A stretch of 64,000 bases of DNA from Siphonodentalium dalli. Taxonomy: Eukaryota > Mollusca > Scaphopoda > Gadilida > Siphonodentaliidae. Positions within the stretch are counted from its first letter, which is position 1. The number at the start of each line of letters is the position of its first letter. Of the stretch, positions 1-64,000 are shown piece by piece. A program made the position numbers and the translations under genes. Under the pieces are notes generated by a model. The model was not told the DNA's origin. It ran no database searches and saw nothing but the letters and a program-made list of their open reading frames with translations. Location of the stretch: the NCBI GenBank assembly GCA_032622095.1, contig CP136062.1, positions 151,520,875 to 151,584,874 on the forward strand. Reading direction: 5' to 3'.

Positions 1-60
1 TTTGAGATCATATCCTCTCATCCTTGTGTGTCCCTACAAGCCACTTCATCAGAATCACTG

Positions 61-236
61 TTAACACTTTCATGACTGGAGCTGTTGGTGCAGCTTTAAA
101 GATCCTGTGCCAGTGTATTTTCTTAGGGAGCCCCACATATATAAGAAAATGCACTGGCTTACCATGTAAAGGTAAATATTGTTAGGCCAATGTATTCTCT
201 TTTATGTGCGAGGCTCCCTATGGAAACTCTGTCCAT
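61..236. mobile_element. A-family piggyBac-like foldback, right end degraded
   Basis: Starts TTAACACTTTCATGACTGGA, then the GTGCCAGTGTATTTTC hairpin and part of the second. The right TIR is not recognisable. Confidence 0.55.
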
Positions 237-324
237 GTATTACTATGAAAACATGGTTTGATACAGCAATCGTCTTTTCATAGATATTCATATTCATAGA
301 TTTTTATTATTCATGAAATTTCAG

Positions 325-3300
325 GCATTTCCGAAATATGAAGCAGAGTTAGAAGCAATAGTGGATGCAATCCTGCCGATTATTGATAACCGTCCAGCAT
401 ATCTACCACACCTGTTCTCTGCAGTCAATCAGAATGCAGACTGGAAATCAAGACTGTCAAGCTCCTTAGGCGAAATCGGAAAGGCAGTCAGATTTTCCTG
501 GCCGCTTTTGTCTGCAGGTGAACAAGCCTGCAAGTAGTGTGTCTGTCATTTGCAGAATGAGGTCATCAGAAGGTGTCCTGCACTATGGGCTAGCATCACC
601 AAATTCACCCTCTGTTGATCTCATTCTGCTTTGCCCTCATCTTCTGGGAATTTATATTCTCGAATTAACATTGTTTTTATTTCTTTTTCCCCACTGGGAA
701 GTTTCTGTATTCCCTAATTTGCAGAAGATAAAATGCTTAATTGAGGTAACTAATGGCTGAACATCACCAACTTCAACTGGGGAATTTAAATCTGATCCAA
801 GGTCTCTCATGGCAGTTGAGGCCTAAAAGCAGAATTAGGTTCCCAGAGGGTGAATTTGGTTATGCTGGTCTGCTGTGCAGGATAGGATCACTAAATTCAC
901 CCTCTGGGGACCTCATTCTGCAAATGACAGAGATACTATTTGTAGGCTTGCAGGTGAATTGGTTTGAATATTTATAAATTTATTTTATCATATGTTTAAT
1001 TATGTTAACCCTATGGCAATAAACACTCATACTGTGCCTGAGTCTGTGCCTCCATAACTCTGATATATATAATAAATGCATGTGCTCATTGACAATTAGT
1101 TATCTTAGAAAATGTTCAGATAATAAGTTCTGAACATTTCCCACCACTGAATATGAATCTTTAACTGCCGCTTTGTAAATGCAGTGTTGAGAAATGCAAG
1201 AATTTTCAGTGTACAGTCATTATAAAATTTTGTGAGCCAAAAACATTTGGGAGTCTGTTAAAGTGGTGCAATTTTAGCCAGTTGGCCCAGTTACATCATT
1301 ATTGTGAAGAAAAAGACTCAATCGCAATTCGGAATAGGAAGGACAATGAAGTAGAAAGTTATTTCATGTTAACGCCATTTGCAGATGCTGGGCATATATG
1401 TATACTACTTTGTATGTAGTGTGGTTATGTTCCACTTAAATATTTGCGTACAGTTAGTGCACATTTATACTCGATTCTATTTATATAGTCCTTCTCAGCC
1501 AATGAAGTTCAAGTTCTCGTATTATGACTGTGATGTTGTTAAATTTCGCCTTGTGGTACACTCACATTCACAACTGTTCTATATTATAATAAATGTTTAT
1601 AATATAAGAGCAATTAGAGTGGTGTTACATGTACTTATCAGCTTTCAGATTATTGGATATAATACATATCCCCCTATTGAATACATTTACCCTTCCATGA
1701 CTGGAGCTTTCTCAAATTTTGCGAAAACCCTGTGCCAATGCTTTCTCTTATATATGCAAGTCTGCCACAGGGAGCCCTGCATATATAAGAGAATACATTG
1801 GCCTAACAATATTCACCTTGATCTTGTAAGCCAGTGCATTCTCTTATATATGTGAGGCTCCCCATGGGAGACTTGTATATATAAGAGAATGTACTGGCAA
1901 TTGACATTAATGCTGCACCAGTGCAGCTCCTGTCATGAACCCAGGGTTAAAAAGGTCAACCAGTTTGAAAAAAGTAAACAAAATAAATATGAGAGAACAT
2001 TTAACCAATGTCTGAGTCAAAATTGTCCTTTATGTATGAAATTCTTAAACAGAAACATTATTAATTTTTCAGTGAGCCAGTTCCCAAAGTTTGAGACATT
2101 CTATGAATTGATGACTGCTCCAGCCCAGAAGGTAATGATGTATTGAGCGTTTTGTGGATAACTCATTAATTCTTTAGTGTTGTTTGTCTTTCTTATCTTA
2201 TCTAACTCATTCTATACTAAATACACATTGAAGGGTAGTTCCCTTAGGAAATGTTCAGATAATAAGTTCAACAAACGACCACATAGGTTGTTTGTCGAAC
2301 TTATTATCTAAACATTTACCTATCAAATTTGAATGATCTATGAAAAACATGGCCGCCAGCAGCCATCTTAGATATTAATCTTTGCATTACTTAATCCTTA
2401 GACACACCCCACAGACCACATCCCTCAGTCGATAGTCACCAAACTTCATATGGATCCTTGGGGTGACCACTAATGGGAGCAATGGAATTTTTCCAAATTT
2501 TGTTATAAAACAAGGTCATCAGCATCCATCTTGGATTTTACTCTTTGCATGATTAAATTCCTTGGCACACCACAGGCCACATCCCTCATCCGATCTTCAC
2601 CAATCTTTCAATGGATCTTCGAGGTGACCTCTGGATGGGAGCCATCAATTTTTTTTCTTCGAAATTTGTTAAATAACATGGCAGCCATCTTGGATTTCAC
2701 ATTTGAATTCATTTGCACACGTTGCAGCCCACATTTATTTGAGAATTGTTTGAATTTTTATAGTTTTACAGGCATGTTTACCTGTGGATGGAAGCTATTA
2801 AATTTGAATTTTTTCAATGATATACATCTCCAACATATTTAACTTTTTACATTACTCAATATTTTGGAATGCCATACAGCCAATATTTTTCATCCAATTG
2901 ATCCCAAACGTCATAAGGCTCTTTGGGTTGACCTCTGGTAATACTTTAACATTTCAACTTTTCGCAATTCCCAATCACATGTTGACATTATCCCCTCTCC
3001 AAGTTGAGCTACACATTGACACTTTCATTTAGGAATTGCACCTTAAATGGACCCAAGGCACAGTTGGTAAATGTGCAAAAAATATAAAATTCAGTAAAAA
3101 CATCACCTTTAAGAGGAACATGGAAATATAGTTAGACTGGAGCTTCCTGAAATTTTGCGAAAACCCTGGCCAATGCAATATTTTATATACGAGTCTGCCA
3201 TAGGGAGGGTTATATATATAAGGCAAAACATTGGCCTAACAATATTTACCTTGACATTGTAAGCCAGTGTATTCTCTTATATAATCGAGGCTCCCTATGG

Positions 3301-6300
3301 GAGACTCGCTTATATAAGAGAATGCACTGACACAGGATCTTTAATGTTGCACCAGCGCAGCTCCCATCATGAAAGGGTTAAATGCAGCTTTATTAGTAAA
3401 GTGAGGAAATGAGCTGGAACATTACCCCACACATACATGTATATAGAAGCATATAGAAGAGTGTCGTCTGCTCATGTTTGTCTTGGGCTCTGTATGGGTG
3501 AAATTATAAAATTGTTAAAGAATACAAGAAAAAATTATTAAAATTGTAAAAAATTGTTAGGCCAATGCATTCTCTTATATATGCGAGGCGACCTATGGTC
3601 GACTCGCATATATAAGAGAATGCATTGGCACAGGGTAAAAAAATCCCGACTAAATTTAAAGTCTCCACTTTTAGGTGCTGAACCGATGGTTTGAATCGGA
3701 ACCTCTGAGAGCTACGTTAGCAACAGATTCTGTGATTGGCGCGATGATGAGTCCGAAGACACCAGGAAGTGGGTATGAATAAAACCTATTAATTGAGACC
3801 GATTTTCAAGCTTGATCTGAGTTGAGGGAAATGTCAATGTGCAATCTTATCAATACACGGCCATTTCGATAAGAAATGAGAATTTGTTCATGAATAAAGT
3901 TTTGTATAAATCCAGCCAAAAATGGCACAAGAATTTCAACAAAGAATTTCTCTGGATCTATGTGGCAAAAAATCTTCCATCTTCATTGTCTCGGACCAAA
4001 TTGCGGATGAAGATGGATAACTCTAAAATCAAGAGGATTTGTGTTGATAATAAGGCCTAATTTCGTCGAACAAAATGTTGATAAATAACACATTTCGGGC
4101 AATTTTATACTATAGTTGACATGGTTAGCATTATTTTTGGGCAATTAATCAATTCTGATAACTGATGCTGTATTTCTAAAAATGTTGTTGTTGGAATCTG
4201 ATTATATGGGGACCATCAAATCGGATTGAGTACCTTTAACTCACAATTGTTATTTGCTTTGTTTTATGTTGATGCATGTGTTTAATTGGTAATTCCTATT
4301 CTTTGATGCTATTTATAGTTTTATATTTTATTTTGATGCAATGTATTTAACTTGAAATTCCTATTGTTTGGTGCTATTTATAGTTATGTGCTGTTGCACC
4401 ATGTTATGGGGGAACAGGAAGGAGTGAAGGGTGCATGGGGCTATGTCGAGGGTGGTATGGGGGCTGTGTCGCAATCCATCGCCAACTGTGCTATCGACCA
4501 TGGTGCATCAGTATTTACTGAAAAGGTAATATCCATAGTATAAATGTGTCACTTCTGTTTGTATTTCGATAGTACACAGCACATATAATGTAGAGTAGAT
4601 GGCGTCATTCATTAATATTTTCATAGCCTGTCTGCGATACACTAAATCCTATTTAGTGATTGGTCAACTGCCAATTGGGTCACCCGGTTTACATCCCAAT
4701 AATGCAGAGATCTCTCAAATTTATCATGAACTGGGAGGTACAAATTGTTGAACTAATCTGACTAAAAGCGTTCAGCATAATAATTGGGCATGTTTTTTAA
4801 AGATCGGCTGGCCATCATCTGAAACCAGTTTATTTATATCGATCACATTATCGTTGCTAAGAGTTTGGACATCTTTAATCCGGCTGACTTAATGGGCTGT
4901 GTGCGCTAGTCTCAGATTATTGGCCATTTTGTGGGAATAAATCATCAAAAAGCTGTATAAATATAAGAAATGAATGTAGTGTGTGTGTTACAGGGGGATA
5001 TGGTGCTGTGGTCATTGGGACACATTTAGTGTAAACCACTTCTTAATTGTTTTATGGTGTTTAATTGTATTTATACAATGTATAGTTACATGTTGTTATA
5101 CAAAGGTATAATATCCATAGTATAATTTTTGTCATTTCTGTTTGTATCTGGAGCAAGCCTTGAAATAGTGTGTCTGTCATTTGCAGAATGAGGTCCCCAG
5201 AGGGTGAATTTAGTGATGCTTCCCCACATAGTGGGTTAGCATCACCAAATTCACCCTCTGGGAACCTCATTCTGCTGAGGTGTAAGCAGAATGAGGTTCC
5301 CAGAAGGTGAATTTGGTGATGCTAGCCCGCTATGCGGGGTAGCATCACTAAATTCACCCTCTGGGGACCTCATTCTGCAAATTACAGACACACTATTTCA
5401 AGGCTTTGATCTGGAGTGCACATAGGACAGTAGAATAGTTGGGAGACCACATTTCCTTTGTTTCTGCCAACTAAACATAAATACTAGCAGGAAAAAGCTC
5501 CAAGTTATTCCTCCACTTATGTCCAGAAGCTCAGAAAAGTGGGGAGAAGTTTAACTTGCATGTGCCATGACATACAGTCATGTAACCAAAACAACAACCT
5601 GTATCAAACCCAACATTCTTACATTTTCATACCATTTGTGTTGGATGTTAGTGATCAGGTCTCAAATTATGGGGCTGGACATTTGCAGAATGAGGTCCCC
5701 AGATGGTGAATTTAGGGACGCTACCCTGCACAGTGTGCTAGCATCACGAAATGCATCTCTGGGGACCTCAATCTGCACGACCTTATCTGCTATGGGAGAC
5801 TTATACACAGATATTAAGTTCCCAGATGGTGAAGATGGTTTAGCGGGGTAGTGTCACTAAATTAACCCTCTGGTGAGCTAATTCTGCAAATGTCCAGCAC
5901 CATATTTATAACACCACTCTCGAAGATTGACTGGATTGACCTCGTCCATCATTCCTTCCGTCTGGATATTATCCCTCCGTTTTCCATCTGTCTGTCCATC
6001 GGGACGTCCGGGTAGATATCTCAAACACCAGTTGTCAGTTCTGAATAAAATTTCGTATGGATGTTCATTACTATGAGGAATTTCAAAAGAGTGTTCAATC
6101 TTTTTTCCCGGATTTAGAGTTATTCATCTCTGTTTATCTGGAAATGTTGTTTTTTGACGAATCTCATGCATAGATTCAAGCCTTGAAATAGTGTGTCTGT
6201 CATTTGCAGAATGAGGTTCCCAGAGGGTGAATTTAGTGATGCCACCCCGCATAGCGGGCTAGCATCACCAAATTCACCCTCTGGGAACCTCATTTTGCTG

Positions 6301-8609
6301 AGGTGTAAGCAGAATGAGGTCCCCAGAGGGTGAATTTGGTGATGCTAGCCCACTATGCGGGGTGGCATCACTGAATTCACCCTCTGGGGACCTCATTCTG
6401 CAAATGACAGGCACGCTATTTCAAGGCTTGCATAGATTGATACATGTGTTCCCCAAATTTAACAGGCTCATTTACCATGATCGCTGATGGCAATATGCCA
6501 TTGTTTCAACTTATTGACTTTATCTCCTTATTTCAGCCTGTGTCAAATATAATAGTGAAGAACAATAAGGCTGTAGGTGTGGTTCTCCAGGACGGTACAG
6601 AAATCAAGGCAGACATGGTTCTATCAAACGCCACACCTAAAGTCACATTCCTAGATCTTCTATCCAGAGTGAGTTGATTACATGGCTGCAGACTGGTTCA
6701 CTGAGTTAGCTAAATGGAAGTTAATGTTTTGCAGATTTGGTTATCATAAATATGAATTGAAGTCTGGAAACGCTTTCATCAATTAATATTGATTTTAGTA
6801 AGAATGAAAAAAATATTTTAAAGGCTGACATATATCCGGGTTTCCGCCAGGGGGGAATTAATGAGTCCGTATTGGGTAAACACATAGCGCGACGGGACGA
6901 CCATGGTTCGTGCTGTCGGGCGATATTTTTTTTATTTGACACTGAAAAGAAGCCATTTCCTTGCACCTGTGTCCCACAAAGCAATCCAAAGCTACGTATA
7001 TTATGCAAGTGGATCATTTCCGTGGGTGCATTAATTCTGTTGATGTATCCAAATAGTTAGTCATTTAATTACGTACGTAAGACTGCCGTCTGATTGAAGA
7101 CTATATAAATGAACGAGCTACGAGTTTAATATAGTGTTTACAAATTTATAACTTACAATAAGATTCCAACAGGTATATATAATGAATCTAAACACTAAAA
7201 AGCATCTACGGATTGACCAATAATACCTGGCAAGGAGAATTGAATAAAGTATTTCTTAGAATTTCAAGTAGCGTCAGTGAAAATGAAACTGACAGGATTA
7301 TATATTCTGTCAATCGTAAAACTATTTGTACGCGGTGACGTCATACTGCAGGGTTTGTCTGCAGGAGATATTTATAGCAGCGAAATACGAATGGTAGCAA
7401 AATCTTTCACCCGGAACGCGTAGCTTGTTCAATAGTCTGTATTAGTCCAACAACAGTTTTTTCTGATGACCGCAGCTATAGAACATAGTTTTAGCCAACG
7501 TGTTATAAAATATAATTGAGTTTTTGGCGGGAAATGTGAACATGTGCGTCGTTGATTATTGTGCTTGGGGACCCAGGCGGGACAACGAAACTATTATTGA
7601 CCTTACTTTGACTTTATCTCCATATTGGGGGGGAGGGTATGTGTTCGTGTTTATCCTCCATGCATGTAATATGGCTCAAATGAATGGTGTTCTCATGCAC
7701 TATGAATTCCCGCTATAAAGACTGATTTGGGACAGGTTCCGTATTATTGTGAAATAAATCACTTTTGGATTTTGTTAAGTATGCATGGCAATATACGCAT
7801 AATAATCAATACACGTAGAAAATCACATGTAATTTTCAGGAAATTCGCTTACCGGTACATCGAACTCAAATGGTAATACAGCAATAAGATAAAACATTGA
7901 GTAGTTTCATCCACGAAAATCCCGTGCATAAAAATATCCCCGACTCAGCAATTGGGTGTTCTTTGATCCAATTATGTAATCGTACGATAGCACGGGGTCG
8001 TAATCGTATGATAGCACGGGGTCTTCGAGCGTGAATAGTTTCATCCATGGAATCCCGTGCACACAAATATCCGCACTCAACAGTCCGGCATTCTTTGATG
8101 TTACCGCGACATGTATTACGCTGTGTCTAATGTCGCTATCTGACATGCTCTTTCTTATTGTTTTTTTTGGGAGATGGACTGTGTCGATTTAATTTTGTCA
8201 ATATTAATGAAAATAAGTGTAGATATATAGCCTGTTGACACAGACAAGACTGAAAAAGTTTTTAATAACGTCATTTATTTGTGTATGAGCGGGATTTCAT
8301 GCAACGACCGACGGGGGGAATGGGTCCATGGGACGGACCCGCAGCCGGCCTGGCGGAAACCCTGCATATACATGTATGTACCGATTATTTTTGTAAAATT
8401 TAATTGTTTGTTTTGTAAAGTGGTCGTGAACACTTGATAGTTCAACTGAGCGGCTAAACTGGTATAAAAATAAACAGTGGGATATCTAATCAGACACCTG
8501 CTATTACTATCTGGTTCAAAGTATTCACTGAACAACAGATAAATAATAAGATAAGTATGAAAGACAATTGTATGAAAACATAATTATGTCACTGATTTGC
8601 ATTCAGATG

Positions 8610-8651
<42 letters not shown>

Positions 8652-11600
8652 GAAATGTCATGTATAGGGTCATTACCTGACTAAACATGTTGTCTGGTGT
8701 TCAGAGTACAGAGGTTCTGGATTACACAGGTAATTATTAGTGAACATGCACCTGGCTTAATTTGGGACCGATAAATTCATTCAGTGTAGAAAGGGATTTG
8801 GAGAGTTTTTACAATAGTATTTTTATAAACTTGTTCTTTTTACTCTTAGGGAATCTTGCCAGAGGAGACAGAGAAACAGCTGGAAGGCTTCAGCTATGAC
8901 TCACCTGTTACAAAAATAAATGGTAAGACTTAAAAAAAGACCTTTGTTTCCGCTAACTTGACCGACCCTATTTTGAACCATTGTCCAAAAACAAGAGTGC
9001 ATTGTGTTTTACAAAATAGTTCCTACCTCGAATGAATTATTTCATGTCACCAGTTCAATCAAGTGATTGTTCTGTTTATTATATTCCACAATAAACATAT
9101 GATTTACCACCAATATACCCATGATGCATAAATTTTGATAGCGCATATGATAGGGTTCATGCGAATTGGAGATTTTGATCGAATCGAATATCGAATCGAA
9201 TTCTGGAAATCGAATCGAATATCGAATCGAATCATATCTGTGTGTTGCATTCTCAATTGGGCATGTTTTGTCAACGATTAGACGATTTGTGAAACGTTCT
9301 ATCAACTACATGCACGAAGTTCCACCATAACTTATGTGGCGATGAACCGTTGTTTGCAATACTATTAACTTCTAATGATAATTGTCGAGAAAAAAAGGCA
9401 GATTTAAAAAAAATGTCTATGCGGCCGTCACGACGATAAATATATAACCACTAAACGGATTATCAGAACTAAAATCACGCGAAATTTGTACAGTTTGCAT
9501 GTACATGCAAAATTTCAAATCGACATTCGGAATCACCCGTTGTTATAAACTTGAAGATGCAACAACAGTCACAGGGTAGCCTGATTATGTAGTGCTGGAT
9601 GCTTCTTGGACAGATGATTCCATAGATGGGTCATTGTCCCAGATGCCTGCGATTTATACACCAGGTTGCATTCATCTCACGTTTAAGTCCCTGCACTACC
9701 TGCAGCTTTATCATGTTTAAAATAAACATGAATAACGACGACATTTTGTCAAGTGTCAAAGAACGCTCCGATGCCGGGAACACGTGTTGTTTAAATTCTC
9801 AGCTATACTACATAATGCAGAATATGAGACGGATAGACGGCAGATAACGCTATAGCGGTTGCTCAGTCTCATAGCTATTATTATTCACGCGCGTTGTCAG
9901 TCCATCGGTGATCTCCGAGCTTTTGGCTACCATATTCAAATTATCATTTATAACTACTCAAGAAATCAAAGTAAATCACACATAGGAATGTAATAAATTA
10001 AAATGTTTTATTCTCACCACTACCTCCCATGCAATGCTGGTTATAGAACAATTAGACATCGGTAAAAAACTATCTAATATGAAACTTGAGGCTGTTTTAT
10101 CTAATTCTTCAGTTGCCTTGAACAAGATCCCGAATTTCACTGCTGATCCAAATGTGAAGGAAAATGAACCGATGCCACATCATCGCTGCACAATACATCT
10201 AAACTGTGAACATAGTGATATCATACACGAAGGGTTTGCAGATGCTCAGCTTGGGGTCCCATCCAGGAGGTGAAGTATACGTAATTGTAAACATGAATTC
10301 TGATTGTTCGAAAAACATCAAAATTTTTTATATGCCATTTTTTTTTAAACAGGACATATTATGTTATTGGTCTTTCCGTCTGTTCATCTGTTTGCTTTTG
10401 TTTTGCAGACGATAACTTTAGATAGTCTCAACTGAATGCAATGAAATGAGGTATGTGGGTATACTAGCACAAAATATAGGTTAAGTTTCAAATATGGGTT
10501 CTGCCCACCAATTTTCACCAGAGTTATGGCCATTTTTGTAGAATTGCACTCAATTTTCGTTTCCGGATGATAACTTTAGTAAGACTGAACTGAATGTATT
10601 AATATTTGATGTGAGTTTACTAGCCCAAAATACATGTCAAGTTCGAATTGGGTTCCGGCCACCAATTTTCACCCAAGAGTTATGGCCCTTTGTTGCAATT
10701 ACCACTGGCATATATTACCACGTCCCAGCGATGCTCTTGTTAATTACTGGCTATCCACTCTCTGTGAACCTGGTCAAACATATTGTGAATTTATATTATT
10801 TTCTACATAGTGAAATGGTTGAAATAGAATGTATAATGAAATGCTGCTGTTGAAGTCTTATATTCATGTTTGATATTCATGTAATACAGACATTTTCTGA
10901 AAGCTTTTTGTGAAGATTTCAGGTAACAACTAAATACTAGTTGAATGAATTTGTCGATGCTTTCTTCGCCTCAAAGAAATTCTTAAAAGTTGGGTTGTTG
11001 TTTTTTTTTTTTTTTAGTTGTTGCTCTGCATGCTATTCTCATTGTTTTGTTGTGATGTTGTTGTTTTATTGTTGCTGGTCATTTGCAGAATTAGGTCCCC
11101 AGAGGGTGAATTTAGTGACACCAGCATCACTAAATTCCCCCCTGGGGACATCATTCTGCATAGGCGTCATCTTCTCTGGAAAGTATCTTTATTATCAAAT
11201 TAAAAAGCTTTTAGTTTCTTTAGAAGTTTCCTTTTTAGTTTTATTTCTCTATATCCCCAAATGCATAAATTGAGGTGCCCAATGGCTGCACATCACCATC
11301 TTCATCTGGGAACTTAAATTTGTGTCTAGGTCTCCCTTAGCAGATGAGGCCATGCAGAATGAGGTCATCAGAGGATGAATTTGGTGACACTAGCCCGCTG
11401 TGTGGGTATAGCAGGATAGCATTACTAAATTCACACTCTGGGGACCTCATTATGACCATCGCCACATTTTAAGGTCTGCCAATCTGGTCCAATGTAAATT
11501 TTCAGGCCTTTAATAGAGATGGTGATTCCATCGAGTATGGATCCAACGATAGCTCCTCCTGGATGTCACGTCGCTCTGATGTTCACACAGTTCACTCCCT

Positions 11601-14600
11601 ATACCCGATCAGATGGCAAGGAATGGAATGACGAAACAAGGAATGCTTACGCTGACAGAGGTAACATTTATCTTGTCATGGAATGTCCCATGTTACTTGA
11701 TTGTTTCTCTTCTTTCTTCTCATATACATGCCATAATATTGTGACCTGACCATTTTACTTCATTTTTATATGCCAGTTTTTTATGTATTATGTTATTGGT
11801 CTGTGTGCGTCCATCCGTCTAGACATCCGTCCATTAACTTTTTTCATTTTTGGATGATAACTTCAGTAAGTCTGAACTGAATGGAATTTTCACCAGATTT
11901 ATGGCCCTTTGTTGGAATTAACACTGGCATATTTTGTCATGCCTAGCGATGCTCTTATTATGTCATTAATTTCAAGCTAAGGCAACCAAACAATAACTAG
12001 TCTGAAAAATCAATTAAGTGATTCATAACAAGGGTGGAATTAGTGTTAATTACTTAAAGGAGGCATTATTTAACCAAGGCGGGGGTTGAAAAACCAAACA
12101 GATGACACACATTCCATTACATCGACATGTATATATTTTAAAATTGACAATTATTATTGTTGCCATGCCAAGTTGTTAATGCTCCTGTTTTTTCATTTTG
12201 AAAAAATTGGTAGTTGTCAATATAAAAGATCAGACATCATGAAACAATCACAACAATAGCACATCTCATGTAAATTAGACCAGGCTTCTATACCATTAAC
12301 CCTTTCATGTGCAAAAATTAAAGATCCTGTGCCAGTGCATATAAGAGAATAAACTGGCTTACACGGTCAAGATAAATATTGTTAGGCCAATGTATACTCT
12401 TATATATGCAAGGTTATGGGAGACTCACATATATAAGAGAGTGCATTGGCACAGGGTTTTCGCAAATTTTCAGGATGCTCCAGTCATGAAAGGATTAAGC
12501 TTGTATAAGACTTGGATCTCTCACGTTATCTCATGGTCTATTCACATGAAAAATAATGAACTTAATTATGCTATTTCAGTCTTTGACACAGTCGAACAGT
12601 ATGCTCCAGGTTTTAAGGAGAGTATTATCGGGAGAGATGTGCTCACGCCACCCGATCTTGAGAAGACATTTGGACTAACAGGAGGGGTAAGTGAATTTTT
12701 GTCCCCCCAAAGTTTCGGAGGACTGTTATAATCAGCTATATCCAACCATCCATCCATCTGTGAGTTCGTCCGGTTCCTTATCTGGACGTTAACTCCAGTT
12801 CACATTATCCAATCGAAATTGAAGCTTAGTATGAGGAATAACCATTACATTATTGAGGTCAAGTTCAGTTTTGGTCACAGTGCAATGATTTTTGAAGGAA
12901 TTACGATCTATTTATTTACTTAGAAATCTCAGTTATTGGTTGTCTGGATGATAACTTTAGCAATATTCAACAGAATTACATGATATTTTGTACGTGGTTC
13001 ATACTTGAGAGGTGTAGCCCAAGTTCGAGTACTGATGTTTTCATTTCAATGCATCTCATTTGTTTCTAGAATATTTTCCATGGATCAATGTCGTTGGATC
13101 AGCTGTATACATTCCGGCCAACTACAAGTATCTCCAGCTATCGGAGTCCAGTATCAGGGCTATATCTGTGTGGCAGCGGGGCTCACCCTGGTAAGTTACC
13201 AGTGACCAGAGTTCTCACGGAAAACCTGGAATAGCCTTAAATTCAACTAATAACCACTCCAGGCCTAGAAAGTGCTTCAATTTCCATGGGTTGGGGCGTA
13301 ACCCTTTGAGTGCCAGTAAGTCTGTTAAAGAATATAATAAAATATATTGAAATTGTAAAAGAAACTGTAAAAAAAATTAAAAAAAAAATAGTTTTTAAGC
13401 CAATGCATTCTCTTATATATGCGAGGCGACCTATGGTCGACTCGCATATATAAGAGAATGCATTGGCACAGGGTATATGGGTTGATACAAAAATCGGACC
13501 TGGCACTCAAAGGGTTAAATAGTCTAAAGTTTCAATGAAATCAGAACTCCTAATTGATGTCGATCCCACTTTACCACATTTAATTGAGGTCTTGAAAATA
13601 TACTAAAATATTTACCAGAAATTGTCTTAACTTCATTAGTTCTGACTTATGGGAACCTTGAGTGATGAAGGTTTCATGGTTGCAGCAACTAATCATGATT
13701 CTATTTGTAGAATCATCTCGTAATATGCTTTTACAAATGTATCACGATGCCCATACCCCCACATTATAATATATTTTTTCAACCAGATGTACACTTCTTT
13801 AGTGGCTGTAAGTTGTAATTATCCCTAGAGAATATATATACAGTGAAATTTCATTCAATGTCACTTGTTATTTCACCAAAATGTCAGCAAAAAATTTAGT
13901 TCAAATATAATCAAAATTTCATTTATAGGGGCCCAAGCCTTGAAATAGTGTGTCTGTCATTTGCAGAATGAGGTCCCCAGAGAGTGAATTTAGTGATGCT
14001 ACCCCGCATAGCGGGCTAGCATCACCAAATTCACCATCTAGGAACCTCATTCTGCTGAGATGTAAGCAGAATGAGGTCCCCAGAGGGTGAATTTGGTGAT
14101 GCTAGCCCGCTATGCGGGGTAGCATCACTAAATTCACCCTCTGGAGACCTCATTCTGCAAATGACAGACACACTATTTCAAGGCTTGTAGGGGCCTTGAT
14201 TGGTCTTTAATTTCAGCAATATTTGCACTGCTTGCTGAACTTGTAATTCATTCAAATTTGCATTTTACAATATTTAAATCAGATTCCTGAGAAGAATCAA
14301 AACTTGATGTTTGCCGAAAATTGGCCTTGAATGTACTTAAATTTTTAGAAGTAATAGCCTTGAAAAATCTTGAAAATTGGCCTTGAATTTTATAAGCTCT
14401 GACCGGTGGGAACACTGCATAAAATTATACAGTATGTGGTTCGTCCACTGCCATGTCTCTATTCTCAGAGATGCATAAAAAACAATGTTGATTGCTTGTA
14501 TAAGTTTATCAAAGAGACTTGGAAAACAAAACATATTATGATACTGGGTTATGCCATTTTACATTATCTTTTATACATGTTTAAAACTTGTTTAGTCCAA

Positions 14601-14996
14601 TTTATGAATTCTTATTCCATGACTGGAGCTTCCTGAAATTTTGTGAAAACCCTGTGCCAATGCATTCTCATATATATGCGAGTTTCCCATATGGAGATTC
14701 GCATATATAAGAGAATACATTGGCCTAACACTATGTACCTTGGCCTTGTAAGCCAGTGCATTCTCTTATATATGTGAGGCTCCATATATAAGAGAATCCA
14801 CTGGCACATGATCATTAATGCTGCATTAGCGCAGCTCCCACCATGAAAGGGTTAATAACCACTGAGCGTATCATTCGTATTCTGATTCATTGCAGGTGGT
14901 GGAGTTATGGGCCTTCCCGGGAAGTTGGCAGCTCAAGCTTGTCTAGAAGATTTCAAGGATCAGGGAACTAAAGCTGAACCTGTGAAAGCGTCCTAG
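325..14996 (+). CDS. PYROXD2: PYROXD2-like oxidoreductase, 3' eleven exons (5' end outside window)
   Basis: Exons, all with AG/GT borders and matching phases: 325-517, 2073-2131, 3675-3772, 4384-4525, 6537-6668, 8850-8922, 10113-10269, 11506-11660, 12580-12686, 13070-13190, 14896-14996 (stop TAG). They sum to 1338 nt, 445 residues. The order of motifs matches the family as I know it: [14 protein letters not shown] (exon 3), [13 protein letters not shown] and [10 protein letters not shown] (exon 4), [19 protein letters not shown] (exon 5), [14 protein letters not shown] (exon 7), [17 protein letters not shown] (exon 8), [21 protein letters not shown] (exon 9), and the C-terminal flavin motif [17 protein letters not shown] across exons 10-11. 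Human PYROXD2 is about 581 residues, so roughly 135 N-terminal residues (Rossmann GxGxxG) are missing at the window edge. The family is reported as mitochondrial and is related to phytoene desaturase-type flavoenzymes; its substrate is unsettled. The introns are full of transposable elements; one abuts the donor of the first exon. Identity is confident; exact exon ends are read by eye. Confidence 0.93.
523..950. mobile_element. H-family hAT-like foldback element, long form, 428 bp
   Basis: Ends are CAAGCCTGCAAGTAGTG and its imperfect inverse CTATTTGTAGGCTTG. It is flanked by an exact 8-bp duplication CAGGTGAA (515-522 and 951-958). Inside are two hairpins (arms beginning CAGAATGAGGTC) separated by a spacer of about 180 bp containing TCTGTATTCCCTAATTTGC. 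An 8-bp duplication and CA..TG ends fit hAT. The duplicated target is a PYROXD2 5' splice site. Confidence 0.8.
1687..1950. mobile_element. A-family piggyBac-like twin-hairpin MITE
   Basis: Left ACCCTTCCATGACTGGAGC, right CAGCTCCTGTCATGAACC...GGGTTAA. Two hairpins of the shared GCATTCTCTTATATATGC module. In the PYROXD2 intron after exon 325-517. Confidence 0.7.
2240..2326. repeat. short foldback AAATGTTCAGATAATAAG
   Basis: AAATGTTCAGATAATAAGTT and its inverse about a short centre. Related half copies at 1105-1142 and 16027-16092. Confidence 0.5.
2335..3055. repeat. degenerate direct repeats in a PYROXD2 intron
   Basis: Units of roughly 150-170 bp with ACATGGC.GCC..CATCTTGGAT, CCACATCCCTCA and TGGATC(C/T)T(C/T)G.GGTGACC at about 2345, 2515 and 2690, decaying to the right. 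Not coding. Confidence 0.5.
3131..3380. mobile_element. A-family piggyBac-like twin-hairpin MITE
   Basis: The left TIR is cut to GACTGGAGCTTCCTG. The right end is GCTCCCATCATGAAAGGGTTAA. Two hairpins. Confidence 0.68.
3440..3650. mobile_element. D-family fragment next to a PYROXD2 acceptor
   Basis: Linker (TGAAATTATAAAATTGTTAA), the shared hairpin and the D-specific GGGTAAAAAAATCCCGACT end. Truncated on both sides. It ends about 25 nt before the exon at 3675. Confidence 0.6.
4560..4980. repeat. dispersed repeat, copy 1 of 2
   Basis: Shares CTGCCAATTGGGTCACCC, TATCGATCAC and AGGCTGACTTA-type blocks with 45060-45385. About 320 bp of homology; no terminal repeats seen. In PYROXD2 intron 4. Confidence 0.5.
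5154..5408. mobile_element. H-family hAT-like twin-hairpin MITE, 255 bp
   Basis: Ends are CAAGCCTTGAAATAGTGTG and its inverse, flanked by ATCTGGAG at 5146-5153 and 5409-5416. The left half folds into one hairpin (loop near CCACATAGTGGG) and the right half into its reverse complement, so the whole is also one palindrome. It sits in PYROXD2 intron 4. Confidence 0.85.
5680..5905. mobile_element. H-family relative with variant ends
   Basis: Begins GGGGCTGGACATTTGCAG and ends CTGCAAATGTCCAGCACC, so the termini differ from CAAGCCTTG although the inner hairpin arms are the same. The spacer (CTTATCTGCTATGGGAGAC) is shortened relative to long copies. In PYROXD2 intron 4. Confidence 0.65.
6177..6430. 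mobile_element. H-family hAT-like twin-hairpin MITE, 254 bp
   Basis: Exact 8-bp flanking duplication CATAGATT (6169-6176, 6431-6438). Ends CAAGCCTTGAAATAG / CTATTTCAAGGCTTG. Intact double hairpin, about 100 bp upstream of the PYROXD2 exon starting at 6537. Confidence 0.87.
6832..8366. mobile_element. possible old TIR element, about 1.5 kb
   Basis: The left end CCGGGTTTCCGCCAGG and right end CCTGGCGGAAACCCTG are inverted. Adjacent ACATATAT and CATATACA could be an eroded 8-bp duplication. Inside are CCATGGTTCGTGCTGTCGGG, a mirrored CCATGGGACGGACCC near the right end, and an imperfect ~130-bp tandem duplication at 7908-8100 (TAGTTTCATCCA..AATCCCGTGCA). No transposase reading frame is visible. 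In PYROXD2 intron 5. Confidence 0.42.
8612..8650. repeat. poly-G tract, 39 bases
   Basis: An uninterrupted G run in PYROXD2 intron 5. Its length in the assembly may be unreliable. Confidence 0.9.
9165..9235. repeat. GAATC-rich simple repeat
   Basis: Repeats of ATCGAATCGAAT. A similar tract is at 40888-40936. 8940-10030 holds nothing else I can name. Confidence 0.6.
10340..10760. repeat. dispersed repeat (GATAACTTTAG type)
   Basis: Two internal units (GATAACTTTAG..AG.CT.AACTGAATG, ACCAATTTTCACC.AGAGTTA). Related sequence at 11765-11960 and 12880-13015, all in PYROXD2 introns. Confidence 0.5.
11078..11470. mobile_element. H-family element, degraded long form
   Basis: The left hairpin (CATTTGCAGAATTAGGTCCC) has lost part of its loop. 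The long-form spacer (AATGGCTGCACATCACC) and right hairpin follow. The outer termini are not recognisable. It ends about 35 bp before the PYROXD2 exon at 11506. Confidence 0.6.
12296..12498. mobile_element. A-family piggyBac-like MITE
   Basis: TTAACCCTTTCATG on the left, TCATGAAAGGATTAA on the right. The first hairpin is deleted. About 80 bp upstream of a PYROXD2 exon. Confidence 0.7.
13302..13514. mobile_element. C-family TTAA foldback
   Basis: Termini CCCTTTGAGTGCCAG / CTGGCACTCAAAGGG; right TTAA present, left is GTAA. One copy of the shared hairpin plus an A/T-rich linker. In the last PYROXD2 intron. Confidence 0.75.
13934..14187. mobile_element. H-family hAT-like twin-hairpin MITE, 254 bp
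   Basis: Exact duplication TAGGGGCC at 13926-13933 and 14188-14195. Complete ends and both hairpins. In the last PYROXD2 intron. Confidence 0.87.
14613..14855. mobile_element. A-family piggyBac-like twin-hairpin MITE
   Basis: Left TTATTCCATGACTGGAGC, right CCACCATGAAAGGGTTAA. Two hairpins. It ends 40 bp before the last PYROXD2 exon, in its branch-point region. Confidence 0.7.
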
Positions 14997-15610
14997 CAGG
15001 CCAACTCTGGCTGTACTGAATCAATGATGTCATCATATAAACCTAGCCAAAGATATCGTCGTCATCACATCCAAACTTGTGGGGAGTTTCAATTGTCTTG
15101 GTTTTTTATATAAAACAATTCTAGCCAAGGAGCCATAAAAATAAAAGGAAGCCATTTGGAATTTGTGAATTAAATGTAGCTTTCTGGTGGTCCTTGAAAA
15201 CAGGTTGTGTTCATTACAAATGTGAACATAAGCTGGTGCAATTCTGTGAACCTTGAAGGGATGAATATATGTCTGTTCTGTTAGCCATTCATCGGAAAGC
15301 TCTCGGGGAGAGCTTTCCGATGAATGGCAACAGGCCATATTTCCGACTAAATCCTGAAAAGTTACCCATAATTCTGCTGTGGTTAAGGGGTAGATTACTT
15401 AGGGCATTACTGTATCACCAGTTTCTATCATTCACATGGGTGTGTCACTGTAAAAATAATGTCATATATTCAAGATATTGTTCAACTTTAACTGTTAACC
15501 TGTAGCTTTAAAATGTGTTGAGAATGTTTGTTATATTTTTATACATAAGAAAGAAGTTATGATTGTATGAACCTTCGTTGTTTTTAATAAATATGTTTCT
15601 ATTCCTTTGG
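14997..15610 (+). other. PYROXD2: PYROXD2 3' untranslated region
   Basis: This is non-coding sequence after the TAG. A canonical AATAAA lies at 15586-15591, about 590 nt after the stop, so cleavage near 15605-15615 is inferred. A truncated foldback element of the T family (15283-15412) makes up about a fifth of the inferred UTR and would form a strong stem around GGAAAGCTCTCGGGGAGAGC. The downstream limit is a prediction only. Confidence 0.6.
15283..15412. mobile_element. T-family foldback, truncated copy in the PYROXD2 3' UTR
   Basis: Central hairpin and the right terminus GGGCATTACTG followed by TA. The left terminus is missing. Confidence 0.65.
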
Positions 15611-15689
15611 TAATTTTTATATGCATTCATAAACAGAATATATTTTTACAAACTTACAACTTCTTAGTTAATGTATCTAAATGTTATTA

Positions 15690-16030
15690 TGTTAACCCTT
15701 TCTATACTGAATGGATTATATATAATAATTAACCCTTAACCCTTTCAAGACTAAATGGACTCTCCCACACAGTTATAAAAGTATACATTGGAATGGTCTA
15801 TTATTCATTTTTGAGGGATGTTCATGATAAATTAGCAGATGACAGTCAAGGCAAAAATATAATAATTAAACCATAACCATTTCTATACTAAAATGACTCT
15901 CACACTCACTTATAAAAGTATACATTGGAATGGTCCATTATTCATTTCGAGGGATGTTCAGGTGATAAAAGCAGATAACGTACAGACGAAAAGATAATGC
16001 AAGTGGAGAAGGATTGATATTCATTGGTGG
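15690..16030. repeat. degenerate TTAACCCTTTCTATACTGAAT repeats
   Basis: At least three tandem-like copies with CAC..AGTTATAAAAGTATAC and ATTCATTT..GAGGGATGTTCA. A further copy is at 43868-43950. Probably another TTAA family, too eroded for borders. Confidence 0.45.
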
Positions 16031-16431
16031 AAATGTTTGGACAATAAGTTCAACAAGACCTATTTTTTATCTTATTTTCTGAACATTTCCTAACAGAACT
16101 ACACCCAGAATAATTACACCCACTTCGTTTTCTATAGTATTTTGCCATTAGCTTAGAAAGAGTAAATGTGTGTCAATGGGATAATTACATTAGGGGTGGA
16201 TAACTTCGATGTGGCAGTTGGAGCGTAGGAATTTTGTCACAATGACACTCGGCGTCGCGGAAACGTCACATTAAAGTTAAAAAATTTTAACGATTTATTC
16301 AACTCAAAATGCACTTATTTGTTGATATAATCTCTTGAGCTGTAATTATAAGGACTAATCTCCGTTTCCAAATATAATTACACAGTTTAAAGACATTTGC
16401 CTAATCACTCAGAATCACTAACATTTATAAG

Positions 16432-16858
16432 AGACTAGCTGATGTGCCCAACTTTGTCCTGGCTATTTAAGGAACAACTTTGAAAAGTATTAGGAGAAAG
16501 AAACAAACTATTGTTCGATCAGTCCAGAAACATGCCTATATGAGCGTATATGAGCAAGGTCAGGGACATGGTCGCACATGAAATTGGACCCACCCATATT
16601 GTTCCCGGGATCAAAGTAGTCCTACATACCAAATTTGAGTCGGATCGGTCGAGGTCAAGAAACATGCCTATATGAGTGTATATGAGCCAGGTCAAGGACA
16701 TGGTCGCGCAGGAAATAGGACCCGCCCATATTGTTCCCGGGAACAAAGTAGGCCTACATACCAAATTTTAGTCGTATCAGTTGAGCAGATTTTGAGTCAA
16801 TAACACACGCACATACATACATACAAACATACAGACAGAAGTTCCAAAATATATAGAA
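16432..16858. repeat. dispersed element with 132-bp internal repeats
   Basis: Begins GACTAGCTGATGTGCCC, has two units (CATGCCTATATGAG, CCATATTGTTCCCGGGA) and ends ACATACAGACAGAAGTTCC. Abuts the next element head to tail. Confidence 0.55.
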
Positions 16859-17476
16859 GACTAGCCGATGAGCCCGACGTTGTCCGGGCTATTCTAAAAC
16901 CAAATTTCAAGTCGATAGCTCTACCCGTTTCCGAGATCTGGTCTGCGCGAAGCTGGCGTCGCACGGGCTCAGCGACCCGATAAAATTCGTAACCGGGGCA
17001 AGATACATTCACATAGCAAATTTCAAGTCGATAGCTCCACCCGTTTCCGAGATCTGGCCTGCGCATGCGCGAAGCTGGCGTCGCACGGGCTCGGCGACCC
17101 GATAAAATTCGTATCCGGGCCAAGATACATTCACATACCAAATTTCAAGTCGATAGCTCCACCCGTTTCCGAGATCTCGTCTGCGCATGCGCGAAGCTGG
17201 CGTCGCACGGGCTCGGCGACCCGATAAAATTTGTATCCGTGGCAAGATACATTCACATAGCAAATTTCAAGTCGATAGCTCCACCGGTTTCCGAGATCTC
17301 GTCAGCGCATGCGCGAAGCGGGCGCCGCACGGGCTCGCCAATACGACAACGTCCACTGCCTGGTCAAACTACACACACGTACCAAGTTTCATCCCGATCG
17401 GTCGAGAATCGTAGATTTGTATTAATGACATACAGACAAACAAACAGACAGAGGTCTTCAAAATATATATGAGATT
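16859..17476. repeat. dispersed element with ~121-bp GC-rich internal repeats
   Basis: Begins GACTAGCCGATGAGCCC. About 3.6 tandem units start near 16899, 17016, 17137 and 17259 (AAATTTCAAGTCGATAGCTC, GCGCATGCGCGAAGC). Ends with ACAGACAAACAAACAGACAG and AAAATATAT. The same plan as the preceding element. Confidence 0.6.
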
Positions 17477-17479
17477 ATT

Positions 17480-18175
17480 CCTTAAATGAGTATTTAGTAT
17501 AGAAAGTATTAATGATTTCTCCCCATTTAGTCTATCATACTTCACCATTCATCTCCTAATCTATTATCTATACTTTAAATAACAATAGACCCCTTTCACA
17601 CTCAATAATGACTACTGCAACTGCCCACATAAATAATACAACACAGTAGACTACTGCAACTGCCCACATAAATAATACAACACAGTATCTTATGCGCCGC
17701 AGGCGCCCCTACATCATTAGAGTATATTTGTTTAGGAGGAGGTCAAGTGAAACATTTTGAATGGGGATTTCCATGCAAATCTCCGCAGCAAAAGTTATAT
17801 ATGAAGCAGTTGTCTGGGATTTAAAGCAGCCATATCATTAAATAGACATAACATTTAACTGGCTGCTGGGCTTGGTAAATTGCCAATTTTAGCTATAAAT
17901 TTATTTTTGAGAATTATTTTCTTGAATTACAACACTTGACCTTGTTTTGAAAAATCAATGTAAAATTCAAATATAAATACACCAACTTTCTAATGAAAAA
18001 AAACCCAAGCCGACCAGCCAGGTAAATATGTATTGTTTTCAATACCGCACAAAATCACACCCAGAAATATTTGTAACTCTGTAACTTTTGCTGCGGAGAA
18101 TTGCATGGATATGCCCATTCAAAATTGGTCAGTTGGCCTCCTCACTTAATACATATTGACTGCTGAACAGACCTC
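17480..18175. other. intergenic, no gene seen
   Basis: AT-rich. A 32-bp duplication at 17608-17686 (GACTACTGCAACTGCCCACA twice). Otherwise nothing supported. Confidence 0.5.
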
Positions 18176-18235
18176 AAAATATGGTGCCGAACATTTGCAG
18201 AATGAGGTCTCCAGAGGATGAATTTAGTGACGATA

Positions 18236-18431
18236 CAGTAATGCCCTAAATAATCGACTCCTTAACCACAGCAGAATTATGGGTAACTTTTCAGGATTTA
18301 GTCGGAAATATGGCTTGTTGCCATTCATCGGAAAGCTCTCAGCGAGCAAAAAGCCATATTTCCGACTAAATACTGAAAAGTTACCCATAATTCTGCTGTG
18401 GTTAAGGAGTCGATTATTTAGGGCATTACTG
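18236..18431. mobile_element. T-family Tc1/mariner-like foldback, 196 bp
   Basis: CAGTAATGCCCTAAATAATC ... GGGCATTACTG. TA at left, TG at right. Nearly the whole length pairs (AACCACAGCAGAATTATGGG with its inverse). Inserted into an H-family arm. Confidence 0.75.
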
Positions 18432-18439
18432 TGCTACGC

Positions 18440-18604
18440 ACAGCATCTCCAGCAATCCGAGTCCAGTAACAGAGCTGTATCTGTATGACAGCGGGGCTCA
18501 TCCTGGTAAGTAACCAGAGTTCCAACGGGTCCTTGAAAACTTAGAATAGCCTTAAATATCTGACAAATAACCATTCTAGCTTAGAAAGTGGTTGAATCAA
18601 TCTT
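18440..18604 (+). pseudogene. PYROXD2 exon 10/intron 10 fragment
   Basis: Resembles 13127-13290 across the end of exon 10 and into the intron. The frame ISSNPSPVTELYLYDSGAHPG stays open and the donor (CATCCTG then GTAAGT) is kept, but the flavin-motif CGSG is changed to YDSG. Intronic similarity continues (GAATAGCCTTAAAT, AATAACCA). No other exon of the gene is next to it, so it is a fragment. Confidence 0.65.
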
Positions 18605-18739
18605 CTTTAGAAACTTCTTTAGAAAGTTTCTTGTTCTTTTTAGTTTAGTTTCTCTATATCCTCAAATTGGCAGACGACACATTGCATAATCGATGTAACC
18701 TGTAATCTTTCCTGTAACAAATTTTAGATAGTTTCCTGG

Positions 18740-19245
18740 GTATAAAATAATAAATATGAATTGAAGACCCCTGTGCGGAAACGCTTCTATCAATTATTCT
18801 ATCAATTAACCCTTTACCCAACAGAACGGCCCGGTGCCAATGCATTCTCTTATATATTCGAGTCGACCATAGGTCGCCTCGCATATATAAGAGAATGCAT
18901 TGGCTTAACACATTAAAAATTATAAAATTGTTAAAGAATGTAAGAAAAAATGGTAAAAAGTGTTAAAAAAAGATTTTTTTTAGGCCAATGCTTTCTCTTA
19001 TATATGCGAGGCGACCTATGGTCGACTCGCATATATAAGAGAATGCATTGGCACAGGGCATAACTGTAACCATCACAATGTGGTCAATGAGCCGGTTCCA
19101 ATGATATCCATATTTGTATGGTTCTATTGAGACAGACCGAAGATATTTTAGGCTGTTGAAGCTTTATTTGGGCGTTTTTGGCCGGTTTGTTGGGTAAAGG
19201 GTTAATATTGATTTTATTTCAATATTTTTGGTATAATACATACAA
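18740..19245 (+). repeat. copy of PYROXD2 intron-5 sequence, interrupted by the B element
   Basis: AAATATGAATTGAAG, GGAAACGCTT.TATCAATTA and, beyond the B element, TTAATATTGATTTTA match 6749-6800. Confidence 0.5.
18810..19201. mobile_element. B-family TTAA foldback, 392 bp
   Basis: Perfect 14-bp termini CCCTTTACCCAACA / TGTTGGGTAAAGGG with TTAA on both sides (18806-18809, 19202-19205). Two copies of the GCATTCTCTTATATATGC hairpin around an A/T-rich linker, then ~180 bp of unique sequence (CAATGAGCCGGTTCCAATG). Classed as piggyBac-like from TTAA and CCCTTT. Confidence 0.82.
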
Positions 19246-20190
19246 TCAATTTGGGACAGTTTACAGCACGTGGAGCATAGCAAGGGGGAAAACTCTATCT
19301 CTATCTGAAACAGCTCATCACTACTCCATATGAACAATTTACAGCATGTGGAGCGTAGCAAGGGGGAAAACTCTATCTCTATCTGAGATTGCCTGGATGA
19401 TCTCCATATGGGAGACTTGCTTACATTAGAGAATGCATTGACACAGGGTTTTCAGAAAGCACCAGTCATGGAACGTTTAAACCTCTCCATGGGTAATATT
19501 CAAGTTAAACCTTGTGATTAGTAATATTCAAGTCATGTAAGCAAGTTAAATCTTACCATGGCCAATATTCAAGTCATGTTTGCAAGTTAAACCTCACTGG
19601 GTAACAACAAAAACTAAATTCAAGTAGCTCAATTTGACAGACTGCTATTCAAGGCCAAGAACTTGCAGTTGTGGGGGGGGGGGGGGGGCTCAAATAGTCC
19701 TGAATATTGGTATATCACTCACAGAAATGTTAATTGAGATATGGCCTTGAATTTTATTATTGTTGACATTGGAACCCTGAATTTAATCCCAACATGACAA
19801 ATATCGGTATTCCCATATCTTTCAGTGTTATACCTCTATAGGCTATAGCCCTAACATGGCATAATCAGGCAGATATCAGTATTCCCATATGGCTCAGTGT
19901 TATACCTCTATATGCTATAGCTCTAACATGGCATATATCAGTATTCCCATATGGTTTAGTGTTATACCTCTGTTTGTGATTCTGCAAGATAGATCACAAT
20001 CAGAGGTAGACAAAGCAGGTGCAGATTTGACTCCAGGTCAGTGATGTATGTGGTGACAGAAGGGGAGGGTGGGGTTAGGTCACATCACCTTAAAGTTTGC
20101 CCAAAGTGTTCAATTGTTGGAAATATCATGCTTGACACATTAGTTGGAACATAAAACAAAATAGGTTCAATTTGTTTTGATTATTTAATG
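19245..20190. other. intergenic with short duplications, no gene
   Basis: TTTACAGCA(C/T)GTGGAGC.TAGC duplicated at 19259/19330. GTAATATTCAAGT-type repeats at 19490-19600. CAGTATTCCCATAT with CTATA.GCTATAG repeated at 19805, 19875 and 19935. A G16 tract at 19673-19688. Confidence 0.5.
19398..19482. mobile_element. A-family right-end fragment
   Basis: Half hairpin (GGGAGACTTGCTTACATTAG), then GGTTTTCAGAAAGC and CAGTCATGGAACGTTTAA. Confidence 0.5.
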
Positions 20191-20191
20191 T

Positions 20192-21273
20192 TCTAACCAT
20201 CTAGTGTGAATGTGTTTTTAGCCAGCTCTAACCATCGAGTGTGAAATGTGTTGTTTTTAGCCATCTCTAACCATCTAGTGTGAAATGTGTTGTTTTTAGC
20301 CATCTCTAACCATCTGGTGTGAAATGTGTTTTTAGCCATCTCTAACCATCTGGTGTGAAATGTGTTGTTTTTAACCATCTAGTGTGAAATGTGTTGTTTT
20401 TAGCCATCTCTAACCATCTGGTGTGAAATGTTGTTTTTAGCCATCTCTAACCATCTAGTGTGAAATGTGTTTTTAGCCATCTCTAACCATCGAGTGTGAA
20501 ATGTGTTGTTTTTAGCCATCTCTAACCATCTGGTGTGAAATATGTTGTTTTTAGCCATCTTTAACAATCTAGTGTGAAATGTTTTTAGCCATATCTAACC
20601 ATCGAGTGTGAAATGTGTTGTTTTTAGCCATCTCTAACCATCTTGTGTGAAATGTGTTGTTTTTAGCCATCTCTAACAATCTAGTGTGAAATGTGTTTTT
20701 AGCCATCTCTAACCATCTGGTGTGAAATGTGTTTTTAGCCATCTCTAACCATCTGGTGTGAAATGTGTTGTTTTTTAGCCATCTCTAACCATCTTGTGTG
20801 AAATGTGTTGTTTTTAACCATCTAGTGTGAAATGTGTTGTTTTTAGCCATCTCTAACCATCTGGTGTGAAATATGTTGTTTTTAGCCATCTCTAACCATC
20901 TAGTGTGAAATTTGTTTTTAGCCATCTCTAACCATCTTGTGTGAAATGTGTTGTTTTTAGCCATCTCTAACCATCTAGTGTGAAATGTGTTGTTCTTTAG
21001 CCATCTCTAACCATCTATTGTGAAATGTGTTGTTTTTAGCCATCTCTAACCTTCTGGGTGAAATGTGTTGTTTTTAGCCATCTCTAACCATCTGGTGTGA
21101 AATGTGTTGTGTTTAGCCATCTCTAACCTTCTGGGTGAAATGTGTTGTTTTTAGCCATCTCTAACCATCTGGTGTGAAATGTGTTGTTTTTAGCCATCTC
21201 TAACCATCTAGTGTGAAATGTGTTGTTTTTAGCTATCTCTAACCATCTAGTATGAAATGTGTTGTTTTTAGAA
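20192..21273. repeat. 39-bp tandem array, about 28 units
   Basis: Unit TCTAACCATCTAGTGTGAAA plus TGTGTTGTTTTTAGCCATC. Units lacking TTG (36 bp) and composite units are interspersed. The array ends just before 21274. No start-stop pattern typical of a protein. Confidence 0.92.
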
Positions 21274-21454
21274 GAAAATTTAACTATTTCCCTGCTTTCC
21301 TTTCAGTTAACTGTTTGGCTGAAATTAATGGGCTTCAGTTGAAAAAATTCCATCCATAGAAGTTACGTGCTAGCTGTAAACTGTTGAAAGCTTGAGGCCC
21401 TACTAATTGGAAATTTCCATTGACCAAGAAGGGGGTATACAAATGGAATTTCAT

Positions 21455-21562
21455 GGGCTTAGAATTTGGTGATGCTAGCCTGCAATGCGTGATAGCATAA
21501 CTAAATTCACCCTCTGGGGACCTCATTCCGCAAATGACAGGCTCGCTATAACCAGGCTTGAT
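21455..21562. mobile_element. H-family right-half fragment
   Basis: Only the second hairpin and the right terminus (AAATGACAGGCTCGCTAT...AGGCTTG) remain. Confidence 0.6.
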
Positions 21563-22197
21563 GCATAACTGCATAACAAAAATCTTTTTAAAAATTAGCT
21601 TTAATGAAGTTGAAAACTTAAATTTATATTAATAAAATTCAATATCTCTAAAAAAAATTCTTAAATAAATATTTTTGGTCAGTTGTTAATTGTTTTTGTT
21701 AATATTAATTGTATTTCTGTTAACTTTAATTTCTGAATTTTTCTCTTTAATTGTCTTTACTCGTGCAGTATGGTAATTAATATTTTAGTTCCGGTATTTT
21801 AATTAATTAGTTTTAAGCAGGAATGATCTCTGTCATATATCTGGACTTCAAAATAATAACGTTCAAGTTGTAGTAGAGTTCGAGGGTTAGGGTGGAGGTG
21901 GTGTATCTTTTATGAACATATTTGTGTATATAGACAGGCATCTCCGTGATATATGAGAGATATAATAATGTTGCGCAAAGTTGTCAAAAGTGGCACCGTC
22001 AGACCAGGGATGGGGCTCATGGGGCTCGTGGAGATGGGCACCAAAATTGACAACGACGTTTTTATCACAGATTTAATTCATTCTTATATGCAGGCACTCA
22101 CATGAAACACACAGTTATTGGGTTTATATAGATGTACATGTCACGTGTTGTCCGTGTGTACTGACCCGTAATCATATATATAAGATACTAGCAGGGT
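21563..22197. other. intergenic, AT-rich, no gene
   Basis: The last ~70 bp (CACGTGTTGTCCGTGTGTAC) match the 25.3-25.7 kb tandem array. Confidence 0.5.
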
Positions 22198-25100
22198 TAC
22201 CCGGCGTTGCCCAGGTTAATGCGATGAGAAACCCTCTGTATGCTGTGGATATTTGTTGGGGATAGAGAATGCTCTTGCTTAAAAGTGTGATACGTTTTCT
22301 CATAAATTGTATATTCAAATAGCATCATAAAACATGATTATTACAGTCATGGGATATAAGTAGTGGCGCACCTTGTCAATTGTCATTCTGTTTGTCGCGA
22401 TTAATCCGTTCCAACAATAATGAAGTATGTATTTATTTACAACTGCGTATACATTAGACGTTATAATATGATACATGAACATCATAAACACATTAGTTCG
22501 ATAAAAGATGATAATTGGGTTTTAAATATTGAGATGTATCAATCAATTTAGTGGGTTGGACTAAGTTCTCGAGGACACCTGGCTATCTCCATGAAGATAC
22601 AGATGTTTCAAAGAAATTTCCAGGTGCTCCTCTGTTCATGGTGCTATATATTGGCTAAATATTCTCAGTTTAAACGAAATGTTGATGCGCATTACTATTA
22701 GCTACATGTGCCAGACCCAGAGCGAGATTTTGAGTTGCTTATGTCAGTCGAGGAGTCTGTTATAAAACCATTGTCAGATGTGCAGTATTGGGAGGATCCT
22801 GAAAAGTCTTATGCTACTAACTGCATTTTCTTGTCTATCAGAAGAAACTATATTTGACTGCACAATGTGACCACTATTTTTGAACAGGCCTTCCATATCT
22901 CTTGACAAATTGTAACTTTTTGTGGAAACTGTATTGAATGGAACATACTCAATTTTGTTATAATATATATGCAATCCTCTGACGGTTCGGGGTCTATCAG
23001 TTTGCACGAATATATGTATCTCTTCAATAGAATGATAAATATACGTTTAATGCTTCTTCTATGCATCTCTTTTTTCTAGCTCATTTTGTGAATGCCCTGT
23101 TTGCTATTCCCATATAAATATGACAGTTGAGAAGATATAATTGTTCAAGTGACTTAAGTGGGTCACCATATGTCGGGATTGTGAAATGTGAACGTCCAAA
23201 ACTACTTAAAATGATATGGAGATGGCCTGGGTGACTGTATATAACTTATATGTGGATAAAGGCGAATAGCAATCTTATCAATGATAGTGCATCGCCATCC
23301 GTGACGCAAACGACACCAAATGTGATTTAATTCATGATATATCACGTGTATGAATTCGGTGGAAATTGGTGCCAAATAAATTTGTACCAGCGTTTGCCTC
23401 TTTGGACATATTTAAACCACTCCCATTAGACTCATGGGTGCATGATATACTGGCGATGATTATATACATATGTTTGGTGGTAATCAGCAACTGAACAAAT
23501 TCTGAGAATAGTTATGACCAATATCTCTCACCCAACCGACAGCAATTTGACGTCTTTAAATCACACGATGATATTCCTCGTATCATAGAGAAGAATAATA
23601 TATCAATTTGGTGGAAATCTGGGCTAAAAATAGTTTATTAAATCAATTGTTGATGCAACGTTGACTCGAACAACGCCATATTGCGAAGGTGATTATGTAT
23701 TCGTTTGGTGGAAATCGGCGACAAAACTATTTCACGATATATTTTTAATTTTGCCGACCTCCCCCTTTTCTTCCCCTGACACCAACAGCGTCATTTTAGA
23801 AAAAAATTACCCGCACCGTTATCTTCCTTGTAAACAGCTACCCCTCTTAGAACGCCTTGGTGCCATCTCGATTGTACCGCGTGAAGTTATATATAGAACG
23901 CACACAGACAGACAGACAGAAAGACAGACAGACAGACAGCACGATTTGATTTCTTGTATCATTTGAGAAGAACGTGTCTGAATTTGATGGTAATTAGTAC
24001 TAAACATATTTTGTATCAGTCTTGGTGACCCTCCCGTCCCTATTTCAGTCTCAAGCTGCACACACTAAGACTCATTAGAGATTAGAGATGCATATATATG
24101 AAATCGGTGAAAATTGGCGAGTATACAAATTCGTATCAAATTTAAGGTCCCCATATCTCTCACCCATAGGGCACAAATTTGGTGTATCTAAATGACACGA
24201 TAAGATTCCTCGTATCACAGAGAAGAATATGTATCAATCTGGTGGAAATCGGCACTAAACATATAGAATTATAGATATAATTTGTTGTGTCCCTCTCATC
24301 TCTATTCACCACTGACTCGAATGGCCCAACTTATGACATCCTTAAACCACACGATTATACTCCTGATATCATGGAGATGATTGTTTATAAGTTTGGTGAT
24401 AATCGGCGACTAAACAATTTTTTTTATCAAATTTGGTGCCAATCCACACCCGTCTCTCAAACAAACAGCACCACTATGGCGTCTTTAGATTGGATTAGAT
24501 TCCTCGTATCTTGGATAAGAACGTGTATCAATTTGGTGGAAATTGGCGCAAAAATATTGTGCATCAATTTTGGCGCCCCTGTCCCTTTCAATGCAACCCT
24601 GACTCGAATGAGGCCACATTTGACAGCTATAAGCAACACCATTAGACTCCTCATACCATGGGGATGATTTTGTATAAGTGTTGTGGCAATCGGCGACTAA
24701 ACAAATTATTATCAAATTTAGTGCCCACCCCTCCAAATCTATCAACCAAAAGACAACAATTTGGCGTTGTTAAAGCGCACAATTTGATTCCTTGTATAAT
24801 GAAGAAGAATATATGTCAATTTGGTGGAGATCGGCGCTAAAATAAGTTTTTCAATTTTGGTGCCCCTCTCCCCTTCCTGACTCGAACGACGCCACTTTTA
24901 AACCACGCCGTTGGTTTTTTCATATCATGGGGATGATTATATATAAGTTTGGTGGAAATCGGCGACAGAAAAAAAATTTGCCCCTCTCCCTTCCGGGCTC
25001 CCCTGACGCGAACGGCGCGACTTTTGCCATATTTAAACCACACCATTAGATTCCTCATATCATGGGGATTATTATGTATAAGTTTGGTGGCAATCGGCGA

Positions 25101-25257
25101 CAATTTTTTTTTCTGCCCCTCCCCCTTTTCTGCCCCTGACAACAACGGCGTCACTTTAGAAAATTCTAACCCCGACCATTATCTTTCTCGTAAAAAGCTA
25201 CTCCTAGTAGACCCCTTTGGCATCATCTAGATGGTCCCCTGTGAATTTCTATAGAAC

Positions 25258-25292
<35 letters not shown>

Positions 25293-25316
25293 TTCGCAAA
25301 TATAGATATAAGATAT
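22198..25316. repeat. 3.1-kb repeat element with internal ~160-bp units
   Basis: Begins ACTAGCAGGGTTACCCGGCG and ends with CAGACAGACAGA then AAATATAGATATAAGAT, the same end plan as 16432-17476. 23.3-25.2 kb consists of diverged units with TTTGGTGG.AATCGGCG, TGCCCCT..CCC, CGAACG.CG.CA and ATCATGGGGATGAT. Inserted in the array now at 25.3-25.7 kb, with ATATAAGAT on both sides. No intact long reading frame. Class unresolved. Confidence 0.55.
23905..23939. repeat. CAGA microsatellite
   Basis: (CAGA)n with one interruption. A second pure run is at 25258-25291. Both end repeat subunits. Confidence 0.85.
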
Positions 25317-25321
25317 ATTTT

Positions 25322-25705
25322 TTGGCCCAGGTTATACTGTAGTTTTCGGTTAAATTTACAGCTGCCCGAAATTAGATATCTAAAATGTGGACATAGATGT
25401 ACGTGTGACACGTGTCGCGTGTTGTCCGTACGTACTGACGTAAACATATTATATCTATAGGCCCATGCATGTAGGTTGTACTGTACTTTTCGGTCCTTGA
25501 AGTTACAGATGCCAATTAAGCAGATGCCCGGAATTAGATACCGAAAAGGCAGAATATTAGATGTACGTGTCGCGTGTTGTCCGTACGTATGGCGTAATCA
25601 TATTATATATATATTTATAGGCCCCATGGTTGTGCTGTACTTTTCGGTCCTTTAGAGATACAAGCAGGTCCCGAAATTAGAGATCTAAAATGCAGGCATA
25701 GTACG
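25322..25705. repeat. ~155-bp tandem repeat, about 2.5 units
   Basis: Units share AGATGTACGTGT, CGCGTGTTGTCCGTACGTA, TATTATAT..ATAGGCCC and GTACTTTTCGGTCC. A further unit lies left of the 3.1-kb element. Confidence 0.65.
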
Positions 25706-27060
25706 GTATATGCGTATGCCTGGGTATGAGTCAATTGGTAGTAAACTTTAACTGTGTCTGTGTGAAAATATTGAACTAATTGCCAAGAGTCTTAAATCGA
25801 TCAATGAGATGATTCATCGTACTTTGTCGATCGATGTACAAGCCCGCGCGGACCTTTGTTCTGAACCGATCGATTTTATGCAGTGTACGGATGAAGGGAG
25901 AGAACTCGTGCTCCGAAATTTCAAGACAAAAGAAAATTTGACGGGCCGCAAAAAGTCCCAAATATCACAGAATGCAATGATTGACTGGTGAATATCATGC
26001 AACTAACTTTGGAATTACACAATTTTCGTTTGTACTGGATTATTGTCAATGTGTTCTGATTATTGTTAGTGTTCATTTTCTTTAGGCGAAATTTTATGTT
26101 TCGTATTTTCGCTGTACATTGTTTGGAATTACGAAATTTGCAATGCCGTGAATACGGTTGAAGAGTTTTGATAATATCAGCAGCTACATTTAAATTTTCA
26201 GTTGGCTTGTTCATAAATTAAGATGAAGTTATAGTATCATCAGGTATCATTGCCTTTTTTTCTTAAAAATTTCCTTTACTTCAGTTAAATTTTTGTTCAA
26301 ATTGAATTTACTATTTAGGCAGCCGAAAAAAAAGTGATGACTGATGTTTCGTGTAACGAGGGGGAAAAAATAGGTGCTGGCTAGCAGAAATATTTTTTGG
26401 GTTGTTTGAAACATCCCTATATGATAACTTTTTACTGCGATCTAAGATCAATAAATGCCTCTCTTTTTTTTTTTTTTACTGGTCGATAAAATTATTTGGG
26501 ACGGATGTCTGGATTAGGGGTGGGCAGTTTACCGGAAACATCGTTATTTTTAAAGGGTTGCTAACGCGTCTCAGAAGAAAAAAAGAGTCACTGATTCTAA
26601 GGCTTTATATGCAACAGTGACAGTAAGAAAAGTGGCGAAATTCACATGAATGGTGATGCCAAAAACAAACAGAAAAAAAATCTATTTGTTTATTAATATG
26701 GATTAGTTATTACTGGAACAAATATTACCTATGGATACAGTTAAAAGGTGGACATATATATACCACAGGCATTTTGTTCGTGCCCGTGGCAGGTCCGTCA
26801 AGGAATTCCCTGAACCAATGCTGGCCACCTATACTCTCAAGCTAATTGGGAAATTTTTCTATAAAAGTCTGACAAAACAGAAATGACTGTCAGATGATGT
26901 GTTATCAAAATGAAAAATATGAGTGGATTCACCAAATTTGAACAGTGGGACTGGTGTTTCAAGTGATATATAATATGTTTAGCTGAACATGAGAACATGT
27001 ACAATGTATTGGGAACATGAAGCTGCAAAAGCGCTTTACATGTATGTCGCTTGGGTTTTT
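25706..27060. other. intergenic, no gene supported
   Basis: AT-rich. Short open frames at 25.8-26.0 kb (both strands, around GATCGATGTACAAGCCC) lack similarity I recognise. Confidence 0.4.
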
Positions 27061-27067
27061 AACTCAT

Positions 27068-28198
27068 TAGCTCAACTAGACGAACTGAAGCTTGAGCTAT
27101 TGCCATCGGCTGGCATCCGTCATCCATCAGTGCGGCTAATGGGGTTGCTATCGTAATGTTTTATACATAGATGCACACTGTGTGCATTTCTGTATACATA
27201 AATGCACACCAGTCTCGTGTACCCCGCTGGACAAAACAAGTGTCCATTGGCACCGCGGTGTATTTGCCGTTCGGCCGCGGTGTCAGAGTTTGTAACTGCA
27301 GTTGAGCACCGCGGTCGAACGGCAAGTACACTGCGGCCGAACAGCAAGTTCACTGCGGCCGAACGGCAACTACCCTCGCGGCCGAATGACATGTACACCG
27401 TGGTTAAGATTTCTGGTTTATATCATCTTTTTTCAGTTTAATGAAAGTACACCGCAGCAACTACACCATGCCAAATGGCAAGTAAACCGCGGCCCAACTG
27501 TAGTTAGCCGGTGGAGCCGCGGTGTAGTTGCATTTCGGCCGCGGTGGCAACGCTAACTGCACCGCAGTTAAGTGGACACTTGTTTTGTCCAGCAGGGTAG
27601 TGTCACGTGACAGGGTTCCTGTCGTAGTGTTTTCTACATAATATGTTTTGTAAGTTCATTTTCTTCCTTTCATTGATCAAACAACCATGCAGTTTTTTCG
27701 GTCCCTGTTTAATACCGGTACTACGATCAATATGCGACCAAAGATCAATTTGATCGCAGTTTCGTCATTGTGATAAAACAATGCCTTAAATTTTAATTAA
27801 GTTTATCAGAACTACGGAAGAAAAATAGTCTGAATTGAAGCAGACAGCAATTATTCACGGCAACATTTCAATCTCGCACCAACTGAGACTGGTATGCACT
27901 TATGTATACATAAATGCACACTGTGTGCATTTATATATAAAACGTTATGACAATGACCCCATTAGCATCAGTGCGTATAATTTTTTCCGAAATTTGTTAA
28001 AAAAATGTTTTAAGCTCAACTTGACAAAGCTCAAATCCAAGATTTTCAGAATTTTTTTATTTCTACCATCTAGAGGTCACCCTGAATATCCATATGAAGT
28101 TTGGCGATGATCAGATGAGAGATGTGACCTGTAGGGTGTGCTAAATCGGATCATGGACACTCTCACACACAGACGACGGATGCCAAGTTGAGCAAATC
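27068..28198. mobile_element. inverted-repeat element with a nested CpG-rich insertion
   Basis: Inverted arms match over ~100 bp: left 27120-27215 (GTGCGGCTAATGGGGTTGC, ATGCACACTGTGTGCAT, CAGTCTC), right 27885-27975 (GAGACTGGTATGC, CCCCATTAGCATCAGTGCG). Outer ends TTAGCTCAACTAGACG and GGATGCCAAGTTGAGC are also inverted. The interior is split by the element at 27222-27597. Confidence 0.55.
27222..27597. mobile_element. CpG-rich TIR element with 22-bp internal repeats, 376 bp
   Basis: TIRs CCCCGCTGGACAAAACAAGT and its inverse (one mismatch over 25 bp), TA on both sides (27220-27221, 27598-27599). The interior has four direct 22-bp units based on GCGGCCGAACGGCAAGTACA (27312-27401) and inverted versions on both flanks. 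GC and CpG are far above the neighbouring DNA. Confidence 0.72.
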
Positions 28199-28228
28199 AT
28201 CACCAATTACAAATAGCTTTTTTCACTA

Positions 28229-28330
28229 TAGACGTCATCAGAAGTGGGCGGAGCTACATGTAATTTAGCATCAGAATGTAAACAGGGTTGGACATTCATT
28301 GGAGCCAGTATTCATATCTATATAAAACAA
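28229..28330 (+). promoter_or_regulatory. candidate promoter of the BEN-domain gene
   Basis: Within 100 bp there are a CRE-like GACGTCATC (28231), a GC box GGGCGGAGC (28246), an inverted CCAAT box ATTGG (28298) and TATATAAAA (about 28319). The order and spacing are those of a core promoter on the + strand, placing a start near 28350. The gene's first coding exon begins with an acceptor at 29881, so an upstream non-coding exon must exist; I could not fix its donor. It lies just right of a repeat element ending near 28198. This is inference from motifs. Confidence 0.35.
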
Positions 28331-28339
28331 TTCCCGGTC

Positions 28340-29137
28340 ATCTGTTGTTTTATGTAAAATTGATGCAGGATGAAGTGCCCGGCGCTAAATTTCAACATGC
28401 TGTACAAATAACAATACAAATCGATTATCATAGTTATATTTCTAATTAACATAATAATAAAGTTCTGGCATCGACATCATTGCGCTAAGCTGTTATGTCA
28501 CTGTGCATGCTGATAATACACGTGTGTTTTACTGAAAAATATTAGGCTGGGTTTAGGGGCTAACTATGTGATAAATTGATTTCTTATAGAAACATGACTT
28601 GATATATGATGAGACATTGAAGTGATGTATAAGGCATTAAAACTTGAGCAAATATAAATTCATATAATGTTTGTTAGCACCAAATTTAGCAGACACACAT
28701 GTTCAAAGCTGAGAACTGTTCCGTGAATGCCTAACCTATAGCACCCTGTAACTTACTGCAAGATAAAAAGTTGCCTAATTGTCCCACTATGCACTTCACA
28801 ACAATTTCCTCACAAATGAGTTTGTTTGCGTAAAACGTGATTGCAGGCGACTAATTTAAGGATTTAACATGTATTTTTTTAATTTGGAATTTATATGCAT
28901 GTCAAAACACATCACCTGGTGTTCTGCGGCATTACGTATTAAGTGATAAAGAGTTAACCTTCCAAGTACATTGTATTAAATGACCCATTAATCTCTATTT
29001 TTTATCAAATTGGACAATTCAAATCATTTGTATTGTATAAGGTTGGCTACTTCATCTATTTCTAGAACTGACTATGACCATTTATGTTGGCAAATATAAA
29101 ATATCAAAAATATAATTTGACTGCCTTCCCAATTTAT
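28340..29137. other. probable 5' untranslated exon/intron of the BEN gene
   Basis: Follows the candidate promoter. No repeat is recognised and no donor could be chosen. 29376-29880 is likewise plain AT-rich intron. Confidence 0.35.
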
Positions 29138-29375
29138 CCAAGCCTGATTTTAGGGTGCCTGTCATTTGCAAAATGAGGTCCCCAGAGGGTGTTTTAGTGA
29201 CCCTATCCCACAGAGCGGGCTAGCATCACAAATTTCACCCTCTGGGGACCTTATTCTGCATGGCCTCATCTGCTATGGGAGACATAGACTCAGATTTAAG
29301 TTCCCAAATGTAAATATTGTGATGTACACTCATTGGGAACCTCAATTATGCAATGTGTTGTCTGCCAATTTGTAG
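29138..29375. mobile_element. H-family left-part fragment
   Basis: Starts AAGCCTGATTTTAGGGTGCC, has the first hairpin (GTCCCCAGAGGGTG) and part of the spacer with CTGCTATGGGAGACATAGAC. The second hairpin is absent. Confidence 0.6.
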
Positions 29376-29892
29376 TCTAGTCCCTGGCAGCACACAAGGC
29401 AAAAGAAAATAATAATAGATAATAAAGAAATAAAATGTGATTTGGGTTTCCCTACCTACTCTATTTCAAACTCCCTCCCCTGAAGATTTTTTCATTGTTT
29501 TCAAGTAATGTTTCTGAATTTGTTTAGAAGAAAAAAATCAAATAATTTTCAATGTCTTAGAAATAAAATTTCTGAGATATTGAAAATATTTTTGAATTTT
29601 TTTTTATAAAAGACTGAATGAGTTGTTATCTATCAAAGCCTTGTTTTTATTACAGTTTATACAAAGATATTCAAATTTAATGTATACAAATCTTGCAGAA
29701 GGTAGGAAAAGCCTAAGAATATGTCAAAATAAAATAAAATCAACTTAAAAAATAATATTTTAAGCCTACTAGTACCTTCCGACCCTATTTTTCTGGCATG
29801 TAACCCAAACCAGATGTTTATTTAACTTTTGCCTAATTAATGTAAAATTTCTCTACATGATGATTTCTCCTTCTTTTTAGACTATTACCACC

Positions 29893-32800
29893 ATGGAGGA
29901 CTCGTCGCACAGGTTCCTTGACCAGATAATAAAAGGCATCCAAAGTTCATGTCTTGCTAACTTGGAGTTCGACTTGAATGTCAATGTTATCGGCCATTTG
30001 TATATATGCATAGATGGCACGAAAAGTGGAAATATAGTTCTTAGTGAAGTTGTCTCTAAAAACAATGTGGAAAATTCAACTACATTCAGGTCAAATAGCT
30101 TCATTGCTAAAGACGACCGAATGGAGCCGAAAAGGCTGCTCACCTGCCATTCCAGATATACAGCTTTAAAACATGAATCTCATATCGAGGCTCATGCACC
30201 TTCACATATATCTCCCATCTCATCGAGAGCTAACTCAGAAAACAGCATGTCTCCCGCTCGCTCAGATTGCACTGCATCATACCCATTGTCAAGATTTGAT
30301 AACTTCACGAGAGCTCATACTCCATCAGGATCGCCTTCATCCGACAATGCAGCTATTTGTCATTCTATGCTGAATCGTTCTGCGTCTCATCAGAATTCTA
30401 GTCAATCGCCTTCGCAGGATCTTCTTAACGCAAACATGTATCACAAGCTAACCGCTAAACAAATGAAGTATTCTACCGAGTTGCTTCCAACTGTTGCACA
30501 TAGTCACGCTAACGGAGTATCTGCACTTACCAATGGGATGGCTGCGCATACAAACGGTTTATCGTCGACACCTTCTAACAGTGTATCGGCACATTCTAAT
30601 GGAGTTTATAGTCAGAAAAAGATACCGTGTAAAATGTACAAACAGTCTCTTGTGAAGCCACCGGTGCTCAACCATGAAGTAAAAAACTGTCCACCATCCA
30701 TAAACGGTCCACCATCCATAAATGGTCCACCATCCCTTGATCACTATGGCAATGGAGATAGACTATCAAATAGTGATATTAAGCCAGAGCCACCAGATGA
30801 CTGGGACAATAGTGATATGCCAATAGATGGAAGACGTCTCATCCACAATGATATCAAGTCTGAAAGAATTAACGGTGAAAGTAATATTGGGATGAAAGGT
30901 AGGTTACTAAGTAAAGATTTATGGGTGTACATGTACCATCCAAAGTTAAAATTCCTAAAAAAAATATTCAGACAAATAAAATGAGTTAAACATACAATAA
31001 ATATCACATGGACTTCACAAAGACCTGCAATAGTATACAAAAATATGATAAGAAAACATATAAAATGTATAATTAAGAAAGCTCTTGAACCCTTCCATGA
31101 CTGGAGCTTCCTGAAATTTTACGAAAACTCTATGCCAATGCGTTCTGTTATATATGAGAGTCTCCCATATAGAGCACAGCTCCAGTCATGAAAGGGTTAA
31201 AAATCTCCACAGGACTTTAACCCTTTGAGTGCCAGGCCGATTTTTGTATCAACCTATATACCCTGTGCCAATGCATTCTCTTATATATGCGAGTCGACCA
31301 TAGGTTGCCTCGCATATATAAGAGAATGCATTGGCCTAACACTTTTTCATCATTTGTTATTATTTTTTACAATTTTAATTGGCGCTGAAAGGGTTAAAGA
31401 TACATAATCCGAATTAATGCGCCATTTTATTATTTCTTTGGCTGCGGGGGTAAAAAATATTTGATTTCGAGTCGAGGAACCCATCAAAGCTCAGTATTAT
31501 CTCATACCAATTTTTGAAACTTTTTTTTTTAATCACCTGGAATATTTGGCAGCCTAGCAAATATTCAACAATCAACCAACATACTCTTGATACCAAATTG
31601 CATTGAAAAAAATGTTGATATATAACACGTTTTGGAAAATTTTATACCAGAGTTGTCAGCGGTTAATATTAGCATTATTTTTTTGGTAATTAGTCAATTC
31701 TGATAACTAAAGCGTCTTTTGAAGAAATGTTGATGGAATCAGATGATACAGGGACCATAATCTGCATCAAATATATATTTTATCTCTGTCTTTCATTACC
31801 AGGATACAGCGACGGGAATCATCCTGTAAGTGATGGAGCTCCATACTCCGTCCAGGACAACATAAATGTAACTAGTGCTATGAGGGCAATAGAGGAACGG
31901 ATAGCGAGAGAATACTCAATGGCCATGGAAACTCCTACTCCGCAAAGTGAGTTCTGTTCAACTGGAAAATTTAAATGGAATTTTACCAAGCCTTGAAATA
32001 GTGTGTCTGTCATTTGCAGAATGAGGTCCCTAGAGGGTGAATTTAGTGATGCTACCCTGCACAGCTAGCTAGCATCACTAAATTCACCCTCTGGTGGCCT
32101 CATTCATCTTAGGCCATCTTCTGGGAAGTATCTATAGCCTCAAATTTACATTGTTTTTAGCTCACCTGAGACGAAGTCTCCGGTGGAGCTATAGTCATCA
32201 CTCCTCGTCCGTCGTCCGTCCGTCCGTACGTCAAGAATCATCTCCTCCCGAACTGTAAGACCGAATGGGTTCATATTTGGTGTGGATGTTTCCTAGGTGA
32301 CTCACATTCAGATTTGTTCAAATCAGGTCACCAGGTCAATTAGTTGCGAAACCAGGGCCATAACTCTATTCCTCCCTAGTAATTCTTAGAACTTCTTCTT
32401 CTCAAGAACCATTGGGCCGATTTAGCTAATATTTTGTATGGAGGGTCCTTGGGTGACTGGGTTTCAGATTTGTTCAAATGGGGTCAAATAGGTGCCGAGC
32501 CAGGGCCATAACTCTATTCCTCCCTAGTAATTCTTAGAACGTCTTCTTCTCAAGGACCATTGGGCCGATTTAGCTAATATTTTGTATGGTGGGTCCTTGG
32601 GTGACTGGGGTTCAGATTTGTTCAAATGGGGTCACTGGGTCAAATAGATGCCAAACCAGGGACATAACTCTTAAAAAAAAAAATCTTCAGAACTATAAGA
32701 TTGAATGAGTTCATATTTGGTGTGCATGTTCCCAAGGTGACTCACACTCAGATTTGTTAAAATCAGGTCACAAGGTCAATTAGTTGCAAAACCAGGGCCA

Positions 32801-35800
32801 TAACTCTATTCCTCCCTAGTAATTCTTAGAACTTCTTCTTCTCAAGAACCATTGGGCCGATTTAGCTAATATTTTGTATGGAGGGTCCTTGTGTGACTGG
32901 GTTTCAGATTTGTTCAAATGGGGTCAAATAGTTGCCGAGTCAGGGCCATAACTATTCCTCCATAGTAATTCTTAGAACGACTTCTTCTCAAGAATCATTG
33001 GGCCGATTTATCTAATATTTTGTATGGTGGGTCCTTGGGTGACTGGGGTTCAGATTTGTTCAAATGGGGTCACTGTGTCAGATAGGGGCCGAGCCAGGAA
33101 CATAACTCTTAAAAAAATATATATATATTTTAAAATTGAAATTCTTGCTCAATTAAAAACCATCCACACCCCTGTTCCCCCTACACCCCCCCCCCCCAAT
33201 CTGCGCCAACCCTGCACCCACTGTAGTCAAGAAAAAAATTAATTAGAAAAACTAACAACATTGTAACATACATAGAGTATGGTATTGTATTTAACTCCAT
33301 GGTCAATTATATATATATATATATTGTTTAACATTTTTTGAAAATTGAAAAACTAATGCCATTACATTTCTGAAGGTTGTGCCCCCTGGCCCTTCACTCA
33401 AGTTCACTGCTTCTGCCACCCTGGTCCCAAAAATAAAATTTACTCAAATTCTTGACAGAGAATCATTAATAAGAAGCATTTACTTTGGCTCTAACTGTAT
33501 GCTGGCTCTAACTGTATGCCGGGTATGCCTACACGTGTCAAGTGAAATCTGACATTTTTATAAACATTCCCTGGAGATCTGTTAGAAGTCATTAATTCCC
33601 AATTACAACAATCTATCATGTATTGTTCAAATCTTTCAACAGGGCAATTAGCCTGCCTGTCATTTGCAGAATGAGGTCCCTAGAGGGTGAATTTAGTGAT
33701 GCTAACCCACATAGTGGGCTAGCATCACCAAATTCACCCTCTGGAGACCTCATTTTCTGGGAAGTATCTATAGTATCAAATTAACATTGTTGTTAGTTAC
33801 ATTTCCCTTCTAGGAATTTTCTATATCCCCTAATTTGCAGAAGATAAAATTCATAATTGAGGTGCCCAATGGGTGAACATCACCAACTTCAACTGGGGAA
33901 TTTCAATCTTATCCTAGAATGAGGTCCCCAGAGGGTGAATTTAGTGATGCTAGCCCACTGTGCAGGATAGCATCACTAAATTCACCCTCTGGGGACCTCA
34001 TTCTGCAAATGACAGACACCCTATCACACTATTTCAATGCTTGATTGTATAATACATTGTGTTGCTTGAGGCCAGGCAGTCAATGTAGGAACAGACATGC
34101 TATTTGCAGGCTTGCTCCTTTGGTGATTGTGATTCAGATTTGTTCAATCGGGGTCACCAGGTCAAGTAGGTGCAAGGCCAGCTACATTACTCTTTCTCTC
34201 CATAGTAATTCATGATATGTCTTCTATGCAAGAATCAAATGGCCTATTATGCTTAAATAAAATTTTCAACTAATGTTGCTTATATTTGGTATGAAATTAC
34301 CTTGGGTGACAGATTTGTGAAAATGGGATCACAAAGTCAAATAAGGACAGAGCCAGAGACTTAACTATTGCACTACATAGTAATTCTTAAAATATGTTTG
34401 CAAGAACTAGTTGGCTTATTTAGAATGGAATGTTCTTCCTTGACTGCAATTCAGATTTTTTTAAATAGGATCACCTGGTCAAATAGGGGCCAAGCGAAGG
34501 ACAGTTTCCCTCTTAATATTCTTCCTTCACAAGGACCATCAGGTCTATTTTACTGATAATTATGATATGTATGAAGGGTTCAATGGTGTCTGGGATTCAA
34601 ATTTATTCAGATGGGGCCACCAGGTTAAATAGGGTGGGACCAGGGACATAACTATATGTCTCTATAGTAATTCTTAAAATGTCTTGTCAAGAGAGGTTGG
34701 ACTATTTAGCTTACATATAGTATGGAGGATCCTTTAGTTACTGAGATTCAGATTTGTTAAAATGAGGTCAACCTGTCAAGAAATGGCGGGGCTATGGGGA
34801 GTTAACACTTTTGTGTCTAATAAAATCATTGAAATACCAAATTCATTAAAACATCTACCTTGTAACCACCTGACTGATTAATCTGACATACATGTATGGT
34901 TTTTTTGTGTCCATGGATAATTGGGCTTCAAACCTGTCTAAATGGTTTTATAAAAAGGTGCTTGTGAGATTGGAAATTTCCAACAATTAAGAAAGTTTGA
35001 GGTGTCGGTTGTGAAATTCCAACCTAAGACTTGGGAGTCTGGAGCCTGGTTGGGAGGGGACTTGTTGAGCTGGAGGAGTGGGTGATCAATAGTGTACAGT
35101 TGGTAATTTCAAGGTGGATGTTTACCAATCTACATACGTGAAGTCTCTCAAGCCACATATATCCTGTTTAGATCTACTTCTTTCAAAGTGATTATGAAAA
35201 GTTCTGACTGTTGTGGTCTCCAGAGTCCCAGTCTTATCAGTCTTGGCAGTCTGGTGAGCGACCCCACAGTCATTGACTGTCCAATTTCTATAACCCCTAA
35301 TTTGCAGAAAATAAAATGCATAATCTAGGTTACTAATGGTTGAACATGATCAACTTCAACTGGGGAACTTCAATCTGATCCTAGGTCTCCCATAGCAGTT
35401 GAGGCCGAAGCAGAATGAGGTTCTTGGAGGGTGAATTTGGTGATGCTAGTCCACTGTGCGGGATAGCATCACTAAATTCACCCTCTAGGGACCTCATTCT
35501 GCAAATGACAGACACCCTATTTCTGGGCTTGGATTTTACCGAATTTCAGTTACTTTAGTTTCATGATATGTTGATTACTGCTCCAGCAATGATCCTGTTC
35601 AGCTTAACATTGTTAGTATTATATATAACAACACTCAGATTCAGCACTCCTCACTACACTGTTGAATTTACTTTTCTGATTGCCGTACATGTAAATGCTA
35701 ACTGAGTAACTCTACCATATACTCTAAACTACTCTAGTTGTCTAATGTCTATAATCGATATAAGGTATGGTGCGATTATGTCCTCAAGTCACAGAAGAGC

Positions 35801-38800
35801 AAACTCGATTGATATTAATATATTCAATTTTCAACTAAATGTAAACATTAGTAAATGTTTAAGTGCAGGTGTACCTATGCAGATATCACAACATTGGAAG
35901 TCAACATGGACATAAGTGTATGCATAAAGTACATGGTTGTTATATCTGTACTGCCATGATATTTGAGTTTGAGGTATAAAAAAATAATAATATAAAATGG
36001 AATTCTGATTAATCCAGCATTGGATATAATAGGCAAAACCTTTTAGAACCTTCATTTATCAAAGACATTTGCACAATTACATATACATGTATTCATAACA
36101 GCTAGCAAAAAAAATTATTTATCCCGCAGGGTCGTAACACAACAAAGACAGGTCTGCCTGATTGACTACCTTTATTTAATGAATTATTAATCAAAAAGGT
36201 AGTCGTGAAATTATTGGTAGGATGTTCACTGTCCAGTTATCCATTTCTTGCTTCGCGTCTTCCTTTTTTGGCCCACAATGCGCATGGCCACAAGCAAACA
36301 AGCGGAGTCCGTGGGAACCAGGACCTGAAACGAGACACTAGACCCCCTGGTTAGTGATGTCTGCTGGTCAGTGCCAAGCGAATGCCGCAGGATCACAAAA
36401 AAAAATTAAAAATAGGGGGGGGGGGGTGTTAATTTCAAACAAAAACATACTTTCCCCAATTTTCGAATCTTGCGAAAAGACCTTGGCCCTCTCACGACTT
36501 GATCACGTGCCTCCGGCGATATAGTTCCGCTCTCCCGATTTACTGAGAACGATCAGCGCCCTGGTTATATATTACCCTGATGCTGCTGAGAGTTTTTGGT
36601 AACATTGCGAATAAATTACCAGGCAGATGTTACTGCATGTTAATCCCACCAATGGAATTTGTGTATCGATCCGCTTGATCCATCAAATCTTTATTTAGCA
36701 ACTGACCCAATCGGGCACGTGATCTTGTTTTGGTTCTATTCTTAGTTTTGGTAAACAACTGCAAACGTGTCTCTCTAGCTGTCATGTTTTAGCGACCCGA
36801 CGGGATAAATGCGGTCGCTATGCGACGCTCTTTTAAATAAAAAAAATCTTATTGAAATCAAATAAATAAATTTTGTTTATTTGTTTATGATAAAATCACC
36901 AACCCTGCAGAAAAGACTTTAGTGCCAACCGTCATCTTACAATTCTAATCTTTATCATAAGTCTGTAAATATTTTAACTCTAAAACTCTAAAATATGATA
37001 AATTTGTTTTAGGTCGTGATGATAGCGACATGGACAATGGAACCATAAACGAATCTGATCTTCCTCGATGCGGAAAGGTTCCAAAGGATTTTGCTGAAAA
37101 ACATAAGGTATCAAATATTAAATCTTATCTTCTTAGTCATTTTTTTTTTATATCAGGTAACATCAAGCAATACAAAGTAAATTATGACACATTCCAGGTT
37201 GCGCTGATCTCTGAATAATTGTTGTTTTTTTCTTCAGACTGAAAGGGGTTATGGAAGGATTAACAATATTATTTCATGATTTTATCTTGATTCTGGGTTG
37301 TAAATAAGAAGACAAATATATACTTCACCCATAAGTAAAGTTTCATTGGCTTAGATATGTTCATAACTGATACTGTAATCTAAATAGTTTAAAAAGGACC
37401 CGTCTATTAAAGGGGGACTGTACACTGAATCCAGCCGACCATCTCCCATTATACTCAACAAAATATATGCAACAAATTAATGAATTTGATCCATGGATGA
37501 GTGCAAAATACACTCATGTGCTCTATGAATGATTAAACATTTCGCCATCGGCAGTCACTGCATTTAATTAATATATAAGAATGTCGGTGTGTGTTGTCAA
37601 TTTAGATATAATATTTGCAAAAATAACTACTTTGAACAAGATTATTCTCCATTTCTATTTGATCACCCTACCGGAGTGTTTCACATCACTTTAAGTCTAT
37701 TACAAACGTCTTTTGAGGAGTTAGATATGGAACTTTAATTATTTTGTCTATTCATGTAGAAATATATAACTTTTAAGATAATTACATGATATTAGTCATA
37801 TTTGAAAATTTAATCTGATTTGTGGGGAAGGGAGTGAGAAGTCCAATAAAACAACATAAATGTGTGTGATATGATTTAAATTTTCCCATGTGACTATGTC
37901 TATACATTATCTTACAACTGGATTATTCCAAATAAAGACAAAACAGTTTGTGTGAAAGAATCGATTGTTTCTTTATATACTGTATTGACCAGCCTGTTAA
38001 TGGTTAACCATTGCGGTCTACATTATATTGTTGGAATAATTGGAAGATATTGAGAAAAAAAAAAGAAAACAGTTTTACCTACTTACCTACCCTATATGTT
38101 TTCAGTCCGTTATTATTAGGCTTGTTGTGAAATGTGCATGGTCAAATTTCACTCGAGTCTTTTTATGTCTTGAAATATATTCTTTTGCCATCTAAATCAA
38201 GTATAAAAGCCCACAAATGTAAAAATGTTTTTAAATCAGAAATGCATGTGCAAGCCTTGAAATAGTGTATTTGACATTTGCAAAATGAGGTGCCGAGAGG
38301 GTTAATTTAGTGATGCTATCCTGCTGTGGGCGGTAGTGACACTAAATTCACACACTGGGGACCTCATTCTGAAAATGACAGACACACCATTTCAAGGCTT
38401 TTAGGGAGAAGATGTCGCCCAAGTCACTCTCTAGGCTGGTCCGTGAGTGTTAGCCTATGATTTTCATTATATCTTCCTTCCACAGATGTTTGAAGTTGAA
38501 GCTATTAAAGGTGTATACATGTATCTTCCTATGATTTCATTATATCTTCCATCCACAGATGGTTGAAGTTGAAGCGGCTAAAGGTGTATACCTGTACCCT
38601 CACCAAGCCCTGAAAGCCGTTAATAAGTTCTCGGCGACTGCCTGCGTCACATTCCTACTCAGCTGTTTCTATACCAACGATGAGTTACTCGGGACAAATC
38701 TCACTGGTGCTAATAACAAGAGAGCTCTCGATCCCGACATCGTCTCTGGAATTCTTGGTAAGGTTACTAAAACAGTGAATGGGTATTAACTCTTATATGA

Positions 38801-39493
38801 CTGGAGCTTCCTGAAATTTTGTGAAAACCCTGCGCCAATGCATTCTCTTCTATAGGCAAGTCTCCCATAGGGAGCCTCACATATATAAGAGAATACATTG
38901 GCCTAACAATATTTACCTTGATGTTCTAAGCAAGTGCATTCTCTTATATATTTGAGGCTCCCTATGGGAGACTTGCATATATAAGATAATGCACTGACAC
39001 TGGATCTTTAGTGCTGCACCAGTGCAGCTCCCATCATGAAAGGGTTAAATATAACGATGAATGGGTACTTGGGCTAAAAATGAACAACATAAGATTTTTA
39101 TATTTTTTGTTCTTCACTGTGCCGCACTATGTTACATTTAGTGGCAAATCTACTGTTGGCGAAACATAAAAGTAAACTGACCATGACAAAAGTGCATCTC
39201 TGGGTTTTTAATTGCATTTATTTTGTTTTGTTTCAGCATTCACGTTGTTCAGATTTAGTGATGCTGATGAGGCAGTTCTCAAGAAAGCCCTCAGAAACAA
39301 GATCACATCATTCGAGAGTAAATTCAAACGAAAGCACAATGATGAGAGCAAGCATGGAGATGACCACGGCGCAGCTAAAGCTATGCATTTGGCTGTCACA
39401 GACGACAATGTCTCGCAGAAAATCCAGGAAACCCTCTACCATTTTGCCTTAACAAACCCAGAAAACCTTCCAGTTAGCGATTGTGAAACGTGA
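29893..39493 (+). CDS. BEN-domain-containing nuclear protein, five coding exons
   Basis: Coding exons: 29893-30898 (the exon itself starts at 29881 after TTCTTTTTAG), 31803-31946, 37013-37107, 38559-38757, 39237-39493 (stop TGA). All junctions are GT-AG and in phase, giving 566 residues. The start ATG has a strong context (ACCACCATGG). Residues 1-60 are a compact hydrophobic/charged segment I do not recognise. Residues about 90-310 are low-complexity Ser/Asn/His/Pro, with PPSING repeats near 275. Residues about 424-488 fit a BEN domain (YPHQALKAVNKFSATA, FLLSCFYTNDELLGTNLTG, NNKRALDPDIVSGIL), a DNA-binding/adaptor fold of chromatin regulators. The C-terminus has basic FESKFKRKH. IKPEPPDDW (I296-K297) and DIKSER (K322) are psi-K-x-E SUMO-type sites, the first followed by acidic residues. 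The function is therefore probably transcriptional repression or chromatin binding (inferred). Splicing of exon 4 may be ambiguous because its acceptor is duplicated. The exact BEND orthologue is not assigned. Confidence 0.82.
31089..31200. mobile_element. A-family internal-deletion copy
   Basis: CCCTTCCATGACTGGAGCTT to CTCCAGTCATGAAAGGGTTAA, 112 bp, with most of the hairpins deleted. It lies 20 bp from the C-family copy at 31221 in a BEN-gene intron. Confidence 0.65.
31221..31393. mobile_element. C-family TTAA foldback, 173 bp
   Basis: TTAA at 31217-31220 and 31394-31397. CCCTTTGAGTGCCAGG / GGCGCTGAAAGGG. One shared hairpin. Opposite orientation to the 13.3-kb copy. Confidence 0.77.
31989..32160. 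mobile_element. H-family left half, cut by another repeat
   Basis: Terminus AAGCCTTGAAATAGTGTG, first hairpin and spacer up to AACATTGTTTTTAG-type sequence, where the AGCTCACCTGAGACGAAG repeat begins. The right half is not found on the other side, so this is an insertion plus deletion or a deletion junction. It starts ~40 bp after the BEN-gene exon 31803-31946. Confidence 0.6.
32160..33140. repeat. AGCTCACCTGAGACGAAG repeat with ~170-bp tandem units
   Basis: Starts with a small hairpin (AGCTCACCTGAGAC / GTCTCCGGTGGAGCT) and GTCCGTCGTCCGTCCGTCCG. Then alternating units with AGGGCCATAACTCTATTCC, CAAGAACCATTGGGCCGATT and CAGATTTGTTCAAATGGGGT (about 32340, 32505, 32805, 32940). An older copy runs through 34100-34770. 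I associate this class with bivalve genomes. Confidence 0.65.
33141..33644. other. BEN-gene intron, no feature
   Basis: Simple-sequence tracts only (C9 near 33190, TA run near 33310). Confidence 0.5.
33645..34047. mobile_element. H-family hAT-like foldback, long form
   Basis: Left AGCCTGCCTGTCATTTGCAG, right CTATTTCAATGCTTG. Two hairpins with a ~190-bp spacer (CCCAATGGGTGAACATCACC). In the BEN-gene intron. Confidence 0.7.
34100..34780. repeat. eroded copy of the 32.2-kb repeat
   Basis: TTCAGATTTGTT, GGTCACCAGGTCAA and CATAGTAATTC blocks recur at ~170-bp spacing. 34780-35286 and 35532-36116 show no recognisable feature. Confidence 0.5.
35287..35531. mobile_element. H-family right portion of long form
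   Basis: Spacer (CTAATTTGCAGAAAATAAAA) plus right hairpin and terminus GACAGACACCCTATTTCTGG. No left hairpin. Confidence 0.6.
36117..36813. mobile_element. possible TIR element, about 700 bp
   Basis: Ends TTATCCCGCAGGGTCG and CGACCCGACGGGATAA are inverted with two mismatches. The interior shows no clear reading frame; it includes a G9 tract at 36418-36427. In the BEN-gene intron before exon 37013. Confidence 0.42.
37409..37700. repeat. F-related repeat copy
   Basis: AGGGGGACTGTACACTGAATC and CTCAACAAAATATATGCAAC match the left of the 58.5-kb element. The right part (CACCCTACCGGAGTGTTTCA) matches 43.5-43.7 kb. In a BEN-gene intron. Confidence 0.5.
38251..38402. mobile_element. H-family single-hairpin copy
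   Basis: Both termini (CAAGCCTTGAAATAGTG / CCATTTCAAGGCTT) flank one hairpin instead of two, as expected from recombination between the arms. It lies about 155 bp before exon 38559 of the BEN gene. Confidence 0.65.
38456..38600 (+). repeat. tandem duplication of a 3' splice site and exon start
   Basis: TCATTATATCTTCC(T/A)TCCACAG followed by ATG(T/G)TTGAAGTTGAAG occurs twice, with acceptors at 38485 and 38558, 73 nt apart. The second is in frame with the BEN coding exon. The first leads to TGA at 38564-38566. Confidence 0.9.
38790..39044. mobile_element. A-family piggyBac-like twin-hairpin MITE with TTAA on both sides
   Basis: TTAA at 38786-38789 and 39045-39048. CTCTTATATGACTGGAGC / ATCATGAAAGGG ends. 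Two hairpins. It begins 32 bp after the donor of BEN exon 38559-38757. Confidence 0.75.
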
Positions 39494-39680
39494 ATGTTCC
39501 ATATTGCCTTGAACCTACCATTATAAGTAATTGGACATTTTGGTCCGAATGTCAATGGTGAAAGCTGTAGATGCGACACCATTATTTTTGTTAAAGGGTC
39601 ATTATTTTAGACTAAATTCAGATTTAGATTTTTTTCTTTTGTTACATACTTGTTGAAGTAGGCTTATAAATATTTATTCC

Positions 39681-39753
39681 ACAATCTCGCGGAAAATCCT
39701 GGAAACCCTGTACTATTTTGCCTTAATAAACTCAGAAAACATTACAGTAGCAC
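39681..39753 (+). pseudogene. second copy of the BEN-gene terminal coding segment
   Basis: TCTCGCGGAAAATCCTGGAA and TATTTTGCCTTAATAAACTC match 39409-39480 of the last coding exon. The copy lies in the 3' UTR. Confidence 0.75.
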
Positions 39754-39899
39754 ATGTATTCAACAGAATCCCAACCATTGAATACATATTGTTGTGTACC
39801 ACAAGTGGTATACATGCCGAGACTTCTTCGAGTTGACACTAGCGATGATGTACATAACATCAACGATCTGCTTCGTGTTTTGCACAGATAATTACTGTG
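39744..39899 (+). repeat. repeat related to an inverted copy at 59 kb
   Basis: CACATGTATTCAACAGAATC and CATTGAATACATATTGTTGT are shared in inverse orientation with 59100-59200. It contains the imperfect hairpin ATGTATTCAA / TTGAATACAT. Confidence 0.5.
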
Positions 39900-40104
39900 T
39901 AATCATCGGAATTAAATCACAATAAATGTATTTGTAGTATCAATGTTAGTCGCAGTCATGGATCAAACTTATCTGATACTTCGGTGTGGTATAAATACAT
40001 AACACAACTTGCATGATAATCTAGAATCCGTTATTGAACTCCTTTGCGGATGATGTGTAGTCATAATTCACTCAAGCTCTGCTTTGATGAAATTTATCCT
40101 TGCG

Positions 40105-40344
40105 CAAGCCTTGAAATAGCGTGTCTGTCATTTGCAGAATGAGGTCCCCAGAGGGTGAATTTAGTGATGCTACCCCGCATAGCGGGCTAGCATCACCAAA
40201 TTCACCCTCTGGGGACCTCATTCTGCTTACACCTCAGCAGAATGAGGTCCCCAGAGGGTGAATTTGGTGATGCTAGCCCGCTATGCGGGGTAGCATCACT
40301 AAATTCACCCTCTGGAGACCTCATTCTGCAAATGTCAAGGCTTG
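40105..40344. mobile_element. H-family hAT-like twin-hairpin MITE, 240 bp
   Basis: Flanks TCCTTGCG / TCCTTGCA (one mismatch). The right terminus has a short deletion, reading AAATGTCAAGGCTTG, so the outer stem is 15 bp shorter than in full copies. Both inner hairpins are intact. Just downstream of the BEN gene. Confidence 0.82.
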
Positions 40345-40965
40345 TCCTTGCACCATCCGCAACTCAATCAATAAAAGATTCTTTATCAAGATGCATGCAC
40401 GTTGTGTTCTGTCTACATAATATACTATCAATGCTTTCTATACTCTGAGAAGACTAAACAATTTGATAGATATTTATAACTGCTTACCATTTTCCTCAAA
40501 GTTGTGAGCCGAATGCTGTTATTGCCATATCATCAAAAAGGTACTGATAAACACTCTATATAGTGTTAAAAATGGACCCCGTTTTTTTTCTTCTTTTGAA
40601 TGCAACAATTCCTATAACCTCAAAAAGTCGTTTCTGCATTAAAAAAAACAGACCGGCGTGGAATATATTGGCTGCTCTCTGACCAATCATAGACTCTCAC
40701 TAGAGGTGGAACATTTATCATCAGTGTTGTCATGAGATGTTCTTTTATTGGGAGAAATTTCTACGATTTATTGCTCAAGAGACTAATTGGGGTCGATTGA
40801 TCTGTAATCCTTACCTTTTTGAAGCACTAATTCTCTAATTGAACTGAGAATTATGGCATTGCGAATCGGGGGCATTTTCATTTCAATGTGAATCGAATCG
40901 CATCGAATCTCGAATCGAATCTCGAAACGAATCATTGCATCAGGCATATCAATAGTGAAGTTTCA
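40345..40965. other. intergenic, no gene
   Basis: Only a GAATCGAATC simple repeat (40888-40936). Confidence 0.5.
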
Positions 40966-41054
40966 TATAGGTGAGGCTCCCTATGGGAGACTTGCATATA
41001 TACGAGGATACATTGGCACAGGGTTTTTGCAAATTTCAGGAAGCTTAGGGTTAA
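40966..41054. mobile_element. A-family right-end fragment
   Basis: One hairpin arm (GAGGCTCCCTATGGGAGAC), GGCACAGGGTTTTTGC and AGGAAGCTTAGGGTTAA. Confidence 0.55.
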
Positions 41055-41223
41055 ATTTGATCAGGATTCCACTATGCACCTTTAACGCTTAGAGTATAAG
41101 CTGCAAACCTTGTTCATGTATGTAGATGTTTAGCAGGGGTGCCACTTGTACATGTATGTAGATGTACAGCAGGGGTGCCACTTGCACTTCTAAAAATATT
41201 ACAAACCTAGTGCTCATTGGGCC

Positions 41224-41664
41224 TGAAAATATGGTGCCAGTCATTTGCAGAATGAGGTCCCCAGAGGGTGAATTTAGTGATGCTATCCCACACATTGGGT
41301 TTGCATCACAAGATGCACCTCCTTGGGACCTCATTCTACTGAGGCCTCATCTTCTCTGGAAAGAATCAAATTAACAAATTTTTTAGTTTTCTCTAGAAGC
41401 TTTAGAAACTTGCTTTTTTTTTAGTTTAGTTTCTCTATATCCCCAAAATGGCAGACGAAACAATGCATAATCGAGGTACTGATTGGGTGTACATCGATAT
41501 CTGGGTAATTAAATCTGAGTCTAGGTCTCCCATAGCAGATGAGGCTATGCAGAATGATGTCCCCAGAGGATGAATTTAGTGATGCTAGCCCACTGTGTGG
41601 GGTAGCATCACTAAATTCACCCTCTGGGACCTCATTCTGCAAATGTCTGGCACTATATTTTTTG
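41224..41664. mobile_element. H-family long form with GGTGCCAG ends
   Basis: Left GAAAATATGGTGCCAGTC, right CAAATGTCTGGCACTATAT. Two hairpins with the long spacer. A B-family TTAA element begins about 14 bp to the right. Confidence 0.65.
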
Positions 41665-41677
41665 ACATGCTCATTAA

Positions 41678-42054
41678 CCCTTTACCCAACAGAACGGCCC
41701 TGTGCCAATGCATTCTCTTATATATGCGAGTCGACCATAGGTCGCCTCGCATATATAAGAGAATGCATTGGCTTAACACATTAAAAATTATAAAATTGTT
41801 AAAGAATGTAAGAAAAAATGGTAAAAAGTGTTTTAGGCCAATGCATTCTCTTATATATGCGAGGCGACCTATGGTCGACTCGCATATATAAGAGAATGCA
41901 TTGGCACAGGGCATAACTGTAACTATCACAATGTGGTCAAGGAGCCGGTTCCAATGATATCCATATTTGTATGGTTCTATTGAGACAGACCGAAGATATT
42001 TTAGGCTGTTGAAGCTTTATTTGGCCGGGTTTGGCCGGTTTGTTGGGTAAAGGG
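41678..42054. mobile_element. B-family TTAA foldback, 377 bp
   Basis: Same 14-bp termini and TTAA flanks (41674-41677, 42055-42058). Close to identical to the 18.8-kb copy except for a short linker deletion, suggesting recent activity. Confidence 0.82.
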
Positions 42055-42058
42055 TTAA

Positions 42059-42286
42059 ACCTTCGATGACCTGAGCTTTCTGAAATTCTGCAAAAACCAT
42101 GTGCAAATGCATTCTCTTATATATGCGAGTCTCCCATAGGGAGCATCACAGATATTAGACATTGGCCTAACAATAATTACCGTGATCTTGTAAGCCTATG
42201 GGAGATTTGCATATATAAAAGAATGCACTGGCACATGATCTTTAATGCTGCACCAGTGCGGGTCCCTGCCGTCATGAAAGGGTTAA
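42059..42286. mobile_element. A-family MITE sharing a TTAA with a B-family copy
   Basis: Its left TTAA (42055-42058) is also the right TTAA of the B element ending at 42054. Right GCCGTCATGAAAGGGTTAA. Two partly eroded hairpins. Confidence 0.65.
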
Positions 42287-42365
42287 TACATGAGTTTGAC
42301 ATATGTGTGAATCGGTGCTAACTACTGAACATTTTTTTACATGATCTGAGCAAGTTTTAAGCAAG

Positions 42366-42770
42366 TCTGTAAAATAGTGTGTCTGTCATTTGCAGAATGA
42401 GGTCCCCAGAGGGTGAATTTATTGACGCTATCCCGCACAGTGGGCTAGCATCACCAATTCACCCTCTGTGGACTTCAATCTGCTGTGGGAGACCTAGAAT
42501 CAGATTGAAGTTTCCCAGTTGAAGATGGTGATTTTCACCCATTAGTCACCCTGATTTAATCGATAATGCATTTTATCTTCAGCAAATTAGGGGATATAGA
42601 AACTTAGCTGAACAGAAAAGGTAAAAAAAAACTATGTTAATTTGATGCTATAGATACTTCCAGAAGATGAGGCCTAAGCAGAATGAGGTACCCAGAGGAT
42701 GAATTTAGTGATGCTATTCCATGGGGTAGCATCATTAAATTCACCTCTGGCACTAGATTTTCAGACCTGC
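42366..42770. mobile_element. H-family long form between direct repeats
   Basis: Left hairpin (GTGTGTCTGTCATTTGCAG), spacer in inverse orientation (AGATTGAAGTTTCCCAGTTG), right hairpin partly deleted. Flanked by ~45-bp imperfect direct repeats starting near 42284 and 42775 (AATACATGA.TTTGACAT). Confidence 0.6.
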
Positions 42771-42774
42771 TCAT

Positions 42775-43126
42775 TAATACATGATTTTGACATTTGTGTG
42801 AATCGGTGCATCATGCTGGTGGTTTGTAACTACTTAACGTTTTTGAACGTTTTTGATTTCCGACATATTTTTTGTATTTGTTGTAATTATTGATAAGAAT
42901 TTCCTGCCGTTTTGAAACTGTATCATATTGGTGCCAAATAATTAAAATTGAAGGTGCTAGGCACATATTCATGAGTCACACATATTTATTCAAATTAAGT
43001 TCAAAACTCACAAAACTCATCTCATCTTCACTCATATCTTACATCCAAATTAGAAATAACAGAATATTTGGCCAAATTGTGTTTTGAGTATAAACTTAAA
43101 ATAAGTATAAAAGTTTTATTTGGTAA
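42775..43126. other. intergenic, no gene
   Basis: Begins with the direct repeat shared with 42284-42330, then plain AT-rich DNA. Confidence 0.45.
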
Positions 43127-43748
43127 TTAACCCTTTCATGACTGGAGCTTCCTGAATTTTTTGCGAAAACCCTGTGTCAATGCATTCTCTTATATATGCG
43201 AGTCGCCCATAGGGCGCCTCGCATATATAAGAGAATGCATTGGTCTAACAATATTTACCTTGATCTTGTACGCCAGTGCATACTCTTATATATGCGAGGC
43301 TACCTATGGGAGATTTTCTTATATAAGAGAATGCATTGGCACACATATTATGGACTTGTTCGGGTGTGTTAAACTGACATATTAGTACTCAGGCGTTATG
43401 CCAATCTGGGGAATGTAACAGTCTACTAATATTGCTGAAAATTTCAAAGAAATCGACCATACACTCCATAGAAAAAATTGTCTGAACTACGCTCAATTGT
43501 AAATATTTACATCTCGATTCTGGAAGAAACAGATCTACGATAAACAAACACAAATGATTTCGTCATCGAGAGTCATTGCATTTAATTAGTATATCAGAAG
43601 GAAGGAGTGTGTGTCGTCAATTTGGATAATAATCGTTAAAATAACTACTTTGAGTAATATTATTCTCCATTTCAATTTGATCACCCAACCGGAGTGTTTC
43701 ACATCACTTTAATGCTGCACCAGCGCAGCTCCCATCATGAAAGGGTTA
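43127..43748. mobile_element. A-family MITE interrupted by an F-like repeat
   Basis: TTAACCCTTTCATGACTGG and two hairpins up to about 43345. The A right end (GCTGCACCAGCGCAGCTCCC, ATCATGAAAGGGTTA) reappears at 43712. The ~365 bp between resembles 37.5-37.7 kb (CACCCAACCGGAGTGTTTCA). Confidence 0.6.
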
Positions 43749-43867
43749 TATATGACTCAGTATAGAAACTAATTAACCTGCTGTAAATATCTGGCCATAT
43801 GTTATGAAAACCTCTCTCTTCAACTTCACTCTGGTATGGATTGTAGTAAAATGAACTGTAGATTCCA

Positions 43868-44350
43868 TTAACCCTCTTTATATACTGAATGGATTCTCCC
43901 ACTCAGTTATAAAAGTATTGACCTAGTCTATTATTCATCTGGAGGGTAATTAGATCTTCATTTTCACTCACAACTCATGTACAATTTTTGATAAATGGGT
44001 TGTAATCTAAATTTATCTACATATAAAACATTCCTGCCATATATGGTAACGCATTTAAATATCGACCACCGATATTTCGCCTTTGTTATTTGTTCGTTGT
44101 AATGTTATGTTGTGGCTTTGCTTGATATTCATCATTACCAATATGTCAGTTAAACTGTCTGCATGTGAGTATGATGTCATCTTCTGGGATTAAATCCCTT
44201 CTGGTGGAGAACGAAGGCACCCAGTCAGTGCTCTTTTGTATCAGGGACCAGTCTAGAAGGCGACTTCGGAGACATCTTCTCCCTATTTTTGTCCCAGGGA
44301 GAAGTGACTTCTCTCTCTCATATAACTAAGTTATGCATATGTCCCAAAAC
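43868..44350. other. intergenic, no gene
   Basis: A TTAACCCTCTTTATATACTG repeat copy at 43868-43950. The small self-complementary stretch around GGAGACATCTTCTCCC at 44268 is unexplained. Confidence 0.4.
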
Positions 44351-44354
44351 TTAT

Positions 44355-44530
44355 ATAACCCTTCCATGACTGGAGCTTGCTGAATTTTTGCAAAAACCCT
44401 GTGCCAATGCATTCTCTTATATATGCAAGTCTCCCATAGGGATCCTCACATATATAAGAGAATACATTGGCCTAACAATCACATGATCTTTAATGCTGCA
44501 CCAGCGCAGCTCCCGTAATGAAAGGGTTAA
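44355..44530. mobile_element. A-family MITE, one hairpin
   Basis: AACCCTTCCATGACTGGAGC to CTCCCGTAATGAAAGGGTTAA. The second hairpin is lost. Confidence 0.68.
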
Positions 44531-44737
44531 AGTATATTTACTGTTTATAATGGTGTTCTTATTAACCATAATGGCTTTATAAATGGGCTCTTTTTCATCT
44601 AAATGGGATACTTATTGGATCATAGAAGGCTGATGTTGAGGTGTAAATTGAACTTCAGCCATTGTTACTTCTCCCTGATAACAGTCCCCTTTTCCCAAAT
44701 AACCAAACAGAGTGAAGTGAATTCTCCCAATTTGATA

Positions 44738-44918
44738 CAGTAATGTCCTAAATTATCGACTCCTTAACCACAGCAGAATTATGGGTAATTTTTCAGAATT
44801 TAGTTGGAATATGGCTTGTTGCCATTGGAAAGCTCTGAAGCCATATTTCCAACTAAATCCTGAAAAATTACCCATAATTCTGCTGTGGTTAAGGAGTCGA
44901 TTATTTAGGGCATTACTG
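44738..44918. mobile_element. T-family Tc1/mariner-like foldback, 181 bp
   Basis: TA-CAGTAATGTCC ... GGGCATTACTG-TA. Confidence 0.77.
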
Positions 44919-45059
44919 TACATCTAGGCTGCTCCCTGTGTTGTATAGTATAGTTCATGATCATCATTTTTTTACTTCATATTTCATAATGTTTACACCC
45001 CTACGTGATTGAAATCACGTCATGTAACAAGTGCAAGGCCCGACTTGTTTTCATAATAT

Positions 45060-45385
45060 ATACATAGCCCGTCTGCGTTACACTAAATCCTGTCTGTTCG
45101 ATGATTGCTCAACTGCCAATTGGGTCACCCGTTTCATAACCCAATAACACCGACTGTAACACGAATATGTCACAAATTGTTGACCTAATCACTAAAAGTG
45201 GTCAGCAGAATAATTTGGCGTGCTTTTAAAAGTTCAGCCGAATTGCATCTGAAGCAATTATTTCTATCGATCACGTAATCGTGTCTAAGTGCTTGGAAAT
45301 CTTATACTAGGCTGACTTATCGTGCTCAAATTCTCTTCAGATTTTGTGAAAATAAATAAGAATACATTCAGCTTTTTTATGAGAA
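45060..45385. repeat. dispersed repeat, copy 2 of 2
   Basis: Diverged copy of 4600-4970, intergenic. It could be a SINE or an old DNA transposon; I cannot say which. Confidence 0.5.
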
Positions 45386-45685
45386 TTTCAGTCTAACCTG
45401 GGGCTACTTAAGGGATGCCACAGAAGCCTAGAATTGTAACAATTGTAGTGTAGGTCCAATCTTGTCAGTAAACTAAAAGAGTTAAGAAACCGTGCTTATA
45501 CTCATGTCAATTTGAATTCATATGTCTTATACTATGATGGCATAAGGTTTCTGACTTTGTATCCAAGCCTGATGATACCCCATACATGCACAAACAATAA
45601 ACACTAATTCTGTGTCTGACATATTCATATATAATGTTTTATACATCTAGTTTGGCCACCGAGGCCAGGGATGTGGTAATGGCAG

Positions 45686-46154
45686 TCTCTTTGAAAAGCA
45701 GACGAAAATCCTATATCGAATGTACGTCTCTATTAAAATTAGGTTCTGTATTGAAGTGATTACCTCCATTTCATTGGAGAGTGGCGCAAACTTTGTGCGA
45801 TTTCATTGGTTAATGGCATAGCAGATCACATCAGAGGTCAATGATGTGTTGACAATTTTCCCATGCATTGTCAAACTCAACTATTGTTGGAAAACTAAAT
45901 ACAGGCGATATATCCATAATTCATTTTACTCATCGCAATATTGGAGACATCATCTTCGAGTTTTTTTATCAGTCAACCATATTAATGACTGATTATTGTT
46001 TTGCATCTACTTGTATTTATAACTATTTCTAAATACTATGATTCTCACAAACATTTACTACGTCAGGAATGCATTCCATATTTGGAAGCGGTTCTAGAAA
46101 CTTCTAGAGATGTACATCCGATATAGGATTTTCGTCGGCTTTTCAATAAGACTG
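45686..46154. mobile_element. TIR element, copy 1
   Basis: ~50-bp inverted termini: CAGTCTCTTTGAAAAGC..GACGAAAATCC on the left, inverse on the right (GGATTTTCGTCGGC, CAATAAGACTG). Flanks GGTAATGG / GGTTAATGG resemble a target duplication with an indel. Interior shared with 54.2 kb (TGTCAAACTCAACTATTGTT). Confidence 0.55.
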
Positions 46155-46950
46155 GGTTAATGGTAATGCATTACTTATGAAAGTAATGATAATGGTAATT
46201 GCAATACAGAAATTGGTAAGAAATGGTAATGCATTACTTTGCAAAGTATTTGACCCATCCCTGACTGAGGTACTGAACCTGGTGTTTTTCTCGGCAGATT
46301 ACTATAGTTCCTGGTGTCTCCATGCAGAATATCATCACTGGAGAACTGACAGGATTGAATATTTTGAAATTTTCCACAAAATTGATGATCGCAACCAAAA
46401 TTTTCAATTTTTTTTCATATTTTCGACTATAAGTGTGAGAAATGTCAAACCAAAACCGTTATTCACACCCTGTGGTTATGTATTATTGCCATATGGGCTT
46501 ATATTTTGACATTCGTCACATTTGTGGAAAAAACTCTTAAAAGTTATAGAAAATAAATCTGATTTTCCTATTAGTCTGGCTACCGAGGCACTGATCCTGC
46601 ATGTTTTGATCTATATGTAAAGTGGATAATGTGTAACATACCTGGGGCCTTTAACTTACAATAATACATACTGTATCACTTTGTAAATGTATCGCACATA
46701 TCGTATGTATATCTAAGTCAAACACAACGTCGAGTGGAGTTGAAACATACCTGGGCCATTTTAACTTACAACACTATATACTGTATCACTATATAAATGT
46801 ATGACACATATGGTTTGTATATCTAAGTTCAACCACATATGCTGTGATTTAAATCTAACGTGGGTGGAAATCGCAGGTGGAGAAAAGTGGCAAGCCCGCA
46901 GACGTTTGGAATGTTAAACCATTCTACTATTTCAAGTTATGTAGGCCTAT
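46155..46950. other. intergenic with a 130-bp direct duplication
   Basis: ATACTGTATCACT.T.TAAATG, ACATAT.GT.TGTATATCTAAG and CATACCTGGG recur at 46640-46715 and 46746-46830. The 110-codon frame at 46177-46509 resembles nothing I know. Confidence 0.5.
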
Positions 46951-46951
46951 A

Positions 46952-47166
46952 CAGTAATGCCCTAATTAATCGACTGCTTAACCACAGCAGAATTATGGGT
47001 AACTTTTCAGGATTTAGTCGGAAATATGGCTTGTTGCCATTCATCGGAAAGCTCTCGGGGAGAGCTTTCCGATGAATGGCAACAAGCCATATTTCCGACT
47101 AAAGTCTGTGAAAAGTTACCCATAATTCTGCTGTGGTTAAGTAGTCGATTAATTAGGGCATTACTG
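46952..47166. mobile_element. T-family Tc1/mariner-like foldback, 215 bp
   Basis: TA-CAGTAATGCCC ... GGGCATTACTG-TA. The most complete copy, with the full central hairpin GGAAAGCTCTCGGGGAGAGC. Confidence 0.8.
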
Positions 47167-47646
47167 TAGGTCTCTGGTGTGAAAACAAAAGCAAAGAGTT
47201 ATACTACATTCTCCTCATTATGCAAGTATAGATATGGGGCGTGTTCTCAAGTTCTAAACTAAACACAAGGCTATTTTTTCATTTGAACTTAACAATAATT
47301 ATCATTTTTTATTTTGAACCTGTCAACTGCACCACTTTTTAAACATTGGAGGACACGCCCATGATTTTCCTAGTTAAAACCATTTTGATCGCTATGATAT
47401 GCTATGACATGCCTGCGTTCTTGTCATGAGCATGTGCAGTGGGTCTCCACCCGTTATTCCCCCACCTGCGATTTAAATTGCAGCATCTGCGGTCGAACTA
47501 AGTCGAACACAATGTTAATCAAGAACTGAGAAATGTAAAATGAGTTGTTTGTCAAAACTGTATAGATAAAAATGAGATATTGTTGTACCATATCATATTT
47601 CCATGGTCTTTGACACAGTGCTACCTTTATTTTTTAAGATTTTGGG

Positions 47647-48067
47647 TAGTGTTGAAACGACTTGGAGATTCTTTAGTCGACTAGTCGAACCCCAAAAGTC
47701 GAGTTCGGTACATAGTGACCCAGTTATCTCATTATTGGTTCACGACTTATGTTCTACGTTTTGAACATGCTGACTATGTTGAGTTTTTTAACACCGTCAC
47801 ATCCACGACAAGTGTTTGATCAACGTGCCATGTACTAGACCAAGTGTTCTCGGTCCACAACAGCTTGGGATATCGGTTGGGATAACCTGATATCCCAAGC
47901 TGATGTGGACTGAGAAGAATTGGTCTAGCCATGTACCAACATTATAGTCTTAACTCTTATGGTGGGAAGTATATACAATGTTCCGACTAGTCAATGGCAA
48001 AATACAGAGTCGACAGTGGGAACTATCGGTGTCGACGTTAGATAGTTGACTAATCGTTTCAACACTA
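47647..48067. mobile_element. hAT-like element, 421 bp, with an exact 8-bp duplication
   Basis: Termini TAGTGTTGAAACGA / TCGTTTCAACACTA, then TTTAGTCGACTAGTCGAACC. ATTTTGGG at 47639-47646 and 48068-48075. No transposase. Contains a second element at 47836-47927. Confidence 0.82.
47836..47927. mobile_element. 92-bp foldback nested in the hAT element, 9-bp duplication
   Basis: TAGACCAAGTGTTCTCGGTC and its inverse almost meet. GCCATGTAC at 47827-47835 and 47928-47936. Nine bases would fit Mutator-like elements. Its arms match the ends of the 61.7-62.5 kb element. Confidence 0.68.
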
Positions 48068-48235
48068 ATTTTGGGTGCTCTACTGGTGCTGACTTGTGAA
48101 CTCTGTATATTCATCCTTATTTAAGTGTTTGTCATGTAATCACATGATTGAGAGTAATAGTATTGTTTCAGTGAAATGTACGTTAATGTGTCTCCTCACA
48201 TATGTATCAGTTTTCTCTCTGTTTCTTTTTATTAA

Positions 48236-48468
48236 CCCTTTCATGATGGGAGCTGGGCTGGTGCAGCATTAAAGATCATGTACCAGAGCATTCTCTTATA
48301 TATGTGAGTCTCCTTCAAGGAGCCTCACATATAAGAGAATGCACTGGCTTACAAGGTCAAGGTAAATATTGTTAGGCCTATGCATTCTCTTATATTTTCG
48401 AGGCCTATGAATGCATTGGCACAGGGTTTTCCCAAAATTGTGGGAAGATCCAGTCATGGAAGGGTTAA
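48236..48468. mobile_element. A-family piggyBac-like twin-hairpin MITE (opposite orientation)
   Basis: TTAACCCTTTCATGATGGGA ... CAGTCATGGAAGGGTTAA. Two hairpins, the second partly deleted. Confidence 0.7.
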
Positions 48469-48469
48469 A

Positions 48470-49205
48470 TGTACTTTATCTCTTCCGTGCCACAATTACA
48501 AAAACCCGATTTCAAGACATAAACAGTTTTTGTGTGATTAAAATACAGATAAAACTGAAGGTTGGGTATATTAGTTGTCTTTAAATACATAATAAAGTGG
48601 TATATTTCTGATGTAGCCGTGTGTAATTCGCGGTGATATCTCTTATTTGCCTTGATTGAGGATGCTAACATGATAAGAGTTCTCCCTATTGGTATGCTCC
48701 AAATGTTTTTTGCAAGATTTCTGTTCCAAAAATAGCCAGATTTTCATATCCTGAAATTATTTGAGAAAATAATAAATAAAATTTATATTAATTTATAGAA
48801 GCTTTTTCGGACAGGTGTCCTCAATTATATCTGTTATTTTATACCCCAGAATCAATATAAAACTTGCAAGGAAGAGATACTTTATCTTTAAGGATATAGA
48901 CTATTACTGCCAGCGCGCATGTGTCATATTGACTTATTAATTAGATATGACATTTTTGTTCCCGAACGGCCTGTTATCAAACTATGTGAATATTGCTTCA
49001 ATTTGCCCTTTAACTGAGTAATATCAGTTTACGACATCACAAATCTGAGTAATATCATTTTACGACATCACAAATCCGAGTAATGTGGTATTATGACATG
49101 CTGTAAATGTACTTCACTGCTGAATAATGTGCAGATATCAATTTTTGTGATGTCACTCATTTGAAAGAGTTGTCAGTTTAATACTAAGAGGTGGCGATCT
49201 AATTA
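48470..49205. other. intergenic, no gene
   Basis: GAGTAATAT.A.TTTACGACAT repeated at 49015 and 49050. Otherwise plain. Confidence 0.45.
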
Positions 49206-49209
49206 ATAA

Positions 49210-49352
49210 ATAGGATATTGCTTAGTTGGTTTGATATTAGTCCTGATATCAGCCTTCGGTAACCTCATATCAGCCTGAGACTGAAGGTTGCTTCAGGCTG
49301 ATATCGGCCTAATATAAAAACAACCAAGTAATATCCTCTAATTGCTGCCAGC
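49210..49352. repeat. foldback repeat
   Basis: GGATATTGCTTAGTTGG ... CCAAGTAATATCC, with an inner pair GATATCAGCC / GGCTGATATC. Flanked by related short pieces (GCCAGC..AATGTGTCGTATTG at 48911 and 49346). Confidence 0.55.
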
Positions 49353-49453
49353 ATGAATGTGTCGTATTGTGAATTTGCCGTGACTGAGCAGTTCTCTTTG
49401 TTGCTGCAATATTTGATCGATTAAACAGATATCTTCGGAATTTATGGATTTAT

Positions 49454-49612
49454 ATTATACATTTGTTGCATGGATTCGAGGTTGACATGAGGATTTATTA
49501 ACCCGAGGATATTAATATTCACCAAGGCCACAGGCCGTGGTGAATATTGACTTCCAAGGGTTGATAAATCCTCATGTCAACCTCGAAACCATGCAACAAG
49601 TGTTTTATTATA
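49454..49612. repeat. foldback repeat with long arms
   Basis: Arms of ~60 bp: TTGTTGCATGG.TTCGAGGTT then GACATGAGGATTTAT, inverse on the right, with the centre CCACAGGCCGTGG. Confidence 0.6.
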
Positions 49613-50043
49613 TGAACTATCGGCATTCTTTAGCCCATTAGAGTACTACTGTAGGAGTTGAGACATATATGTTCAACAAACAACAGATTTACTGAAACTC
49701 TCTTCCGAAATTCAACGACAAATGAGTTATGTATAAGCAATTTTGATTTGCTGATTGCAAAGCTACGCGTAATGTGATTAGACAGCCACCTCTTAACGCG
49801 TGATGTAACACATATTTTGTTATTAACCCCGCGACACACCAATCAATTACTATAGGGTTTGTGGGAGAAAATTAATGATCATATAATAAAATAGTTTGGC
49901 TTTATCTGGGTGCCATAAATATTCAGTGGTCACTTGTATCAGGTGACTGCCATTGGCAACGACACATTACATGTTACACGTACATGTGTCTCATCCTCTC
50001 TATTACCTGAAAATATGTTTTTAACTTATTTTGCTGGATTACA

Positions 50044-50210
50044 CAAGCCTGAGTTTAGTGTGCCTGTCATTTGCAGAATGAGGTACCCAGAGGGTGAATT
50101 CAGTGACGCTTTCCCACATAGCGGGCTAGCATCACTAAACTCAGCCTCTGGGGTCCTCATTCTGCTTAGGCCTAATCTTCTCTGGAAAGTTTCTTTATTA
50201 TCAAATCTAA
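50044..50210. mobile_element. H-family left half
   Basis: CAAGCCTGAGTTTAGTGTGC followed by one hairpin and the start of the spacer (CTTCTCTGGAAAGTTTC). Confidence 0.6.
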
Positions 50211-50464
50211 CTCAGACTTGGTATTACAGTTTGAAATCAGACACTATAAAAATGCTACTGTTCTTCCTATCAAACCATGTGATCAGAAATAGCAGTTATA
50301 TTCCAAACAGGGATGTGGCAATGGGGGGATTTAGGGGTGTCTCACCTAACCAATTTTGGTCAAAATGTTTAATAGTTGGCATTTCATGTCTGGCACAACG
50401 TCAGTTGGAAATTTCAGACCAAAGATATAAAGTTGGAATTTGTCTGGTAGTTTGATTTTCGTAT

Positions 50465-50711
50465 CCCTTTCATGATGAGAAGCTGCCTGGTGCAACATTA
50501 AAGATCCTGTGCCAGTGCATTCTCTTATATATATGATTCTCCCACAGGGAGCCCTGCATATATGAGAATGCAGTGGCTTACAAGGTCAAGGTAAATATTG
50601 TTAGGCCAATGTATTCTCTTATATATGCGAGGCTCCCTGTGAGAGACTCGCATATATTAGAGAATGCAGGGTTTTTGCAAAATTTCAGGAAGCTCCAGTC
50701 ATGGAATGGTT
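50465..50711. mobile_element. A-family MITE
   Basis: CCCTTTCATGATGAGAAGC ... GCTCCAGTCATGGAATGG. Two hairpins. TTAA flanks eroded. Confidence 0.6.
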
Positions 50712-51690
50712 AGTGAGAAATGTGTTGTTTTAGACCAAAAGTTGAATACTTGAGACCAAACTTTTGTTTTGAATGAAATGGCCATCAGTTGGAAAATGGG
50801 GGGGTGGGGGGTAAGATGGAAATTTGCAATAGTCTGAAACCTTGAGGTATCAGTTGACCCAAGGGGGGGGGGGGGGTGCATTTAAACTGGTTCAGATGCT
50901 GTGGGGTGCAGTTGAAAATTCTTAGGTGAACACCCCATTAACCCCCCCCCCCTTCCTTGTACTTTCTGTAATGATTCTGATACATAAATTGGGACATGGA
51001 TTGTTACTATATTAAGAACAATACACCATTGATGATTGGAATCTGTTTTAAAACACTTAAAATGGGTTCAAATAGAATGATCCTTTACAAAATCTCCGTA
51101 GTCTGTTATCTTGGTGATAATTTTAATGTTGTCCAATGAAAGGTTGTTAGATGTTCGTATACTTGTTATCATCGTGTTTGTTTAGTTCATGCATTTGACT
51201 TTTGAAATTTCGTGCTAATTTCACTTGTTTTCCATAAAGCGTCACTGTATTTTGGAACCAAAATTTTTACCACTATGGTATATCATGTATTCATCTTTGT
51301 CATCTTATACAAAAATCAGCCTTTTATAATTATTTTCAACAGCAGTCACCTTTTTATCTGTTGAATAAATTTTGTCATTTGAATGGGTAAGCCGGTGTTT
51401 GTGTTCTTATAGTCCAAAACTGGGGTTTATTTGTTGGGGTTGTTGTGGCATTTGAATGGGTAAGCTGGTGTTTGTAAAAAGGTCCAAAACTGGGGTTTTA
51501 GTATCAATTCATCTCCTTGGCCATGAAATCATGGGGAACAGGACACCAAACCCAGTGTCAACCTGACCCGAACTATGAATAAATCCCTTATGACAAGTGT
51601 CATGAAAAAACAGTGTATTAATCATGGATGAATTTCCAACATTATGTTGCAAATAGAAATAAAAGGTCAGCCGACCACAGTTTCCCCCCA
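50712..51690. other. intergenic, no gene
   Basis: G-rich tracts at 50800 and 50864, a C10 tract at 50943, and a ~70-bp duplication (GAATGGGTAAGC.GGTGTTTGT) at 51380/51456. Confidence 0.45.
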
Positions 51691-51719
51691 ACAACGTGGC
51701 AAGTCGATGCCGGTTTGTT

Positions 51720-52140
51720 AAAGAAATAAAAAAAAATGTTGAAATGTTCAAAGTCCAAAGGGTTAATAATTCTGTCAAAATTTTTTTTTCCGTCATCTGT
51801 ATACATGTAGCACATCTCCAATATGTGGGTAACAATACGCTGAAGTTTCAAATATCTACGATCAAAACTGTAGGAGGAGTTGATTACACCATGAAGGTAC
51901 CCTCATATAGAAAATTATAAAAAATGTCGAAAAGGGTAAATTACTCCGTCAAAAAAGAATTTTTCTGTCATCTATATACATGTTGCACATCTTCAATATA
52001 TGGGCAACAATATTCTGAAGTTTCAAATCTCTGGGATGAAATATGTAGGAGGAGATGATTACACCATGAAGGTACTCAAAAGTGTAACGGACGGACAGAG
52101 CCCGTTTCTATAGTCCCGCCTTTTCTTTCAGAACGTCCGG
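51720..52140. repeat. ~175-bp direct repeat pair with a GGACGGACAG tail
   Basis: Two units with CGTCATCTGTATACATGTAG / GTCATCTATATACATGTTGC and GATTACACCATGAAGGTAC, ending AACGGACGGACAGAGCCCG. Confidence 0.6.
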
Positions 52141-52499
52141 GGACAATTTCAGTACATTATGATTTGACAACAAAAAAGCAATTTAATATTTTAAGGCCTG
52201 TGACTAGGTTTGCACCCTTTCGGTTCTCCCAACCAACTATAATATAATAAATTAGAATGTCTTATTATTGATTTGGAGTGGTGATTTGATCAAACAAGTG
52301 TAGAAAATGTAGGATTCCCATTCATTCATTTGTCAGGAATGTTAACATAATCAGACCTGTCTTGTGTGGAATAAACACAGAATAAGCACTTTCAGTTGAC
52401 AACTCATGCAGTGCAGCTGAACAAATATGTCTTCTATGAAATAGACTGCTTACTCTCATAATTGTCATTAATATTGTCAGTTATAGATGAGCTGGCCAC

Positions 52500-53075
52500 A
52501 AATCGCTTAACCTCTATACTAAATGGGTATTCCTGTTATACAGACGGACGAGGTCTCCACAAAATATACCCTCGAATTCACAAATTTCCAAATCAAACAA
52601 GGGCCGTAACTGGTTAAAATTAATGAACAAAACTCATAGAATGTTGGTATCCTTTCCCCAACCTATGCTATCACCTTGCCAAAGAACAACGAAATTCATC
52701 TATAAAGACATCCACAGCATGTTTGTTACAGATGCGTTGATAAGTTTTACAAAAGGGCCATAACTCTGGAAAAAAGTGTGGACAAAACCTGCACTATGTG
52801 GAGATCCTTTCCACAATGCTGGTCTACCGGCATACCAAAGGACATCGAAATTGGACCATCGATACTTGAGCTGTATTGTGAATATGGACGGAAGGATGGA
52901 GGTCTCCACTATATACACCTGATTCCTCTGGATGGTCGGGGGTATAATAATAACCGGAGGTGTGACTCTCTTCACCTCAACCCCAAGATCGGACAACTGG
53001 TGGTTAAGATAACTGCTTGGACAGACAGACGATTGGACGCATGTAATGAGGGTATAATAAGAACTCAGTAAAATA
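52500..53075. repeat. degenerate CCATAACTCTGG-type repeat
   Basis: Two diverged units (52597-52750, 52760-52990) with AAGGGCC.TAACT and ACC..GCCAAAG.ACA. Ends TTGGACAGACAGACGATTGG. The 97-codon frame inside is repeat sequence. Confidence 0.5.
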
Positions 53076-54171
53076 AAGTTAAATACTTTTTATTCTGTAT
53101 TTTACAACCTTATACTGTTATCAACATTTATATATAGTTTCTCCATACATAATATTCTCCATAACACGTCACAAAATACTGTTTTAAAACGTCGATTTAG
53201 AAGGCCTTTCCCTAAGTACAACAGTTAGAAACAAAATATTACAAACAAACTCAAAACATGGCGAGCCAGATATCACAAGGGTTGATTAACAAGACACTTG
53301 TAAAGTCCTAGCAATTGGCTTCATATTTATGAAGACCCTGTGTACCGATTGTGGAAATATTGCTGGAAATGTAAGTCACCGATAATCTGTTATTTTCCAT
53401 GATGTGACTCATTTTGAGTCATTGATTAAGTTAATTCAAATGCCTCTTAGTAAATATATTGCGCTGTTTTCCAGAATTTGTTTTGGATAAGAGGATAATT
53501 CGAAAATAATCATATTCAAACCAAAGAATACTATACAAAAGTTTGAAGCCAAATAATAATAAATATCGTGTTATTTCCAGGCATCTTTAATTAGTTTGTT
53601 TAGGTTTTATGTTGGTGTTAACTATACCAGTCACCAGAAGGAAGTAAATTTTAGTGATGACCTGGTCAGAGAGAGACAAACTTGCCAAGATACACAATTC
53701 AGATATCATACTCTCCTTTACCTGGGACATCCATCCAAGCTCAGTGGCATTTGAAACAATCTGCAGGAAAACTTGTGATGGTTTGATGGACTAAGCACCT
53801 AACCATCTGAACTACAGGGGTGTCATAAGCATCTCAGAGACCAGTGTCTGTATAAACATCCATTAAGCAAACTACTAGGCAAAGTTATGTCTGCTCGCTA
53901 CATTGGTCAGACCACTGCCGTCACACACAGAATGTAAGCTTTTCTCACATTTTTTTTATTACAGACTTTTGTCGGTTACAATTCATTCTGAGATTTTCTG
54001 AGAAACTAAGCTGTCAATATTCAATTGAAAATTGGCTGGATCAGATAAGTTTAGTCGGAAATATTCCGCTATAGTAGCGTAAAATAGTCCACGCGGCAAC
54101 TCCTAGAGCAATTAGCCAAAAGTAAATACTACCATGATTCTGAAACGAGCTTGATATAACTTTCCGCCAGT
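53076..54171. other. intergenic, no gene supported
   Basis: AT-rich. No conserved frame or repeat recognised by eye. Confidence 0.4.
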
Positions 54172-54697
54172 CTCTTTGAATAGCCAAGGATAATCCTATA
54201 TCAGATGTACGTCTCTATAGAACTCTCTATTAAAATTACGTTCTGTTTTGAAGGGATTCCCTCCATTTCATTGGAGTGTGGCGCAGACTGCGCGCGATTT
54301 CATTGGTTTATGGCATAACAGATCACTTCACAGATCTGAGGTCAATGACTGTTGAAAATTTTCCCATGCATTGTCAAACTCAACTATTGTTGGAAAACCG
54401 AATACAGGCGATATATCCATAATTCATTTTACTCATCGCAATATAGGAGAAATCATCTTCGAGTTTTTATCAGTCAACGATATATATGATTATTCTTTCG
54501 CATCTTGTTGTATTTATTACTATTTCTAAATACTACAATTCTCACAAACATTTACTATGGCAGGAATGCACTCCATATTTGGAAATGGTTTATTAAGTCA
54601 TGTTGGGAAGGCCGTGTCATTGTAGAAATGAAATATAATGGACACTTCTAGAGATGTACATCTGTTAGGATATTCATTGGCTTTTCAAAGAGGCTGA
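54172..54697. mobile_element. TIR element, copy 2
   Basis: Same family as 45686-46154: CCAGTCTCTTTGAATAGCC ... GGCTTTTCAAAGAGGCTG and the same interior. Termini more eroded. Confidence 0.52.
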
Positions 54698-54715
54698 CCT
54701 TCAGCTAAATCCCTG

Positions 54716-54972
54716 AACCCTTCCATGACTGGAGCTTCCTGAAATTTTGCGAAAACCCTTTGCCAATGCATTCTCTTATATATGTGAGTCTCCCATAGGG
54801 AGCCTCGCATATATAAGAAATACCATATTCACCTTGACCTTGTAACCCAGTGTATTCTCTTATATATGCGAGGCTCCTTATGGGACTCGCATATTTTTAG
54901 GGAATACACTGGCACAGGATCTTTAATGCTGCACCAGCACAGCTCCCGTCATGAACCTCATGAAAGGGTTAA
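54716..54972. mobile_element. A-family piggyBac-like twin-hairpin MITE
   Basis: ACCCTTCCATGACTGGAGC ... CATGAAAGGGTTAA. Two hairpins. A T-family element follows at 55014. Confidence 0.68.
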
Positions 54973-55013
54973 AGAACTTCAAATTGTGGGAAATGTTCTT
55001 TTTGGTGTAATTA

Positions 55014-55166
55014 CAGTAATGCCCTAAATAATCGACTCCTTAACCATAGAAGAATTACACTGAGAGCTTTCCGATGAATGGCAACAAGCCATATTTCCAA
55101 CTAAATCCTGAAAAATTACCCATAATTATTCTATGGTTAAGGAGTCAATTATTTAGGGCATTACTG
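55014..55166. mobile_element. T-family foldback, 153 bp
   Basis: TA-CAGTAATGCCC ... GGGCATTACTG-TA. Left arm partly deleted. Confidence 0.75.
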
Positions 55167-55482
55167 TATGTTGATTGCGCTTGAATCAATTAGATTTGTC
55201 AAAAATTAGACAAGAAACCATGATTAGAAGCGACACATGTGGCACACGGTGACACGTGGTGACAGCCATTTTTATGGAATATCCTGTACCAAAAATAGAC
55301 ATTAGTATGTGATTCCAGCGGTGTGATGAGCGTAGCGAGGGAACAACTCCGCCTTGCAGTTTGACCTTTTGACCTTTATGAAGTCCAGCGATGATATGAA
55401 ATGCTTGATTACAAGATGGAAAACAACAAAGATGGGAAGAATACATTGATGTTACTGAAAAGATTCTCAACAACAATATAAT

Positions 55483-56472
55483 TTGGCAGTGCAGTGATTG
55501 GAACGGCTACCAACACAATTTGGTACAGTGCGGCAATTGCAATAGCTACCGATACATTTGGAACGGCTACTGACATGGTTTGGTACAGTGTAGTGATTGC
55601 AACAGCTACCGACATATGTGACCCGCCATATCAAATCCAGTCGTAAGTCGGGATTTTTTTTACCCTGTGCCAATGCATTCTCTTATATATGCGAGTCGAC
55701 CATAGGTCGTCTCGCATATATAAGAGAATGCATTGGCCTAACAATTTTTTACAATTTTAATAATTTTTTCTTGTATTCTTTAACAATTTTATAATTTCAC
55801 CCATACAGAGCCCCAGACAAACATGAGCAGACAACAGTCTTCTATATGCTTCTATATATGTGTGGGGGCTCCCTGCAGGGTAATGGGTGTTTTTTATTTT
55901 ATGTCCTAAAAATTGTAAGAAACATTTATTTAAAAAAAATGATAAAAAATTGTTAGGCCAATGATGCATTCTCTTATATATGCGAGGCGACCTATGGTTG
56001 ACTCGCATATATAAGAGAATGCATTGGCACAGGGTAAAAAAATCCCGACTTACGACTGGATTTGATATGGCAGGTCACATATTTGGAATGGCTACTGATA
56101 TGCTGTGGCAGTGTAGTGATTGGAACGGCTACTGACATAATGATATAGTGCAGCGATTGCAACAGCTTCCGACACAATTGGAACGGCTAGACACATTTGG
56201 AATGACTACTGATAAGGTTTGGCTGTGTAGTGATTGGAACGGCTACAGACATATTTGGAATGACCACTGATAAGGTTTGGCTGTGTAGTGATTGGAAGGG
56301 CTACAAACACAATTTGGTATAGTGCAGCGATTGCAATACTACCGACACAATTGGAATGGATAGAGACACATTTGGACCGACTACTGACACCTTCTGATAG
56401 TGTAGTGATTGGAATGGCTACCGACACAATTGGAACAGTGTAGTGATATAGTTTGGTATAGTGTAGTGAATA
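55483..56472. repeat. minisatellite interrupted by the D element
   Basis: Units of ~35-50 bp with GTGATTGGAACGGCTAC, GACA.ATTTGG and TA.AGTG.AG.GATTGCAA. Left part 55483-55616, right part 56080-56472, one array before the D insertion. Confidence 0.8.
55617..56079. mobile_element. D-family TA-flanked foldback, 463 bp
   Basis: Inverted termini start TGTGACC(C/T)GCCATATCAA and stay paired through CAGTCGTAAGTCGGGA into two copies of the shared hairpin. TA on both sides (55615-55616, 56080-56081). Inserted in a minisatellite whose units continue on each side, so the borders are unambiguous. Confidence 0.8.
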
Positions 56473-57839
56473 CCACAAACATATAAAGCTACATCACCAC
56501 TGATCAAACTGAAGGTTTATATATATGTCTCAGAAATATTTGTTTCTGATTAAGCAATCATACAAACCATACACTGTACCATGGAAGGGTGCAGTAATAT
56601 ACTAAATGTCTTGCATACAGGTGGTTAACACATGATGGTGGAAGAACAATTTAAGTTGAGGACACAGTGCTTTAGAATCTACCCAAGAAACAAGTTTCAT
56701 GTTTAAGAGCCCTACAATGGAATATGGAAGACGAGAAATAAGTTTAGTTTGATTTAGAAAACATAACAATATCTGCATAACTATATGTAAATAAAATACT
56801 GTGTTCTCAGACACCTCACTCATTACCGAAAAGAGGGACTATTAATAAATTTTATTTGGAATGTTATCGCTAATTTATAAAGAGTTCAAAACTCATTCAT
56901 ATTCTACAATTTATTAAAAATTTGAAATTTAGATAGGTTTCTGTTGAAGTCATAATGATTAAAGGCAAGGGCGGCGTTCATTGCAGAAATATTCATATTT
57001 GTTCAAATCGCCATCAACAGAAGGAATATTAAAATATATATAGTTTTGTTCATATGCCAAACATAATCAACGTGTAAATAGTATATTGTCGTCAAGACGT
57101 ACGATGGTGTACGTAAACAAGAACCTGCTCATGTTACAGAAGTTTTGCTTACATAACACAGCGCAATTCTATTGGTTAATCACGCACAAATGATATAAAC
57201 ACTCTTTATTATTTCCAGATCAGGAAAACAGTAACAAACAACGCTCTTTATGCTTACAATATCCGGATCTAAACAAAGGCCAGGTTCTGTAACGTTTTTT
57301 GCTTTTGTTTACATAACAAATGAAAAACATTTGACAATAACATCCTGTTTATGCCATATTTCTGATTGAAATAAGAACAAAGTCTGTTTATGGCGGTTTT
57401 TGACGGAGTTGAATATTTTAACAGCATACCCACCAACAAGGCCGCCCGTATCTTTAAACGGCATTGGAGGACAGATTCTATACACTGCTTTGAAATAGTA
57501 GGATTTTATACCATAAAATTATCCAAACATCCATTAATTTCTAGAATTCTAGAAACAAATTTAAATTTTTTTTTTTAAACCCAATTTTCCATATGTAATT
57601 GCCTGAGAACACAGATATTTATTTTTAATGGCCTAACTATATGTAAATATCTAATCTCTGTTATGAATCAAATCATAGACAGGTAAAGCTCCTTAACAAG
57701 TAAACTGGCACAACATCAAAAGAAGTAACAAGCGGGAATGAAGTTGTTGAGACTTGGGTTCCAGATATTATTCCTCAAGTAACCATGGCTGCATGGAGTT
57801 TTCAAAGTCACTGAAAAAACTTCTGACACCCCATTTTTG
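56473..57839. other. intergenic, no gene
   Basis: AT-rich. A frame at 57390-57578 (MAVFDGVEYFNSIPTNKAAR) is unrecognised. Nothing else supported. Confidence 0.4.
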
Positions 57840-58293
57840 TTAACCTTTTCATGTCGTGACCAGCGCTGATGCAGCATTAAAGATCCTGCGAAAAACCCTG
57901 TGCCAATGCATTCCTGTGGCAGACTCGCATGTATAAGAGACTGCACTGCACTGGCTTGCAAGGTCAAGGTAAATATTGTTAGGTCAATGTATCGTCATTT
58001 ACAATAATGCCATAAATAATCGACTCCTTAACAACAGCAGAGTTATGGGTAATTTTTCAGGATTTAGTCGGAAATATGGCTTGTTGTCATTCATCAGAAA
58101 GCTCTCACTGACTGCTTTCCGATGAATGGCAACAAGCCATATTTCCAACTAAATCCTGAAAAATTACCTATAATTCTGCTGTGGTTAAGGAGTCAATTAT
58201 TTAGGGCATTACTGTATCTGCGAGGCTCCCTATGAGAGAATGGCACAAGGTCATCTCACAATTTCAGGAAGCTCCAGTCATTGAAGGGTTAAA
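57840..58293. mobile_element. A-family MITE with a nested T-family insertion
   Basis: TTAACCTTTTCATGTCGTGA on the left, CAGTCATTGAAGGGTTAA on the right. The second hairpin is split at 58002-58214 by the T foldback, and A sequence resumes as TCTGCGAGGCTCCCTATG. Confidence 0.7.
58002..58214. mobile_element. T-family foldback nested in an A-family element
   Basis: TA-CAATAATGCCATAAATA ... GGGCATTACTG-TA. Both flanks are A-family sequence. Confidence 0.77.
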
Positions 58294-58463
58294 GCTGCAA
58301 GCATTCGTTCGTTTTCTGTGAAAAGATACAAATTGCAAACTTCTTTTGAAATGACACTTCTTAATTTTCATACCAAAGGAGATTTAAACTAATAAAGCAA
58401 TACAAATAAAAGATAACATTATTAGCCTTCAGCCTTGTGAAAAAGAGCCTAGTGACTGTAAAC

Positions 58464-59028
58464 CTTGAAGAGGTACTGTACACTAAATCTGGCTATTTAT
58501 GGAACCATCTCCTTTTATACTCAACGGAATATATGCAACAAATTAATGAATTTGAGTCGTAGATTAGTGCAAAATACACTCATGTGTCTATGAATGATGG
58601 AAACAACATGGTAATTATAATGAAAATGATTTTATGGTTGGAGTTATAAATTCATTTTAGTAATAATTACCATGTTGTTTGTATCATTCATACAGTAAAT
58701 GAGTATATTTTGCACTCATCCATGGCTCAAATTAATTCATTTGTTGCATATATTCTGTTGAGTAAGGTAAGAACGATTGTGTGATGCTAAACAACTTATC
58801 ATGTAGAGTATTTTTTACCCTGTGCCAATGCATTCTCTTATATATGCGAGTCGACAATTTTTTACAATTTTAATAATTTTTTCTTGTATTCTTTAACAAT
58901 TTTATAATTTCACCCATACAGAGCCCCAGACAAACATGAGCAGACGACACTCTTCTATATGCTTCTATATATGTGTGGGGCTCCCTGCAGGGTAATGGAT
59001 TTAGTGTACAGTACCCCTTTAAGGACTA
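58464..59028. mobile_element. F element: TIR element containing a D-family remnant
   Basis: Ends AGGTACTGTACACTAAATC and GATTTAGTGTACAGTACCCC. An inner palindrome (AACAACATGGTAATTATAAT / ATAATTACCATGTTGTTTG) is followed by D linker with only half of the shared hairpin (58812-58858), then AGCCCCAGACAAACATGAGC. Related sequence without the D part lies at 37409-37700. Confidence 0.62.
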
Positions 59029-59040
59029 TAGATACTCAAA

Positions 59041-59202
59041 TTATAAAGCAGCAAGTGGTAGCATACCTTGAAAACAAGGATCCTTGATGTCATGTATCTT
59101 GGCGAAAATGTCAACAAGAATAGTTCCGGCTTGTATTGCACTAGAGGTATACAATAATATGTATTCAATGTATGCGATTCTGTTGAATACATGTACCTCG
59201 CG
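59041..59202 (-). other. 54-codon open frame, possible gene fragment
   Basis: On the minus strand, open from 59202 to TAA at 59041-59043. It includes VHVFNRIAYIEYILLYT, then SSAIQAGTILVDIFAKIHD. The copy at 39.74-39.90 kb keeps the first part (HVFNRIPTIEYILLC) and, after a +1 shift, VDTSDDVHNINDLL. No recognised family. It may be a repeat that happens to be open. Confidence 0.25.
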
Positions 59203-59287
59203 TCAATGGGTGTGGAATAATAACTTAGATTAATTTGGTGTCAATTTGGACAGGGCATCTTTAAGGGTATATTTTTCACTGAGGTAC

Positions 59288-59714
59288 AAGGCTGTAAATA
59301 GTGTGTCATTTGCAGAATGAGATCCCCACAAGGGGAATTTAGTGATGCTATCACGCATGGTGGGAGAGTGTCACCAAATTCACCCCCTGGGAACCTATTT
59401 CTGCATAGGCCCCAACTGCTATGGGAGACCAAGGATCAGATTGAAGTTCACCAGTTGAAGTTGGTGATGTTACATCGATTATGGATTTTATCTTCTGAAA
59501 ATTAGGGGACATAGAAACTTCCCAGAAGGGAAAAAGTAACTAAAACAATGTTCACTTGAAACTATAGATACTTCCCAGAAGATGAGGCCTAAACAGAATG
59601 AGGTTCCCAGAGTGTGAATTTGGTGATGCTAGTCCACTGTGCGGGATAGCGTCACTTAATTCACCCTCTGGGGACCTCATTCTGCAAATGTCAGACACAC
59701 TATATACAGGCTTG
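59288..59714. mobile_element. H-family long form
   Basis: Left AAGGCTGTAAATAGTGTGTC, right CACTATATACAGGCTTG. Two hairpins and an inverted-orientation spacer. No clean 8-bp duplication seen. Confidence 0.65.
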
Positions 59715-59968
59715 CTGTGCTTGAACTTTTTGTATTATAACAACCCTTTGTATAAACTATCTAAGTAACAAAATTGTCAATATATAAACTTAATTGATTT
59801 ACTGTCATGATTAATTACTTAAACTACAGGTGAAAAAGGTCTAACACAAATGCAAATGGAAAATTAGGCAAGATTATGGTCATAAAAGCGTTAAAATAAA
59901 ATAAACAACCTGAAAAAAGAAATTTATGAGTTTGTTGAAAACGACATGCATCAATTTATAATCTTCTT

Positions 59969-60193
59969 AACCCTGTGCCAGTGCATTCTCTTATATATGT
60001 GAGTCTCCCATAGGGAGGCTATATATATATATAAGAGAATGCACTGGCTTACAAGATCAAGGTAAATATTGTTAGGCCAACGTATTCTCTTTTATATGCG
60101 AGGCTCCCTATGGGTGACTCGCATATATTAGAGAATGCATTGGCACAGAATTTTCGCAAAATTTCAGAAAGCTCCTGTCATGAAAAGTTAATA
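59969..60193. mobile_element. A-family MITE
   Basis: TTAACCCTGTGCCAGTGCAT, two hairpins, CTCCTGTCATGAAAAGTTAA. The left TIR is shortened. Confidence 0.62.
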
Positions 60194-61271
60194 TTCAAAA
60201 ACATACGGTTCAGAAAAAAAATAAATAGGCATTATTATCTGTTCATGATCAAAATTTGAAATAGAAAATGTGATTTAATAAGTTAACATATCTGGAGAAC
60301 AATTTATTACTATGGTTTTGTCATTCTTTCAACCTGAGATATCACAACAGGTTGGGGAAGTATGGAAGGTGGAATAAATACATTTCTGATGGAAATTATA
60401 TGTAAATTGAATGACTTTCAAGTCAAGAATATAAAAAATTTTGACATTGGTAGATAAACTTTTTGGAATAATACTGACCATACGGATGCTTGTAGTGATC
60501 TTTTTCTAATATTAGAAAACATATTAAGTTATAACTAGAAAAGTTTGAGGTCAATGGGAGGGTGTAAATGGAATTTCCTAAAGTTGGCTGCTACCTTGGG
60601 AATCGGGGGGGGGGGGGGGGGGGGAAGGGGGGGGGGGGGGGTGAAATGTGGAGTGATTAACTCCCATCACCTACAAAGAGACCCTGCTATGTTCCTAATA
60701 ATAACAGGTGAAAAGTCTAACTATGCTCGCAAATTTGCTTACAGTGAATATTTCCTGAAAGGCAGTAATTTAAAAAAAAAATTCAAACACATTGGACTGA
60801 ATTTGTGTACTTATGAAGTATAAATATCACGAGCAGAATTCTAGACATGTGGTTATCTCGAAAAAGATGTTGTATCCACCCCTAGTAAATTATCCTGCAA
60901 GTCTGCTATAATGTTGGTGGGTCCTGCTGAATTACTATGGTGCTGGTATGGTGCTGGTAAATGTCGCTTTCAGCAACTAAGGCCATATCATGGCATTGCC
61001 AGTTTTAGTGGTGGAGGAAATACGCACACTTACAACTAATCTAACAGTGATTTCAATGGCTGATAACTGGCAACTGCACCAGACAACGATTTTGAGTTAC
61101 AAAGTCCATCATGGAAATATGTGGATTTGAACCCTCATCATCAGCACTGGAGGGCAAGAAGGCTTGAAGTTGTACCCTTAACCGACTGACCCATCGATGC
61201 CCCAACTGCGAGTTGAAAAGTGCCAATAATGTAATCAAAACTACATAAAAACAGGGTATTATCATGGTTTT
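60194..61271. other. intergenic, no gene
   Basis: Two G tracts at 60605-60624 and 60627-60641. The rest is plain. Confidence 0.5.
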
Positions 61272-61618
61272 TCAAGCCTGCAAATAGTCTATCTGTCATT
61301 TGCAGCATGAGGTCCCCAGAGGGTGAATTTAGTGATGCTATCCCGGGAAGTATCTATAGTCTCAAATTAACATTGTTTTTAGTTACTTTATCCCTCTGCC
61401 CTTCTGGGAAGTTTCTATTTTCCCTAATTTGCAGAATATAACTGCATAATCGAGGTGACTAATTGGATGAATATCACTAACATCAACTGTTCCAAGGTCT
61501 CCCATAACAGTTGAGGCCTAAGCAAAATGAGGTTCCCAGAGGGTGAATTTGGTGCACTAAATTCACCCTCTGGGGGACCTCATTCTGCAAATGTCAGACA
61601 CACTATTTGCAGACTTGT
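61272..61618. mobile_element. H-family long form, internally deleted
   Basis: CAAGCCTGCAAATAGTCTATC on the left, CACTATTTGCAGACTTG on the right. Both hairpins have lost their loops (GATGCTATCCCGGGAAG; GGTGCACTAAATTC). Confidence 0.65.
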
Positions 61619-61695
61619 AGTTGCTCATCATTCATGAATTAATTATAACTGCATATCAGGATTTTTCCGCAGTTGCGTATATAACACTTCTAACA

Positions 61696-62519
61696 ATCCG
61701 ATCTTCTTGGTCCACAATAGCTTGGGATATTGGTTGTGTTGATTCTATTTTGGACCGAGTCCCGTCCCGTTACTCTTCTATAATGGACATTCATTCAAAA
61801 GACAAACTACATGTACACGTGGAGCCTGGGCATTCACACAAACCCCATAATGTGATTAATCATTTGACATGTCCGTGATTCAAAATGATATATCAATTAC
61901 TATGATAGAAAAATACAAAGTGATAATACTCATTTAATATATGGTTTACATGCATTTTCTGATAGCGCAACAAAAAAATTCTCTGGCAAACAAGTCTTTG
62001 TTTACTTATATATCTTGTTGCTTTGACATTCAACGGACCTCTAATATACGCATGTTTGATACCACCATGCTTGGGAAAGACTGCCCTCTATGTGCATATA
62101 CATTTGACCTAATCCAAAGATATACAAGAAAGATAACTCGCACCCACGATTCTGGGCATAAAGTCCATTATAGGAGATTAATGGGACGGAACTCAGTCCA
62201 AAACAGCACAATCCCAACCGATATTCCAAGCTGTTGTGGACAAGCCTTGAAATAGGGTGTCTGTCATTTGCAGAATGAGGTCCCCAGAGGGTGAATTTAG
62301 TTATGCTACCCCGCATAGCGGGCTAGCATCACCAAATTCACCCTCTGGGGACCTAATTCTGCTTACACCTCAGCAGAATGAGGTTCCCAGAGGGGTGAAT
62401 TTGATGATGCTAGCCCACTATGTGGGGTAGCATCACTAAAGTCACCCTCTGGGGACCTCATTCTGCAAATGACAGACACCCTATTTCAAGGCTTGGTTGT
62501 GGACTGAGAAGACTTGGTC
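61696..62519. mobile_element. TIR element, ~100-bp arms, carrier of an H-family insertion
   Basis: Left arm TTGGTCCACAATAGCTTGGG ... TCTATAATGGAC (to 61788). Right arm is its inverse from GTCCATTATAGGAG (62163) to GACTTGGTCTA, split by the H copy at 62241-62495. The long form of the foldback at 47836. Confidence 0.65.
62241..62495. mobile_element. H-family hAT-like twin-hairpin MITE inserted in another element
   Basis: Exact duplication GTTGTGGA at 62233-62240 and 62496-62503. The target lies in the right inverted repeat of the element at 61696-62519, whose sequence resumes (TGGACTGAGAAGACTTGG) after it. Confidence 0.87.
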
Positions 62520-62822
62520 TACCTGATTCTATATAAAGTTTGATGAATAAACAATGTGAGCACAACACTCAAAAACTAACGTAACATTTCTTATATTACA
62601 ATAAACTACACACTTGCCTTCTCAATGAAAACAATATTTTGGCACTTGATTCTCTTAGAAATATGCATTGAAAAAAAAACTTGTATAACATGATTTTCAC
62701 AAACATCTGAAGATAACAAACTATAACCATTTATACAAAATTCAACAAAAGTTGTGCAACCTCCAACGACAGCCTCACAAGCTTAAATATGTATTCAGGG
62801 TTTCAAAGAAAGTCTCACAGGT
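62520..62822. other. intergenic, nothing seen
   Basis: AT-rich; no repeat or frame. Confidence 0.45.
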
Positions 62823-63056
62823 TTAACTCTTTCATGACGGGAGCTGCATTGGTGCAGCATTAAAGATCATGTGCCAATGCATTCTGCTATATACGCGAGC
62901 CTCACATAGAATGCACTGGCTTACAAGCTCAATGTAAATATTGTTAGGCTAATGTATTCTCTTATATATGCGAGGTTCCCTATGGGAGACTCACATATAG
63001 AAGAGAATGCATTGGCACAGGGTTTTCACAAAAGTTCAGGAAGCTCCAGTCATCGT
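62823..63056. mobile_element. A-family MITE
   Basis: TTTAACTCTTTCATGACGGG ... AAGCTCCAGTCATCG. Two hairpins, the first shortened. Confidence 0.62.
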
Positions 63057-63270
63057 TTATAAAACTTTCTATAACCTATTTGACTGACTATAATTTATTA
63101 TAATAAATGAGTAATACATTAGATCTATTGACAAATAGATCTTTTGTTGTAATTCTTGATTCATAATTTGTATGTTTATAGATACTATAAAAGATATTGA
63201 AAGATTTGTGAACCCCAAGAACATCTTTAATAACCCTGAGAACATCTTTAATAACTGATTAGGAGTGCAA

Positions 63271-63763
63271 TATAATGCCAGGTGACATATCCAGGTAATA
63301 TAATGCCAGGTAATATAATAACAGGTGACATATCCAGGTGATATAATGACATGTGACATGCAGGTAATATAATTCCAGGTGACATATGCAGGTAATATAA
63401 TTCCAGGTGCCATGCAGGTAATATGCCAGGCGACATATGAAGGTAATATAATGCCAGGTGACATATCCAGGTAATATAATGCCAGGTGACATATCCAGGT
63501 AATATCATGCCAGGTGACATATCCAGGTAATATAATGCCAGGTGACATATCCAGGTAATATAATGCCAGGTGACATATCCAGGTAATATAATGCGAGGTG
63601 ACATATCCAGGTAATATATGCCAGGTAATATAATAACAGGTGACATATCCAGGTGATATAATGCGATGTGACATGCAGGTAATATAATGCGAGGTGACAT
63701 ATCCATGTAATAAAATGCCATGTGACTTATCCAGGTAATATAATGCCAGGTGACATATACAGG
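63271..63763. repeat. 28-bp tandem array, about 17 units
   Basis: Unit CCAGGTGACATATCCAGG plus TAATATAATG, with some units shortened or lacking the ATATCC segment. Long overlapping frames on the minus strand arise because the unit rarely makes a stop. Confidence 0.92.
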
Positions 63764-64000
63764 TTCAACGTGTTTTCAACCTGGGGTATTTCGGACACAT
63801 TAATTTTAATTAGCCTTACGGATCATTATTTTTAGGTTTGGATTTATAAATATATCAAACTGGAAGAGGCAAATGACCTGCTGTGAACATGTAATATCTT
63901 AAATCTAGTGACGTCACTAAATGGACTATGGCATGCAAAGAATGGAAAACAGATAAGCACTTCACTTAAACAACAATACCTATGTTAATAGCAAAGTCGA
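63764..64000. other. window end, nothing seen
   Basis: Plain AT-rich sequence after the tandem array. Confidence 0.4.

Follow-up and report, generated by a model that had tools for sequence, protein, structure and literature searches.

A local-alignment scan of the window (the whole 64,000-nt stretch of DNA analysed here) detected a 69-nt palindrome in 41 copies, some full and some partial, as compared with none in the reversed window sequence at the same threshold. The window has 64 occurrences of the 18-nt arm of the palindrome, with up to three mismatches allowed, where 100 dinucleotide shuffles predict 0.12. These hairpin units divide into 31 of A type and 10 of B/C/D type, and they are carried by 18 A elements, two B, two C, one complete D and two D-core fragments, with the assignment of units to elements and some of the element limits set by hand. 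All four hairpins that the initial annotation had given as examples (31260-31345, 41699-41790, 18835-18905 and 55666-55740) were recovered at those places. The B, C and D elements are as follows (strand as + or -).

C1, 31221..31393, +: CCCTTTGAGTGCC tip, one hairpin, AT-rich tail, CCCTTTCAGCGCC tip; TTAA on both sides
C1 hairpin, 31267..31335, +: 69 nt; one difference from the B/C/D consensus
C2, 13302..13514, -: outer flank and hairpin as in C1, inner side different; GTAA on one flank, TTAA on the other
C2 hairpin, 13399..13467, -: equals the B/C/D consensus
B1, 18810..19201, +: two hairpins (18836-18904 and 18984-19052); TTAA on both sides
B2, 41678..42054, +: CCCTTTACCCAACA tips, two inverted hairpins; TTAA on both sides, the right one being the left TTAA of A10
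B2 hairpin 1, 41704..41772, +: equals the consensus
B2 hairpin 2, 41837..41905, -: equals the consensus
D, 55617..56079, +: TGTGACC tips (TIR of about 45 nt), two inverted hairpins, TA duplication
D hairpin 1, 55669..55737, +: one difference from the consensus
D hairpin 2, 55957..56028, -: one difference and a 3-nt insertion
D-core fragment, 3420..3651, -: one hairpin (3561-3629, equals the consensus); no D tip; ends at GGGTAATG
D-core fragment, 58811..58998, +: half of the hairpin deleted; no D tip; ends at GGGTAATG

The A elements are more numerous.

A1, 65..223, -: one end truncated; two hairpin remnants
A2, 1690..1946, +: two hairpins
A3, 3126..3377, +: two hairpins; damaged left tip
A4, 12300..12494, -: TTAA on both sides; worn left tip
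A5, 14612..14851, +: two hairpins, one shortened
A6, 19382..19476, -: fragment; inner limit approximate
A7, 31090..31196, +: internal deletion, half a hairpin; ends 24 bases before C1
A8, 38790..39044, +: two hairpins; TTAA on both sides
A9, 40942..41050, -: fragment; limits approximate
A10, 42059..42282, +: adjoins B2; TTAA on both sides
A11, 43131..43745, +: interruption of about 360 bp
A12, 44359..44526, +: deletion; one hairpin remaining
A13, 48236..48464, -: TTAA on both sides
A14, 50465..50709, -: two hairpins
A15, 54718..54968, +: two hairpins
A16, 57844..58288, -: interrupted by another foldback repeat
A17, 59971..60187, -: the internal CCCTGT directly abuts TTAA and apparently acts as a tip
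A18, 62827..63053, -: one end truncated

In the B and D elements there are two hairpins, set in inverse order, and in the C elements there is one, as originally annotated; the two copies also ascribed to A were recognised in 13 of the 18 A elements, the other five having one. Seven of the 18 are truncated or worn at one or both ends (7/18 mismatches or more), and several units have deletions inside the hairpin (e.g., at 104, 14749, 48370 and 58819). Neither viral_contigs nor genome_contigs contained a 21-base pattern of the arm. Five short tip and arm strings, looked up in the openly licensed literature, gave single matches in two microRNA papers on heart cells, with one string in each.

Ends and target site duplications

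The ends of A, B and C are of piggyBac type, with CCCTTT tips set in TTAA; the TTAA duplication and the CC[C/T]T tips with short inverted repeats by which piggyBac-type MITEs (short non-coding DNA transposons) are recognised were found in all three. TTAA occurs on both sides in both B elements, one of the two C elements and 5 of the 18 A elements (TTAA frequency, 0.0074 per position), the flanks of the remaining A elements being worn, shifted or truncated. The ends of D are TGTGACC, with the TA target duplication of Tc1/mariner-type MITEs, seen in one complete copy; TA duplication is also possible in other superfamilies. An empty site can be reconstructed for this insertion, in that the joined flanks, minus one TA, give gap-free matches of 57 columns to one tandem unit upstream and one downstream (scores 35 and 41). 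The description of the four families as having unrelated ends is too strong for A, B and C, which have their tips and target in common. Among 10 chosen reading frames of the window, a Pfam search detected no transposase gene and returned nothing beyond a BEN match below threshold (19.5 bits, with the cut-off at 23.2; E 0.0011); one exon of the window compared with PDB gave nothing useful.

A shared module within unshared flanks

The module common to the families consists of CCCTGT, the 69-nt palindrome and YTAACA, 81 nt in all. Outside it, outer flanks taken from different families could not be aligned in any of 24 pairings (lowest p before correction, 0.048), whereas all four pairings within a family could (p = 0.002 each); the left flank used for A in these tests lacked a few bases. 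The onset of identity is sharp at CCCTGT, the outer edge of the module: the first five bases next to the hairpin are identical in 8 of 8 contexts and the sixth in 7 of 8, after which identity declines. In B, C and D the hairpin is accompanied by a common AT-rich linker on its inner side, about 47-60 nt long, so that the core of these three is longer than the 70 nt originally described.

An end-to-end alignment of A to D, by which the initial annotation would have reduced the module to the conserved part of one family, was thus not found. Simple descent of the four from one family, with tips diverged past recognition, agrees with the common order of parts, with the CCCTTT tips and TTAA of A, B and C, and with the lowest of the cross-family values, between the left flank of A and the right flank of C2. 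We nevertheless consider it very unlikely indeed, because the hairpins of B, C and a D-core copy are identical while their outer flanks (19-143 nt) have no similarity, and because the target duplication of D differs. That the module is conserved independently of the tips is hence a fair reading of these data; the exchange between families and the enhancer or replication role put forward along with it remain proposals. No chimera of two named families was noticed, short of a systematic search.

The sharp edge at CCCTGT, and the TTAA that adjoins it in A17, would also fit a module that was itself an old piggyBac-type MITE with CCCTGTGCCA tips (predicting TTAA-CCCTGTGCCA...TGGCACAGGG-TTAA elements), onto which A to D added a second layer with outer tips, for which CMITE-IN is a precedent (PMC2872659). 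However, the module lacks TTAA flanks in the eight contexts compared, and among the TTAA-CCCTTT sites (up to one mismatch) A17 alone reads TTAA-CCCTGTGCC, which makes this origin improbable.

The hairpin is more alike between elements than the linker beside it. Between the two B2 hairpins and one D-core hairpin there is no difference in all 69 nt, as compared with 6 differences in 47 positions of the best-aligned B-D linker stretch (p = 0.0036, Fisher), although the AT-rich linker may simply evolve faster. Between C1 and C2, 112 of 114 aligned bases agree across the outer flank and hairpin, and 48 of 57, with 41 gap columns, on the other side. Both patterns are expected if the palindrome has no function and, being fragile, breaks and is repaired by copying other hairpins, a process that would homogenise the copies, perfect them through template switching and swap the sequence outside. 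The deletions inside several hairpins point the same way. We regard such functionless recombination as rather unlikely overall, and yet as a strong rival to a cis-acting role.

Folding of the hairpin

Folded as RNA, the 69-nt hairpin has energies of -48 to -56 kcal/mol (z of about -14, mononucleotide shuffles), and the human MITE Made1 gave rise to the mir-548 family (PMC1784062), so that a transcript cut into microRNA-like or siRNA small RNAs, which would aid the elements or regulate genes, might be considered. The proposal of a small-RNA-producing hairpin gained no support, with no Rfam match at gathering score in the window and a 3-nt apical loop in the folds of three consensuses on both strands. 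Such a loop is poor for microRNA processing, where an open loop of at least about 10 nt is expected. The resident copies, moreover, decay, and we consider a small-RNA source very unlikely.

Each strand of the hairpin also carries TATATAAG, with a CCAAT about 45 nt upstream, and TATAWAAR occurs 57 times in the 41 units, while the remaining 61,042 bases contain 50 occurrences, an excess that follows from the homology of the units. A two-way promoter is nonetheless extremely unlikely: A hairpin 2 has CCAGT instead of CCAAT, and in resident A copies the A/T sites of TATATAAG did not change significantly more slowly than other A/T sites (8/249 as compared with 24/389; p = 0.14).

Compensating changes between the arms

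The consensus of the B/C/D hairpins differs from that of A at 5 of 69 positions (hairpin 1) and 7 of 69 (hairpin 2), including the inner stem, for which hairpin 1 of A11 (43176-43244) has an intermediate form, CGCCC/GGGCG. Four and six of these differences, respectively, fall in the compensating pairs 30/40, 31/39 and 5/65. Across 16 distinct rows, taken from 19 gapless units of the 41, we counted 16 both-side cells as compared with 6.4 in shuffled data, and none of 500 shuffles was as high; with partners slid by 1-3 columns, the count was at most 6. Two of five covariation measures were not above shuffles (both-side-change pairs, 101/500; further pair types, 273/500), and the compensated changes represent few events inherited by many rows.

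Within resident A copies (18 of the 31 A-type units, with G, not the majority A, taken at column 46 of hairpin 2), both-arm changes were not significantly in excess, with 7 observed for an expectation of 5.3 (P = 0.26). Since the consensuses change mostly in compensating pairs and the resident copies have no such excess, upkeep in mobile source copies is suggested. The both-arm changes were complementary in 6 of 7 cases in this test and in 6 of 10 in a count over 29 of the 41 units, from which 12 were set aside for having over 6 gaps or an uncertain type and in which the misaligned unit S_180 was kept, contributing 19 of the differences. Random bases would give a share of one third, and since the observed share is higher, a degree of correction may take place in resident copies.

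These observations bear on functionless repair in both directions. It would account for the compensating changes in the neighbouring pairs 30/40 and 31/39 and for the complementarity of 6 of the 7 resident both-arm changes; against it stand the lack of an excess of such changes, the CpG position of three of the six complementary ones, and the inner stem that still differs between A and B/C/D, by which homogenisation is incomplete. The divergence of 5-7 positions in 69 is about that which the 8 percent decay seen in A copies would produce if there were no constraint, so that recent sharing together with template-switch correction of the palindrome could suffice.

A model for the shared module

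We tentatively favour a clan of MITEs, mostly of piggyBac type, having one subterminal palindromic module in common. The module would have been kept through events in mobile source copies, and its palindrome would most likely offer a symmetric site to a dimeric protein, either the C-terminal domains of a piggyBac-type transposase or a host factor. Subterminal palindromes are bound by the piggyBac and piggyBat transposases through paired C-terminal domains (PMC11707139). The outside tips would meanwhile have been replaced through recombination, gap repair or neighbouring TTAA-flanked elements, one such replacement bringing in the tips of a TA-inserting transposon and giving rise to D. The likely role of the module, as we infer it, is that of a palindromic cis-site near the element ends, retained through the changes of tips.

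Two features limit this model. The palindrome is far longer than the 14-19 bp palindromes of these transposases (PMC11707139), and one dimer site thus fails to explain the conservation of its arms; and because D has a TA duplication, use of the piggyBac transposase is not expected for it. A bolder version, in which the palindrome is a portable amplification element working with tips of two or more transposase superfamilies (TTAA and TA), selected in source copies with compensating changes while MITEs are re-tipped, much as SINEs re-head a conserved central domain, is unlikely.

Relation to known systems

Among the matches listed from openly licensed papers, the nearest precedent is CMITE of the coral Acropora, in which six tip families inserted at TTAA have one common internal region (about 75 bp) whose conservation exceeds that of the tips and whose origin the authors left unexplained (PMC2872659). 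The elements described here resemble it as short MITEs with CCCTTT-like tips, TTAA and an internal region common to different tips (PMC2872659). However, the 60-bp CMITE consensus has no similarity to our module above shuffles (p = 0.80-0.87) and forms no strong hairpin (z = -0.3 and -2.4), whereas the core here is a near-perfect palindrome, usually present in two inverse copies and found in one family with TA instead of TTAA.

Other systems share single features. A conserved domain inside different classes of transposable element is seen in MER6 and the V domain of SINEs, with a SINE body lying in a mariner-type MITE; unlike our module, this domain is SINE-derived, and it was described there from MER6 and its variant MER6A and not as a many-tip core (PMC6887750). 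The ends of piggyBac and piggyBat likewise have a palindrome a little way in from a piggyBac-type tip, with sequences that are unrelated in the two lineages; transposase binding has been demonstrated for these, whereas the 69-nt module is known from its sequence (PMC11707139). In mPing and mPong, internal MITE sequence affects transposition, as established there by mutation in a yeast assay (PMC9921582); the module here is recognised by its conservation.

A shared core with different ends is hence already known from corals, and it is here apparently extended, in D, to ends of another transposon type. The usual grouping of MITEs follows their tips. If a core can be better conserved than the tips and cross from one transposase type to another, such grouping overlooks descent, and the internal sequence would be a candidate cause of amplification in some MITEs. 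The role of the coral core was left open by its authors (PMC2872659), and the palindromic case with a TA member provides a second, independent system.

A possible fifth family, E, has TTAA-CCCTTT-like ends and a weak similarity to the right half of the hairpin (p = 0.004-0.29 over 12 tests, uncorrected).

Recurrence of the hairpin and the elements that carry it

The near-perfect hairpin recurs in the window, as the initial annotation had claimed: its 18-nt arm, with at most 3 mismatches allowed, was counted 64 times where 0.12 occurrences were expected. A local-alignment scan of the window recovered 41 hairpin units, full or partial, and none at equal threshold in the reversed sequence of the window. 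In the consensus unit of 69 nt, two 27-nt arms enclose a 5-bp inner stem closed by a 3-nt loop, with one unpaired position per side, and the predicted RNA fold of the unit has an energy of -48 to -56 kcal/mol (z ~ -14 vs mononucleotide shuffles).

Assigned to elements by hand, the units belong to 18 A, 2 B, 2 C and one complete D element, as well as two D-core fragments, so that families B and C each stand on two copies and complete D on one. TTAA borders both sides in 2/2 elements of B, 1/2 of C (in the second C element one flank reads GTAA) and 5/18 of A; in the remaining 13 A elements the ends are worn, truncated or displaced by small indels. D, which has TGTGACC ends, lies within a tandem repeat, and its flanks, when joined minus one TA, give gap-free matches of 57 columns to an upstream and a downstream repeat unit (scores of 35 and 41). 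This match supports D being a real insertion with a TA duplication. The host repeat itself (~55480-56290) is diverged, with units containing GGAACGGCTACTGACAT. Both D-core fragments (3420-3651 and 58811-58998) lack the D tips and are perhaps a separate half-size mobile form; they have two differences from D in common and both end at GGGTAATG.

Alignment between families

Among 28 pairs of outer flanks, all four within-family pairs aligned (p = 0.002), and in the 24 cross-family pairs the lowest p was 0.048 and the rest were at least 0.11 (uncorrected). Outer flanks of different families thus did not align, and no end-to-end alignment of A to D was obtained. The earlier claim that the families cannot be aligned outside the hairpin and a short linker holds for the outer flanks, but B, C and D have in common a core larger than the hairpin: their AT-rich linkers are similar between B and the left side of D (p = 0.002), B and C1 (p = 0.002) and C2 and the left side of D (p = 0.008), with p of 0.002-0.11 in the other pairs. 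The short inner spacer of A had no significant similarity to these linkers (p = 0.08-0.95).

On the outer side of the hairpin, the first five bases are identical in 8/8 contexts and the sixth in 7/8, C1/C2 and D left/right being non-independent among these, and similarity drops beyond; on the inner side, YTAACA is mostly retained. The two C elements agree at 112/114 aligned bases across outer flank and hairpin, whereas on the inner side they agree at 48/57, with 41 gap columns. This contrast reads as a switch of partner at the hairpin inside one tip family.

Hairpin divergence and compensating changes

The pooled B/C/D consensus is matched exactly by hairpins of B (41704, 41837), C2 (13399) and one D-core fragment (3561). 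In complete D each hairpin departs from it at one position, and the second also has 3 nt inserted. The hairpins of B2 and a D-core copy show 0/69 differences, as against 6/47 in the best-aligned stretch of the B-D linker (p = 0.0036). This suggests homogenisation or special preservation of the hairpin; the AT-rich linker may change more quickly. The hairpins of A diverge from those of B/C/D by 7-10 percent, approximately the decay level of A copies. It would therefore be enough for A and B/C/D to have shared the module around the date of the A burst. This speaks against strong constraint, and we do not claim selection on the hairpin as proven.

Against A hairpin 1 the pooled B/C/D consensus has 5 differences, 4 of them in compensating pairs, and against A hairpin 2 it has 7, with 6 so paired; the pairs are 30/40, 31/39 and 5/65. 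The inner stem of the A11 hairpin at 43176-43244, CGCCC/GGGCG, is intermediate and likewise compensated. In 16 distinct rows, drawn from 19 gapless units out of 41 and compared with 500 shuffles, pairing cells made up 91.4 percent (88.3 in shuffles), both-side changes numbered 16 (6.4) and the covariation score was 0.111 (0.060), values as high occurring in 0/500 shuffles; kinship of the rows inflates these cell counts, and we put weight on their direction rather than on the figures. Two other counts from the same rows were unexceptional: pairs showing change on both sides (5 vs 3.7; 101/500 shuffles) and further pair types (12 vs 11.6; 273/500).

Among the 18 resident A units, 8.1 percent of sites (99 of 1222) are substituted, with no significant excess of both-arm hits (7 vs 5.3 expected, P = 0.26); 29 units of all types have 10 such hits, with 8.2 expected. 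Complementary outcomes make up 6/7 and 6/10 of these, respectively, where random bases would give one third. Three of the six in resident A units fall in CpG pairs 24/46 and 25/45, at which two transitions yield a pair regardless, and a fourth is the A11 intermediate. Decay in resident copies is hence roughly neutral, perhaps with some local correction. The most economical account has the symmetry maintained, or regained, in the copies that move.

Relation to known systems and a possible role

The coral MITEs known as CMITEs form six families with CCCTTT-like tips and TTAA and a common 75-bp internal region conserved above the tips, and CMITE-IN is a second-layer element among them (PMC2872659). 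The present clan resembles these in placing one core inside different tip families and, unlike the TTAA elements of the corals, includes a TA element, D. We found no similarity between the module and the CMITE 60-bp consensus, which is not a near-perfect palindrome as the module is. A core common to many tips is thus already known in kind, and what appears new here is the palindromic core and the TA member. Elsewhere, MER6 shows that a conserved domain is able to cross transposon classes (PMC6887750), and internal sequences can raise or lower MITE transposition (PMC9921582).

The reading with the best support, which we propose tentatively, is that the module serves piggyBac-type MITEs as a palindromic cis-site in subterminal position. 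Paired C-terminal domains of the piggyBac and piggyBat transposases are described as binding subterminal palindromes that are unrelated in sequence between the two (PMC11707139). Symmetric changes in an inner stem are consistent with a dimer's site, but a dimer site alone leaves arm length and the TA family D unexplained. The strongest rival, that fragile palindromes recombine without any function, is in our judgement only a little less likely. New tips could be acquired from adjacent elements; B2 and A10 have one TTAA in common, and 24 bases separate the end of A7 from C1. One A element has TTAA directly beside its internal CCCTGT (chance ~0.7 percent at the window's TTAA frequency), a single case hinting that the module edge itself might be usable as a tip:

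59967-60191, A17, bounded by TTAA on both sides, left end at the internal CCCTGT and not at the usual tip

Other repeats and open frames

A 367-codon open frame (29881-30984) had no Pfam match, and a short one (38535-38786) matched a BEN domain below threshold. One further repeat family could be a diverged fifth family; TATAAAAGT, in 3/4 of its copies, has weak similarity to the hairpin's right half. A second foldback family, without the hairpin, has GTGATGCTACCCCGCATAGCGGGC-like cores at most of its five places.

15692-15730, 15736-15840, 15874-15976 and 43868-43938, repeat family with TTAA-CCCTTT-like ends
5153-6433, 13934-14187, 40126-40337, 41240-41650 and 62241-62495, second foldback family, inverted-repeat arms of up to 260 nt

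Another foldback repeat (57998-58216) is apparently inserted in an A element (57844-58288), and similar sequence lies at 46950-47168 and around 18235-18432.
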